A DNA stretch of 64,000 nucleotides from Ischnura elegans (Eukaryota; Arthropoda; Insecta; Odonata; Coenagrionidae): contig NC_060253.1 of the NCBI RefSeq assembly GCF_921293095.1, positions 97,667,073-97,731,072 of the forward strand. The letters run 5' to 3'. Positions 1 to 64,000 of this stretch are shown here, in pieces. Below the pieces are notes generated by a model. It made no database searches, was not told the DNA's origin, and worked only from the letters and a program-made list of their open reading frames with translations. The translations under genes were made by a program, and so were the position numbers. Within the stretch, counting starts at the first letter, position 1. The number at the start of each line of letters is the position of its first letter.

Positions 1-163
1 CACTGGGAGGCAGGTGATTGGTCGCGCGACAAGCGGCGGGCGAGGTTCCTGGTGCTGGCGGTGGCAGCGCTAGCGTCGGTCGGTGCAGCGGCGGCGCAGG
101 AACCGACTTCACCGGGAGACGAGGCGTGCGAGACCCTGCCCTCCGAGATCCACATTATCAAAG
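1..163 (+). CDS. pburs: pburs exon 1 (3' part)
   Basis: Reading from base 1 in frame 1 the exon encodes [13 protein letters not shown], the signal-peptide core, and [12 protein letters not shown]. It ends one base into a codon (phase 1) at a donor reading AAAG|GTAATG. No ATG lies in this frame, so the exon or a further upstream exon continues off the left edge. Confidence 0.9.
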
Positions 164-3100
164 GTAATGTCGAGACAAGTCCTGTCGTTGAAGCTGGAAA
201 TCAGCCGTGACCCCCAAACTGTCCCCAACTAAACCAATTGACTTGAAATTTAGCGCATAGGGAATGGGTCAACCACCATTAGTGACATAGCGCTGATTGG
301 CACTTCCACTTCATTGGTTATTTCAAACCAATATCGGGGGCAGGGGATATCTATCGCACATCCACCCCGGCAACATAAAACAAAATTCTAAACAAAATAT
401 TTAGAAGGAATTTTTTATAATTAAATACTTCATGGGCTATTTGCCATTGTAAACATAATTTTTAAGGAAAAAAACACACTTTCAACAGTTTTTCACAAAT
501 TGCTTAAAAACAAAAACTGCGTACTATCAAAAATGGTGTAGCAAACAAAAATGTAGCAATTAAAAAAATTAAAATAATTATGTTAGTGATTTAAGCTGCA
601 TGAAAAGCGAGATATTTTTGGTGGAAGCCTACTGTTTTTTTTGGCAAATAACGAATCGATGTATTCTACGTGAAATGACGGAATAAGGATTGATTTCACG
701 GTAAAATGAATCATAAGCTTTTTAATTTGCTACAAAAGACCAATTTTTGCTTCAAAGTTGGCCTCAAATCGTTTCTTCTGCTTCGAGGAAAAACATTTCC
801 ACTCCCGAGGAGTGGTGGAATAGAATTTACTTTTACTTAATTTAGACTTACTTAGAATGCGGAGGTGAAAAGCTTATATTAATGGACCATACCTCTTCCT
901 CTCATTCCAGTAGTCGAACAATCCCGACCTCGTGACCTTAGCTCTCAGCGGGGTAAGATTTCTACACGTCGGAAATTCACGGAATATTGGCATCAATACG
1001 GAGAAGTTGACACTTCCACAACGATCAGTGCAAACGGACATCAACATTTTGGTCGCTAAACAGCCTCAGCATATGAAAATATATATGCGTTGAAAATATA
1101 ACAATTAATAAATGAAGGAGTTGATATAGGGCCTTCTTTAATTTAATTTTTAGGGGCTTTAGTAACTCATAAACAAGGTTGATATTAAACATAATATCTC
1201 TTCACTGCCAAAAATAACAAACAATTTTGTCATCACATTTTAAAAACTTCTTTGATACGCCGCTATGAAAAATATTAAATAGCATAAGTTAGGGTGGTTA
1301 TTTTTACACTATTACTTTACAAGGTGAGACTTGGTTAATATTACTTTTTAATCATTTTAACATTAGGTATCATTTTTAATTAATTTAAATAAATTAAATT
1401 GAAATCAATAAATTCAAATCAAATTAAATTAAATTGAATAAATTTTTTAACATATAAATGTTTGAATGAACAATATGATCTTTATTAATGGGCATTATGA
1501 ATTCCTAACAAGATTAGGGTCTGCAGTAACTGCTTATCTAGGATGGTATCAAACACGATATAATTTCACTGCCATATATAACAAACAATTTTGTCATCAC
1601 ATTTTGAAAACTTCTTTTATACGCCGCTATGAAAAATATTAAATAGCCTAAGTTGGGACGGTCACTATTACTTAACAAGGTGAGACTTTGCTAGTATTAC
1701 GTTTTCATCAATTTTAGCATCATCAAATTTTCATATTTGAATTGATATTCACTATGATATAACTTACGGATGTCTTGTAACCTATAATTACACCTAAATA
1801 GCACAACCACCCCTACTTAGCTTAGTTTACGTTTATGTCGCTGAAATTCACTTCAACATTCTCGTAGCAGGACAACTTTAGTCCAAAATATTTTGATCAT
1901 AAATATTTCGAAAATTCTCTGCCCGTTACCAGTTAATACCGGAACAGCTATTTGGATGTCAATTATATTCTTACCCAGACGAGAAATGTACGGCTGCGGT
2001 TACGAAAAAAGTGGGTCTTCCAGGTCTACTTTCAACGAGTAAACAAGTGTAGCAAGCGCAAGATACGGTGTTAATTCAATTTTTAATTCACTATTTTTAA
2101 TATTTAATTAGAAAATAAATATATAGCAGTTCTACAAACACAAACTTGTGCAATACTGTCAATATATTATTCACTTAGATTGCCAGACAGTTGGTTAAGT
2201 GCCGTCGCCTAAAAATGGAAAGCTGTATCGCTGTGAAAAATTGCATCCTCCGATGCGGGCAACTATCATGCAGATGAGTAATTTCGGTTGCCTGACCATC
2301 TGGGTGTCATGTTTTAATTTCTGACGGGCCATTCCGTTCTAATCCATGCAGGAGGCACAGGGCTACTATAGTGGTTATCTCTCGAAAGCAACACTTAACA
2401 CTCGAGTGGTGGAATAGTGTATTGCGAGGCATATCTTTATTCGCATAAGGTCGAATTTTGCAACTTTCAACAGCACGATTCAAAGCAACTCCCCTTTTAT
2501 TGCGCATTGACAACCTCCGAATATTGCTCTTAGCTTATATGTGAGAATCTCTGAAGTTTTTCCTTGAATCATATATTTTTTGTTTAAATTGGGTTTGAAT
2601 AGAAAAACTCCAGGCCATATTTTGTCCCGAACTGCAATGTGGCAGGCAAGAGCAATGATCCCAACGGCTCAACACTCCGTCCGTCGGACGGGACGTTAAG
2701 CCGTGGTCCCCTTTTGTTAAGAGCAGGCGACGCCAGATATATCTCCGCCCTTTCTTGTCAATCCTTCCCCAGGGCGCAAAGGACTTAAACTGTCAATCGC
2801 CTCCTCCAAATATCTTACCACCGCACCATAACTTCACCTACGTCACCGACTCATGATAAGGGGGCGGCAAATTTCCCATTTTCTTGTATCAAACTTAAGC
2901 CAGGATAGCGGAGTGTAGAAGATGTTTTTCGTCATTATCTATCTATCTGCTATATCTGCCGAATTATTTTAATAAATTGCGATTTCTGGCTTGAGTGAGC
3001 CCATGCTTTTGACGCGTGTATCACCATGGCGTTACAAAGCCTGTTCACGAGGTACATTATCACGTGTGAATTAATATCTAAATAGATGAACGCGTGAATG

Positions 3101-6100
3101 AACGCAAAAATGCACCGAGTGACCATCTAATTTGTGCGAATGCATGGACAAAATTTATTTTCTTCTTATTTTTTCATAAAATCCCACATTTTCCTTTCAC
3201 GTCCACCAAAATCTTTCTGGGATTTAGACAATAACTCAAACGGGTAAATGTACCGTGAAATCAAGTCATTGACGCCATCGGTGCTTTGTTGTAACAGCTG
3301 CTTATTATTGGCTCATATCATGCTGAATAATCGTTGAAAATTATCTGAAATGAATTCGATACCTCCACTGCACAAACGCTCAACAATCGTCCACCGAATC
3401 AAATCCGCTCATTTAGTACTACAAGGATGTACTCATTTAGATCCGCTAATTTAGTATAACAAGGAAGTACTACTAGATGAGCGGATTTGGTTCGGTGGGC
3501 GATTGTTGAGCGTTTTTGCAGTGGAGGTATCGAATTTTACTCTGTTATGGAGTACTGCAGTCATAATGACCACATTAGTCAAAGTCAACGCCTAAATAAT
3601 CAATACTGTTCAGCCATGGCGTCAGAAATTCACTGCGATATAAACGCTCAGTCACTACTTGACTGGCATGAGGTGGCTGGGATTTCAACACCGTCATTAT
3701 GACCAGCGACTGGCGCACAGTGGTTCAGAATGCTGAAAAGTGTGATACGACAACCAATCGAAACCTAAGTACAGTATATATAGGTTTTTGCAATCACTTA
3801 TCACAAATTTGACCACGAATTTTTAGTCAAAAACTTCGCGAAAACTAAAATCTGAGTTTGTGTTCGAGGAATACCGAAATATTGTAACCTGAAAAGTCTA
3901 CCCAGTTGAGGATATTTGTTAAATAAATTCTGCCTTTACCATAAATGAAGATTAATGAATATCTAGCAAGATGTGATTTATGATCCAATATTTATGATTT
4001 CCCGAAATGGAAATTTCATCTCAATACTAGTGAATTCCTTGTTTCAAGTCACTTGCGATGGCTATTTGTAAGATACAGAATAAGCAGGATCAACATTGGC
4101 GGTTTCCTTCACTTTCCAAGCATAAATTTTGAGTATGCAAACTTTTGCACGGTATCGAAAATGCATTTTTAAGCTTAAAATTTTAAAAATAGTCTGAATT
4201 AGATATTTTTGCAAAGCAAGATGTGGATAAAATCCTACGTCACTTTCACCTAACTGCTCACATTTCAATTCCGATGCTAAACGTTTTCAATGTATGCTGA
4301 TAATTTGAGTAGTAAACGAAAATAACGCGTTTTTAACAATTATGTCATTAAAAACCGTACTTTATAATATGTTTCAAATTAACAGAATTTAAACGAGAGA
4401 AATAGCAGATATCATATAGCCTTTGGATGTGGATTATTCAGCTGCACTTTGGGAATACAATGATAGCCATGCTATATTAAGGAGGCCACCGACAGCTTAG
4501 GTCATTTGCGCAATGAGGAAAGGGTAGGTAAGGAAGGGAGGAGAGAAACCCGGCGTCGGCATTAGCCTACTCTTAACGAAAGGCGCTAAGGAGACCACGG
4601 CTTAACGCCCCATCCGACGGACGAAATGTTGTCCTTGAAATGTCATCCACACAACATTCAAGCAGGGATCTCAGGGCAGTCTCTGAAAATTCTCTGGCAC
4701 CGCCGGGATTTGAACCCGAGCCAACGGGGTGGAAAGCCAACACACTAACCACCACACCACCCCAATCCCTACAAAGATAGTCTCGAATGTGCTCATTTCC
4801 ACGCTGGCCTGCGCCAAAAAGTCTATTCATTGGCACCTGTTGCTATCACTAATAGAAGCAGTGATTTCCATGATGCACCGCACCCGCAAGACTTTTCTGA
4901 GAGGAAGTTATTTTCTGATTTTCTTGACCACGCCGCGCCGCGGCGTGACAGTCGACATGTTAATGAATCGTGATTTTGGATCTGAGTGAACGAACCCATA
5001 GATCGAACTCATTCAGTTGAGCACTTGACTCATTGCTTCTCACTCTTTCTGTCCTTCACAGAGGAATTCGACGAGCTGGGCCGTCTGCAGCGGACGTGCA
5101 ACGGCGAGGTGGCCGTCAACAAGTGCGAAGGCGCGTGCTCGTCTCAAGTGCAGCCATCCGTCATCACGCCAACCGGGTTCCTCAAGGTGAGAACTACCGA
5201 TACGCTTTTTCTTCGCGGTATCGATGTCCGCGATACTAATTTCAATGTTCTACCAGTGAGCCCGATGAATCACCCCAACCAGCTATTCTACAGAAGTTAA
5301 AAGATAATCGCTTCATTTGGGATCGGACGAGTGATCAGCAGCTCCTGGAGTCCCACACCTTCCGTAAATGTATTCATCATACGTATGGAACCGGTAAAAT
5401 TCACAGAAACATCATTTTTTGGGCATCAATCGGAGGCTATAATTACAAATATCCGAAAGTTATGGAAACCTTACGGATGTCTATGCGCTGTCTTTGTTGT
5501 TGAGTGTGATTTTGTGAAAAAATAAACTTAAAACTAACCTATTTTGAGATTAATTGGCATAAAAACAAAATATCAGATTAATACATCTGGGGCGATTGTA
5601 AAAACATTAAGGCGCACTGAACGCCATCTCTCATTCTTCTGAAGAAATAACCGAAAATTGTCGAATACACTGTATTAAAAATAAATTAAAATGTTTATCA
5701 CCTGCTTAGGTGTATTTTTCGGAACTTCTCCATGACACTTTTCACGCCAGATATCTTCCTAAATGATTTACGGTTTGAATTGACAAAACACGGGTAAAAA
5801 GCCGATGAAATATGTATTACACAAATCTCGGCCGTGAACGGACGAGTAATGATTCTGTCGTTGTGTTGGAATGTTCTCGAGCCGACGCTGCCCAGAGAAA
5901 GCCACCTACGGGAGCCCGACATTCAGGTGACTTAGAGTGTGGGATTCCCGGAGCATAGAAACATACAGTCCACTATAATTCTGTCGTATCACGCACATGG
6001 TATATTATTTGTAGACGGCGAACGAAAGTTCACATCATTGCAGCTATGAGAAGATCAGGGAGGTAATGGTGGAAAGAAACCTGGCGTTGGCATTAGCTCG

Positions 6101-9100
6101 TTTTTAAGGAAAGGCACCAAGGTGAACACAGTTTAACGTCCCATTCTGTGGAAGGAGTGATGTGTTTGAAGTTCCCTCCAATAAGCAGGTATCGGGAAGT
6201 CTAAGGAATCTATCCAATTGCCCGGATTTCAACCCCGACCCACTGAGCGAGAAACCAACACTCTGCGGACAACACCTACTCTATCCCCATTTTTATAACT
6301 CATCAAACGCGTTTCATTGTATCACGGCTTCACAAGGAGCTAAAATCCTTCAAAGTTTCCATGATTTCCTTTCCCTCGAACTAAATGCAACTATCCCCTC
6401 ATTCTCTGTACTGTCGGTAATTAATAAAGATTGAAAGACTAATTCATTTTTATTTTTCTTTTAATGTATTTTTTAGAGCATTAAAGTTTCTCACAGTATC
6501 TTTCTTAACTTTCTTATATACACTATGTTAAAAGCCATATAAAGGCAACGATTGCCGACTATTGACTTCAACAAAAGTTGTGGAACACATTGGATAAATC
6601 ATAATTTTACTCTAGAAAACTGCGAAGTATATTCTTGCTACATTTACGAAGTGAAGCCTGAAGCCTATTAAAACGCACTCTAATATTCCAATACTCGCTT
6701 CCTCAAGCTCACGTCATCATTAATGCTTCTCACACACTTCAATTGGGATTGGAAGGTAAAACTTGAAGTCCCAGCACATCTGAAGGCCCACACCTTCAGT
6801 AAGTTTAATAATTATACCCATGGGAATTGAATTTTGCACAGAAATATCATCAATTGGGGCATCAGTAGGAGGTTAAAGTTATAAATATCTACACGCTGTG
6901 GAAATATATAGGAAACATATAAAAGGAAATATATAAAAGACCGCTAATCGCACCAAACCATTATTCTGGTACCGAGAAACGGCCCCATACTCAGAAGAAT
7001 GGTTCAAATGGCAAATATCCAAGATCAAATGATGTATCTGATTAACTAACAAAGAAGATGTAATTGATGTCTTGCTCTTTATTTAGATTGTCAATTTCAT
7101 TTCCATGACATTTAGTAATTAAGAAGCAAGAAAAGTAATAGGAAAAATAAAATAGTTAAAACGTATTTATTCAAATTAAAAAGAAGAACTTTGTGCTTTC
7201 ACATTAATATTTATTCACAAATTTACGACCATGGCTTCAACGTTAGACGTCATCATCAGGTCAGGCCGTCATCATCCTGATGATGACGTCTAACGTTGAA
7301 ACCATGGTCGTAAATTTGTGAATAAATATTAATGTGAAAGTACAAAAATCTTCTTTTTAATTTTAATAATGAATCGCTTTCACCAAGTTACGCCTTAAAC
7401 AATCAATTTAAAAAAAAACGTATTTATTAGGAGAGGAGTGAGATAAGATCGCTCTCTGTCCCAAGAAATTTCTACGTTTTCAAACAGAAGAGTATCAAAT
7501 TAATCAAAGAGAAAGAGGCAGGAGCGAATATCTACGGAGGATAAATTAGCATGTTGGATAAGGATAGAGCAGTCATAGCAGAAACCGAGACGGATATGGG
7601 GAACATTCTAATACCCATGAGAAAGACCATGGTCAGCTTGAAACTGAAAATCGACACGACGAAATCCAAGGCATTAACCTACAGTGGATGAGAAGATTTA
7701 TAAGACCAACGACATACTAGGAAACCATTCGAACCAGCAATCAGGATGTGCTGCAGTAGAAGGATCTCAGCGCCTCTCACGAGTAGACAAACGGCCTTTC
7801 TGTGAGCGTAAGTGCTTGCACGACCAGGAGCTACGAGCAGGTGAAGACAGCGCATCCACTGAGAAACTTCTCAAGAAAACGGGCTCTTTCAACGATTTAT
7901 AAAAATGTCAACCGTAATAGAGTTTATTGTTGTAGGAAAAGAAATAAACACGCATGTTTCCCTTTTTCGATCCGTCACCAATTTCTTGAGTGATTTGCAA
8001 CGAAGAATTGGCGACCTCAACCCTACAACAGATGAGTTGATGACGTCTTGCCGACCGGTGCACCGCTTCTCAGCTTCTTCTTGGGTCGCATGGATCATGT
8101 GTGGCTTGTTGCAGTTCGCACTCCAGGAAGCGATCTATTCCCTAAATGAAATCCTTTCCCGCACGAGCACGTAAACTTGAAATATCATGACGTCATCGAC
8201 TAATGAAAAGTGGGCAGCAGCATCCGCCTTTTTTTTATTAACAATTTACCCGGGAACAGGGAAGATTTTTTCATCGAAACTTATTTTTCCCTTCTATCTA
8301 CCAAACACATTTCTTGAATTGCGTCTTTAATTCTTAGTGAATGAGCCCACTATGAGAACGATATGTTCTTTGTTTTTTTTATAAGAACACGAAAGGCTAT
8401 GATGAGGTACAAGGAAGCGGAAGCAGTTTCGCACAGCGTTATAAAGAACTCTAGACCACTCCAAAATACATTTTTTAATCTATCGACGCAATTGTCTCTC
8501 GAAGATAATAATCAGCGTCGATAATCCGCAAGGACATCAGTTAGCCGGAGAGATAAAAATTGAAAAGAAATGAGGGCCGCTGTTATAAAAAAGTCAGATA
8601 ACAACTATTGATAAAAACAGCTTAAAATAGATAACATATCTTAAACGAGAAAGTCGCGGAATTGTAACGAGATAATGAAGTTGACAGTATTAATTACACA
8701 GCAAAAAGAACCTGAAGTTTGGGTGCGAACAACATTCTTATCATAAGATTAGCGGGCGTAGTCCACTGCTATCTGTCTCCTGGCGTCAATACAGACGCAC
8801 AATCGGCGGCCTTAAAAGCTGTTCCGACCAAGGTCGTTACACCCAGATAGAATCGCGCTGTCATTGGTCATTATGAATTCTGATTTTTGCCTTATTGGTG
8901 CCAGGTGTACGCTTTGCATTTGAAATGCCGGAGATAGGCTGTTGTTTGCATATATATAACAAGCTATTGAGACAAAAAGTGATTTCAGAACATTCCCGGC
9001 GTCGAACCGAGGGCTCAAGGCCAGAAGTCTACTCGAACTCTCAACGATGTGGTTATTGTTCGCCGGGGTAGAAATATGTTTGGAAAGAGTGATTTCAAAA

Positions 9101-9442
9101 CATCGCGGAGTCGAACCAAGGACTCTTAGTCGGAATTCCAACTTTATTCTCAATGTTCCGATTATTGATAACGGCGAAAGGAGATATGTGTCTCATCCTT
9201 ATCAATCTACTCATTTAATTACGACTCGCGGCAACTAAATATTCCTTTTTTCTTCTCTGTTGTGTTGGCAGGAGTGCTACTGCTGCCGCGAGAGCTTCCT
9301 CCGAGAACGCGTCATCACGCTTACCAACTGCTTCGATCCGGACGGAGGGCGTCTGCGTGGCGGTGATACCGAGACGATGAACGTCAAGCTACGTGAGCCG
9401 GCCGAATGCCGGTGCTTCAAGTGTGGCGAATTCTCGCGCTAA
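1..9442 (+). CDS. pburs: pburs: bursicon beta subunit (partner of bursicon), 5' incomplete
   Basis: Three exons (1-163, 5062-5186, 9272-9442) join in frame into 152 visible residues ending in TAA. The product is a secreted cystine-knot protein. In insects it pairs with bursicon alpha to form the tanning and wing-expansion hormone that acts on the receptor rickets/LGR2, and it also forms homodimers. Recognisable blocks are [46 protein letters not shown] and [20 protein letters not shown], ending in [11 protein letters not shown]. All 11 cysteines expected of the family are present. A hydrophobic stretch ([17 protein letters not shown]) before QEP is a good signal-peptide core. The initiator Met lies upstream of the window. 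Splice sites are canonical GT-AG, with intron phases 1 and 0. No disabling change is seen. Identity is secure from family knowledge; no alignment was run. Confidence 0.96.
1190..1730. repeat. imperfect local direct duplication
   Basis: About 180 bp starting TTCACTGCCAAAAATAACAA near 1200 recurs near 1566 as TTCACTGCCATATATAACAA. Both copies run through TTTTGTCATCACATTTT, ACGCCGCTATGAAAAATATT and AACAAGGTGAGACT. The two units are separated by about 180 bp of unrelated AT-rich sequence. This looks like an old segmental duplication inside the intron or two copies of one unnamed repeat. Confidence 0.7.
2640..2808 (+). repeat. tRNA-derived SINE, 3' part
   Basis: Matches the body of the SINE family best seen at 4484-4772 and 31013-31300. 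Diagnostic pieces are CCGTCCGTCGGACGGGACGT, TTAAGCCGTGGTC, GTTAAGAGCAGGCGACGCC and a terminal ACTGTCAATCGCCTCCTCC. The tRNA-like head with the B box is missing or unrecognisable. Confidence 0.6.
3353..3536. repeat. foldback (palindromic) repeat, MITE-like
   Basis: Arms of about 68 bp (3353-3420 and 3469-3536) are inverted copies with few mismatches. The left arm reads AATTCGATACCTCCACTGCA then AAACGCTCAACAATCG, and the right arm is its reverse complement. The roughly 48-bp loop itself contains short related direct repeats (ATTTAGTAC and ATTTAGTAT). No coding content; superfamily unknown. Confidence 0.75.
4484..4772 (-). repeat. tRNA-derived SINE, near full length
   Basis: On the minus strand it starts GGGGTGGTGTGGTGGTTAGT (A-box-like). 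It continues to TCGGGTTCAAATCCCGGCGG, a good RNA polymerase III B box (GGTTCAAATCC). The unrelated body carries CGTCCGTCGGATGGGGCGTT, GTTAAGAGTAGGCTAATGCC and GCCGGGTTTCTCTCC. This is the best-preserved head among at least nine copies in the window. Confidence 0.85.
5062..5186 (+). CDS. pburs: pburs exon 2
   Basis: Begins with the last two bases of a Glu codon split by the intron and encodes [13 protein letters not shown] to TPTGFLK. It contributes three cysteines. The donor is CTCAAG|GTGAGA, and the exon ends on a codon boundary. Confidence 0.95.
6050..6282 (-). repeat. tRNA-derived SINE, degenerate
   Basis: Same family as 4484-4772. On the plus strand it retains AAACCTGGCGTTGGCATTAG, CAGTTTAACGTCCCATTC, a CGGATTTCAACCCCGACCCA block equivalent to the B box, and GAGAAACCAACACTCTGC. 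It is clearly more diverged than the 4.5 kb copy. Confidence 0.65.
7158..7428. repeat. long hairpin element between 14-bp direct repeats
   Basis: A near-perfect inverted repeat has arms of about 87 bp (7174-7260 and 7276-7363) and a 15-nt loop. The inner stem reads GACGTCATCATCAGG against CCTGATGATGACGTC. A 14-bp direct repeat AAAACGTATTTATT occurs at 7158-7171 and 7415-7428, so hairpin plus a short A-ending tail (7364-7414) look like one insertion. The A-run before the right repeat would suit a retroposed copy; a foldback DNA element is the alternative. Confidence 0.7.
7485..7890 (+). pseudogene. decayed LINE reverse-transcriptase fragment
   Basis: Translation across frames gives pieces resembling the region after the catalytic YADD of RTE/Jockey-like reverse transcriptases: [15 protein letters not shown], then [17 protein letters not shown]. 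This parallels the usual 'DDxxVIAETxxDLxxxL...LKINxxKTKxL' pattern. Stops and frame changes interrupt it. Its boundaries are not defined, and the assignment is by eye only. Confidence 0.45.
8980..9190 (-). repeat. tandem pair of ~108-bp tRNA-like repeats
   Basis: Two head-to-tail copies begin AGTGATTTCAGAACATTCC and AGTGATTTCAAAACATCGC. Each carries GTCGAACCRAGGRCTC (minus-strand GGTTCGAC, a B-box-like core) and a downstream TCTCAAYGWT block. They differ at many positions, so the duplication is old. Probably a tRNA-related SINE fragment, but no full A box is seen. Confidence 0.45.
9272..9442 (+). CDS. pburs: pburs exon 3 and stop
   Basis: Starts on a codon boundary after GGCAG. It encodes [20 protein letters not shown] through [11 protein letters not shown] and ends in TAA at 9440-9442. 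It contributes seven cysteines, including the C-terminal CRCFKC of the knot. Confidence 0.96.
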
Positions 9443-9458
9443 CTGCCATCCATGCACC

Positions 9459-9464
9459 AATAAA
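9459..9464 (+). terminator. pburs polyadenylation signal
   Basis: Canonical AATAAA lies 16 nt after the stop codon, implying a very short 3' UTR. Confidence 0.75.
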
Positions 9465-9654
9465 GACTTCTTAAAGCGAAACACCTCCATTCATTTCCAA
9501 AACAATCCAATTCTATTCCTTCCATACGGTTGCGACTGATGAAATTTGGAGTTTGCAGTCTGTGGTACGGTTTTGGTATTTTATTGGAAGGTGGCAACAG
9601 AAGGCCAAGGTTATTCGTGCCATGGATTGAAAACCTAAACGAGAAGCGCAAAAT

Positions 9655-9790
9655 GTACAACGGCTTGACGTCACATCCGACGGACAGAGTGCTGTACTAG
9701 AAGTGCCCTCTGTAAAGCACCCAAGCATGGATCGGGAAATCTCTGTCTGCAACCGCCGGAATTTAAATCCAAACAGTCTGGGTGGGGAGC
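9655..9790 (-). repeat. tRNA-derived SINE fragment
   Basis: Plus-strand pieces GGCTTGACGTCACATCCGAC, AGAAGTGCCCTCTGTAAAGC, GGATCGGGAAATCTCTG and CCGCCGGAATTTAAATCC match the central body and degenerate B box of the 4484-4772 family. Confidence 0.65.
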
Positions 9791-9917
9791 TAAATAGCGT
9801 ATAGATATATACATATAAGAGTAACCGATGAATGAGGAAACGGAATTAGTAACGATAAGAGGGAGAGGAGGAGCTAAATAACCAATCGCGTCGAAGCATC
9901 CTTAATAGTGGTGATTT

Positions 9918-10150
9918 TTTGGGTGAGTCAACGACTGAGGTCATTAGCACCAAACGTTATACCGACTGATAATTTTCCATCAATGCACATATGCATTATA
10001 TAATATTTGCGCTGTATTTGAGATACCTTCCTCAAGGGATCCACATAAGGATCGGGCAGTCTCTGTAGAATCTCCGCCGCCGCCGGAATTTGAACCCGAG
10101 CCTCAGGGGAAGGAAGACAATACCCTAGCCACCACACTAACCCGATCCCC
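9918..10150 (-). repeat. tRNA-derived SINE, internally diverged
   Basis: Head and B box are clear: CCGGAATTTGAACCCGAGCC, then CTAGCCACCACACTAACCCG on the plus strand. The far end matches AGTCAACGACTGAGGTCATT. The middle (9975-10020) is unlike other copies and may hold an insertion or an alternative body. Confidence 0.65.
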
Positions 10151-11468
10151 CCAGGTGTCTGCGGTTTCGATTAATCTCACGCGAACAATTACAGCCCATG
10201 ATTTCATTGCTATAGTCCAGCCGGCGAGAGTTATCCTATTGCACTTTAAAAACCCTGCGCCAACATGGTTTGCAACCAATCGCTGCACCCCAAATGCACC
10301 TCACACCCTTGCCTAGTAATACAACGTTGTCACGTGCATATGAAGCACTGAAACAAGCCTGAACCACCAAAACAGGCCCTTTCTGCGATTCGCCAAAACA
10401 AATGATTCTTCCTTTGGGTCCTTCATGCTTTTCTCCCTTCTGGCTCCTTTCTTCACGGAACCTTCTTGTTTACGTGTGATGTGGGCGTTTCCCTTTCTTA
10501 CCTAGCAACCCTGCCCCCTACCCCTTCTAGCTGTCAACGGACCACTCTCGGCGGCCGGACTGTAGTGAGAGACTAAGGTATTTTTCCCCGGTATCTCGTT
10601 ATACTCTTTTACATGGAATCCGTTCCCCGGACTTAGGGGATGGTGTAATATAAAATGAAAATAAAAATGAAAAACTCAAATGGCCGTATAACGTCTCCCA
10701 ACGCTCGTCCACCTCGCAGAAATGAATCACCGTGTTAGTGTACGGGAAGGTAAATTTCACCGAAGGTCACCGAACCCTAGCCTCTCAACTGAAATAGCCT
10801 CAGATATACAGCGGCCTCCCTCTCCAGCGTTTTGACGATGCTGGTCTCCGTCTTTCCAATTTCCTTCTAACAGCAGTAAAAAGCATCATATATGAAGAAT
10901 TGACGTTGTTCTTTAAAGGCAAAATTGCAGACGTCCAATATGCCAATATATTACAAAAGATACTGAAATCAATTATGATGAACTCGAGAAAATATCACAC
11001 TATTCCTAATTCTATTGAACATTTTCGGACACAACAAGTAGTATTTAAATTTCAGGGTGCTTCGACGCGCACAGCCATTCCGTACCACTGTTTTCGAAAA
11101 TTGCTGGAGACAGCATTGAAAACTGAAGTTTGGTTGGAGGGTGATAACGGCTTCCGCTGATGGGCGATTGTGGTGACGTAATTTCACTCGTTAGTTCAGC
11201 CGGGACAGATTTAAGGGAGCTCGGAATCAACCAGGTAAATGACGTCACGGGAAAATTGGTGTTCTTTTGCTACCTTGTACATATGAACTACTATATGATA
11301 AAAAAAATTAATGAAGCCGCCTCTATGCCAGCAAATTTCTGCGGAGAAGGATCAAGCTTGGATGACAAGTTTCATCATTAATGAGCTCGAATGTAAAAAG
11401 TCTATCGTGGGAAATATGTCGTTTTATAGGAAATGACTCCAATATTACTTGCAAAATTAGATATTCTC
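10151..11468. other. intergenic stretch without recognised features
   Basis: Lies between the 3' ends of pburs and the minus-strand MBF2 gene. Short open frames occur but show no family resemblance, codon bias or repeat structure that I can support. A TGAAAAT-rich run (10655-10675) after GGATGGTGTAATA may be the 3' end of a retroposon. Confidence 0.5.
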
Positions 11469-11724
11469 TTTATTCTAAGCAAACAGCCACATTTTACAAT
11501 TTTTATTTTCTTTTGATCCACGAAAATGGTGTTTATGCGACTCAAAATTCGAGTTTTTGGTGAAATGTCTGAGGGGAATCGTACGGATTCGCATTAAGAC
11601 GCATAGGTATGATCGAAGACAACACTCTTGAGATAGGATCGTTCCAGCAACGGGAGACACTTGTTTTTCAGAGGCAGCGAGTCAAGTCATTGGCTCCAGC
11701 CAGGATGAAACCATTCCGTCGCAA

Positions 11725-11850
11725 TTATTGGCCCATGATCTTGACGGAGAAGGAGAGTCCCTTGGTGAAGCTGGACTCCAAGTGGATGGAAACCCGGCTA
11801 CTTCCCAGGGTGCCGTTCGTGATGGTGGCCGTGGCGCCCACATCCGGTTT
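11725..11850 (-). CDS. MBF2 copy A exon 3
   Basis: Acceptor TTTCAG|AAACCG (minus strand), then KPDVGATATITNGTLGSS and the C terminus IMGQ, stop TAA at 11725-11727. The open frame runs on upstream to about 12183 but that is intron; the AG acceptor and the paralogue's exon 3 fix the start at 11850. Confidence 0.9.
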   Translation of the reverse strand, partial: KPDVGATATITNGTLGSSRVSIHLESSFTKGLSFSVKIMGQ

Positions 11851-14800
11851 CTGAAACGAAACAAAAAGCGAAGACGCGAGTGAGAAACAACCAATACATT
11901 CGACGCTGAAATTTCCATATGCCAGCAAGTCTTGGAAACATGTATTAAAACGAGTGAAGGCCTTTTTCGCAGGTGTTTTACCCCATCCAACCCTTTCCCT
12001 ACCCCAGAGGTGTCGTCGGGCTCCTATCGCGGCGGCGCCTCTTTCCTTTTTCCTTCCTTTCCAACCCCCTCCCCGGGTGATCGGGCGAATCAGCACGATT
12101 GCTGGGTCCAGGCCTTGGCGCGTTGTATCTTCGCAGGGCTCCCCTGGGCCCTCATAATCATATACGTTTGCATTTGCCAGCAACTCTTGGAAAAATTTAC
12201 TAAAAGGTTCGACCCTCTTCTGACTCGTACCATCGGCCCCTCTTTAAATTCATGGCAATTTATATCTTTCTTTCTTTCTTGCGAGAGACAATTGGGAACT
12301 CTGTAGTTATTTTCTTTATTCTAGTTCTTTCTCTCAAATTCTTAACCCTCGTATCTTTCCCAAAGAAGTACCTCCCTCGTTCTAAAAGGGCCGCATGTCA
12401 TCGCTGCGAGCTACGATCCTATACTCCAACTCAGTAGCGGATCCAGGATAGGGACAGGGGGGGGGGGTTTAAGTATGTGTTAAACTCCCAGCAGTAGTGG
12501 CGGTCCGAACAATAATTACCATTCTATCAAGTGTCAATTGGATATCTGAGGGATATAAAATTAACCCTCCCCCCAAAAGATCCGCCACTGCTCCGCACTC
12601 TGGTGAACTAACTCGAAGTGGGTACGAAATAATCAGCATTACTATTTCGGATCAGGGAATATAATCCAAAGTTTTCGTCAAACGAGGTGAAACGGCCTGA
12701 AATAGCAGTTTAAAATATTTATAGTTTATTAATCGTTGTGGCGACCCTAAATACATGACAGCAAACGACAACTCATCTCCGATGACATGAGTTAAAATAC
12801 GTTATAACAAAAAAAGCCGCTATCTATAAATATGGCGCCACCTTCCAAAACTTCTGGTGCGCAGAGTAGAATAAAAACCTCCCAACCGTCAACACCGATC
12901 TTGTTTCGTTTGAAAACGACACCGTACACTAATCAGGGCAGAGAATCGGCTTTAAAAAATGATTTTTCATCATTATCCCCTCAACCCATTTGCCTTCCCC
13001 ATCCAACCCCAATGGAGATGGGATGGGAGTGCTTCGGACAAACTCGTATGGGTGTGTCCAAGGAACTACTTTACCAAATTCCATACCTGCTTCATCGAAT
13101 TCAACCTTTTTTCAGCTGTTTTGCAGAGATTAGTTGAATATTGACGATGAGCGAGTGCTAATGCTGCCATCTAGCGGTAGAGTTTGCTCACGACGACAGC
13201 TAGACAGACAAAAAATTCAAACGGTGTCCAGCGGTTCTTACTTCAGTCCGTGATATATTGCCATTGAATGATGCAGAAAAGCACGAATAAAAAGGAGGAA
13301 ATACATGTCTCCTAAAAATACGCCTGATAAAAAAATCTTTGACGTGAACATCCACTTATCAGTCTTTTATTAGCTCGGACCCTCCCCGTGTAACATAAAC
13401 AAAAGGTTATGGGGGTAATTAAAGGGGCCTTAAATCTGCTCAGCTTCTCAGAGGGTCTTGACTACTTTAAGTACTTCCCGCACACTGTAGAGGATTTACG
13501 ATACAGAAGACTCAGTTGAAGGGTTAACAAGCTAAAAAAACAACAAACAGACCCGATTACATCGATTTTGTCAGTCTCAAGGTTGAGGAATTGTTAAAAT
13601 AACTTAACGCCTTTATTGGGGCGACTAGAGGCGTTTTCTAAAGGACCACTGATCAAGTTAACTTGATTTCGAGTCCACTACATGATGAAGAAGAACGGTC
13701 TTATATGCCGTTTTCACTTGCTCCAAGAAAAGAGACAGCTGGTGGTCATCGTTGAGTAATGACATCCGGTGCTGTTGGAAATGCGACGCCAATTCCTGTC
13801 TATGTTTACGGTTTATATATTCGGAACTCATGTCCAATTGAAAATTCCGATAGTGAACTCCTAAAAAATACTGAAGAATTCATAACTATGCACTGGATTT
13901 GAATATAATTAAGGTGATTAATTTATCCGAAAGTTAAAAAGAAAAAAAGAAGTTGCCATTTAGCCCATCATATGGCTACATATAATTGTAGCTGATGCAT
14001 TTTGGCCTGTGGTCCGCTTTGGGCTGATAGTATTCCACGGACTTCCGTGGGTAGGGCGCCATCACTGTTGATCAAGTCATAGTCATTGCGCAATTCTGTC
14101 CTTATTACTCCTGCTAACCTGAGAGAGATACTGAAATCAAAGAGTACTCCCTCCTAGGAAAATCTCTCAATCACGCCTACTACGAAGATATCCGGAACAT
14201 TAGATTAGCTTTCTTAATCAATGGTGTAGTGTGTTCGGGAACGTGACAGCACATTAAGAACAAATGCTAATAAATCCAAAATTCCCACAAAAAAAGTTGT
14301 TCACATTCCGAAGGCAATGGAACTCATAGATTAAATAAATACGTCAGAATCTCAACCAGATTTAATTAGAGCACTTACCAAGTCCTTGACCATGATGCAG
14401 TTGATTACATAGTTCTCCGGTTCGCCCTCTGGTGGGTAAACCACGTCAAGGGAAGACTTTCCCAGGTAGTGGCCCTCGTCCGACACCTGCAGGAAGCTTA
14501 GCACCTTATCGCCCGGCTGTTATACAAAACAAAAACATAATGATTGACGTAAGTTAGAGGTGCGCAAGTTATTACACGATGAATTGATTGCTCAATTCGT
14601 ATCCATGTTCACTGTTTTATACATGCGGAATTCATGGCCCATCGACAATACTGATAGTGAAGTCTTAAACAATAATGAGGATTTTAGAATTACTTAAATT
14701 ATGCAAGCACTCTATTTGCGGTGCACTCTCAAATATATCTTTAAAGTACTATAAGACTTTTAATTTCAATTAAGTCGACTATATAAAACCATATTTTGGA

Positions 14801-16101
14801 TATATTCCGTTCCAAAGCGACAAAAATTGCAACCATATCTAAAATACCCGTCATTTTCAAGAGATCAAAGAGAAAGGCGACACTTTAAAAAAAATTATAA
14901 TGTCAGTATTTTATTAGCAAAACGGATTACATTCTGGACCAAAACGAGAAAATTGCATTCTCAAAGCCGAACTAAAATTGTACCATGCCGCACCCAATAA
15001 AAATTGCAAGAGAGAAAAAATATGGAAAACTTATCAGGAGTCCACAAAAATGTACGCGGTCCAATTTGAAATAGATCATCATCCATTTGCAATTTTCTTC
15101 TACACTGAAATTGTTTCCTAAATTATATTTTGGAATTCTCCGCTTCAAATAAATATTTATTACGTTGAATGCCCTTTTTCTTGCGGTATAGTACATTTTT
15201 TTCTACCGTCGCTGATTGCATGTTACTTGGCTTCCTAGAAAACAAAACACTTGCAACCCCGAAAACCTTTATTTTCTTCGTCAAACAAATCATCTTTGCT
15301 TTCCCAAATCCAAAGTCAATCAACGCTCTCCAAGATCATTGCTTACCACAAAGTATATATACTGAGAAGAATCTTTTTTCACCAAAAACCTAAAAAAACT
15401 ACTCATTTATCCTGATTTAAACTACAGGCGCCATATTTTACACCGCAGCAATTTTAATTTTGGCCATTTCCTGAAAGCCAGGGGTAGTTTACCCTAAAAT
15501 CTATTCCTGACTCAACCCGCTTTAGAAGCATTCAATTACATACTTTGATCTTCAAGCAGGCTCCACCTTGTCACATGCGCCTGGCGCCATATTTGAACAC
15601 CAAAGCAGCTTAACTAAGAGGTTCTATCCCGTGGACATTCCCTGACAACGATATGGTAGGTATGTAGGTTCTTGGAAGATGCGACCGACGGAGAAATTCA
15701 TTCGTGTCTTAGGAAAGGGTAGAGTAGGAGGGGTGACGAAACGAAACGAAAAACGCCAAGGGTAAAACGGCTTTACGTCCCATCCGACGGACGGATTGCT
15801 TGCACCTGAAGAGCCCTAAATCCAGCACACAAGTAGGGATCGGGCAGTAAATGAAAAATCTCCTCCACAGCCGGAATTTGAACCCAAACCCACGGGATGA
15901 GAAGCCAACGCTCAAGTCACCACACCTACCGGAACCCCCTGATATTATTCGACAATGCTTCCGACAGGAGCGTGGGAACAGACGAGCTTGGTGACGCTAA
16001 CCTACCTTGGAGGCACACACGGTGACGTCATGTTTTGGCTGTGGTTTGGCGATGACGACCGCCAGGGCGCAGCAGAGAGCCACAAATACCAGTCTGCTCA
16101 T
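11725..16101 (-). CDS. MBF2-family small secreted protein, copy A
   Basis: Exons 16101-16006, 14516-14379 and 11850-11725 join into 119 residues. MSRLVFVALCCALAVVIA is a signal peptide, followed by a short linker with one Cys. Exon 2 encodes PGDKVLSFLQVSDEGHYLGK, SSLDVVYPPEGEPENYV and INCIMVKDL. Exon 3 ends ATATITNGTLGSSRVSIHLE, SSFTKGLSFSVKIMGQ. The Gly-rich ATIT-G-G-V-I beta-strand pattern ending F-x-I/V-x-x-G is the hallmark of the insect MBF2 family. That family was named for a Bombyx co-activator, but most members are secreted and poorly understood. Introns are 1489 and 2528 bp, with both junctions in phase 0. Candidate AATAAA signals lie at 11502-11507 and 11469-11474 (minus). No defect is seen. 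Confidence 0.88.
11918..12209. repeat. spaced direct repeat inside intron 2 of MBF2 copy A
   Basis: CATATGCCAGCAAGTCTTGG (11918) recurs as CATTTGCCAGCAACTCTTGG (about 12172), each followed by an A-rich ATTAAAA or ACTAAAA block. The intervening 215 bp is unusually C-rich (CCCCATCCAACCCTTTCCCT). It could be a small insertion with long flanking duplications, or simply two copies of a local repeat. Confidence 0.5.
12432..12590. repeat. hAT-like MITE, 159 bp
   Basis: Terminal inverted repeats read CAGTAGCGGATCCAGG at the left and CAGTGGCGGATCTTTTGG at the right (reverse complement), with G-runs just inside both ends. The 8-bp flanks CTCCAACT and CTCCGCAC share only their first four bases plus one more, consistent with an old 8-bp target duplication. 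The CAGTGGCGGATC terminus is common in hAT MITEs. Confidence 0.65.
12600..14378 (-). other. rest of MBF2 copy A intron 2
   Basis: No exon or named element identified. The stretch near 13150-13200 includes GCTGCCATCTAGCGGTAG, a phrase typical of dispersed insect repeats. A roughly 100-bp block at 13788-13886 recurs at 14594-14692 (see that entry). Confidence 0.5.
13788..14692. repeat. dispersed direct repeat flanking MBF2 copy A exon 2
   Basis: About 100 bp at 13788-13886 (CCAATTCCTGTCTATGTTTA to GAAGAATTCATAACT) has a diverged copy at 14594-14692 (TCAATTCGTATCCATGTTCA to GAGGATTTTAGAATT). The copies lie one on each side of exon 2 (14379-14516). Confidence 0.6.
14379..14516 (-). CDS. MBF2 copy A exon 2
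   Basis: 138 bp, 46 codons, bounded by AACAG|CCGGGC and GACTTG|GTAAGT on the minus strand. It is exactly the same length as exon 2 of copy B and starts PGDKVL, against PGDEVL there. Confidence 0.92.
14517..16005 (-). other. MBF2 copy A intron 1
   Basis: Contains the SINE at 15705-15940. The remaining sequence has only short uncharacterised frames and A/T-rich stretches. Confidence 0.6.
15705..15940 (-). repeat. tRNA-derived SINE
   Basis: Plus-strand signature TTTACGTCCCATCCGACGGA, AGTAGGGATCGGGCAGTAAA, CCGGAATTTGAACCCAAACC, then GAAGCCAACGCTCAAGTCAC. Most of the family length is present. The target is intron 1 of MBF2 copy A. Confidence 0.75.
16006..16101 (-). CDS. MBF2 copy A exon 1 with signal peptide
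   Basis: ATG at 16101 opens MSRLVFVALCCALAVVIA, then KPQPKHDVTVCASK, with donor TCCAAG|GTAGGT. It is the first in-frame ATG downstream of the predicted TATA and initiator, with a context of CATCATCATG. Confidence 0.9.
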
Positions 16102-16147
16102 GATGAAGGGTGGGCGATAGCGTCTTTTCTGTTCCTCGCGGATAGAT

Positions 16148-16186
16148 GGAATGCCTCGCCGCTACCTACCCACTCGCTTATTTATC
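16148..16186 (-). promoter_or_regulatory. predicted core promoter of MBF2 copy A
   Basis: On the minus strand, TATA-like GATAAATAAG (16186 downward) is followed about 32 nt later by GGCATTCC. Its A (16152) is a plausible start, giving a 5' UTR of about 50 nt. Copy B has the same two motifs at nearly the same distance, which is why I call it. Confidence 0.5.
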
Positions 16187-17202
16187 GGCTCCTCTGCTAT
16201 CTATCACGATGACCCCTTTCATTACTCCCCTCCCATTGTCACGAAATTGGATTCAGTGGCAGATTAAATGGGGGCGGTCGCCGCTCATCTTATTTCTGGA
16301 AATATTGAGAAGGTGGATATTTTTGAGGCGTCTCTCCAATCTCAGTTTTTGGTTCACCAGTTTCATCCAATATTTAACACTTTGATGGTAGACGAGATAA
16401 TAAAACATCAATATGAATTTTTCCAAAAGCGATGGAAGACGTAGTATTACATCTGCCGCCGTTTGAAATAAAAAAATTACTGTTTCAGTAGAACATAATT
16501 TAATTTTCATGTCAACCCACCTGTCCTAAAACAACAAATGCTAAAGGTATGATACATTAAAAAGCAACCTTATTAAATAAGCAGAATATATCAGTCACAT
16601 ATTCAAAATTGTTGAAACATGCCCCAACATGAGCGTCGCACAGCGGGCGGAAATCGGAAAAAGCCGGACAAAATTACAAAATGGCTTTTTTTGAGTTATA
16701 GACTTGAAAATTCGCAGGTATACTCAAAAATAATTGAAGTTTATGGATATGTACTTTATTTGGCTTAGATCCTACCCGTTACTGTGATACAGAGGCTCAA
16801 ACGAGAGCAAATTTCCATAAAAACGCCCGTCTTCAATTTTCTCTGAAAATCTTCCAAAGTAAGTAGATGGTGAAGTTATGGATGGATTCTTGCGGAATAA
16901 AAGACCACATACTCTGTTGGCATAGGCTTTTTTCTTTAATTTCCCGTAATTTTAAAGAATATTAGCGATAAATTCTTTCCGTGCAGTTACAAAATGGCGG
17001 ATACTGTTTTTCAACAAAGTTTTAGATTTAGGTAGAGTTTCAAATGGGTTTTCGGCAAAGTCACGCGGAGTAACTTATATGAGAGCATTCTTTGAAGATT
17101 TCTTGAGGTGTTTATGCAGTTATCTTTAAAATAAGTTTGCGTCGCCGGAAATCACATTGATTTTTCGATCGCGCGGCAGGGTTCGTCTCCGCGCGACGGG
17201 AG

Positions 17203-17409
17203 TTGGATTGGCTGCGACGCGGTAAGGTTATTGAAGCTGAATGGGTTTTAACGCTCAGCATTCACCGTTTTTATATTTTGCTTCAAGACACCGATTCTCA
17301 TATGGCCTATGGTGAAGACAGTGGAGGTTTTTCAGCCGCGGTAAGTGCACGTTTCATTGAAGTTCATTTCGTTTTCTTTGGATGCGATCGAAGACCATGC
17401 TTCTATTAA
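17203..17409 (+). other. 68-codon open frame in the foldback arm
   Basis: Encodes 68 residues starting MDWLRRGKVIEAEWVL. The initiator reads TTGGATTGG in DNA, so the start is not a true ATG. An identical product is encoded on the minus strand in the other arm (19036-18830). It has no family resemblance that I recognise. Most likely it is not a gene and is open only because the arms are GC-richer; the identity simply reflects arm similarity. Confidence 0.3.
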
Positions 17410-17731
17410 AAGCGTTCAAACCTCGAAAAAGTGAGTTGTTTTCCTGGGACTCATACAAGAATACCTACCAGAAAGATACCAGCTGAGACTCTTACACTTT
17501 CTTTACTATCCGATCCCTGACCCCCAGGATTCTACCGCGAAAACGGTCGTTTATGACACCGCGGAGCGGAGCCTTTGACCGTCTTAACCGGTTATTTCCA
17601 CGGGACCTTCTAGCTTTTTTAAATGTTTATCATACCTTCAGTTCTACTTTGACTACGGTGAAGGAAAGTTAAGTTATCTTGAGTGCTCTGAATTTGTGAA
17701 AGTGATTTGAATTGGTTTGTGGAGCGTAAAA

Positions 17732-17755
17732 ATGTCAAACTCCCACGTTTCCTGT
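17732..17755 (+). other. possible first coding exon remnant in the foldback centre
   Basis: AAAATGTCAAACTCCCACG opens MSNSHVS and is followed at once by TTTCCT|GTAAGTAT, a consensus splice donor. Such a short ATG-donor exon is plausible for the 5' end of a lost transposase gene, since nothing downstream before the right arm is coding. Speculative. Confidence 0.25.
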
Positions 17756-19605
17756 AAGTATAATTTTGAATAAATCACTGAAATTTTTTTCAAAATAGTT
17801 ATTTAAGTATATTACTAATTTTAACTGAAAAATTTCTTATCATCCCTTTCTAAACTAAAATAAATTAAAACTTAAATTATCAAATCCCACTGTTTTGATT
17901 CCAATCGATACGATATATCCGATATGCATTTTTTTAAATCGTATGTGGCATTATAGCGTAGACAAACCAACAGAATATTTATCGATATCAACTTTACGAT
18001 ATTTTACATCTCCTAAGTTATTCATACCCGACACTCTTGCTCCGCAGATTTAGCATCTCATGATTCAGCTGTCCGTCAGTATGTTGAAAACTAAAAACAA
18101 TCTTTTTTTGATTTCGAAATGACTATATTTTCCTGTAGGATAATAAATTATATCGGCATTAAGATTAATAAAGTTTATGAAGTTAAGGTTAGCGAACCAA
18201 TTTTTTTGTCGACACAAAATTCGTTCATTGTTTCGAGAACTCACTGCCCACATCTTAAGGTATGGCTATGAGATGCGTTTTGTCAGGAAGTCATTGAGAA
18301 ATTTCATAGCATCAGGGTCTTGTCTTAAATTCAGCCTCCGCGATAAATAATGCAGCAAATATTTGTTTTCTGAGTGAGTGATATTTTTCCCAATTTCAAA
18401 ATTATTTTATAGATATCCAATCATGTAATAATGTGAGGAGGCATTTTCTATTGAATGGCGGAAGGAGTCTATGTAAAATTTAAAAATAAACAATAAATTT
18501 GTAGACCCTATGGTTATCCAATGTCCTAATGAGTACACGGGAAGAACGTGTGGTAAATGTGTAGCAGACATCAGTAATCTATAAGTCAAATTAGAACTGA
18601 GGGTATGATGCACATTTTAAAAAAGCTAGAAGGTCCCGTGGAAATAACCGGTTAAGACGGTCAAAGGCTCCGCTCCGCGGTGTCATAAACGACCGTTTTC
18701 GCGGTAGAATCCTGGGGGTCAGGGATCGGATAGTAAAGAAAGTGTAAGAGTCTCAGCTGGTATCTTTCTGGTAGGTATTCTTGTATGAGTCCCAGGAAAA
18801 CAACTCACTTTTTCGAGGTTTGAACGCTTTTAATAGAAGCATGGTCTTCGATCGCATCCAAAGAAAACGAAATGAACTTCAATGAAACGTGCACTTACCG
18901 CGGCTGAAAAACCTCCACTGTCTTCACCATAGGCCATATGAGAATCGGTGTCTTGAAGCAAAATATAAAAACGGTGAATGCTGAGCGTTAAAACCCATTC
19001 AGCTTCAATAACCTTACCGCGTCGCAGCCAATCCAACTCCCGTCGCGCGGAGACGAACCCTGCCGCGCGATCGAAAAATTAATGTGATTTCCGGCGACGC
19101 AAACTTATTTTAAAGATAACTGCATAAACACCTCAAGAAATCTTCAAAGAATGCTCTCATATAAGTTACTCCGCGTGACTTTGCCGAAAACCCATTTGAA
19201 ACTCTACCTAAATCTAAAACTTTGTTGAAAAACAGTATCCGCCATTTTGTAACTGCACGGAAAAAATTTATCGCTAATATTCTTTAAAATTACGGGAAAT
19301 TAAAGAAAAAGCCCTATGCCAACAGAGTATGTGGTCTTTTATTCCGCAAGAATCCATCCATAACTTCACCATCTACTTACTTTGGAAGATTTTCAGAGAA
19401 AATTGAAGACGGGCGTTTTTATGGAAATTTGCTCTCGTTTGAGCCTCTGTATCACAGTAACGGGTAGGATCTAAGCCAAATAAAGTACATATCCATAAAC
19501 TTCAATTATTATTTAGTATACCTGCAAAGTTTCAAGTCTATAACTCAAAAAAAGCAATTTTGTAATTTTGTCCGGCTTTTTCTGATTTCCGCCCACTGTG
19601 CGTCG

Positions 19606-22600
19606 TCTCCCTTTTAAAACGAGCCAACCTCGATTGTAATAAGTGATGGATATCTAAAATCCTTATATCGGATCTCATACGATTTATCTCGCGTGACATT
19701 GCATTTCACCAAGGTGGAGAAAGTAAGTAAAGCCCCGCACCCCTAAACAATGACTTAATCCGCCCCTGACTCGACTCTGAGGAACTGGGCTAGTAAGCCA
19801 TTTTTTCCTTTGTTTTTTTCATTTTCATTATTTATCATTAAAATTGCCTTCCAAATCTAAAAAGGAGAGATTTGTTCCCGCTTACGTATAAGTTTCTTAC
19901 TTCTCGAGCTATTTGCTGTAAAAAAATCGTAGTCCTCGACTATTTGGCTAAAATAATTAAAACGTCACGCGTTTTTACCGACCGTGTCACCGCACTTCGA
20001 AGAACCCTCGGCCTCGCGTATCCCCCTCATGCAGTCCGTTATTATTTGCACTGTTGCGAGTGAAATCTGTCCTCAATGACTCGGTCTTTCTGAGGGACTC
20101 AATGTGTTTTAACTGATGATGTCATCAATTCATGAAAATTGGGAGTTAGCTTTCGTGGTGTCTCTTTTATTAAAAAATTACGGGAGGCTGAACGAAGATT
20201 CATTTCACCCAAACTCGTCTTTCCACCCACCAAATTCATTCAATAAATTGCAATTTCGGGGCTGAGAGAACGACTCCATTCCCCCATATTCACGCACGAG
20301 GACGTGGAATCTGGTCTCGTTCCTCGCAAAACGAATCATAACGATGATCCAGAACTCAACAGCCTGGTGGGGTGTGATCGATCCTGATCGGAATTACTCG
20401 GATCTGTTTTCAATCCGAACGTGTGATTCCATTAGGTTAGCAACATGATCGGAATTTGTTTACTTCCAAAATTTTGATTACGATGACTTTATGAGAACTA
20501 GCAGCGAGCCATCGAAGTTTAAATTTTCACAAAAAAGAAACAATTGCTTAGCATCCAATGGAATCAACCGTTCGGAATAATTCAGTTTCTTTTCGGTGAA
20601 TTTATTCGGCGATTAGGTATTCATGCGTGAGGATAGAATATACAATTCTTAGCGAGAGACACAAGGTTACTCTTCCGCTGCTGGTTCAGCTTTGATGTAT
20701 CTTAGTTTGTTGCCAATAACGAATTTCCACAGTTATTCCGAGTATTCATTTCATATTCTTATTAGCTCTGCTTAAAAATCATCAGCAGATAGATATCTCA
20801 GAACCCGCAGTGGGTTTCTCAAGAGCCTCTTTCGCTGCTACATCCACAATCTACATGACACTCATTTTTGACTTAATTTGACATTTGATTCGATTTATTT
20901 GACATTCGCTCAAGTTCTACATTGATTTGGATTGAATACCTCACCATTGCCGAAGGGGGATCATTTTTTTCTCCATATTATGTTAAAAGACTCCAGCATA
21001 CCTGTGCGAACTATCTATTCTCCGCTAGAGAGTTCCTACGATGTCCACGCGATCTAAATCTGTCCTTCAAAGTCCTCAAGCCCACACAATTTTTATTTCA
21101 ACTCTTTCCAACTTACCACTTCCCGATTCTGGAATTCCCTACCGATAAACAGCTTATCATCTCAATCTCTTCAATTCTTTAAAGAAAGATTATACTGTTA
21201 TTTGATGGTCCGCATTGAAGCTTGATGAAATTTTTCTTTTCTGGTGCTGTCAAAAAATTCCATCCTAATATATTAAAACTCTTTTCAACTTACCGTTTCT
21301 GGATTAAGGAATTCTGTACCAATAATCATCAAATCATCACAATCCCTTCAATTCTTAACAGAAAGAGCATACTGTCTTTTGAAGACCTGCATTTAAGTTT
21401 GTTTGCCATTTTTCGTTTCTAAGGTAGTCAAAACCTTCTCTTCTTTTACGTGTTCGTAATTTTTTTCTTTAAACCTTACCATTTTATGTACCTATCATTG
21501 ATACTGAATATTTCATTAAAATGAGGGAATATTTCATTTGTTTCTGAGCAGAATGCGATAGTTAATTTCTTTCCTTTTTCAGTTCTAAAGCCTTATTTAG
21601 CATTCATTCATTCATCCTCGAAATAAAACTTCCCACTTCAAATACCAGTAAGGTTAATTCACTTTAATTGTATCAATTATTCTTATTCTTCTCCTCCCTC
21701 ACTAACGTAATATTCTTACATCTGACACGGCTTTCAAAAGACTTTAGTACTCGCTCCATCCAAAACCTCTCTCCCTCATCCGCATCCTCTCTTACAATTT
21801 CCCACCCATATCCCGCCACGACTACTCCGTCGTTCTTATTTCTCTCCGTCCTCCGACCACTTCTCCAACCCACATCTCCAATGCCACTAGTCTTTTCTCA
21901 TCCCATTTCCTCAGCTTCCACGTTTACGCAACGCAAAGGCTACACACCGCATCAGACTTGTCTTTCCCAGTTACTATAGTCACTTACTTTTCTTAACCCT
22001 CATAGTGCCACCTACTTTTGAGTGTTTCTTTTTCTGAAGAAGTTCTATTGTCATTTCTTTGGCATATCAACGTGTTCAATTTTCATTTAACTCATTATTT
22101 TTTAAATGCACCATGAAACCTGATTTTTTATTCAAGAATTTATTTGCTGCGAAGTTAATAATTTGAACAGTTATCTAGGTCGATATTTTGGCTCGTGATA
22201 CTTTTCGGCTATAAAGCAAAAGCCGATACAACGGCCTGCGGCACTAATGAATGTTAAATAATGATCCCTTCATTAGTTATTTCCTATTCTTAAAACGTCT
22301 CCTTTGGCAAAGCAGTTCTCTCGTTCTTCAATTCTTAGCACTGTGACGCAAATAAAACATTGGTAATTATATTTTGTCGTCAGGTGCGTTATCAGATTCC
22401 CTCATTTCGGCGTCGGTCCGCCGATAATCGGTGTCTTTTCTACAACTGCTGACTCATGAAAACACTTAATCTTAGCCTTTGCTCAACTCGATGAATGAGT
22501 GATTGGGAATCTTGCGCAAGAAATGTATTTCCGTGTCTCCCAGAGATACTCGTCAAAATAAGCACTGCCGGCATAATGACGAGACATGGCTGACGATAGT

Positions 22601-24033
22601 ACCTGACGGACTTAACCGAAGGAATCCGATAGAAAAAAATGTCACTGCAAAGCTATGAGCTACGCATTTTTCCTTTAAGGACAATTTCAGAAGGCGGTCA
22701 ATTTCAATTCATGACATGCAATTTCGAAGACGGAAGGGCTCCATAGATTTCACGAAGAACAATTAGAAGGTAGATCAACTTAATGTCAGACAACGTCGAA
22801 AGAACAATCGCCGGTAGCAACAACTAGGGATCTATAGCACGATTTCCATTCCTTGCACTACCGCTTCGACTTTCACGAATAAAACAAAAGTTACCTCAGA
22901 ACACGAAAGTAAAGATTTTTGTAGCAAATGATTAACAAATAATAAGTTCTTCGTTTCTGGATATTTCTAATTTGTAAGAAGTGAATTCGAGAAAGCGTTA
23001 AAGATTTAAGCCACTGAAAAATAAAAGTATCACCGAAATAACTACGGTACTGGATTAATAAGAAAAGATAACTACGAATTTGTGAAGCGACCAAGAAGCT
23101 TCAAGAAGAAAAATATTATGATAATACCGATGAGGGCAAGGGCTGAGAAATACAAGGAGCATCGAATCTCGATTTCTGAGTCACGTGCTTTCGTAATTGG
23201 GTAATGGGCGAAAGAATTGAAAGTAAGAATCCAAGCAAATTTCTCAGAAAGCCGTTTTAAGTCAGGAACAATAAAGGAGCAAGGTAGGCAATACCATGCC
23301 TGGAATTACAGGCAGAAAAAGAATTTACGCGAGCAACCACTGTAAAAAGCTTTTTTGGAATCGGAGAGGGCACTTAATGGCATGAAATACCTCAAATTAT
23401 GGTTGGAATAGGTTACAGAATGTGTACTTTCTCATATTTAATTCCAATTTTACTTTTAATTATCGGAAGACGTCATGTATCTTGGCTATGAGAAAGTACG
23501 AGTAACATCTCGGTGTGCGAATTCAATCTTAGTGGGCATCGCCAAGGGGACTGTATACCGATAGAATGCGGATTTCTGTTGCCACTTCGGTCGCATTTTA
23601 ATCCGTTTCCAGAATTGTCCGCGGCGCGGCGATGAGTGCAATGCGATCCACTTTTTTCCAGTATTCTGCAGTAGAGTGTTTGCAATTGCGAGGAATAGCA
23701 TTGAAAAGTATTGAATTTGATAGGTCATCACATCATCATGTATATAAATTTCGGTTAAAACCCCTCATTAGAACTTATTTCCCCGTGAAACTCGGATCAC
23801 TTGATCCGTCAGCGACGGGAGTGGCGACTTTCGCGAACCCATTTAAATGCGCGGCGGGTGACAACACATTTAAAGGCAGAGTTGAGGATCCTCTTTTGTA
23901 AAATTTGAGGGTATCGCCAAGGAATAATGTGCAGCAATGAGGAACTCCAATATAGTCATATGCGTCGTCCTTCGATTTGTAGGGAAACTTTTACCACCCA
24001 TAGCACACGGAGGACGAAATTAAGGAAGATTAG
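19606..24033. other. intergenic stretch, mostly unrecognised
   Basis: No host exon recognised. A decayed LINE 3' end in two tandem pieces lies at 21060-21425. C-rich low-complexity text (21740-21960) produces spurious frames on both strands. 20190-20290 resembles short stretches near 2940-3010 and 8270-8350 (AATAAATTGCAATTTC-like), so it may be a very old shared repeat. Confidence 0.5.
21060..21425 (+). repeat. two tandem remnants of a LINE 3' end
   Basis: Each unit of about 185 bp translates to pieces like FLFQLFPTYHFPILEFPT and KLFSTYRFWIKEFCTN, echoing the C-terminal 'SFFPRTIRxWNSLP' block of non-LTR ORF2 proteins. Each is followed by QLIISISSIL or QIITIPSIL, in the position where such ORFs end. 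The two units align with each other (TCTCTTCAATTCTTTAAAGA and CCCTTCAATTCTTAACAGA). Confidence 0.4.
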
Positions 24034-24155
24034 AACAAGTAGTAGTAGTATTGATCTTTAGGGTGCGTCGACGGCTAGGTCATTCTGCACCACTACTCAG
24101 TCACTAGATTCAAGTCGTAAATTAGAAGGATCGTCACAGCGTAATTTATTTATAT

Positions 24156-25831
24156 AGATTAGAAACAATAACGAGAATATTTCTATGAACTATTAAATGA
24201 AGGAGTGGACATCACACCTGACTACGATAACGAAGATATCTACTATCATGTACAACCCAAACTAGAAATACCAACTAGAGAAGAAGTCAAAGCAGCAGTT
24301 AAAGCCCTAAAAAACCATAGAGCTCCTGGTAAGGATGAAATATCTGCAGAGCTATTGAAGACGGGAGGAGATATAGTCATAGATAAGCTATGTGAATTAA
24401 TGAAAATAATATGGGAAAGAGAAGAAATGCCAAAAGACTGGAGGGAAGCAATAGTTGTCCCCATACACAAGAAAGGAGAGAAAGTAGAGTGCAGTAATTT
24501 TAGAGGAATCTCACTCCTTAGCATTCCTTATAAAGTCCTATCTAAGATAATATTAAATCGTATTGAAGAATATACATGTGAAATAATTCTAGATCACCAG
24601 GCAGGGTTTGTAAAAGGCAGGCCCACAACAAATCAAATATTTATCCTCAAAGAAATTATATCGAAGTACTGGGAGTTTAATAAAGATTATTTTGCAATAT
24701 TTATCGATTTCCAAAAAGCATATGACAGTATTAATAGAGAGAGACTGTGGGAAAAGTTGGACAAGTTCGGAATTCCAAAAAAGCTAATAAACCTCGCTAA
24801 AACAAGTATGACAGACTCCACATGCTCAGTACGAATAAATGCACGGGTGTCGGAACCTTTCAGGATAAAGGCAGGCGTAAGACAGGGTGATGGACTATCC
24901 CCAATCCTATTCAACTTAGCAATAGAAGAAGCTCTTCAAAAAGTAGCAAAAATGGACGAAGGCGTAACAATTGGCTCCAGAATAAATATACTTGCTTTTG
25001 CAGACGATGTGGTAATTTTAGCAGAAAATTTAGACGACATACGCCGGCTTACAAAACTTTTCATGGAAGAAACAGCTAATCTAGGACTAAAAGTAAATGA
25101 TGGAAAAACTAAATATATACACTTTACAAGAAATGAAATGAACAGAAATCAAAATCCTCTCTACATAGACAACCACAAATTTGAAAAAGTGGACTCCTTT
25201 AAGTATTTAGGCGTTTTTATTTCAAGAGAAAACAAAGAAGCAATAGAAATACAAAACAGGCTAAATCTGGCTAACAGATGCTTCTACGCCTGCAACAAAC
25301 TCATGTCCTCAAAATTACTATCACACACTACTAAAATCAGAATATATAAAACAATCATAAGACCCGTACTGTTATATGGAAGTGAAACTTGGAAACTGGA
25401 TAAAAAGGAAGAAAGAAAATTAATTGTTTTTGAAAATAAGATCCTTAGGAAAATATATGGACCAATCTCTGAAGGAGGAGAGTGGAGGAGAAAACACAAT
25501 AGAGAATTAAGAGAGCTATACAAGGATCCAGATGTAGTGTGCGAGTTTAAATGTAGAAGAATTAGATGGGCTGGGCACATTTTGAGAAGAGAGGACACTA
25601 ATCATTTAAAACAAGTTATAATGAGGAATCCTGAAGGAAGAAGGCCAAGAGGAAGACCAAGGCGAAGGTGGTGGGACCAAGTGAAGGTAGACCTGGAGCG
25701 ATTAGGAGCGACCGAGGAGGACGCAGGAAATAGAGATAGATGGAAGAGGATTGTTGGTGCGGCCAAATATCTACTTAGATATGTATGGCCCTGGGAGTAA
25801 GTAAGTAAGTAAGAGTAAGATTAGAAACAAT
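24156..25831 (+). mobile_element. 5'-truncated RTE-like LINE with 14-bp target duplication
   Basis: The body 24170-25817 sits between two copies of AGATTAGAAACAAT (24156-24169 and 25818-25831). It ends in a (GTAA)n tail just after the stop codon, leaving almost no 3' UTR, as is usual in RTE elements. It begins inside ORF2, so endonuclease and 5' UTR were lost at insertion (target-primed reverse transcription), not by later decay. Confidence 0.9.
24172..25800 (+). CDS. RTE-like reverse transcriptase, open but 5' truncated
   Basis: The frame is open from the truncation point; codon 24205 is GTG, not a start, and upstream residues YFYELLNEG fit the family. Motifs in order are HRAPGKDEISAELLK (about residue 40), IFIDFQKAYDSIN (motif A), AGVRQGDGLSPILFNLAIEE (motif B), LAFADDVVILAE (catalytic, about residue 264 from 24205) and KYLGVFISRE. 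The C terminus has LRKIYGP, RWAGHILRRED and GRRPRGRPRRRWWDQVKVDL. These last blocks are typical of RTE-type ORF2. No internal stop, so the insertion is young, but it lacks endonuclease and promoter and cannot move on its own. Confidence 0.88.
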   Translation, partial: REYFYELLNEGVDITPDYDNEDIYYHVQPKLEIPTREEVKAAVKALKNHRAPGKDEISAELLKTGGDIVIDKLCELMKIIWEREEMPKDWREAIVVPIHKKGEKVECSNFRGISLLSIPYKVLSKIILNRIEEYTCEIILDHQAGFVKGRPTTNQIFILKEIISKYWEFNKDYFAIFIDFQKAYDSINRERLWEKLDKFGIPKKLINLAKTSMTDSTCSVRINARVSEPFRIKAGVRQGDGLSPILFNLAIEEALQKVAKMDEGVTIGSRINILAFADDVVILAENLDDIRRLTKLFMEETANLGLKVNDGKTKYIHFTRNEMNRNQNPLYIDNHKFEKVDSFKYLGVFISRENKEAIEIQNRLNLANRCFYACNKLMSSKLLSHTTKIRIYKTIIRPVLLYGSETWKLDKKEERKLIVFENKILRKIYGPISEGGEWRRKHNRELRELYKDPDVVCEFKCRRIRWAGHILRREDTNHLKQVIMRNPEGRRPRGRPRRRWWDQVKVDLERLGATEEDAGNRDRWKRIVGAAKYLLRYVWPWE

Positions 25832-26882
25832 CAGACATTATTTATAAACATTTAAATTTGATTTAAGAGACCCGTTTCCCTGAGAAACAAAATTATGCCA
25901 TTTAGATTAGTCGGGTTATCTCCGAGGAGGGATTCAAGGTCCCCCCCTCTATAATGAGCCGAATCCGCGCGTCACGGTATTTGCCGCACTCCGTCAGGAT
26001 ATGTCAAAAGACATCCGCACTCATCACACTGAGGCGCTTCCTTCTCTTCCGTAAAGAGAAGGAATGAGTCAAGCGACAGTGCCCAATCCTCAGCCGAGTA
26101 ATTACCACTTCCTCCCTTCGATTGTTCCTGGCCGAGGAGGGCCAAGCTGAAATTGTCGCCTTGATGCTTCACAATTTATTATCGTTCAGAGTCATCCACG
26201 ACTCCATCCACTGTTCAAGCACAACTTTTCTAAGGGACGCTTTCAAGTCTTCTTATGGAACTAGCATTGATGTGTGCACTAGGGTGGTGCGAAAAAACCC
26301 AAGATACAAATTCTGTGTCGCTATAGCGCGGAAAAGTTGCGATACGTTAGTACAAGAAAAACAAAAGAAGAATTATTAAAATCGGATGTCATCTTCTGAT
26401 CCCGCAAAGAACCTGAAAAAATGACAAAACTGAAAAAAATTGTTTTTTTTCGTGGTAAAAAAATAAAAGGAACTTTTTAACGCTAGAGCTAAAAATGATT
26501 ACAAATAGTATAGGTTATTATTAATATATACATATACATGGCTTTAAACAGTTATATCCGGTCGCGCAAGATCATTAAAAATGTATAAATATTGCAAATT
26601 AGCCGATTTTTCATAGTTGTGTAATGATAACTTAAGGCAACTTTTAGTGAAGTTCTAGTTACCCCAGTAGATCAAAAATATACAATATAGCTGACCACTA
26701 GACTTGAAAGGCAAAATTATGATTTAAAAAGGCAGAATATTAACCCTGTTGAAATCGAGAGTGAAGATGTTGAGGTTTCAAATGACGCCACGCAAAGTTC
26801 AACAATCAAGGAACAATTTGATGACTATGAAGATTACTCATCTAGTTCGACCAAGAAAAATTAATCACCATGGCAAATGAGG

Positions 26883-27700
26883 GTAAAATTACAAGCTATA
26901 GCTTTGAATTGTGATTGTGACCGTGCAGCTGCTATTATAGCATCAAGTGCACTTGAATACATTGGTGTTATAACTAAAGGAGATACTTCTAAGTTCATTG
27001 ACTGATGTGAAATTAGAAGGGAAAGGAGAAATACTATAAGCGATTTACAGCAAACCGTGATCCTGCACCAATTTCACATGCTACATGGCTTACCGATGCA
27101 AACCGACTTTTCGTATGTACCGTAAACCCCTCAGATGCTTTTAAAGCATAGTTACTTTTATTTTAAATCTTACATGCCTGTTCGTGTGTACAGAGCATTA
27201 CTTGACTGAAGATCAAAATAGTTTTCCCGGTTATTGAACGGAGCTCTTACTTTGCTCACTCAAAGAACGTATTGATGGCGATGGTTTTTTATTACAGAAG
27301 GCACATAAGAGATCAAGGGCTAAAAAGAGTATTAAAAGTAACAGAATTAACCAAAAGGCAAACCTATCGGAAACTTAACTACTCCAACCATGAACTTCAA
27401 AGCAACTGACTATATGGAATTGATTGACTGGAATGTAGTATAACTATCTACTCCACCTCTTCTTCGGAGAATTACCAATGAAGAAATAGCTTCCTTCATT
27501 GAATCAGGCGATAAAACAGATAGGGATATTAAAAACTTCCCCGCATTGGAGCCGTGAGTGAAATTGGTAAGAGAGGCATCCCTTAAGCTTTGTGGTTATC
27601 GATCCAGAGATGGATTTGTTAGGGCTATATTCAAATCAAGGTCCATTACGTCAGACTTCACCACCAAATCGCAGTACAAAGTAGCGTTCAAAAACTAAAA
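26883..27700 (+). pseudogene. decayed transposon protein in the hAT-like element
   Basis: Pieces include VKLQAIALNCDCDRAAAIIA, SSALEYIGVITKGD and SKFID, a TGA stop, then CEIRRERRNT. Later come YMELIDWNVV, LLRRITNEEIASFIESGDK, VKLVREASLKLCGYRSRDGF and VRAIFKSRS. The DRAAA-IA-S, IRRER and CG-RSRDGFVR patterns recur, in my memory, in unnamed arthropod transposon-borne proteins. At least two in-frame stops and frame changes break it. Function unassigned. Confidence 0.5.
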
Positions 27701-27965
27701 GTTAAAAGTAGGGCAAAAATGTAAATATTGTAATTAGCACTAACCCTCATTGATTGGATTGAGGGAAGGGTGTGGGTGGAACCCGAAGTAAGGACACCTC
27801 CCCGCGGCGAGTTCTGGGATGTTTAAATATTTTTAAATCATATCTTAACAAAGGAAGAACTGCATGATCAAACATGTATTTTAGACTAAAATATTACCTC
27901 AAGTAATTATTACCTAACTCTGAAAAATCGGCCTGATTGCAAAATTTATACATTATCAATGATCT

Positions 27966-28299
27966 TGCACGATCGGATCATCATCACTGGTCAACAATCC
28001 TAAGATTGGTTTGACGCAGCTCTCCACTCTATTCTCCTATCAGCTAATATTTTCACACCTACGTATTTATTCTCTTTCACATCTCTCTTTACTTGTTCCA
28101 TATATTTTGTTCGAGGTCTTCCTTTTCCGTTCTTGCCTTCCACTTGTCCTTAGACGATTGTCTTCATCAGGCCATCATGTCTCAGGATGTGGCCTACAAG
28201 GTTGTTCCGTCTTCTTATTAAGGTTTTCATGAGGCTTCTCTTCTCTCCTACTCTTCTTAGGACTTCCTCGTTACTAACTCGGTCGATGCACGATCGGAT
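27966..28299 (-). mobile_element. short LINE 3' fragment with 13-bp target duplication
   Basis: 27979-28286 lies between two copies of TGCACGATCGGAT (27966-27978 and 28287-28299). On the minus strand it reads CIDRVSNEEVLRRVGEKRSL, NNLVGHILRHDG, GKGRPRTKYMEQVKRDVKE and WRAASNQS, the C-terminal end of an RTE-like ORF2. It ends in a (TGA)n tail. It inserted into the right inverted repeat of the hAT-like transposon, making it the innermost and youngest layer there. Confidence 0.82.
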
Positions 28300-28610
28300 A
28301 TAACTGATAAAAACCATCTATATATATTAATATAATTAATAACCTATGCCGTTTGTAATAATTTTTTGCCAAAGCGTTAAAAAATATAGTTTCTTTTATT
28401 TTTTTACCACGGAAAAAAAAACAATTTTTTTCATTTTTTCAGGTGCTTTGCGGGATCGGAAGATGACGTCCGATTTTAATAATTCTTTTTTTTTTGTTTT
28501 TCTTGTACTAACGTATCGCAACTTTTCCGCGCTATAGCGACACGAAATTTGTAACTTGAGTTTTTTCGCACCACCCTAGTGTGCACGTCGTCGCTTAAAG
28601 CTTCCTTGGA

Positions 28611-31012
28611 CAAGAGAATAGAACAAGGAAGTGAAGGAATGGACATGTAATCAAATCGATCAAAAGGAATAATTTTAACTTCAAGCAAAAGCAAGCCTTT
28701 CTAATACCAAAGTCCGCAATCGTGGTAGCGAGAAAAGCGATTCGTGGAAAGTTTTTCGCAATGGTCTCCTCAGGAAAGAATAAAATCTAAAATCTTTCCG
28801 ATCTGCAATCTATTTAGTTTATCTTGAAATCGTCATCCCTTCTTAGTAAAACGGGATAAGCCAAACATACTGACAGGCTTCTTAAAAATATACCTTGCAA
28901 CGTGATTTCCAAGGATGATCGATCTATATTTTACTATTTGCGCTAATCCCAATCCACTTCGCTTATCATCTTGGAAGATATCTTTTCTTAAAGTCACTGA
29001 TACTTATCGCAAAAACTCTTCGGTAATATAGGTTCTGTATCTTTTTATGGTCTGTTTATTTCTTTGTCCTACTTGGACTTGGATTATTATAAGTAGCCCT
29101 CGGCGTTGAATTCTTGGAACCGATTCATACAATAACAATCACCACCGTTTTACCACTGTGTGGATTTCGAAGTCAGGCGATTACTTTGAAATGGCTCTTT
29201 CTTCCATTTCTTCCTTCAAACACTTCCAGGAATGCCGTGTCATGAATGAAATTCAGTCATGATTTTTAATACTACGGAAATGCTGACCACGAATATGGCT
29301 ATTACACTCGTCTTTTTGTGGCACAACTTTCTACCCGTAATTCAAGCCGGTTGCGGTTGACGGTAAGTACTTGCACGATTTAGCAATTGCTTCTTCTATC
29401 CAAATGATTACTCTCGTACTCGCTGTATTATGCGTCTTGTTTTGTTTAAATAGGTAAGCAACACGAATCATAATTACCCCTTATTAGGAACACAAAATAG
29501 AAATAATGAATCTCTCGTCTCTGCTTATATTTTAATTTTTTTCTCTCTACACAGATGTCTCGCCAATGTGGTCCGTATCACTTAAAAGCTCTAAAAAAAC
29601 ATACTAATGCACTGCGCCTTACTGTTTAGATTACACCAGAGACAGTCAGTCAATCGTTAGTTCACTCCCTCTTAGAAGTCATCACTGAACTCGAAAGCGA
29701 TGCAAGAATGGTCCCGCTCACTGAGGCAAGGCACGAGTACGCGCATCTCGCCATCTTGATCAGAACCATGAGAATCGCGCGCCTAATACCTACATGTAAA
29801 ACCACCCTTAATTTATTATTCAAGTCAATTAATTCGGATTAAATTTGGGTTTTAAAATAGTGCGAACCGATACAACAGTTTGAGTACGTAAAAATTATTG
29901 TCCTTACACACAATTTTTACGCGTAATCCCCTTTAAAACGCATGCTAGACAACCATGCAAAGAATTCCCCGATTCGCTTCGGCCTGACTTCAACTGATCC
30001 CGAGTGCGTCGCTTAAGGATCATAACGCGATTAGTTTGAATGTAGTTGATGAACTCACTGACCTCAACGCCATAAAATACTGATGCATACTCCCTCCCCG
30101 GGTAAAGCCAACATATTGCGCATCGGACCATCTTGAATTCGAGCACTGAGCATTTTTTTCTCAGCTCTCATAATGCCTATGAGATAACGACTTGGAAGAT
30201 ACGTTACTGAGATACCAATAATTTATCTTACTTCACGACTGAATGGGTACAAAGACACAGCTATCTCTCGAGCTCTTAGAAGAATTAACGAGAACATCAG
30301 TCTGTAACTGCAGGAAACTAAAGCCTAGCAACCTATTGATATCAGTACCACGCCATTCTTCAGTGCATAAAAGGAAAATAACTCCTCTCCTTTCCGTTTT
30401 AAAATTATACCTTCCCCGGTTCGAGAAATCCTATGCTGCTACGCTAAACGAACTACTGAAAACTCTTTGGGATTATACCCCATCAACATACGCCAAGCAC
30501 AAAGTCCCCGAAACTGCCCTTATCCCTTCCCATATTCCCACCCCCACTTAATCAAGCCGTAGAATCTATGCCATGATCGCACCGAGAATGAAAACGCCAG
30601 AAACAACAAAATAGTCCAGAACTTCTCAGTAGACAGCTAAATCAGCTGGGAACTTGAGATCCAATAAATCCACGAAATTTCAGCGTAGCGTAACTGCGGC
30701 CGGCGCAGCGGCTGCGACTGCCACTGGCCTGTCGACCAATCGGAGCGAGGCAGTTAAAACGAGGCTAGATGAGCATAAGCGAGCCACTCGATTCGAACGA
30801 TCCTTCGAAGTAAGTGGTGGCAGAGCACGTCGCTCTTGGATATGGACTTAAAAAAATTAAGTTCCCGCCAAGGTTAGCAAATTAAAACCTCGTTTTTATC
30901 AAGAGCCCATTGAGATTTAAGATCAGGTCGCCAATTTCAATGGACAAGGCGGCCTCCAAATAAACCACACGAGGGTGCACGTAATAAAATAATTTTTGAC
31001 CTCAACCTCTCC
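28611..31012. other. intergenic stretch without recognised features
   Basis: No splice-linked exons, repeats or family motifs found. A 102-codon frame at 30243-30551 has no recognisable similarity. 30690-30830 is locally GC-rich (GCGGCCGGCGCAGCGGCTGC) but not obviously coding. Confidence 0.5.
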
Positions 31013-31300
31013 CATCTCCTCAGAGAAGTACGGGTTTGTGTGTCGGCAAGAATGTTGGCTTCCCTACCAGAAGTCCCGGGTTTAAATCTAGGCGGAGGCA
31101 GTTTTCTCAGAGACTGTCCGATCCTGGCTTGAGTGTTTTGTGGAGGACATTTCAAGTGCACCACTCCTTCCGTCGAATGGGACTTTGAGCTGTTATCGCC
31201 TTTCGTTATGAGTAGGCTAATGCTGACGCTGGGTTTCTCTCCACCCCTCTCTCCTTACCCTCTCATAATGGCGCATGACCCCGGCTGAGGCTTCACAGAC
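31013..31300 (+). repeat. tRNA-derived SINE, near full length
   Basis: A-box region GTGTGTCGGCAAGAATGTTGG; B box GTCCCGGGTTTAAATC; body TTTTCTCAGAGACTGTCCGA, TGTGGAGGACATTTCAAGTG, CCTTCCGTCGAATGGGACTT, GTTATGAGTAGGCTAATGCT and GCTGGGTTTCTCTCC. It aligns along its whole length with the copy at 4484-4772 in the opposite orientation. Confidence 0.85.
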
Positions 31301-31835
31301 TTACCCCATATCCTCATCCTTTTACTACAACCAAGCCACAGACCTGAAGATTATACATATAAGCCAGCCAACACCGGCATACAAAAAAATTAGCTCTGAA
31401 GACACGTCCAGCGGGGGAAACGTCAGACTGACCCGATCAACACAGTAAGACCCGTTAAAGTTTCTTCCATTATAAAATACTGGTATCTCATACAAGAGTT
31501 TTTGCATCTCATCCCTTAATTCACCATCCATATCTTCAAATTTTGCGAATTTTCCCACAAAAAATACACGGTAGACGGCCTCGCTGGGCAGTCCCCATGC
31601 TCCGTATCGGGATTAACTCATTTTTACCAAGCAAGGCCATAGCCAATAATTTGCTTCGAGTAGGACATAGGAGGTACTACGGTAGCGTATACTGGAAATT
31701 TGTGACAATACCGACGTATTGGAAAGCCATACATTTCATTTATTAAGCTATACACGGACATGCTACTTATTTATAGTCATCCTAGGCTATTTACAGAAGG
31801 GACAGTCTGCACTCTTTCTATCATCATGGAGGCAC

Positions 31836-34800
31836 GGTCGCACAGTGGTCCCAAATCGAAAAAAGCTGGCCAAAATTAATTACGCCGTTGTTATTATGTA
31901 TATATTTGACGTAAAGGTCTATTCTTATTGTTTTTGACCCGCTTATTCTGAATTTATAACTATTTTTTTTGTATTTGCAATAATTTTATTGCTATTTCAC
32001 ATTTTGTTTAAACAATTAATTTTTTTAACATTGGAATTTGAGATTATACTGGTGATAGTAAATTAAAATTATACATATCATAAAACTGAATTAGTTATTT
32101 AAAACATACATAAATGCATATAAAATGACTGCATTGTTTATTTTTGGACAAATTCTGAACAACTTATTTTGAATGAACCAAGAGAACATTTTCTACTTTC
32201 TCATATGTTTGATCGTATTTGATACGAAAAATAAGTTAATATTAATTGGAAATTTATATTATAAGAATATTATTAATATTATTGTACTGCATTAATTGTT
32301 TAAAAATTATAATATCTAATTCTAATTAAGTAGACAATTTTATAGTTCCTTGTAACGTGCCAATGGATTTGGAAGCAATTTTAAACGGGGTTCCGTATTT
32401 CACAAGTTTCAACGGAGGCATTATTACAATCATTGAAATGTTATAAACAATATTTCATAACTCCTATAACTCAAGTTAAACGCCAAATTTATTGATACGC
32501 TTGCAATAAGCTCTTTACGAAGTGAGGCATCAATTTAACGAGCACATGATTTGGTACGAAAAATTTAATGAGATTTTCCATTAATTTGGGCTTCTTTAAT
32601 TATAAAAAAAAATAAGTTAACATTTCTCCTTATCTTTCTCAGTCATTGTTACGAAAAAAATTTAAATACATTCATGATCACTATCCGACAAATCCTCATC
32701 ACAGTCGTCATCCACTCAATTCTTCCAGGATTAATAAACTCTTTACCTCGACTGGTAATTGAAGTAATTTCCTTCTTTGAGCCTTAGAAATACTTGATAT
32801 CATTGCATCTGAAGTTAGGAGTAATCTTTTAAACAGGTCTTCATTCGCTGCTATCAAGGAAATTTTCCTTGCATGATGCTCCCTGAATCTTCTTATGTCC
32901 TTATTCCTCGCCCCCATTGCCTCCTCGGACAAGTGGACAATAGGAAGGGCAGCTTCTTTAGATGTCCGTCGGAGGAGCAAGTACAGATGTTTCGTGAAAT
33001 TACCAGAAACGATCATGGAAAGGGCTTCTTCGTGGGAGATTTTACTTTGCCTCACATCCTTGGCTTTCCATTTTGATAACACTCGCCGCGCTCTTGAGAG
33101 AGTGGTTGTTGTCACCTCATTTATTATTTTCGCCACGAACTCATCACCTTTGCTTCGATAACTCATGGATGCTCTACTGGCGATGTGCTAGCTCTAAGAT
33201 CCTCCGTTTTCCATCTCTAGGCCCTTTCACTGGACTTCTCAAATTGTTTAAATAAAGGCGGAGGAAATTTCAACTTCTCATTTAGGCAGTCAGCGAACTT
33301 TCTTCTAAAAAACCTGTCATTTCTTTTTCTTTCCTTCCACCGGCGAAGATAATTTGAGAGAAAAAACACTTCTCCGCAATTTTTTTAGGATAACTTTTGA
33401 ATTAACGTCCTCATCTAACTCTAACTTGTTGCTCCAGCAATCCAATAAATATTGGTTTTTAAACGATACGGAACCTTTTCCACTTTCAAGAAATTTTTCA
33501 TGCATCTCAAGACGCGTGAAAATTTTCAGAATTATCGAACTAAAACACTATGGGCACTCTTCTTCAACCCCACAAGTCTTCTTTAAAAAGTTCGAGGATA
33601 CTCGACTTTTTCAAGACTCGATCTTCACGCTTGAGGAAACTAACTTTCACGTCTTTCGTTTGGCAAAATCTGAGTAAAACTGAGTTTTGGCGATAAAATT
33701 TCGGGCAAGCGATGTCTAGAAGTAATTTGGGGGTTCCACAGTGTGAGGTTCGCGATGCTATTATCTCCATTTTCTAGGAAATATCACATTTGAAAGGTGA
33801 AAAGGCTTACTCCGTTCATCCCCTGTGGCCAAAGTGCAATTCATAACAAGTGTACAGAGAGCGGTGGTTCTGTTTTCCCGATGGGCGCAATCAATAGCCT
33901 AGGCCTTTTCGGCCGTCGTTTGCCCTGCATGTGGTTGAGGAGGCCGCTAAGGAGGCGACAGAGGGACAATGTGCCGCGTGAGGGCGAAAACTAACCCGTC
34001 TAACGGAAGGAAAGGGTGGAGTAGCATTTGAGGGATTCTTTTTTGTTTTGAATGCATTCATGTTTTTGAGGATTACTATAATCACAGCTGCGAACTTTCG
34101 TTCCATAAATATATCCTTCCGCTGAAGTCCTTAAGCAATTTTTATGAGAGCATGGGCACGCGTAAATAAAAGGTAAGGTCAAGTGGAAACTATTAATGAT
34201 AAAACGTTCTACGTATGACAAGAGATGTTTATTCATAGGGTAAATATTTTTTGTAGAAATAAAATATCCAACAATGTTGAATAACACCCATAAATACTGG
34301 ATTTCCTCGAGCCCTACCACGCACCAGCCAGGCCGCCGCCCTCGTCAGCGCATTGCATCATTATAGTTAAGTCAATGCTGAGGTCGGAGTAGCAACTAGT
34401 AGCAAAAATTTTATTCACTACTGCGTTGCATATACTTTTCCCTTTGTATTGGTGTAAAAGACACCGTGCATTCACGTGCCTCTCTAAACGATATTGTACA
34501 TTTTATTTGAAAATTCGGGTAAAAAACACTAAAAGTTACAAAATATATATAAAATAGTAATCATAGTAAAATCCGAATAAAATTTATGTCCCACTATGTA
34601 ATAATGTTTATATTTGTAGTTAAAAATGTTTTTGGCCAAATATATCGCGTAAAGGTTGTCCTGCATGACGCTGAACTTCCTCAAAATCGACCGATTTCAC
34701 GCAACTGTGATTATTACGGTGAATGCTTCATGTTTGACGGATCACTGCAGCCGCTCTGATGAACAAAAATACTAACTTAGTAGTGTATTTTGTAGACCAT

Positions 34801-34899
34801 ATCCTGTAGAATCCGAAAATAAGGTTAAAAAATTCCTTGAAAATTTTCGAAAAAACGACTTTTGGCCAGCTTTTTTCGATTTGGGACCACTGTGGGTCG
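31836..34899 (-). mobile_element. Transib-like DNA transposon with RSS-like ends
   Basis: The element 31841-34894 (3054 bp) lies between 5-bp duplications GGTCG (31836-31840 and 34895-34899). The first 35 bp are perfectly inverted at the two ends, starting CACAGTGGTCCCAAATCG. This end is related to the foldback element's (shared CACAGTGG, AAATC, then AAAAAGC-GG and CAAAA). Counting from the heptamer CACAGTG, an A-rich block (CCAAAATTA) starts after 22 bp. Coding remnants are on the minus strand. Heptamer plus 5-bp GC-rich duplication suggest Transib; the coding remnants do not confirm it. Confidence 0.72.
32708..33770 (-). pseudogene. decayed protein gene of the Transib-like element
   Basis: N-terminal piece (33770-33564): CGTPKLLLDIACPKFYRQNS, LRFCQTKDVKVSFLKRED. 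Middle piece (33505-33317): LDEDVNSKVILKKLRRSVFS, LKLSSPVEGKKKK. Then a 152-residue piece (33166-32708): FVAKIINEVTTTTLSRARRV, KWKAKDVRQSKISHEEALSM, IVSGNFTKHLYLLLRRTSKE, ending LLQLPVEVKSLLILEELSG. It is Lys/Arg-rich and helical. Stops separate the pieces. I see no RAG1/Transib catalytic motif and no DDE triad, and I do not recognise the family. Introns may account for part of the interruption. Confidence 0.5.
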
Positions 34900-35186
34900 T
34901 CAGTTTAACCATGCACCTTTGTTTTTTCTTCACCACAAAAATAATTTTGATACACGTATTACTTTACGTGATTTTAATTCATCAGTTTCTTAATATTTCC
35001 GAAATTTATCACAAATTGTAGTCCTGTTGCACGGAAGACTGATTAATGGATTTGTTTCTTCTACGTAAGAATCAGAGGCAGATATAATATTTATCTCATT
35101 TTGAGACTTTTTATTTACATCATGAAGTCGCGTAATATTTCAAATTCACAAAGTGACGTAACGATAAATGAAACAAAAATACTTAC

Positions 35187-35482
35187 CAGTTTTGATGCGT
35201 TCAACTCTCGCATCGGCCGCCACCTTCCTCGCCGACTTCTTTAGCTTTTCCCATGTCGACTTTAAATTAATTTCATCCCGCTGGGGACCTGCGCCTTGAG
35301 AATTAAAATCTCAAGGCAATATTTTTCCACTCCCCGTTTTTGGCCAGCTTAGTTCCCCCATCCGTTTTCTTATTTTCGATCACTTTAGCGAGGTCTTCCG
35401 CGAGTAGTGTTAGCAATTCTTTCTCTGCATACGACGTATTAGGACTTTTCCTCCTATTCAAAATTATACCGCTGCTATCCAT
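35187..35482 (-). pseudogene. Myb/SANT-like DNA-binding exon, Harbinger-associated
   Basis: On the minus strand ATG at 35482 opens MDSSGIILNRRKSPNTSY, AEKELLTLLAEDLAKVIENK, GEWKNIALRF. After one extra T that shifts frame it continues NSQGAGPQRDEINLKSTWEK, LKKSARKVAADARVERIKTG, then donor ACTG|GTAAGT. The acidic E-K-E-L-L start, W-x-x-I-A-x-x-F-N and KSTWEKLKKSARK are typical of Myb_DNA-bind_5 domains, which accompany Harbinger transposases. Upstream, 35640-35790 carries TTTCACCAACAGCG (minus) near a GGGCCAG terminus followed by TTA, which looks like a Harbinger end. The rest of the gene was not found. Confidence 0.65.
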
Positions 35483-35790
35483 ATTATTTGATATATCTGA
35501 CGCTGACTGATGATGTAACTGACAGTGAGACGAGTTATGTGCTCAACAGCCAATTGTTCAATGACAAGCGCTTACTTACAGTCATTTATTTTTCCGACGT
35601 TAGAGGTATGAAAAATTCAACAGCAAAATAATTTCTTTTCATTAACTCGGTTATGGAAAACTTGGTTAAAACGACGTCGGTGAAACGCGATCCTCAGATT
35701 ACTGAGATAATAATTTTAACCGAGTTTTCGAAAACATAATTGAGAATATTATCGCTGTTGGTGAAACTGGCCCTTAACCATTAAAAAATT
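35483..35790 (-). mobile_element. putative Harbinger transposon end
   Basis: Reading minus from about 35780: GGGCCAGTTTCACCAACAGC, with AACTCGGTTAAAATTATTAT further in. GGGCC-GTTTCACCAAC termini are, from memory, common to insect PIF/Harbinger elements, and a TTA at 35777-35779 could be its 3-bp duplication. The other end is not visible, possibly removed or separated by the element at 31841-34894. Confidence 0.4.
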
Positions 35791-35799
35791 GAGCGTCAG

Positions 35800-36794
35800 A
35801 GGATATATGACCCTGGTCACGGAATCTCTTCAGCGGCTGTATCGCGGCTAGTCGCCCAAAGGGAAAAACTTTCGCGAGATGGGGGGAGGCTCAAAACCAC
35901 CAAAGCAATTTCCCCCTTTGGCTACAGGCCTGTTCCCGATACTTAATGAAAAGCAATACAATTCTGGTCGCTATGCACCGCTCACGGGAGCAGTTGTACC
36001 CAATCATAAGATCGTTCCGAGCATCCAAAGATGGCCGATTTAAATGTACTTTAATTGGGAATAAGCACAGCATCCGATTGAAGGAATAGTTCATTTTGAG
36101 GAGAAAAATCGGTTTTCGGGGATCCAAGTAATGTACCTTTCAAATCGCAATTTCATCCGATTCATCTAGGCTTGGAAAAAATCAGAATTGCATTATTTTC
36201 CACGCATTTTATTGGAGCGCGATTTCGGAGGGTCTTCTCAACATTTCAAAAGTTCCGCATTTTGAGGTGAAATATCTGCCTCCTGAGATCCCGGAAATTT
36301 ATTTTCCAGAAGAGATTCTTAATTTACCCTTATTTACTTTAGTGTTAAAATATGGTTGTGATGTTTGCAAGAACAAACCCACCCGCCTGCATGATAACCC
36401 AATCAGAGCCATGAGTCCACTGCAACTTTAATAGGCTGTACATGGGACACCGTTGCTATGAGCTGAGAAAAAAGTTAAAATGGCGCGATTTCCTACTCAT
36501 TTCAATGGAGATAAAACTCTGGATAATTGTCTCAAGATGGCCAGATGCGCAATACATTGATGTTGATACCCCACCTTCGCGGCTTCACTCGCGCAGCGGG
36601 GTATCAGCATTCGATTTTTTTGTTTACGGTTACGATGCTACCGAGCGAAGTCGACAATCAATCTGCACGGGAACAATTGAAGACTAATCGCACTCTTGCT
36701 TAGCGGAATGAGGTTTCACATGAGATGTAACGGCAGTGGAATTTTTTTAAAAGAGTTGAGGATGATATGAGTTGGAGAGGAGGGGGACGCGATG
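35800..36794. other. upstream region of MBF2 copy B
   Basis: No gene recognised. A short imperfect hairpin occurs at about 36560-36617 (TTGATACCCCA pairing with GGGGTATCAGCA). Confidence 0.5.
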
Positions 36795-36830
36795 GATAAA
36801 TGAAGATCCTCACTCCTTAGCGCAGGCATT
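36795..36830 (+). promoter_or_regulatory. predicted core promoter of MBF2 copy B
   Basis: GATAAATGA at 36795 is followed 31 nt later by GGCATTCC. The A at 36828 would give a 17-nt 5' UTR before ATG 36845. The same motif pair and near-identical spacing occur at copy A. Confidence 0.5.
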
Positions 36831-36844
36831 CCCTCCACCGCAAC

Positions 36845-36955
36845 ATGTTCGCTCGTACCTCCACACTTCTTCTGCTCGCCGTATTGGCGCTGGGCGCTGC
36901 CGGCGCCTCCAAGGAGAAGCAGCTGAGAGACGACATTATCGCCTGCTCCACCCAG
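36845..36955 (+). CDS. MBF2 copy B exon 1
   Basis: 37 codons from ATG with context CGCAACATG to ACCCAG|GTACTC. It encodes the signal peptide and a 17-residue linker with one Cys, in the same relative position as the exon 1 Cys of copy A. Confidence 0.9.
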
Positions 36956-39900
36956 GTACTCTTATATCTACATCAACTAAACTCATTTCTGCGTAACTTA
37001 GTGGAATGAAGTACTATTGATGGCATAACAAAGCACTGTTCCACAAATAATTAAATGTTGTATACTAGTCCTTATCAGGACAAACAGAAAACATGAAAAC
37101 ATTATTACTTACAGTTAATTTTTTTATTTTGACGTCTAAACATTTTTTTACATAAATAATCAATTTGAATGTGACCTTAATGGCTCGACATGAGAGAAAC
37201 CCGCCTACTTCAAACAAGAGGCGAAAAGGCGACCACGGTTTAATGACCCTACTGAAGGACGAAGAGGTGCACTTGAAGTGCCCTCCTTAAGGCACTCAAT
37301 CAGGGATCTGGTATCCCCTAATAAATCTCTGCCACCCTCTCGCCACTGTCTCCCTATGAATAACTTGAACCGCTCCATTATTTCATGGCAACCCTATATT
37401 TTCTGTTAATATAAAAAAAAAACTTTCCATCTAGAGCGGATTAATTTTCCACGCCATGACTCACTGATACAATTTAAAATTTTTACGATTTATTAAAGTA
37501 AATAATTTGCGATTTTCCTACTGGGTTTTTGGACATACAAACAGTAGGTTTTTGGCTAATAAATAAATATTATGTAATTCACAGTATTAGTGACTAGGAA
37601 TGGTCCGGTAGGTTTTTCGGTTCTGTAGTGAAATAACTAAGAAAAACTCGAATCATATGTAAATCACAATTAATATCGTTAACAATTCAGCGCCACCCCT
37701 GGTGGTTTATTATACCTCGGTATTGTCGCGATGATGAAAAATTAGCGCAGTATCACGCAAAATTTTTAACGTTGAACTGATGTAATCTAGCTCATCTATG
37801 AAACAAAAAAAACAATTTGTTATCCTCTAAAATGCTCCCTCCGCCTCACTTCTTTCATCATTCCACAACGAGTTTTCGATGAGTTTGCTCACGTGGCATA
37901 GTTTCATAACATGTATATTTGCTTATTTTAAAGCTGATGGTTGGAATAGAGTTTGGAGATTACACTATTTCATGGCTCATTAAAATGTTACGCTTGACTT
38001 GCTTTTCCTTAATCAGTCCACGCCCCTAACGTCCGCGATGATATTAAAGAGTATATGACATTATGTTGTTAAAATTAAGATCTTCCGGAGTGTGCCCTTG
38101 GAATAACATACGGTATTAAATATAATCATCCACAAGCGTATGTTGTGTTACTGCCTTTGCAGGAAAGGTCTTTCGACCCATAAAACTACAATACACACAT
38201 TGGCCCGAAAATCCATCACCTTATTTTCTCGTTGCAGCCGGGCGACGAAGTGCTGGCGCATTTCCAGGTTTCGGACGAGGGACATAACCTGGGCAAGGCT
38301 TCGCTCGACATAACCTACCCGCCAGAAGACGAGCCCGAGGCCACTGCCATCAACTGCATCATCGTCAAGGACTTGGTGAGCGCCCACTCAAGTTCATACT
38401 CGAGAAAACCAATAGTCGCAATACTTCGCAGTAGCGCTGAAAGTTAATGCATCGTCGAGAGGTTCCCCTTCAAACGGAAAGCTAGAGACCAAAAATAATT
38501 CTTCGCACTTAGGAAAGGTATTACCGGATGAACTGGCCAAAGCTGCTCCTCGATTCTGCAAATATCATTAACCAGTTATAAGTGACATTATGACGTTACC
38601 GTCACTATATTAACGTAGGCGCGTCTGGAGCGATTCTGTACCTTCTGACCAACTAATTTAATAACACTTCCACTCTGCCATAGTGGACTGGCATGTGTGT
38701 GTTTGTTTTATGGGTCAGCTTTCTTAATATAGGTGAGAGAGCCCGTTATGGCGAAGTTGAGTCAATTTTCGTCGTTAAACGATGAATAAGTGTAATAAAT
38801 GCTTGGTTGTAGTACTATTATTGTATCCCGTCATTGTATTAATATTATGGAATATTATTATTAATTATAATTAATATTTAATCCACAAATATGCCTTGCG
38901 ACGAGTTGACAAAGGGTAAATCTCACAAATCACCAAGGAAAGATCGATCACTATCATGCGCTTCATAGATTACGAATGATATTGAACTTCCCAGTCGAGG
39001 AACAAGTATGTTTAATGAAATAGGATAACATTTTTTAACTAAATTCACCCAAATTACCCTCCAGGGGTAATCCGATACTAAACTATTACGACACAGGCTC
39101 CACCTACAGTACTTCAAGTTATATCAGTATTAATTCCTCGATTTCGTGTTTATATAAAAAAACAGCTGATAAAGATGCCCTCCTTAACCTATTACAAGTG
39201 TGTGGTTTGAATATTGTACCAACTATGCCAACCTGTCATACAAAGAGCTGCAGCTCTCTCCTAGATATTATCTGTGTTGATGACCTTAATAAAATTACGT
39301 CCTCTGGTCAAACACCGGATCCGCCACTCTCATGCCACGACCAAGTCTTTGTTACTTACAAAATGTTAATTCCATCATTTACGCCAAAAATTGTAACCTT
39401 CAGAAACTTCAAAAATTTTGACGAGGAAAAGTTCATCGGCGATCTATGCCAGATTAACTGGTCTTCTATCAGCAGACTGATTTCTGTGGACGACAAAGTT
39501 AACGAGTTAAACTCCCTTCTACTCAACACACTGGACTCGCATGCTCCAATCCGAAGCGTACGTGTCACCCATCCCCCGACACCATGGCTCACACCGGAAA
39601 TGAAACTGAAGATAAAAGAAAGAAATATTACTCGAGCAATGTTTCGGCGATATAAAGTTCCGGCTACTCTCACTAGATATAAAACCCTACGCAACCAAGT
39701 GAAGAGTATGATACGCAATGCAAAAAAAATATTTCAAATGCACTCTAGGAAAAAAGGGCGATCCTAAATCTATGTGGAAATCCATTCGTAATCTTGGAAT
39801 CTTACCTCCTAAAACCAATAGCAATATCTTAAATATCCATCCAGATGTCCTCAATAATCAGTTTGTCAAAAATGAACCGCAAATCTCCCTCGAACCTCAT

Positions 39901-42900
39901 ATCCCACCTCCAGCGAATCATAATCAGTTCTTCTTCTCACATGTCTCATCGTCCTCAGTTTTTCGCGCGTGCAAAAAAATCACCTCCAATGCCAAAGGAT
40001 ATGATAAAATTCCCATTTCTTGCATTAAGAAGGCTCTACCTGTCATTTTGCCCTCGCTCCTAAATATAATAGATACCTCACTTCAAACGGCACACTATCC
40101 TGCGACCTGGAAGCACTCCCTTATACACCCAATTGCTAAATGCCCCCAGCCCTCTACACCTGATGACTTCAGACCGATAGGAATTTTATGTGCTTTCGCC
40201 AAAATATTTGAGCGGATTGTATTTCAGCAATTAAACTCATATACATCCACTGCTAACTTACTAAACCCCTTGCAGTCTGGCTTCCGTGGTCGACATAGCA
40301 CTCAAACTGCACTCTCAAAAATTACCGAGGACATTCGTGAGGCAATGGACAAACGCCAGGTGACGATCTTAGTATTATTCGATTTCACCAAGGCTTTCGA
40401 CTCCGTTTGCCATGAATTGCTCCTCCGCAAGCTGAGTACCCTAAATTTCTCAAAGAGTGCTGTTGACTGGTTTAGATCTTACCTCAGCGGTCGCACTCAA
40501 GCAGTGGTGGTCAAGAGTAACCTACAGTCAAACTGGATCCCTAATCCCGTGGGGATGGTACAAGGCTCAGTTCTTAGCCCACTTCTTTTTTCTCTCTTTA
40601 TAAACGACCTCCCTGATGTCCTCATGCATTGTGACTACCACCTTTACGCCGACGATTTTCAAATTTATCGTCATTCATCGCCGTCCAATATTAATAATTC
40701 AATCGCACTTATCAATGAGGACATCGAGAGAATTAACAGTTGGGCGCAGGCCAATCATTTGGTTCTCAATGACAAGAAAACAACAGCAATAATCATAGGG
40801 AGCAATTATTTCTTTTCCCAATTAGACCATGAAAATCTACCAAAAATAAGACTCGGTACAACATACGCTTATGAGGAAACGGTAAAAAACCTTGGAGTCA
40901 TATTCGATCGAACCCTTAGCTGGAAGCCTCAAACAAATTATGCGAGGCGTAAAATTTTGGGATCACTGCATCAACTTGTCAGAGCCAGAGAAATACTTAC
41001 ACCCGACATACGAATTTCATTAGTTAAAACACTAGTCTTCCCTCACTTGGATTATGGTACAGCCTTATTCACTAACCAAGACGACGCAAACAATAATAGA
41101 CTCCAATTGGCCATGAATTCAGCTGTAAGATTTATTTACGATTTAAAAAAATGGGACCATATTAGTAACTATTACAACCGCCTTAACTGGCTTAAGTATA
41201 AAGAGCGTCGCACCCTTCACATAATAACTCTAGCCATTAGTATCTTAACGACCGGTTACCCGCCATACTTGTACGAGAAATTCGTTAGAAAATCTGAGGT
41301 TCATAATATACCCACCCGTAATCATAACATTGACCTCCATATTCCAAAACATCACACGCCTCATATGAACAAATCATTCATAGTAACCGCCTCACGAATA
41401 TGGAACTCTCTCCCAGCCCAAATAAGAAGCAGTACAAATATCAATAGGTTTAAGCACAGCACATATGGGTTTCTGAAGAATGCCTCCTTATCCCCAGGTT
41501 AAATTTCTTTTGTTTATATTCACTTTCTTATGTTCATATTTCTTGTTTATATTCACTTTCTTGTGTTCATATCTCTTGTTCATATTTCTTTTGTTTGTCA
41601 CCTTAAATTTTGTAATTAGTGTGTCATATCTAAGTGCGATTATTTATTTTTTTGTCGAAAATATTGTATTGTTTTTTTTCATGCACTAGGCGATATGCAC
41701 TGCTCACATTTGACCGTATATGTATATATATTTATTTACTTTTTCCTTTTATTTATCTATCTCAATGTGAAATGTAGAAAGCTGTACTTATATTTTCTCA
41801 TGGGCCCCAGTGCCTACGAAAATAAACGATATCATTATTATATTGAGCTACATATACTAGACCTTGGGGACAATCGAGTAGAATTTCAGATAATAGTCAT
41901 TCAATAATATTGTCTTTGCCCTATATGCCCTTCAAATACCAGATCGAGACATAAACTACTTTGACGTCTCATGTAAATTCGTAGGCTCCCTTTGGAGCAT
42001 CGCACTTCTTTATTGCTACCAACATGAGAAGAAAAATTTTTCACTGAGCTACTCAGCTGCCGTTCATAAGCCCTGAGACGCTTGTTAACAGAACCACTCG
42101 AATGCACTTGCCGTCAATAATAGTTTTTCTCCCTAACAGGAGGGTGATGGCATCTTAGATGTACGACGTACATTGTACGTGTGTCTTATCCAGCGCCTGC
42201 AATGTATCGTGCGATTTGTTCTTGCGTCCGATTTATCATTGGCCGGTCTCTTGATTTTAAGATTCTTAAGCATTTTGCCTCGTTAATCAAGATGAAAATA
42301 AACACCAGATGTATTCTTATAGCCCGTATGACACCCCAATTTATTGGACAATCTATTGGATATTAGATTGTGGTCCAACTGACACACACCAATTTTTAGG
42401 CCAATGTCCTTTCCTCAATATTGGACACAATTTCTTGCCCAATTTGGAATTAAGAACACGTTCTATTTCCTCGCGGCAAATCTCCAATCAGAGGTCAGTT
42501 ATGTTGACCCCTAGTGGCCAAAACAAGAAGCTCTTCACAAAACATCAGGTTTGGCTGTAAAACATTGTTTTTTTTCGAAAATTCGCTCGAAGTTTCTAAG
42601 ATGTGCTCGAAAGAAGTTGTTCCACTATTGATTGAAGCGTACAAGTCACACGAAGGCTTATACAACGTAAAATCATCGAAATACAATGACGTTCTCCAGC
42701 GTGACATTAGAACACTATTTCGGCCAATATTGGTACAAATCGGTTACAAATTGGTCGGTGTCGTGCGGTACGTAATGCCCAATATATATTAAACAATACT
42801 GCAAGCCGATTAATTGGACAATAAATTAGAAAGTGTCACACGGGCTTAAGGCTGCAGTGTACGCGGCAAACACATGGAAACAGCGCTGAGAGCAGTTTTC

Positions 42901-45900
42901 GCAGACACTTGAATCAGCAAAATAAATAAAATTGAAGACATTAGATTACCGGTTAAAAAATTAATTAAAGATTACTTACAACACACGCGGTCAGGCCCAG
43001 TGGACTGCTCGGCGCCAAAACCACGGCTCTCCTCTCTTCTTCTGGTCACTTTCGTCCCATCATCCCGGACTTCCATTCACTGCTGATTAATTATGTTATC
43101 CATCCACCATTTCTTAGGTCCTCCTCTTGGTCTTCTTCTCTTCAGGGCCAAAAAAGTTGCTAATTTAGAATATCTTCCGTTATTTATCCGTTCCACCTGT
43201 CCTATCCAGTCGATTTACCTGTTTTTTAATAATCCCATAATCGTATTATGCCCATAAGGATTATATACAGTTCCTGATTGTGTCGTTATCTCTGTCCTCC
43301 TATTAATTCGCCTTGGACTAGACCATATATTTTTCTAAGCGCCCGCCTCTCCAAAAACTAATCGCAGTAGCAGTAATCTTGTTTAAAGGGTGCGTCGACA
43401 TCTGAGGCCATTTTGCACCACACCATATCATACGTTAAAAAGTAATTTTTTTAAATTTTAATATCAAGTCAAAAATTGGAGAAAATTACATATTCATGGT
43501 TTTCTCAAAATGAAATAATAAAAGAGAAAATTTATACAAAAAAATTGTTAACCTATACTTTGTTTAGAAGGTTATTATTTAAAAAAATTATTACCTGGCC
43601 AAGTTCAAAACTAATACTTTTCAAAAACTAATACTTTATTCAAGTTTTTTGTCTCCTACTGCTCCAGCTTTGGCAACAATAAAGAACTACGGGTAAAATT
43701 GTGACTTATGCAGTCTCATATTTTTTACGCTCTGTCAGATGTCCCACAATAATGGGGGAGTCGCAATCATCACAAACGGGTGGAATTATCTCTTCAGTGA
43801 AGATTTACGAGTGGGTGAGAGCGCAGTACCCAATTCTCAATCGTGCAATTGCGACCTCCTCCCTGCGATTCCTCCTGACAGACGTGGGCCACGCTGAGAT
43901 TACAGGCTTGATTGCGCGTAGTTTATTCCCGGTCCGAGAGCGCCAGGTCTCTTTCCACTTTTCTGAGGCTATTTTTTTCAAAGTGGCCTTCAAATCCTCG
44001 TATGGCACCAGCACAGAGGCAGCAACGGCGTCCGTGAGGGCTCCTTTCGCGGTCGAGTCGGCCCTCTCATTTCCAGCAACACCCACATGTCTAGGAACCC
44101 ACAGAAAACGGATTTTCACTCCTTTCCGATCAAGGGACAGCAGTTTGTTTTGAATTTCCTGGACGATTGGGTGGCAAGGACAAAAGTAGGAAATGGCCTA
44201 CAGAGCGCTAATGGAGTCGCTGCAGATCATAAAGAACGCCTTGCTACACTTATTTCCACCCAGAGCCATCTTCATGGCGAACAGCTCTGCAGTGTACCCG
44301 CTACACAGCGGACTGAGCTTGGCCTTGAGGGTTCCATGGTGTGACGAGACCACTGCACACCCGCACGCACGCTCCGACTTCGATCCATCCGTGTAAACAG
44401 GGATGAAGTCGGGATGGCGGTACATTATTTCCCTGAAACTATGCTGGTATTCCGCGACGGTTGTCAATGTAGTAGTAGTGTTTATTTTATAGGGTGCGTC
44501 GGCGGCTAAGGCCATTTTGCACCACTCACTGACTGGTATTGATAAAGGGGATTAGGCCCGTTCTGAAATTAACGTGTCAATAATTTACAATAGGTATCAT
44601 TTATATTTTATTGAAAAGTCGAGTTGAGTGTAGGAATGCTATCAGTCGGGAAATGTTTTCGGGAGTGTCTCCTAGTACCTCAGCTAGGTTGACTCCGAGG
44701 TTGTGATTCACCCGTGCAGTACGATATCTTGCACAGTCCGTCAGGATATGTCGCACTGTTAGTGGACAATCGCAATTTAAGCATTGGGGCTGTATTCTCT
44801 CTTCGGTGAAGAGGTATGAATGGGTTAATAAGCAGTGACCAATTCTTAAGCGTGTTAAAACCACTTCCTCCCTGCGGACATTTCTTATAGAGGTCTGCCA
44901 CGCAGTTATTACGGGCTTTATTTCCCGAAGTTTGTTATTTTGGATTTCGAGCCATTGCGTCTTCCAATTTTGTCTAATCATACCCCTCATGGCATTCCCT
45001 AAATCTTCCGCTGGCATTAACTGAAAATCTGTATCCGGAGACCTGAGCGCATCTTTGGCTGCAGAGTCTGCTTTCTCATTCCCTGGTATGCCCACATGTC
45101 CAGGGACCCAAGCGAAGCTTATAGTGGTCCCTTTTTTACTCAGGGATAACAGAGTGCTTTGTATGTCCTGAACAATGGGGTGACAAGGAGAATAAAGAGA
45201 TATGGATTGGAGAGCACTGTAAGAATCTGTACAGATCATAAATGACGCAACACTGTTTTTAATGGATCGGAGAGCAATCCTAATGGCAGTGAGCTCAGCC
45301 GTAAAAATGGAACAGTACGGATGCAATTTTGCCTTGAGGACTCCATGATATGGGGATACCACAGCGCACCCACAGGCGGTATCCGATTTCGAACCGTCAG
45401 TGTATACGAACGTAGATTCGGAGTTTTCGGCGCGGAATTTCTTGAAAAGTTGTTGGTATTCTCCCGGCATAGTAGTAGATTTAGAGCAGCGAGTAAGATC
45501 AAGTCTCAAAGCTGGCCGGGGAATTAACCACGGCGGCACGTTGCTGTACCCAGTGGGGTACGTGGCGGGCAAGGTAAAATTGCGTTCTGCGATTAGGTTT
45601 CTGAAGCGAACACTTAGAGGTTTAGTGGATCTTGTCTTTCGGTTAAAAAGGTCTAAAAGCAGTGGGTGAGAAATAATGTTAAAACAGGGGTGGTTCGGCG
45701 CGGATAAAATTTTTGTGGCATAATTGCACATCAACGTCTCTCTGCGATTGACTAGGGGAGGCTCTCCTGTATCGGCGTAAATGCTCAAGACAGGGGAGGT
45801 CCTGAAGGCACCGGTTGCTAAACGCAGTCCCGTATTATGAACCGTCGAGAGCGGTTTCATGTAGGTCTCACGGGCGGATGAGTACACAATCGATCCGTAG

Positions 45901-48900
45901 TCTAGCCTTGAACGTACTAATGCTCGATACAGCATAAGCATTGAGGTACGATCCGCGCCCCATGTCGAATGTGACAGAAACCGTAAAATGTTCAGAACTT
46001 TGAAGCATTTGTCTCTTAGAGCTCGGAAATGTTCGCGCCAATTCAGGCGCCGGTCCAATGTCATACCCAGAAATCGGGCGTTCTCAACGTAAGGAAGCTC
46101 ATTACCATTGAGATATAGGGACGGTGGGGCTTGTACACCCCGTCCTCGGTAAAAGTGAATGCATTTCGTTTTCTCAGTAGAGAAACGGAATCCATTCCTC
46201 TGAGACCAAACGGAGAGCTTATTCAGAGTCAGCTGGATCAGCCTAGAGGCATTCGTTAATTTTGATGACCTGCAAAAAATTGCGAGGTCATCAACAAACA
46301 AGGAGCCCATAACTGGGGAGCGGATACACTCGGTCACATCGTTTATCGCAATGGCAAATAGGGTCACGCTCAGTACGGACCCCTGGGGTACTCCATTTTC
46401 TTGTGGATATAAGGTAGATAGATATTCACCTATTCTAACTTTAAAAACTCGGGCATACAGAAAATTTTTAATGAAAATAGGTAGATTTCCTTTAAACCCC
46501 CATTTATCAAGTGTCTTCAGAATTTTGTACCGCCAAACACGGTCATACGCTTTCTCTAAGTCGAAGAACACGCCAATTACGTTTTGCCGCAAGAGAAATG
46601 CTTCCTGAATGAAACTGTCAGTCCTGACGAGATGGTCGGAGGTTGACCTACCCCGTCGAAAGCCGCACTGGATATCCGAAAGAAGGTTCCGCCGCTCCAA
46701 CCACCAAACGAGACGACGGTTGACCATTCTTTCCATCACCTTGCATACGCAGCTGGTGAGAGATATCGGTCTATAGTTGTTTGGGTCCGATCCATCTTTT
46801 CCTTGTTTAAGGATGGGTACGACTATGGACTCCCTCCAAGGGTCTGGAAAACTACCCTCTGACCAAATTTGGTTAAGGGATCGCAGCATATGGGGGAGTG
46901 CTTCTTTGGGAACATTTCTTAGAAAAGCGTTATGCACCTTATCTATTCCTGGTGAGCCGTCACGGGATTCGAGGATGGCGGAGGTCAACTCCCACAGAGA
47001 AAAGGGGTCGTTGTAAACCTCGCCAGAGTCTCTCGGGTTAAAGGTAAGAGGTATCGTCTCATTCTGCTCTTTCAGTGTTCTAAATGGTTCGTCGTAGCTG
47101 CCGTTACGACTCGTCTCCGCAAGTCGACGTCCAAAGCACTCGCTTATTTCGGGAGGTGTCGTCAGAACTCGGTCAGTCTCCTTCAGGGATGAAATTGCAG
47201 GGTTGTGGTTAGAGCCAGAGATGCTTTTAATCTTCCTCCAGATGTTGGATATGGGAGTCCTGTGGTTTATAGAACACACAAACTCCTCCCACGAAGCTTT
47301 CTTGGCCTCCTTAACCACTTGCCGAGCTTTCGCTCTGAGGCGCCGGAAGGCGGTGAGATTTGTCGCCGTAGGATATTTGCTAAAGATTCGGAGTGCCCTC
47401 TTTCGCACCTGTATAGCTTTTGCGCACTCCTCGTTCCACCAAGGAACTGTGGGCCTGTGAGATTTGCATTTAGAACGGGGTACGGTGGAATTTGCGGCTT
47501 CTAGAATGTTATCTGTGAGTACTTTTATGTTCCCCACACCATTCACATTGTCGTCGTGGTTAAAATAAAAATTTCTTTTAAAAAGAGACCAATTGGCCTT
47601 GCGGACAACCCAATTGCTTGGTTGAGTCGGACGGTGGATAAAACCGCCACCTTTAGTTATTGAAATAGGGTAGTGGTCGCTACCGCATAAATCTTTATGT
47701 ACGGACCACTCAAGCCTAGGCATTAGGCCACCTGTCGTAATACTTAAGTCGATACACGAGAAGGTACCGTTGAAGCTGTTGAATCGAGTTTTTTCACCGG
47801 TGTTTAGTAAAAACAAGTTAAGGTCATTGATAAAATTTGTGACTATGTGTCCCCTTTGATTGCACTGAGTTCTTGAGCTACCCCATAGGGTGTCGTGTGC
47901 GTTGAAGTCACCCATTAAAACATAGGGCCGAGGTAACTGACGAACGAGGGATTCTAAATTAACTCGACTCACAGGTGCACCTTCCGGCAGATATACGTTG
48001 CAGAGAGTAATTGCCTCGGGTGCGTGTACTGTCACTGCAATTGCCTGCAGCGGAGTGTCCAATTGCACTCGTGAGGTGTATAGGGCCTCCCGAATAGCAA
48101 TTGCCACTCCACCCTGGGCTCGCTGACCACTGGTGTCGTCATGTCTAAAAAATTTAAAACCTTTTAAAACGGTCTTGTCTGTCAGCTTAAAATGCGTCTC
48201 TTGCAGGCATATGCAGACGGGGTTATAGTCTCTAATTGAAACAACCAGCTCCTCCTTGTGCCTATAAAAACCATTCATATTCCATTGTAGAATAAAATTC
48301 ATGGTTTAAATTGTTAAAATAAATAAATAAATAGGTTAAAATCTGGAAATGTACGTATGTACACAGTGAGCGGAGGATCAACGTTTTAACCGCTGTTTCC
48401 TCTGCTTTATCCTGGCCTGGAACACTTCTGTGTCCGAGACACAGAGGTCTTCTTCCATGGCATCATATTGTGCATCTTTAGAGGATGTGGGTGGGGGTGT
48501 TTTATCCCGCTTATTCCCAGCATCCCCAGAAGTAGATTTTGGGTTTTCCTTAGGGGAAACCGCCTTAGGATGACTTTTCCTGTCTGTGACTTTATTAATT
48601 TGCTTTTCTGTTTTTTTTTGTTCTCGTGTGGGCATCTTCGTGCTCTCAATGCGAAAATCATTATAAGTCTGAGTAGAGATGGTACATGTAGTTTTTTTAG
48701 TGGTGGTTGCGACTATTTGCGAATACGATTTTGAAAATGTTGGGGCCATCTGTGACCGGTATTTCATTCGTGCCTCGGAGTAGGGGATTCTTTCCAGGGT
48801 CTTTATTTCCATTATCCTCCTTTCATCTTTCATGACGGGACAATCTCGGGAGTACGATGGATGCGTGCCCTCGCAGTTGACGCAGTAAGGCTCCGATGAA

Positions 48901-51739
48901 CATTTCTCACCGTCATGCTTGTCCTTGCCACAGCGCGGGCAGGTGTTCTTGCCCTCACATCGCGGTGCGATGTGGCCGAATTTTTGGCATTGAAAGCAAC
49001 GCATCGGGTTGGGAAAGAAAGGTCTCACAGGTACCGATTCATAGCCTAGGTAGACTTTGCTCGGGATTTTATCCAAACCGAACGTGAGGATTACCGAGGT
49101 AGTATTAATCACTTCACCGTTACGCTTCGTTGTAAGTCGTCGACAATCAATGACACCCTGGGAAGCCATCTCCTTCTTAATTTCGTCTGGTTCGACATAT
49201 AGTAGGTCGTAGTGGCTTATCACACCCCTAGATGTATTTAGAGTACGGTGGATCTCGACATTGATTGGTATATCGTGCAACTTTTCTACTTTTAACAATT
49301 TTTCGGCTTGTACGTTATTGGCTGTTTCGATTAATAGGGAACCATCTCTAAGTTTCTTTACTGAGTTTGGCTCTCCTGGAATGATGGCTTGAAGTGCTTT
49401 TTTAATGAAGAAGGGAGAAACCTTTTTCAAATTTTCGCCGTCCTTGGAGCATTTCAATGACAGAAACCGTTTTGCTCTTTCGAATAACTGTTCTCCTCCG
49501 CCCGTGTCCGGGCGGGATCTCTTTGGTGGAGGAAGAATTTCAGACTCCATGCTACGTTATATTTCATCCCCTGGGCTCCCCACCCACCACGGAGCCACAC
49601 ATTCGGGACGCCACACCGAGATTCGGTGTGGTCGCCAGGGCTACCCAAGGGACATAGGAACCTTCGAAAGGGGGTCTCTTTCGGGTTAGAACCTCCAGCG
49701 CGGGGGCCCTCCGAACCCACACGCCTTCAGCCGCCCTACGGAGACCCCCATATCTCCAGCACTAACCCGTCCTGGCGTACGCTCGGAAGGAGCCGCCAAG
49801 CTCCCCAGCCGCCAGGAGCCGATTGACCGAGCTGGGCTCTTCTCGGCCGCCCGTTTTGCGGGGAATCCAGGGCCGAAGTGGGGTGTTGAACTCCGGCCCA
49901 TACCGGGTATCCGACGCCCAGCTGGGTGCCGGAGAGCTCACCCACCAGGATCCCCTTCTCCCCCACGTACGGGTCTCCACGCACGGCAAACACGTGGGTG
50001 ATTCTGGACGCCAGATCTTACGGCTACTCAGAGCAGCAGAGTCACATGCTGTCTGGACACTATCCAAGCGAGCGACGGGGTTTTTTAACGAGCTTTTCTC
50101 CTCGGTGGGCTCGGGTCCGTGGGGGCGCGGCTCCCCAAAGGAAGAGATAACTCTCCTCCCCCCGTGCGGGGGGTTGTCAATGATTTAGGTTTATTGTGGA
50201 GGACAAAGCTGACCTGTGGGAATGGTACCTGCCAAGGTGGGTTGTCCGAATTCCCAATGGGGTAAACTTCTTGGAGTATAAACTCACTGTCAAAGATAAA
50301 ATTATTAAATGTAATACTCAAAGATAAAATTATTAAATGTAATATCCACGGAAAAACGAAATCCGCTTCGATTCGACCATTCGCCAAGTCTATTAAAAGT
50401 CAGCTGGATGACTCGTGCGGCACTGGCAAGTGTGGACGAAAATGGCCAAGTCGTCCACGAATAGGGAGCCCATCACTGGTTTTCTGACGCACTCTGTGAC
50501 GTCATTTATCGCAATAGCAAAGAGCGTGACGCCAAGTACAGAGCCTTGTGGAACCCCACTATTTTGTGTGTAAAAACCGGATGATTACATAGTCTCACTC
50601 TAAAAACACGGTTTGAAAAAAAACTTTTTGATAAAAACTGGAAGATTTCCTCTTAAGTCCCACTCGTGGGGTAAAGTTGTCGCTTGCCAAAAAAAAGAGG
50701 TCGCGGGTTCGAGTCCCGCCTGGGTAGGTTCCCCCTATCCAGGGCATGGTTGTTCGTGAACGCGTATTTGTATTTAAAAAATTGCTGAAAAGCCCCGATT
50801 TAAATGCCAAATTGGTATGAAAATAAATAAATAGCTAAGCCTAGCGCGTCGCCCCCCGAGGCTCTTAACCAAATTCGTTTCACATCTGTGTAACGCTTCC
50901 TGCACTCTCGAGGCATTTTTTGACGAATCACATAGCTTTCATGTTGAATAAAAACTTTTGGGTTAAGTCGCTGCGTCAGTTCTTGGGTGGCCCCAACGTT
51001 TCTCGACCGATGCTGGTCGCTTTCATAAGGGATTCTGAAATAGCCCAAAAGTTTTTATTCAACTTGACGAGTACCCGCGAAAGTTTAAACGAAGAATCAC
51101 GTAGCTTTCCTTTGTATTTCACTAAGTTCACGGATTAATTCTTTCCGCACATGATCCCATATGCTCGCTTCTTATTGAAGGTGACGCCGGACGAGTGAAC
51201 TTTTCTTTTACTCTCTCGTCTGAAACTCTTCCCACAATATTTCTGGTATGGTATGTGGAGGAGGCGACCGACAGCTAAGGTAATTCGCGCCATGAGAGGA
51301 AGGTGGAGGGAAACCCGGCGTCGACATTACCCTACTTTTTAACGAAACACGCCAAAGCAGCAGCTTAACGTCCCATCCGACAAAATGAGTGCTACACTTA
51401 AAGTGCCCTCCACAAGACACTCAAGCCGGGATCGAGCATCCTGTGAAAATTCTTTGCCACCGTCGGGATTTCAACCCGTTTCGACAGGGCGGGAAGCCAG
51501 CAATCTGTTCACCACGACAACCCGATTCCCAAATATTTCATTTGGGCGTTTTTATGAACTTATAAAAGGAGCGATGGTCTGATAGAGTGCATGTTTTTTT
51601 CTGTTTGCAGATGCCGAACACGGGTGCGGTTGCGACGCTCACAAGTGGCGGCATCGGAAGCACCAGAATCACCGTTCACCTCGAGTCCTCATTTACCAAG
51701 GGACTTTCCTTCTCCATCAAACTCATGGGTCAAAGATGA
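36845..51739 (+). CDS. MBF2-family small secreted protein, copy B
   Basis: Exons 36845-36955, 38238-38375 and 51611-51739 join into 125 residues. MFARTSTLLLLAVLALGAAG is a signal peptide. After ASKEKQLRDDIIACSTQ comes exon 2, PGDEVLAHFQVSDEGHNLGK, ASLDITYPPEDEPEATA, INCIIVKDL. Exon 3 is MPNTGAVATLTSGGIGSTRI, TVHLESSFTKGLSFSIKLMG, QR, stop TGA. All junctions are phase 0, as in copy A, and exon 2 is the same length. The 13.2 kb second intron contains several LINEs and a SINE; exon 3 is assigned to this gene because no other exons 1-2 lie on this strand and the phase fits. AATAAA is at 51830. Divergently arranged with copy A; an old duplication judging by sequence differences. No defect seen. 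Confidence 0.86.
36956..38237 (+). other. MBF2 copy B intron 1
   Basis: 1282 bp, with a SINE remnant (37185-37345) and nothing else recognised. Acceptor CTCGTTGCAG|CCGGGC. Confidence 0.7.
37185..37345 (-). repeat. tRNA-derived SINE fragment
   Basis: Plus-strand CGAAAAGGCGACCACGGTTT, AGGTGCACTTGAAGTGCCCT, AAGGCACTCAATCAGGGATC and AATCTCTGCCACC match the body; the tRNA head is absent. Confidence 0.65.
38238..38375 (+). CDS. MBF2 copy B exon 2
   Basis: 138 bp, 46 codons, bounded by GTTGCAG|CCG and GACTTG|GTGAGC. Shares QVSDEGH-LGK-SLD, YPPE-EPE, INCI-VKDL with copy A. Confidence 0.93.
39156..39767 (+). pseudogene. LINE endonuclease C-terminal part and linker
   Basis: In frame: CLYKKTADKDALLNLLQVCG, CHTKSCSSLLDIICVDD, SCHDQVFVTY (equivalent of the SDH motif of APE-type nucleases), FRNFKNFDEEKFIGDLCQIN, HAPIRSVRVTHPPTPWLTPE. 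The frame is lost in an A8 run at 39722-39729, where the reverse transcriptase frame takes over, so a one-base slip has split the ORF. Confidence 0.7.
39718..41502 (+). CDS. CR1/L2-type reverse transcriptase (downstream part of ORF2)
   Basis: 594 codons with no internal stop, TAA at 41500-41502. Motifs: DDFRPIGILCAFAKIFERIV, LLNPLQSGFRGRHSTQTALS, VLFDFTKAFDSVCHELLLRK (motif A), GMVQGSVLSPLLFSLFINDL (motif B), YHLYADDFQIYRHSS (catalytic), LNDKKTTAIIIGS, and a C-terminal ASRIWNSLPAQIRS block. These fit the CR1/L2/Kiri cluster; the exact clade is not resolved. ATG 39718 is not a natural start, because the frame simply continues from the endonuclease part after a slip in an A-run. The long open frame suggests moderate age. 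Confidence 0.85.
   Translation: MQKKYFKCTLGKKGDPKSMWKSIRNLGILPPKTNSNILNIHPDVLNNQFVKNEPQISLEPHIPPPANHNQFFFSHVSSSSVFRACKKITSNAKGYDKIPISCIKKALPVILPSLLNIIDTSLQTAHYPATWKHSLIHPIAKCPQPSTPDDFRPIGILCAFAKIFERIVFQQLNSYTSTANLLNPLQSGFRGRHSTQTALSKITEDIREAMDKRQVTILVLFDFTKAFDSVCHELLLRKLSTLNFSKSAVDWFRSYLSGRTQAVVVKSNLQSNWIPNPVGMVQGSVLSPLLFSLFINDLPDVLMHCDYHLYADDFQIYRHSSPSNINNSIALINEDIERINSWAQANHLVLNDKKTTAIIIGSNYFFSQLDHENLPKIRLGTTYAYEETVKNLGVIFDRTLSWKPQTNYARRKILGSLHQLVRAREILTPDIRISLVKTLVFPHLDYGTALFTNQDDANNNRLQLAMNSAVRFIYDLKKWDHISNYYNRLNWLKYKERRTLHIITLAISILTTGYPPYLYEKFVRKSEVHNIPTRNHNIDLHIPKHHTPHMNKSFIVTASRIWNSLPAQIRSSTNINRFKHSTYGFLKNASLSPG
42322..42846. repeat. possible MITE with imperfect terminal repeats
   Basis: The left end CCCGTATGACACCCCAATTT and right end (reverse complement) CCCGTGTGACACTTTCTAAT are followed on both sides by TTATTG-AC/CAAT words. 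The interior is rich in 'CCAAT/ATTGG' pieces. Superfamily and target duplication unclear. Confidence 0.4.
42970..43380 (-). mobile_element. LINE 3' fragment, RTE-like, decayed
   Basis: Minus strand gives pieces equivalent to the C terminus at 25430-25690: an ALRKIYGP-like stretch (KNIWSSPRR), WIGQVERINN and KRRPRGGPKKWWMDNIINQ. Several stops and frame shifts. It abuts the 3' tail of the old I-LINE at 43380. Confidence 0.6.
44601..48302 (-). CDS. I-clade ORF2: endonuclease, reverse transcriptase, RNase H
   Basis: 1233 residues, ATG 48302 to TAG 44601. The APE-type endonuclease occupies about 1-230: LQWNMNGF, CLQETH (E35), MGDFNAH, GSDHYPIS. Reverse transcriptase is about 480-760: NNYRPISLTSCVCKVMERMV, GVFFDLEKAYDRVW, NGVPQGSVLSVTLFAIAIND, LFVDDLAIF (about 670). 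RNase H is about 955-1090: FVYTDGSKSDTACGC, TAELTAIRIAL, CTDSYSAL, HVGIPGNEKADSAAKDAL, so all acidic catalytic positions are present. A C-terminal zinc-binding motif lies at about 1170-1195: CLNCDCPLTVRHILTDC. EEP+RT+RNase H in this order is the I group, which inserts by target-primed reverse transcription. No internal stop. Confidence 0.95.
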   Translation of the reverse strand: MNFILQWNMNGFYRHKEELVVSIRDYNPVCICLQETHFKLTDKTVLKGFKFFRHDDTSGQRAQGGVAIAIREALYTSRVQLDTPLQAIAVTVHAPEAITLCNVYLPEGAPVSRVNLESLVRQLPRPYVLMGDFNAHDTLWGSSRTQCNQRGHIVTNFINDLNLFLLNTGEKTRFNSFNGTFSCIDLSITTGGLMPRLEWSVHKDLCGSDHYPISITKGGGFIHRPTQPSNWVVRKANWSLFKRNFYFNHDDNVNGVGNIKVLTDNILEAANSTVPRSKCKSHRPTVPWWNEECAKAIQVRKRALRIFSKYPTATNLTAFRRLRAKARQVVKEAKKASWEEFVCSINHRTPISNIWRKIKSISGSNHNPAISSLKETDRVLTTPPEISECFGRRLAETSRNGSYDEPFRTLKEQNETIPLTFNPRDSGEVYNDPFSLWELTSAILESRDGSPGIDKVHNAFLRNVPKEALPHMLRSLNQIWSEGSFPDPWRESIVVPILKQGKDGSDPNNYRPISLTSCVCKVMERMVNRRLVWWLERRNLLSDIQCGFRRGRSTSDHLVRTDSFIQEAFLLRQNVIGVFFDLEKAYDRVWRYKILKTLDKWGFKGNLPIFIKNFLYARVFKVRIGEYLSTLYPQENGVPQGSVLSVTLFAIAINDVTECIRSPVMGSLFVDDLAIFCRSSKLTNASRLIQLTLNKLSVWSQRNGFRFSTEKTKCIHFYRGRGVQAPPSLYLNGNELPYVENARFLGMTLDRRLNWREHFRALRDKCFKVLNILRFLSHSTWGADRTSMLMLYRALVRSRLDYGSIVYSSARETYMKPLSTVHNTGLRLATGAFRTSPVLSIYADTGEPPLVNRRETLMCNYATKILSAPNHPCFNIISHPLLLDLFNRKTRSTKPLSVRFRNLIAERNFTLPATYPTGYSNVPPWLIPRPALRLDLTRCSKSTTMPGEYQQLFKKFRAENSESTFVYTDGSKSDTACGCAVVSPYHGVLKAKLHPYCSIFTAELTAIRIALRSIKNSVASFMICTDSYSALQSISLYSPCHPIVQDIQSTLLSLSKKGTTISFAWVPGHVGIPGNEKADSAAKDALRSPDTDFQLMPAEDLGNAMRGMIRQNWKTQWLEIQNNKLREIKPVITAWQTSIRNVRREEVVLTRLRIGHCLLTHSYLFTEERIQPQCLNCDCPLTVRHILTDCARYRTARVNHNLGVNLAEVLGDTPENISRLIAFLHSTRLFNKI
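48378..49550 (-). CDS. I-clade ORF1: gag-like nucleic-acid-binding protein
   Basis: 390 residues, ATG 49550 to stop 48378. The N terminus is basic (PPPKRSRPD). Residues about 60-160 resemble the PRE/RRM-like fold of these ORF1s (LRDGSLLIETANN, EKLLKVEKLHDIPINVEIHR, LNTSRGVI). Three zinc knuckles follow: C185-FQC-H193-C198, C204-PRC-H212-C217 and C223-VNC-H-C237 (CVNCEGTHPSYSRDC). The Lys/Thr-rich tail is low complexity. In I elements ORF1 binds the element RNA. It lies 75 nt upstream of ORF2. Confidence 0.9.
   Translation of the reverse strand: MESEILPPPKRSRPDTGGGEQLFERAKRFLSLKCSKDGENLKKVSPFFIKKALQAIIPGEPNSVKKLRDGSLLIETANNVQAEKLLKVEKLHDIPINVEIHRTLNTSRGVISHYDLLYVEPDEIKKEMASQGVIDCRRLTTKRNGEVINTTSVILTFGLDKIPSKVYLGYESVPVRPFFPNPMRCFQCQKFGHIAPRCEGKNTCPRCGKDKHDGEKCSSEPYCVNCEGTHPSYSRDCPVMKDERRIMEIKTLERIPYSEARMKYRSQMAPTFSKSYSQIVATTTKKTTCTISTQTYNDFRIESTKMPTREQKKTEKQINKVTDRKSHPKAVSPKENPKSTSGDAGNKRDKTPPPTSSKDAQYDAMEEDLCVSDTEVFQARIKQRKQRLKR
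49551..50171 (-). promoter_or_regulatory. 5' UTR and likely internal promoter of the I-clade LINE
   Basis: The 621-bp leader is markedly GC-rich compared with the flanks. It starts CCCCGCACGGGGGGAGGAGA on the minus strand, which can form a terminal GC hairpin (CCCCGCACGGGG). I elements use an internal promoter at the 5' end; its exact sites cannot be read here. Many long spurious frames on both strands reflect base composition. Confidence 0.6.
50655..50835 (+). repeat. second tRNA-derived SINE type, partial
   Basis: GTCGCGGGTTCGAGTCCCGC contains a perfect B box (GGTTCGAGTCC) with T-arm pairing, followed by CTGGGTAGGTTCCCCCTATC and an AAATAAATAAATAG tail. The A box is poor (GGGTAAAGTTGTCGC). 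It is not an intact tRNA: no anticodon arm is seen. Confidence 0.5.
51255..51530 (-). repeat. tRNA-derived SINE, near full length
   Basis: Plus-strand ACCGACAGCTAAGGTAATTC, AACCCGGCGTCGACATTACC, CAGCTTAACGTCCCATCCGA, AAGTGCCCTCCACAAGACAC, CGTCGGGATTTCAACCCG. It lies only about 80 bp upstream of exon 3 of MBF2 copy B. Confidence 0.8.
51611..51739 (+). CDS. MBF2 copy B exon 3
   Basis: 42 codons and TGA. Shares HLESSFTKGLSFS-K-MGQ with copy A exon 3. Acceptor TGTTTGCAG|ATG; the ATG is an internal Met codon, not a start. Confidence 0.93.
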   Translation: MPNTGAVATLTSGGIGSTRITVHLESSFTKGLSFSIKLMGQR

Positions 51740-51829
51740 TGGAATGGGCGTTTAAAACACTCACTCGCTACTTACAACTGCTGACCGAGCAAAAAACTCT
51801 TTCGCCCACAATGTATGATCCGGTAATGC

Positions 51830-51835
51830 AATAAA
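51830..51835 (+). terminator. MBF2 copy B polyadenylation signal
   Basis: AATAAA lies 90 nt after the stop codon, followed by T-rich sequence. An I-LINE insertion begins 80 bp further on. Confidence 0.7.
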
Positions 51836-51903
51836 ATATTTATCTGACATCACGATGTTATCCACTTATTTTGCTGTTTCGAAGTGCATTTACCCTTTCG
51901 AAC

Positions 51904-52349
51904 TGATTTAATCAAGTAGTAGTAGCAGTATTTAAATTTAGGGTGCATCGACGGCTAGGTCATTTCGCACCACTACTGTGTAATTTATTTCCAAAACTTA
52001 TGTAGAAAGAGAGCCACTGCATATGGTGTCTTCGTACAAAGAGTGATCATAATTAGAGTTTATTAAAAATATTTATTTCTTTAAGGAACTGAAATGTATA
52101 ATTTAAGTTAGTATGGTGGTCTCCTAAAAGGGCTTCTAGGTCTCCCCCTAGATAAATCCGTCTTCCCACGTCGCGGTACTTAACGCAATCTATCAGTGTC
52201 TAATATTTAATGGGCACCTACAATCATCACATTGGGGAGGTTCTTTCTCTTCAGTAAAGAGATACGCATTGGTCAAAGGGCTGTGCCCTATCCTCAACGG
52301 TGTGAGTACTACCTCCTCTCTCCGATTGCTATGGGAATGATTTAATCAA
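51904..52349 (-). mobile_element. 5'-truncated I-clade LINE with 12-bp target duplication
   Basis: The body 51916-52337 lies between two copies of TGATTTAATCAA (51904-51915 and 52338-52349). It holds only the tail, hairpin (51942-51971), 3' UTR and the end of ORF2. It is close in sequence to the element at 60950-64000 (shared TCTCCTAAAAGG/TTTCCTAAAAGG, TTTAGGTCTCCCCCTAGAT), so it is the same family. Confidence 0.88.
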
Positions 52350-52474
52350 TTTCCGACCACCGTAGCCATATGGCTACATCGTACACGGGAAAAAAAGTTT
52401 AGGTAGAACTATCGAATTCTGATGAAATAAATCAAACTTTTCGGTTCATATGGCACATCGAAAAATTCAGTAAC

Positions 52475-52521
52475 AATTACCAAACCAGTTTGATAAATTC
52501 TATCAAACTGGTTTGGTAATT
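52475..52521. repeat. perfect 21-bp stem hairpin
   Basis: AATTACCAAACCAGTTTGATA (split here for length: AATTACCAAAC, CAGTTTGATA) at 52475-52495 is exactly inverted at 52501-52521, leaving a 5-nt loop AATTC. No flanking element identified. Confidence 0.8.
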
Positions 52522-52889
52522 CGAAAAAGGCTATTCGGGCTTCCAGCCGGATGGATTCCCTCCATTCTGCCGACGTTTCAAACACGAGTCGCGGTTTTAT
52601 CATCATCAATCATCCGCCATTTTCTCAAACTCGGGAAACAAAATTCTTCCCCCGCAGTATATTCTTCCAAAAGTTCTAAGTAGGCTACCTAGACAGTGCA
52701 AAATTGATAGCATTTTCTCATGCATTCACTGGATGTGATACTGTTCAGATTTTTATAATAAAGATAAAAAAAGATTTTTTCGTCTCATAGAAAAAAGACC
52801 TGACGTGAGAGAACAAGCAGAAATTTTTCATAGCAGTACTGCTGAACCTGCAGAAATTTTAAAATCCGGCATGTACTGTGCAATAGGAT

Positions 52890-54617
52890 TACACCCATGT
52901 CTCGTATAGCGCAATTTCGATTAGCGCAATTTCGATATAGCGCAAATTCGCGGGGAAACATTGCAACGCAGTGTAGCCTAATCAAAAATCTTAAACGCTC
53001 TCATGATAAAACGTGAACTTGCGCTAAGTACACACGAAATTTCTATCATTTTACGCATATTAATATTATTGCTTGCCTCAAATCTTTTTTGTTTATATAT
53101 TAATCGAAATCCATTGCTGTGCAATGGCCAAAAGAATTACTCGTCATTGGGTCTAGATAGCCGGCCTACCGAAGTAATTTATCCCGTCTCCTTTACAGAA
53201 TGATAATAAATAATTTAGATCGTTAATTATGCGAGGGGCTAGTGGAAATGATTTTTTTTTCAGCAATACGGTTTGAGACGTATTTTTTCCGTCATAGGTT
53301 ATCGGGCGGTTGACTTCCAGGTAAAGGGTCTACGCTAAAGCCTTCAAGGTCATCGGTATTCACGGGGGAGAAATGGAGCGGTGGCCGAGTTGCGCATGAA
53401 TAGCATCAACACATAAAAGGGTCCGCTATAGTGTCTCAAACACAATGGCTTCGTTCCCTCCCCGCAGTCGTAGGCCTTGTGCGTCTCAGGAATACAGTTC
53501 AGCAGTGGAAGGTGATGTAGATAGAGCCATACAGAGTAAAAACCAAGAGAATATGGCAAAAAATAGGAATGCGTGTAGAAAAATCAAGAATTTATCAAGA
53601 AAAACTATAAACCTAGAAGAGGAATGGAAAGAGGTCAATTGCTCTGAAACTGGAGAGCGTCAAAGCGATATTGCGCGGAAGTTTAAACGCACGATGCCTT
53701 ATTCTGAATAAAGACGAAGTTAAAACATCAGTGACCTCAGCCGCACCAACTTCAACCATGCGGTCTACACACACGGAAAGTTCATAGTGAATCAGTACAA
53801 AAAGACGAGAGTGGTAATCGCTCCGAGACATTTAGTGAAAACTCCGGTTGGTTCCAGAATTTAAACGGCAAGCAGGTATTTTCAGTGCGGCGATATCAGG
53901 TGAATCTGCAAGTGTTGATAGCGCAGTCACCGCAACATTTTCTGATGAACTACAAGCTGTAATTGAAAGTGGCTCCTTTCCCCCTCAACCAGTTTTTAGT
54001 GTTGACGAGACGATATTGTTTTGGAAAAGAATGCAATCTCGTTCATTCATTTTCAGGGAAGGAAAACCTGGGTCAGGTTTCAAGGTATTTAAAGACTGTT
54101 TCACGTAGCTGCCAATGACTCGGAGGACTTCAAATTAAAATGATTTATCATTCATAAACTCCGCTAGCTACGAAATGGCATTCAAAGTAGCATTTTCCTG
54201 TCATTTCGATGAGCGACAAAAGGGCCTGGGTGACGCAATAGTTGTTTTTAAGACTAGTTTGAAAACTCGTCAACTGCTGGCAACGCATTACGATCCCCTG
54301 AGATGTTAGCCCACCCGCACGACAGGAGGGAATTTCAAAAGCACGTAAGAATTTTTTTTTAACGTGAATAAAAGTCTTCGAATGCGTGCATACTATCTTT
54401 AAAGATGTTTTTAACTATAAAAATTTATATAAATAATGTTTTATAAGGCTTTTTATGGGAATATAGATGTTTTAGAGGAAATTCAATACCCAAGACCTAT
54501 GCTACCAGGAACGCATCCCTATCTTCCCAATGTTAAAATGCTCTCGTATAACGCAAATTCGTATAGCGCAAAGACCCCAAGGAACGCATCCCTTGCGCTA
54601 TACGAGACATGGGTGTA
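52890..54617 (+). mobile_element. Tigger/pogo-type DNA transposon, degenerate
   Basis: The element 52892-54615 (1724 bp) lies between TA dinucleotides. The terminal inverted repeat is CACCCATGTCTCGTATAGCG at both ends. TATAGCGCAAATTCG motifs repeat just inside, as is usual in Tigger-like elements. It encodes a broken CENP-B/Jerky-like transposase on the plus strand. Confidence 0.88.
53445..54105 (+). pseudogene. Tigger-type transposase remnant
   Basis: First piece (53445-53708): KTINLEEEWKEVNCSETGER then QSDIARKF, the N-terminal helix-turn-helix of CENP-B-like transposases. Second piece (53848-54105): ELQAVIESGSFPPQPVFSVD, ETILFWKRMQSRSFI, GSGFKVFKDCFT, which is the DDE_1 start with the first catalytic Asp in VFSVDET. 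About 45 residues are lost between them, with stops, and the rest of DDE_1 after KDCFT is only traceable as fragments. Inactive. Confidence 0.8.
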
Positions 54618-54739
54618 TACGGAGCTGCAGTTTCACACAGAACACTTGCAGCTCAAATTTAAAAAAAAAATAAAGACTTAAAAACTTTTCTGGAGCCAAT
54701 GCGCTATGAGTATTTCATTAAGGGTACAAAGAAAAGCAG

Positions 54740-55110
54740 TGCCGTTTAACTGTCATCTCTTCTGCCCACCGTTGATGCCTTAGACGAACACACAAAGAGA
54801 ACATATTACCAAATTCAGCAGTGGCTTGGAAATAAAAGCATTCAGCCGACAGACAATTGGGGATGGTTCGTAAGGGAAGGTTCATAGCACCTTGTTAAAA
54901 TGAATAAAACGCCAGCTCATAGAGAACTTCGAAATATGATTTTTTGTAATTGTAAAAACAAGTGTGGCGTTTCATAAGGCTGCAGAAAAGTTGAACTATA
55001 TTGCAATTCAACTTGTTCTGGGTGCACTGGTGTGAATTTCAACAATAGGGAACCTGTATTAGAAATAGACAAGGATGACGTCGACCACGACGATGATTAT
55101 GTGAATTAAA
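54740..55110 (+). pseudogene. Cys-rich C-terminal remnant of a dispersed-repeat protein
   Basis: Translation gives YYQIQQWLGNKSIQPTDNWG, WFVREGS, KTPAHRELRNMIFCNCKNKC and CSGCTGVNFNNREPV, then an acidic DKDDVDHDDDYVN end. The WGW, RC-CK-C, CSGC-G order is familiar from unnamed repeat-borne proteins in arthropods. Broken; family and mobilising mechanism unknown. Confidence 0.4.
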
Positions 55111-55389
55111 ATGATTCAAAAAATCACTTTTGTCGCTGTGTGTAAATATTCAGAGTCTTTTTGAGTGAATGAATGTGAAATGAACTGTGATTTGACTTTT
55201 TTCCTATTTATGCCAATTATAGTAGTTAATAAGCAATGCAAGTATGTTACATGGGGTGTTTTTTAAAGGTTGTCCAATTTTCATAATTAAATTGTACATA
55301 TTTCAAGCAACAACATTCTTAAATCAACACCATGTGATAAATGATTCATATTTTTCGGGTTCGAGCAAGAACATGAACTGGACGTTGCC

Positions 55390-55745
55390 TGCTGCTCAGT
55401 TTTTCAAATTTCTACGCAGATTCAAAAACTCGAGTGCCTTGCTCATGCGGAAAATATTACATCGGCGAGACTTGCAGATCGATGAAAATCCGATTGCAAA
55501 TACATCGAAGGGCTAATGAAAACAAACAGCACTAACTCTCAGCCATATCTGAGCATGCTTGAAGTGAACCTGGACACAACATGCTCTTTGAAGACGCCAA
55601 AACAATAGCAATAAAAATATATACTTCCCTCAACTTATCAGAGAAGCTATTGAGATAGCAAAAAACGCCGGCGAATTTTAACATTGATCAAGGCTACCAC
55701 CTGCATAACGCATGGAAAAGGATTCTCCAACCACCAACCAATGTG
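55390..55745 (+). mobile_element. Penelope-like element fossil, 3' end
   Basis: Carries a recognisable GIY-YIG-type block (CGKYYIGETCRSMKIRLQIH), an SAISEHA-type block and an AWKRILQPPTN end, in the order expected for the C-terminal endonuclease of Penelope-like retroelements. Fragmentary and broken; looks old. The upstream reverse transcriptase was not found in the adjoining sequence. Confidence 0.6.
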
Positions 55746-56430
55746 AGACCAGCAATAAGAGATGGACAACCACCGACCAATGAGAAAGCAGCAGCTTGTC
55801 AATCCTTAAGTTATTTCAAACCTAAAACGCTCCTTTCATCTCAATAATTTTAAAATTAATCTCAGAGCAAATTACGCAGAAAATCTTAGCTCTAATTTAA
55901 ATTCACTAAAATAAAATAATAACTGTACAAATTTCTATATTTGAGGAATGAAGATTCACCAATATTAAACCTGAACTTAAACTTGATAATCATTTTAGTA
56001 AATTTTGAGATCTGGTGATTTAAATGCATTTTACGATTTCAATTATTTCCTTACTCTTGCCTTTCACATGTAAAACTCGAAATTGTCATTCAGGCATTTC
56101 GAAACAAAGTAAACTCATTATTCTATTGAAACATCGCATGTTTTCACTTTCACCTTGCAATTAATTATTAATAATTAATACTTATAATTTAATTTTGACT
56201 GATATTGTTCCTTTCTGCTCGTAAGGCACATTGAAACCTTGTCTTCCTTAAATCTTTCTTCTTGAAATACGCAAGAACATCCGTCAAATGTAAACAACTC
56301 GCCGAAAATTTAATTTATGTTTTGACGACAGACGAATGTAGATATAAATATGTAAATATTGATTAAAATAACGAAGAAACTCTCTCATACGACGTATTGC
56401 AACTTCTTTATTACTCAGTTATGCGTCCAT
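55746..56430. other. AT-rich stretch without recognised features
   Basis: No coding or repeat signal that I can support. Confidence 0.5.
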
Positions 56431-56452
56431 TCATATCGCTGGTTTTTTAGTA

Positions 56453-56692
56453 CATGGCAAACAAGGCATCAATACTTAGTACTATATACAGATATTCCGC
56501 GAATTGTCCCTTACAATCAAGTTACAGGACCTTTAATACTTAGTAACCTCACCCCATGAAAGCGTGCCTCGCCTAAAGGTATCAGTGTATAATAAATGGC
56601 AGACAAGACATCACTACCTAGTACTATATACAGATATTCCGCGAATTGTCCCTAATACTCGAGTTACAGGACCTACAATACTTAGTAATTTC
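56453..56692. repeat. tandem duplication, period about 139 bp
   Basis: GTACTATATACAGATATTCC, GCGAATTGTCCC and GTTACAGGACCT occur in the same order at 56487-56534 and again at about 56624-56674, preceded by ATGGCAAACAAGGCATCA and ATGGCAGACAAGACATCA. The 5' parts are similar enough for a single tandem event. Confidence 0.75.
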
Positions 56693-57079
56693 ACAGAAGG
56701 AGTTTTCGTATTTTCCCCTCGACCCTTTTCCCTTCCCCACCTTCGGTAATAATATCGTCGTCCCAGCACGTCCGGAAGTGATCGGGAATAGGGTTGTTCG
56801 CCAATTTTTTTTACTGTCTTAAATGAAAGTACACACTGAGGGGATACCGGCGGCAGTTTCAGCGCTTTTCTATTCAAAAAATTAACCCTAAAAAGGATAA
56901 GCGAAAAGTGTGTAATCCGAGGGCCGGCTCAAACGCTCCGAAAGCGCACGATGGTTGCCGAAGGCATGCTGACGTCACACACAGCGAACTTCTTGCGGAA
57001 CCCGTCAACCCCGTCGAAAAACCTGTGATCCTGCGTCAGAGAAGAAACAACGAGGGTGAAAATGGAGGAAATTAGGAAG

Positions 57080-58135
57080 AAGGCATATATATTGCTTTCT
57101 ACAGCTTTGTAAATCTACCACAGTAAGAAATCTGGGAAAACGTTTTATTGCTGTGCCTCTTAATTCTCGTGTGCGAAGGAAATGGTTCACTGCAGAAATG
57201 CGAGATGACCAAAAAATCAACGGCAAGACATCTCATTATTGCTGTGAAGATTATTTTAATGTTAGTGTTAAATTTATACTAAATGACAAAGTCAATTAAC
57301 GTGATTTATTGTTTTACTTGCGGTCTTCCAAAATAAGTCGAACGGACGAAAACAATTTTAATTTAAGTTATTTGAAGGGAAATAATTTACAAACCATTAA
57401 GAACAATGTTTATGCTACTATTCAATGATCACCTAAGTTAATTGATGCTAACTTATTCTTAGATTTAATGCACCAGAGATTGCCATACGGTAACCAAACA
57501 TGTTGATTATTGATGAAATATTCTCGATCACATTCTCAGCCGAGAGTGTTGGAGTTGGTGAAAACAATAATATTAATGAAGCTACCCCAGACTTAATAAT
57601 GAAGCTACCCCAATGGGTACTTAGGAATACCTAATGATCCAATGTACGTCATTGATTTGCCCTCTAGAATATTTAAGATTGCCACCAGAGACATTTTCAT
57701 GACCATCATCAAAATTAAATTAAATGACAACTTGGAGAGATTAGGAGACCAATTACAAATCAGTAAGACAAGAGTTTCTTCTACTATCTACACAACTTTA
57801 CCTCTTATTTCACAGTGCTTAAAAAATTCAATATTTTTTCCGAAGCATAACAAATTTTTGATCTACCTTTGTCTTTTCAAGCCAATTCAACAATGTACAG
57901 TATATAATTGAATGTTCTGAAATTCAAATTCGAAAGCCCTCTGATCCGATAAATCAAGCTTTGACATGGAGAGAGTATAAAAAATGTAATGCCATCAAGT
58001 ATTTAGTACCTTGTGAACCAAATGAATTTGTAAATTTTGTTTCCTCTGGGTATGGCGGAAGAATAAGTGACAAATTTCTTTTCTGTGGTTTCTTCAGATT
58101 TTGTGCTCAGGACAAACTATTCCTTTCCTAGTGTA
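57080..58135 (+). pseudogene. THAP-DDE_4 (ISL2EU-like) transposase remnant
   Basis: THAP domain near 57080-57270: IYCFLQLCKSTT, GKRFIAVPLNSRVRRKWFTA, HYCCEDYF; the usual final His of the C2CH site is Tyr here. A helix-turn-helix follows (LGDQLQISKTRVSSTIY, 57735). Then comes the DDE_Tnp_4 start: IIECSEIQIRKPSDPINQAL, TWREYKKCNAIKYLV and FVNFVSSGYGGRISDKFLF (around 57905-58080). THAP + HTH + DDE_4 is the ISL2EU arrangement. Stops and frameshifts occur between the blocks, and element ends were not found. Confidence 0.7.
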
Positions 58136-58239
58136 CATATTATTCTCGTTTAAGTTGGATAGAGCAAACTACTGAATCGCCGTATTTTTTCTGGCAGCGC
58201 TGAAATAGTTTTCAACCCTTAGACCTATAGCACACACCG

Positions 58240-58400
58240 ATTTTGGACGGCCGTCCACATTCCGATAGAGAACAATGTAAGGGCATGGGAGCTTGTGCCC
58301 AGTTTACACAACGATCGTCGCGACGTTGATCCCTACGCGCGTAAACTCAAAACGTCGTGTAAACGCGAAGAGTTACCATCGTAGGGCTTAGTACCTAACA
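58240..58400 (+). other. possible Harbinger-type terminus before the SANT gene
   Basis: GTGCCCAGTTTACACAACGA (58288) and the nearby inverted AAACGTCGTGTAAACGCG resemble GGGCC-GTTTACAC ends that I associate with PIF/Harbinger elements. If so, the following gene may be transposon-borne. Weak evidence. Confidence 0.3.
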
Positions 58401-58532
58401 CAGCCGAACTTACGATGGTTAGCGCTAGTGTGCCAAGAAAAAAGAGTAAGGAAATGAAAATCGATCGCAAAACGTCTTTCGATTTTTATCCAGCCTTCCC
58501 GCCTTTTGAAGGTAGAGCAAAAAGAAAAAGAA

Positions 58533-58618
58533 ATGGAGGGAGATAAAGGGAAAAATTTTTCTGACGAGGAGGTGGAGGTTCTACTCGCTCTCTTCTCGGG
58601 TAACGATATACAGAGAAG
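58533..58618 (+). CDS. SANT gene exon 1
   Basis: ATG in AAGAAATGG context; 28 codons plus two bases; donor AGAAG|GTAAAT. The first helix of the SANT domain starts at FSDEEVEVLL. Confidence 0.65.
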
Positions 58619-60827
58619 GTAAATTTATTGTACAATATTTGTGGGTATTTAGTGATTTTATTTTTCCTAAATAAGTAATTTTAATCGCTACTTACGACAA
58701 ATTGTGTTGAGCACATGGTGTCGATTTCTGAAATACTAATTTGAAGTATGGTGCTTGCATGTAGAATGCTGTGATGGTTGTATGGAAAATCATTTACCAC
58801 TTGTACAAAGTGGATAAAATTTCTCAATTCATGTTAACGTCTTAGGGCATCAAACCGTAAAATGCTGAGTGCCTCATTGATATTCTGAATTGATTACGTG
58901 TTCATAACGTAGGGATTCATACGTAAAAGGTTACTGTGTGATCTACCCTTCGTTAAGTGTCTTGATGAAAAGCAAAGCGTAGCAATGTGTTTATCTTTCG
59001 TGTTCTAATTAAACGCTGAAGTGTATGTTCTTACGCTCTCCAGGGGATGTGCCTACGTGAATTATGTGTATCCTGAAACTAATTACGGTCCTACACTCAA
59101 CTATCATGGGTTTCATCTTCTTCCTTGTTCCTCTTCCTATATTTTCGGTGTCATTGTTATGACTTCTTAGTTGCTGCATAGGCTTTGAAGTTTCTTTCCT
59201 TCCTAACTAGTATTGGAGCAGAAATTTTCATTCTTATGAAATGATTTAAATTAAGTTTTTCTCGTCTCGGAAAACTTCTAATCAGAATATCCTATTGAGA
59301 CCAAAATGTTCTGGGGCCCTTGCCTTGCTTATGTTAATGGCTCATCTATTGTAATGCTGAATTTCCATAACTTTGTGGATGAGGGTGGGCAATAATAATG
59401 TTACATTTTCCCTCTTCTCCTAAGAAATACTATTTTAAGTCAGTTGTTGCAAAGTAGTTGATCACCACTTTTACTTTGAATAGGTTGCAGAGCAATCAGA
59501 GGAGCCACGCGGGAGTGTGGGTGGAGCTGGCGGAGCGGCTGTCAACCATAGGATACCCTAGGTCTGCCAGCCAGATTAAAGATAAGGTTAATAACCTGAG
59601 GCAGAGGTACCTAGGGTTGAAGCGGGGGATGAGGTCAGGGGACTCTCCGCCGGAGTGGGTGCATTGGCATGCACTCCATAAGCTTTATGCCACTGCTCCG
59701 GCGGGGACTCCTGAGGCAAGGATGGACTCCCTAATATCATCGTAAGTACTAACTCATAGAATGTAACATGTGCTTCAATAACGCAATTACCTCAATGTTG
59801 CTTAGAGATATCACTCCAGTGGTAGCTTTTCATTCCTTTTAAACAATAGCCTCAATGGGATGGGAAATATGTAATGTGAATAAGTTTCTTGCTGTGAGCT
59901 AAGGCATAATTGAAAGATGCAAATCATCTAACTAATGTAAGTGAATGCTTGTTTGAATGAGTGTAACCTGGCATTGCACAGAATCACCATAACTTGGTAA
60001 CCCATTCGCTGTTTAGTTTCTTAAGGACCATAGGGAATGGAGTCCTCAATCCGTTCCCTGTGTTTTTCCATTTGATATCATAGAAGTTCTAAATTACTGG
60101 CACGATTCATATTCCATTGTTTGACAAGTAATACTTCCTTAATATTGTGTTGCAGACAAGTGCTCTCGGGTGATGATGGGGGTCCATCCACCTCAGCTGG
60201 CCCATCCACCTCAGCCGCTCCAGCCACTCCATTAATATCACGGAGGAAGAGGAGGAGTGAAGCGGACATCATAACGTACCTAAGGTCTTCGCATGAAGAG
60301 TATATGGGGATGCTGAGGAGCCAGGAGGAAAGGGAGGAGAGGGCCCTGGACTACCTGAGAATGCTCGTGGAGTCGGTGGTGAGGGGACCTCCCTCCAACT
60401 ACCCTCTCCCATTGTGCCATCCTAATACCAACATCTCCCCTCCTTATCCGAGCCCCCCAATTTCCATACCTTCTCCTAGCCCCCCATTCCCATACCAACC
60501 CCGAGCCCCCCCATGACCATACCAACCCCGAGCCCCCCCATGACCATACCAACCCCCAGCCCTCCCATACCCATAACAACTCCCAGCCGCTCTATTCCCA
60601 TACCAACCCCCAGCCCTCCCATGCCCATAACAAACCCCAGACCCTCCATTCTCATACCCACCCCCAGCCGCACAGTGTCTGTAACAGCCGCCAGCCCCAC
60701 CATCTCTCCAACAACCACCAGCCTCACCATCTCTCCAACAACCGCCAGTCTATCTACAGTTGCATCTTTATCATCTATTTGTGGCATTAGGAAAATTGTT
60801 GTGTTACGTCCAAAAAATCTTGAATAA
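58533..60827 (+). CDS. Myb/SANT-like DNA-binding protein, three exons
   Basis: Exons 58533-58618, 59493-59741 and 60156-60516 give 231 residues ending at TGA 60516. MEGDKGKNFSDEEVEVLLAL, FSGNDIQRR, SNQRSHAGVWVELAERLSTI, GYPRSASQIKDKVNNLRQRY and LGLKRGMRSGDS form a trihelix/SANT domain (Myb_DNA-bind_4/5 type). Exon 3 has a Ser/Thr/Ala-Pro linker, RRKRRSEADIITYLRSSHEE, an E/R-rich coiled-coil-like helix (MLRSQEEREERALDYLRMLV) and a Pro-rich tail. Splice sites are GT-AG in phase 2; the second of two adjacent AGs (GCAGAG|C) is needed to keep frame. The Pro-rich repeat continues open in another frame to 60827, right at AATAAA, so the end given for the span is 60827 and the stop at 60516 may be a C-run slip. 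It could be a host gene or the accessory ORF of a Harbinger transposon. Confidence 0.72.
58619..59492 (+). other. SANT gene intron 1
   Basis: 874 bp, nothing recognised inside. The acceptor is TAGGTTGCAGAG|CAATC; using the first AG would break the frame. Confidence 0.6.
59493..59741 (+). CDS. SANT gene exon 2
   Basis: Encodes the core of the domain, VWVELAERLSTIGYPRSASQ, then IKDKVNNLRQRYLGLKRG. GC-rich against its introns. Donor ATCATC|GTAAGT. Confidence 0.78.
60156..60516 (+). CDS. SANT gene exon 3
   Basis: Acceptor TGTTGCAG|ACAAGTG. Encodes the Ser/Pro linker, a basic RRKRR block (possible nuclear signal), a helix and the start of the Pro-rich repeats. Stop TGA at 60514-60516 in this frame. 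Confidence 0.72.
60470..60680 (+). repeat. proline-coding minisatellite, ~27-bp unit
   Basis: Imperfect repeats of CCCCCCATGACCATACCAAC plus CCCGAG, with variants CCTCCCATACCCATAACAAC and CCTCCCATGCCCATAACAAA. In one frame they read PPMTIPTPS repeatedly. C-runs make slippage likely. Confidence 0.8.
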
Positions 60828-60828
60828 A
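60823..60828 (+). terminator. SANT gene polyadenylation signal
   Basis: AATAAA, overlapping the TAA that ends the alternative Pro-rich frame; a second ATTTTATT-rich stretch follows. Confidence 0.6.
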
Positions 60829-60949
60829 ATTTGAAAAACAGAATTTTATTGTGTCTCAGTTGCTTTTCAACCCATTCCTCCCCAGCAGTGCTAGTTTTCC
60901 TTCTCATAATTCGATGAGAATATGTAATTCATATCTTTTGCTTGTGTAG

Positions 60950-63900
60950 CAGTAGTAGTAGTAGTATTTGGATTTAGGGTGCGTCGACGGCAAGGTCATT
61001 TTGCACCACTACTGTGCTATTTAATTACAAAAGTTATTTATAAAGTAATCTACTGCATCTGATGTCTTCGTTGAAAGTGTACATAATTAGACTTTATTAA
61101 AAATGTTTATTTCTCTGAGAAACCGAAATGTACAGATTAAGTTGGTAGGGTGGTTTCCTAAAAGGGTTTTTAGGTCTCCCCCTAGATTATTTCGTCTTCG
61201 CGCTTCGCGGTACTTAACACAATCTAGCATGATGTGTCTAATACTTAATGGACATTTACAATCCCCACATTGGGGAGGTTCCTTCTCTTCAGTAAAGAGA
61301 TACGCATGGGTCAGGGGGCTGTGCCCTATCCTCAATCGTGTAAGTACTACTTCCTCTCTCCGATTACTACGAGCTGAGGAGGGCCACGCTGCTACCATGT
61401 CCTTGATGCCACGGAGCTTGTTATTATTTAGAATCCTCCATGACTCCCTCCATTTTCCAAATACCACGTTTCTTAGAGATGCTCGTAAGTCCTCGTGGGG
61501 AACCAGCGTTGAGACAAGAACTTCGTTATTCAGAGCTTCCTTGGCCATAGCGTCTGCTATCTCATTCCCGGCTATCCCCTCATGTCCCGGTACCCACAGA
61601 AAATGGATATTCAAACCCTTTCTCGAAAGGGTCAGCAGGAGAGAGTGTATTTCTTGCACGATCGGGTGCACGGGTGAGAAGCCAGAGATGGCTTGTAGCG
61701 AGCTCCTGGAGTCAGTGCATATGACAAAGGAGCCGCCGTGGTCACCTAGGGCTTCTAGAGCTGTCCTTATGGCATAAAGCTCCGCCGTGTACACACTGCA
61801 CATCGGGTGAAGCTTTGCTCTGATGTTCCCGTGGATAGGGGAGAACACTGCACATGCACAAGCAGAGTTATCTTTCGAACCGTCAGTGTAAACGGGGGTA
61901 AGGTTGGGGTGATTCCATCGGAACATGGCAAACAAACGCTGGTACTCCGAGGGAGTTGTGGAAGACTTCGGTCGAGATCGTGAAAGAATATTCACCACCG
62001 GAGTGGGAGTGATCCAAGGGGGGTGTTCCGAGAATGAAACAGGATACACTTCAGGTAGCGTGAATTCGCATCCGCGAATAAAATCGTTAAAACGAACGCT
62101 TACTGGTCTGGTTGCTTTAGTCCTTCGGTTAAAAACATTAATAAAACGGGGTTTAAAAAGTAAACTATAACATGGGTGACTCGTCATTGCTAAAATTTTG
62201 GAAACGTAGCTACAAAGAAGCCAGGTCCTTCGGTAGCATAGAGGAGGCTCGCCTGCGTCGGTATATATACTGGGAATCGGGCTGGTCCTAAACGCCCCAG
62301 TGCATAGTCGCAGACCTGCGTTGTGCACTGAATTAAGTGCTTTCAAATACGTCTCGCGAGCGGACGCATACACGAATGAGCCGTAGTCTAATTTCGACCG
62401 CACCAGTGTGCGGTAAAGTAAAATTAAGGTGGTGCGGTCTGCTCCCCAAGATGCGTGGCTTAAAAACTTTAGAATGTTCAAAGACTTCAAACAGTTTACC
62501 TTGACAGAATTAATGTGCTCCTTCCAGTTGAGTTTGTGGTCGAGGGTCATCCCCAGAAAACGGACTGATTCCACAAATGGGAGGTTTCTACCACCTAGGT
62601 GTAACGTGGGATTTACATGGACGCCCCGAGTGCGAGAAAAGTGAACGCACTTTGTTTTCTCCAAAGAGAAAAGGAAGCCGTTATTTTGGGTCCATTTGTG
62701 AAGTTTATTGATGGTGAGTTGCGCCATACGCGATGCATTCACGACCCTAGATGATCTGCAGAAAATCGCGAGATCATCCACAAACAGTGACCCTAACACT
62801 GGCTCCTTGATGCAGTGAGCTATGTCGTTGATCGCAATAGCGAACAACGTCACGCTCAGAACGGAGCCTTGGGGAACTCCGTTGTCAAGAGGGTCAAAAT
62901 TTGACAACAACTGTCCCGTCCTTACTTTAAAAACACGGTTGGTTAAAAAATTTTGTATAAAAATGGGCAAACAACCTCTAAAACCCCACTCGCGTAATAC
63001 GCGTAGAATCTTACGTCGCCAGACCCGGTCGTAAGCCTTCTCTAAGTCGAAAAATACACCGACAACGTGTTGGCGGAGAAGGAAGGCTTCTTGGATGAAA
63101 TTTTCAATTCTAACCAAGTGGTCCATTGTGGAACGGTTCCGTCTGAATCCGCATTGTATCCTAGAGAGGAGTTTTCGACGCTCCAGCCGCCAAATGAGAC
63201 GTCGATTTACCATTCGCTCCATTAACTTGCACAGGCAGCTGGTGAGAGAAATCGGCCGGTAAGAATTCGGATCAGCTCGGTCTTTTCCATGTTTTGGGAT
63301 GGGAACAATGACGGACTCCCGCCAGGACGGAGGAAAATCCCCATTGGCCCAGAGCTGATTAAAAGTTTCAAGGATTTCCAGCAACGCCGATTCCGATAGA
63401 TTTCGGAGGAAGGCATTGTGGATCTCGTCGGGTCCTGGGGACGTGTCGTGGGAGTCATGGATGGCAGATTTCAGCTCCCAAATGGTAAATGGCATATTGT
63501 AGTCTGCCGTTGTTTTAGGCTCCATAAAGGATATAGGGACGTTCTCGAGCCTTTTCTTGAGGATCGCAAAAGAAGGTTCATAGCATTCGTCGCTGCTCAC
63601 TTTGGCGAGTAATTGGGCGAATACGTTCCCTATCGCAGCTGGAGAAGTGATAACCTTTCCTTCGACTTCTAGGAAGGATATACCTAGATGCTGGCTGCTA
63701 CCCGATATGCTCCTCACCTTACGCCATACCTGTGCAAGTGGAGTCCTGTGGTTGACACCGGAGACAAAATTCATCCAAGAAATCCTCTTTGCGTCCTTTA
63801 TTACCTGACGCGCTTTCGCTCTTAGTCGCCGAAAAGCGGAGAGATTATTTGCTGTAGGATACTTGTTGAAAATTCGGAGAGCTTTCTTACGTTTTTTAAT

Positions 63901-64000
63901 GGCTTCTGCGCAGGTTTCATTCCACCATGGCACCGCATTTCTTGGAAGGATGCTTCGAGATCGTGGTATGCTAATTTCGGCGGCTTGAATGATGCTGGAT
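60950..64000 (-). mobile_element. I-clade LINE, 3' part (continues off window)
   Basis: 3' tail GTAGTAGTAGTAGTA (plus strand), hairpin at 60978-61007, 3' UTR, and ORF2 running open to the right edge. It is a different family from 44470-50171 but the same as the truncated copy at 51916-52337. The 5' end, and thus its target duplication, lies outside the window. Confidence 0.9.
61087..64000 (-). CDS. I-clade ORF2, reverse transcriptase and RNase H, 5' part off window
   Basis: Open from the right edge to the stop at 61087, at least 970 codons; no start codon is visible (AVPWWNE at 63933 is internal, GTG-coded). RT motifs: NSYRPISLTSCLCKLMERMV, GVFFDLEKAYDRVW, NGVPQGSVLSVTLFAIAIND, LFVDDLAIF. 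RNase H: PVYTDGSKDNSACACAV, YTAELYAIRTAL, CTDSRSSL, GHEGIAGNEIADAMA. C-terminal zinc motif: CGDCKCPLSIRHIMLDC. About 50-60% alike by eye to the ORF2 at 44601-48302. No disabling change in the visible part, so this copy may also be recent. Confidence 0.93.
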   Translation of the reverse strand, partial: SSIIQAAEISIPRSRSILPRNAVPWWNETCAEAIKKRKKALRIFNKYPTANNLSAFRRLRAKARQVIKDAKRISWMNFVSGVNHRTPLAQVWRKVRSISGSSQHLGISFLEVEGKVITSPAAIGNVFAQLLAKVSSDECYEPSFAILKKRLENVPISFMEPKTTADYNMPFTIWELKSAIHDSHDTSPGPDEIHNAFLRNLSESALLEILETFNQLWANGDFPPSWRESVIVPIPKHGKDRADPNSYRPISLTSCLCKLMERMVNRRLIWRLERRKLLSRIQCGFRRNRSTMDHLVRIENFIQEAFLLRQHVVGVFFDLEKAYDRVWRRKILRVLREWGFRGCLPIFIQNFLTNRVFKVRTGQLLSNFDPLDNGVPQGSVLSVTLFAIAINDIAHCIKEPVLGSLFVDDLAIFCRSSRVVNASRMAQLTINKLHKWTQNNGFLFSLEKTKCVHFSRTRGVHVNPTLHLGGRNLPFVESVRFLGMTLDHKLNWKEHINSVKVNCLKSLNILKFLSHASWGADRTTLILLYRTLVRSKLDYGSFVYASARETYLKALNSVHNAGLRLCTGAFRTSPIPSIYTDAGEPPLCYRRTWLLCSYVSKILAMTSHPCYSLLFKPRFINVFNRRTKATRPVSVRFNDFIRGCEFTLPEVYPVSFSEHPPWITPTPVVNILSRSRPKSSTTPSEYQRLFAMFRWNHPNLTPVYTDGSKDNSACACAVFSPIHGNIRAKLHPMCSVYTAELYAIRTALEALGDHGGSFVICTDSRSSLQAISGFSPVHPIVQEIHSLLLTLSRKGLNIHFLWVPGHEGIAGNEIADAMAKEALNNEVLVSTLVPHEDLRASLRNVVFGKWRESWRILNNNKLRGIKDMVAAWPSSARSNRREEVVLTRLRIGHSPLTHAYLFTEEKEPPQCGDCKCPLSIRHIMLDCVKYREARRRNNLGGDLKTLLGNHPTNLICTFRFLREINIFNKV

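Follow-up and report, generated by a model that had tools for sequence, protein, structure and literature searches.

A probable internally deleted Transib transposon copy with V(D)J-like ends in Ischnura elegans

Which kind of transposon carries the exact heptamer of the V(D)J recombination signal sequences (RSSs) at both of its ends, and what does it encode between them? The question is raised by a 3,054-bp element bounded by inverted ends at 31841-34894 of a 64,000-nucleotide stretch of the Ischnura elegans genome (NC_060253.1, positions 97,667,073 to 97,731,072), the whole of which is called 'the window' here. A preliminary description, made from the letters of the stretch, saw an unfamiliar protein between RSS-like ends and offered three options, which are a Transib gene decayed beyond recognition, an accessory or captured gene, and a different transposase family that has converged on RSS-like ends. 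In our analysis, the element is very probably a non-autonomous, internally deleted copy of a cut-and-paste transposon of the Transib superfamily, moved in trans.

Ends, duplications and a second element

In an inverted-repeat comparison, the left arm of the terminal inverted repeat (31841-31875, plus strand) and the right arm (34860-34894, minus strand) are 35 nt long and 100% complementary. CACAGTG, an RSS-like heptamer starting with CAC, is read directly at both outer ends, as had been described. The 5-bp target-site duplication GGTCG is also present as described, with its left copy at 31836-31840 and its right copy at 34895-34899. CAC ends and 5-bp duplications together mark Transib and RAG-like (RAGL) elements, according to excerpts of two papers (PMC7204232, PMC4411706).

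The CACAGTG heptamer by itself is weak evidence. It has 10 matches in the window when 4.1 are expected, and 10 was reached in 1 of 100 shuffles. On the other hand, heptamer, matching ends and 5-bp flank together are strong evidence, beyond chance. The window was scanned for CAC and GTG ends that are separated by 150-8,000 bp, match at 13 or more of 16 terminal bases and have identical 5-bp flanks. Two pairs were found, 31841-34894 and 16639-19600, and none in 30 order-1 Markov random sequences. The longest perfect inverted repeat was 14-16 nt in 13 of 15 order-1 Markov sequences, with none of at least 14 nt in the other 2, compared with 35 nt in the element. Two looser end pairs, 41211/43392 (CGTCG duplication, 12/16) and 57791/58940 (ATCTA, 11/16), were set aside, as their threshold is met by chance; 2 of 10 random sequences also yielded a pair at it.

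Typical target-site duplications of the hAT superfamily are 8 bp long. An assignment of 31841-34894 to hAT was rejected, as its flanks agree over no more than 5 bp (the six bases on the left are CGGTCG, the six on the right GGTCGT). Incidentally, the window contains a possible non-autonomous hAT-like element at 26280-28578, with ends TAGGGTGGTGCGAAAAAAC, an 8-bp duplication GTGTGCAC and ~300-bp arms at 84%.

The preliminary description had also placed an A-rich, nonamer-like block after a 22-bp spacer. The spacer length is correct, and it is compatible with the symmetric 20-22 bp spacers that excerpts of PMC8355894 describe for Transib ends. The resemblance of the block at spacer 22 to the RSS nonamer ACAAAAACC is weak, with agreement at 5 of 9 places in the left end (CCAAAATTA) and at 6 of 9 in the right end (CCAAAAGTC). 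An internal A-run of the same element at spacer 10-11 also reaches 6/9. When the four ends of both elements are scored, all have 5-6/9 at spacer 22, and one end of the second element has up to 7/9 at spacer 10.

The second element (16639-19600; 2,962 bp) was found in the end-pair scan and also as both ends of its large inverted repeat match the end repeat of 31841-34894. Its ends are CACAGCG and CACAGTG, its flanks are copies of CGTCG (16634-16638 and 19601-19605), and its inverted arms of ~1 kb have 98-99% identity over 990 to 1,022 nt. It is the one relative within the window that shares ends with 31841-34894; 31 of 38 terminal bases agree between the two, and 28 of 38 are identical across all four ends. 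No Transib match was obtained in the 3 of its 7 ORFs of at least 60 aa that were searched against solved structures. One of the three had a pneumococcal surface protein as its best match (E = 0.015), followed by antibody chains, another reached E = 1.7 and the third had no match; these were taken as chance. No Pfam family was found in 6 of the 7 ORFs, in a search that overlooks the Transib ORF of 31841-34894 as well. We infer that 16639-19600 is a more distant relative of 31841-34894 using similar ends. The preliminary description had counted a different duplication length in other copies as a point against its reading; the two related elements both have 5 bp, favoring a family, with n = 2 elements only. 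The duplications GGTCG and CGTCG, and GCTCG of the Helicoverpa zea Transib (Hztransib), all finish in TCG, a likeness spotted post hoc.

Other repeats are found around the two elements. Copies of an old interspersed repeat family, similar to one another at about 67-79%, occur on both strands (4500-4763, 15745-15926, 31032-31280, 51248-51530 and others), and the copy at 31032-31280 stops about 560 bp before 31841-34894. Reverse transcriptase domains occur in 4 of 7 large ORFs scanned (24172-25797 and 39712-41499 on the plus strand; 44604-48305 and 61090-63999 on the minus strand), accompanied by RNase H in two and by an endonuclease domain in one. These four are probably non-LTR retrotransposons, which points to a eukaryotic source; the match to Hztransib described below tentatively suggests an arthropod. 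A 27-bp tandem repeat array at 60448-60748 lies within open frames, one of which is Pro/Thr-rich, and the repeat unit drifts along the array.

Transib sequence within the element

ORF 32711-33187, which has 159 codons with an ATG at codon 8 and is the element's longest on the minus strand, does not encode an unfamiliar protein. A solved-structure search matches it to the Hztransib transposase (6pqn) with E = 6.2e-15. The C-terminal part of the match is strong; it pairs ORF residues 77-133 with 6pqn chain residues 404-460, and 32 columns are identical across its 57 aligned residues. The N-terminal part is weak; ORF residues 50-77 align collinearly with chain residues 8-35, with 10/28 identities, and the database search gives this piece only 2 bits. 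When ORF residues 1-77 were shuffled 5,000 times, no shuffle attained the best ungapped score of the N-terminal piece, but this test flatters the match because the Hztransib stretch tested is the one picked by the search. A third, overlapping alignment (ORF 85-130 on chain 310-357; 1.3 bits) was taken as chance.

The two pieces directly adjoin in the ORF, where the chain numbering jumps from residue ~35 to ~404. Thus, ~368 residues (about 1.1 kb) are absent in frame between them, which points to an in-frame internal deletion of the transposase core. The preliminary description had recognized no RAG1-like core, and rightly so; the core was not seen because, on present evidence, it is missing. 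A Transib gene decayed beyond recognition came nearest among its three options. The Transib origin stands, but the gene is not unrecognizable, as its C-terminal end is clear and its N-terminal piece weaker, with the core missing.

For the same ORF, Pfam gave no match up to E = 10 and NCBIfam none up to E = 1, and the Transib assignment therefore leans on one solved relative, the ends and the duplication. Five sequences are listed for it up to E = 10 in the solved-structure search, none of which is RAG1 or RAG1L. The mean pLDDT was 37.7 when the structure of the 159-residue ORF was predicted by itself.

Upstream of the Transib ORF, at 33188-33773 on the minus strand, there are open pieces in broken frames (33317-33547 and 33564-33773), which are possibly frameshifted remains of an N-terminal extension. 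The peptide GTPKLLLDIACPKFYRQN quoted in the preliminary description is inside the latter piece, upstream of the Transib part. Neither piece matches a Pfam family up to E = 10 or an NCBIfam family better than E = 0.066. Among solved structures, 33317-33547 has no match with an E value of 10 or less, and the top match of 33564-33773 (8qnt_A, named Transposase; 49 residues, E = 0.4) is too weak to use.

The other minus-strand ORFs, 34003-34344, 33891-34130 and 34314-34502, yielded nothing in Pfam or solved-structure searches; 34003-34344 is a 114-codon open frame with several cysteines. Solved-structure searches of the element were confined to minus-strand ORFs of at least 60 aa, and only 32711-33187 among the six wholly inside the element matches Hztransib. 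Pfam searches with 15 different ORFs (9 of 31841-34894 and 6 of 16639-19600) found no family, but these blanks carry little weight because Pfam also misses the Transib ORF. NCBIfam searches with 3 ORFs yielded one match, an oxidoreductase with E = 0.066, which was taken as chance. No match came from Rfam at gathering thresholds or from a tRNA scan with the bacterial code, and no relatives were found in viral contigs and prokaryote genomes.

Catalytic positions

The place of the catalytic glutamate was located through RAG1. When the C-terminal stretch of Hztransib was searched against solved chains, 15 of the 17 sequences listed were RAG1 or RAG1L, with weak E values from 0.06 to 1.3. With 9jpu_A, a 1,040-residue full-length RAG1 chain that is presumably from mouse, query residues 7-44 align with chain residues 953-989, which puts query residue 16 on residue 962. 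This placement was derived from the listed ranges, and in the alignments printed for other chains the single gap comes after that residue. We take RAG1 residue 962 to be the catalytic glutamate E962.

Query residue 16 is residue 419 of the 6pqn chain, and the aligned window residue is Gly, encoded by GGG at 32912-32914 on the minus strand. The catalytic residues of Hztransib are D126, D225 and E436 according to excerpts of PMC6941560, and the Gly would thus occupy the place of E436. If chain residue 419 is E436, the offset is 17, and D126 and D225 would be at chain residues 109 and 208, within the missing part. Both catalytic aspartates would then belong to the stretch missing from ORF 32711-33187. 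Whereas Hztransib has all three residues, and an autonomous Transib is expected to have a complete DDE triad, in the ORF of 31841-34894 chain residue 35 is followed directly by 404, with Gly at the glutamate place. Judged from these alignments, this copy probably encodes no working transposase.

Origin and movement of the element

Known Transib elements agree with the two elements in several respects. Hztransib is 3,518 bp long, encodes a 489-residue protein, was found at a GCTCG site and carries long repeats at its ends, as given in excerpts of PMC1852546. Its duplication is 5 bp like GGTCG and CGTCG, and its long inverted ends resemble those of 16639-19600, likened here by description rather than by end sequence. 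Ends of Drosophila hopper and transib1-4 are 33-45 bp (PMC10299278), similar to the 35-bp ends of 31841-34894 when compared from published tables. Excerpts of PMC3276498 report 5-bp duplications at 532/533 sites for hopper and 7/7 for transib2. The hopper target is GC-rich, and hopper and transib2 have the target motif CCANTGG, which is unlike the GGTCG and CGTCG sites in the window (PMC3276498, in part).

How could a copy lacking the core have moved? An internal in-frame deletion would have removed the transposase core, leaving the N-terminal and C-terminal pieces. A complete Transib transposase encoded elsewhere may recognize and bind both ends, and would make nick-and-hairpin cuts at CAC, the cutting mode of Hztransib according to excerpts of PMC6941560. 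The element would then have been inserted into a GC-rich target with a 5-bp stagger. Perfect ends and a duplication beside a dead gene suggest such movement in trans by a complete enzyme. Non-autonomous elements have also been described for RAGL (excerpts of PMC7204232).

It is very unlikely that the element is instead a decayed RAG-like (ProtoRAG/RAGL) transposon that had RAG1L and RAG2L genes. RAG1/RAG2 and ProtoRAG/RAGL do have the CAC heptamer and the 5-bp duplication in common with the window elements (excerpts of PMC7204232), and RAG1 is distantly similar to the C-terminal stretch of Hztransib. Against this reading, ORF 32711-33187 matches Hztransib with E = 6.2e-15, and none of its five listed sequences is RAG1 or RAG1L. 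A convergent RAG2-like gene beside a RAG1-like gene would be another mark of RAGL, and no Pfam family was found among the element's 9 scanned ORFs, a weak test as Pfam missed the Transib ORF and decayed genes may escape it. We consider it similarly improbable that RSS-like ends arose by convergence in another transposase superfamily and that the Transib fragment is there by chance or capture. The upstream pieces 33317-33547 and 33564-33773, which convincingly match no known family (8qnt_A being the nearest), would fit such a superfamily. However, Transib-type ends, the Transib duplication length and a piece of a Transib gene co-occur here, and 16639-19600 has common ends. Captured gene and convergence, as offered in the preliminary description, are both unsupported because the enclosed ORF is a piece of Transib transposase.

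A further reading is compatible with a deletion copy. The KP element of Drosophila represses P transposition, and the short ORF could have been retained likewise because its product, which has both the N-terminal and the C-terminal part, would repress the complete Transib transposase. The 159-codon frame runs through the junction without a stop and has its ATG at codon 8. KP elements are P elements with a specific internal deletion, and made up 11/16 P elements in one fly strain (PMC10299278, in part). On the other hand, only one deletion copy was seen here, and the frame would be retained by chance after about 1 in three deletions, so that a repressor role is very improbable. Neither a Transib repressor nor a long-armed Transib appears among the titles and abstracts listed, which is a statement on these listings and no claim of absence. 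If the repressor reading is true, the short protein would be to Transib what the KP repressor is to P elements.

With the internally deleted Transib copy as the preferred reading, the element no longer stands as a candidate for V(D)J-like signals that evolved by convergence. Transib is a relative of RAG1, the enzyme that cuts antibody genes, and the ends resemble RSSs because of this known relation. Transib is a known kind of element, and the decay of this copy is ordinary. The window adds two new Transib-type elements sharing ends, one a deletion copy and the other with ~1-kb inverted repeats, and finding CACAGTG as the heptamer of a Transib element is neat, though to be expected.
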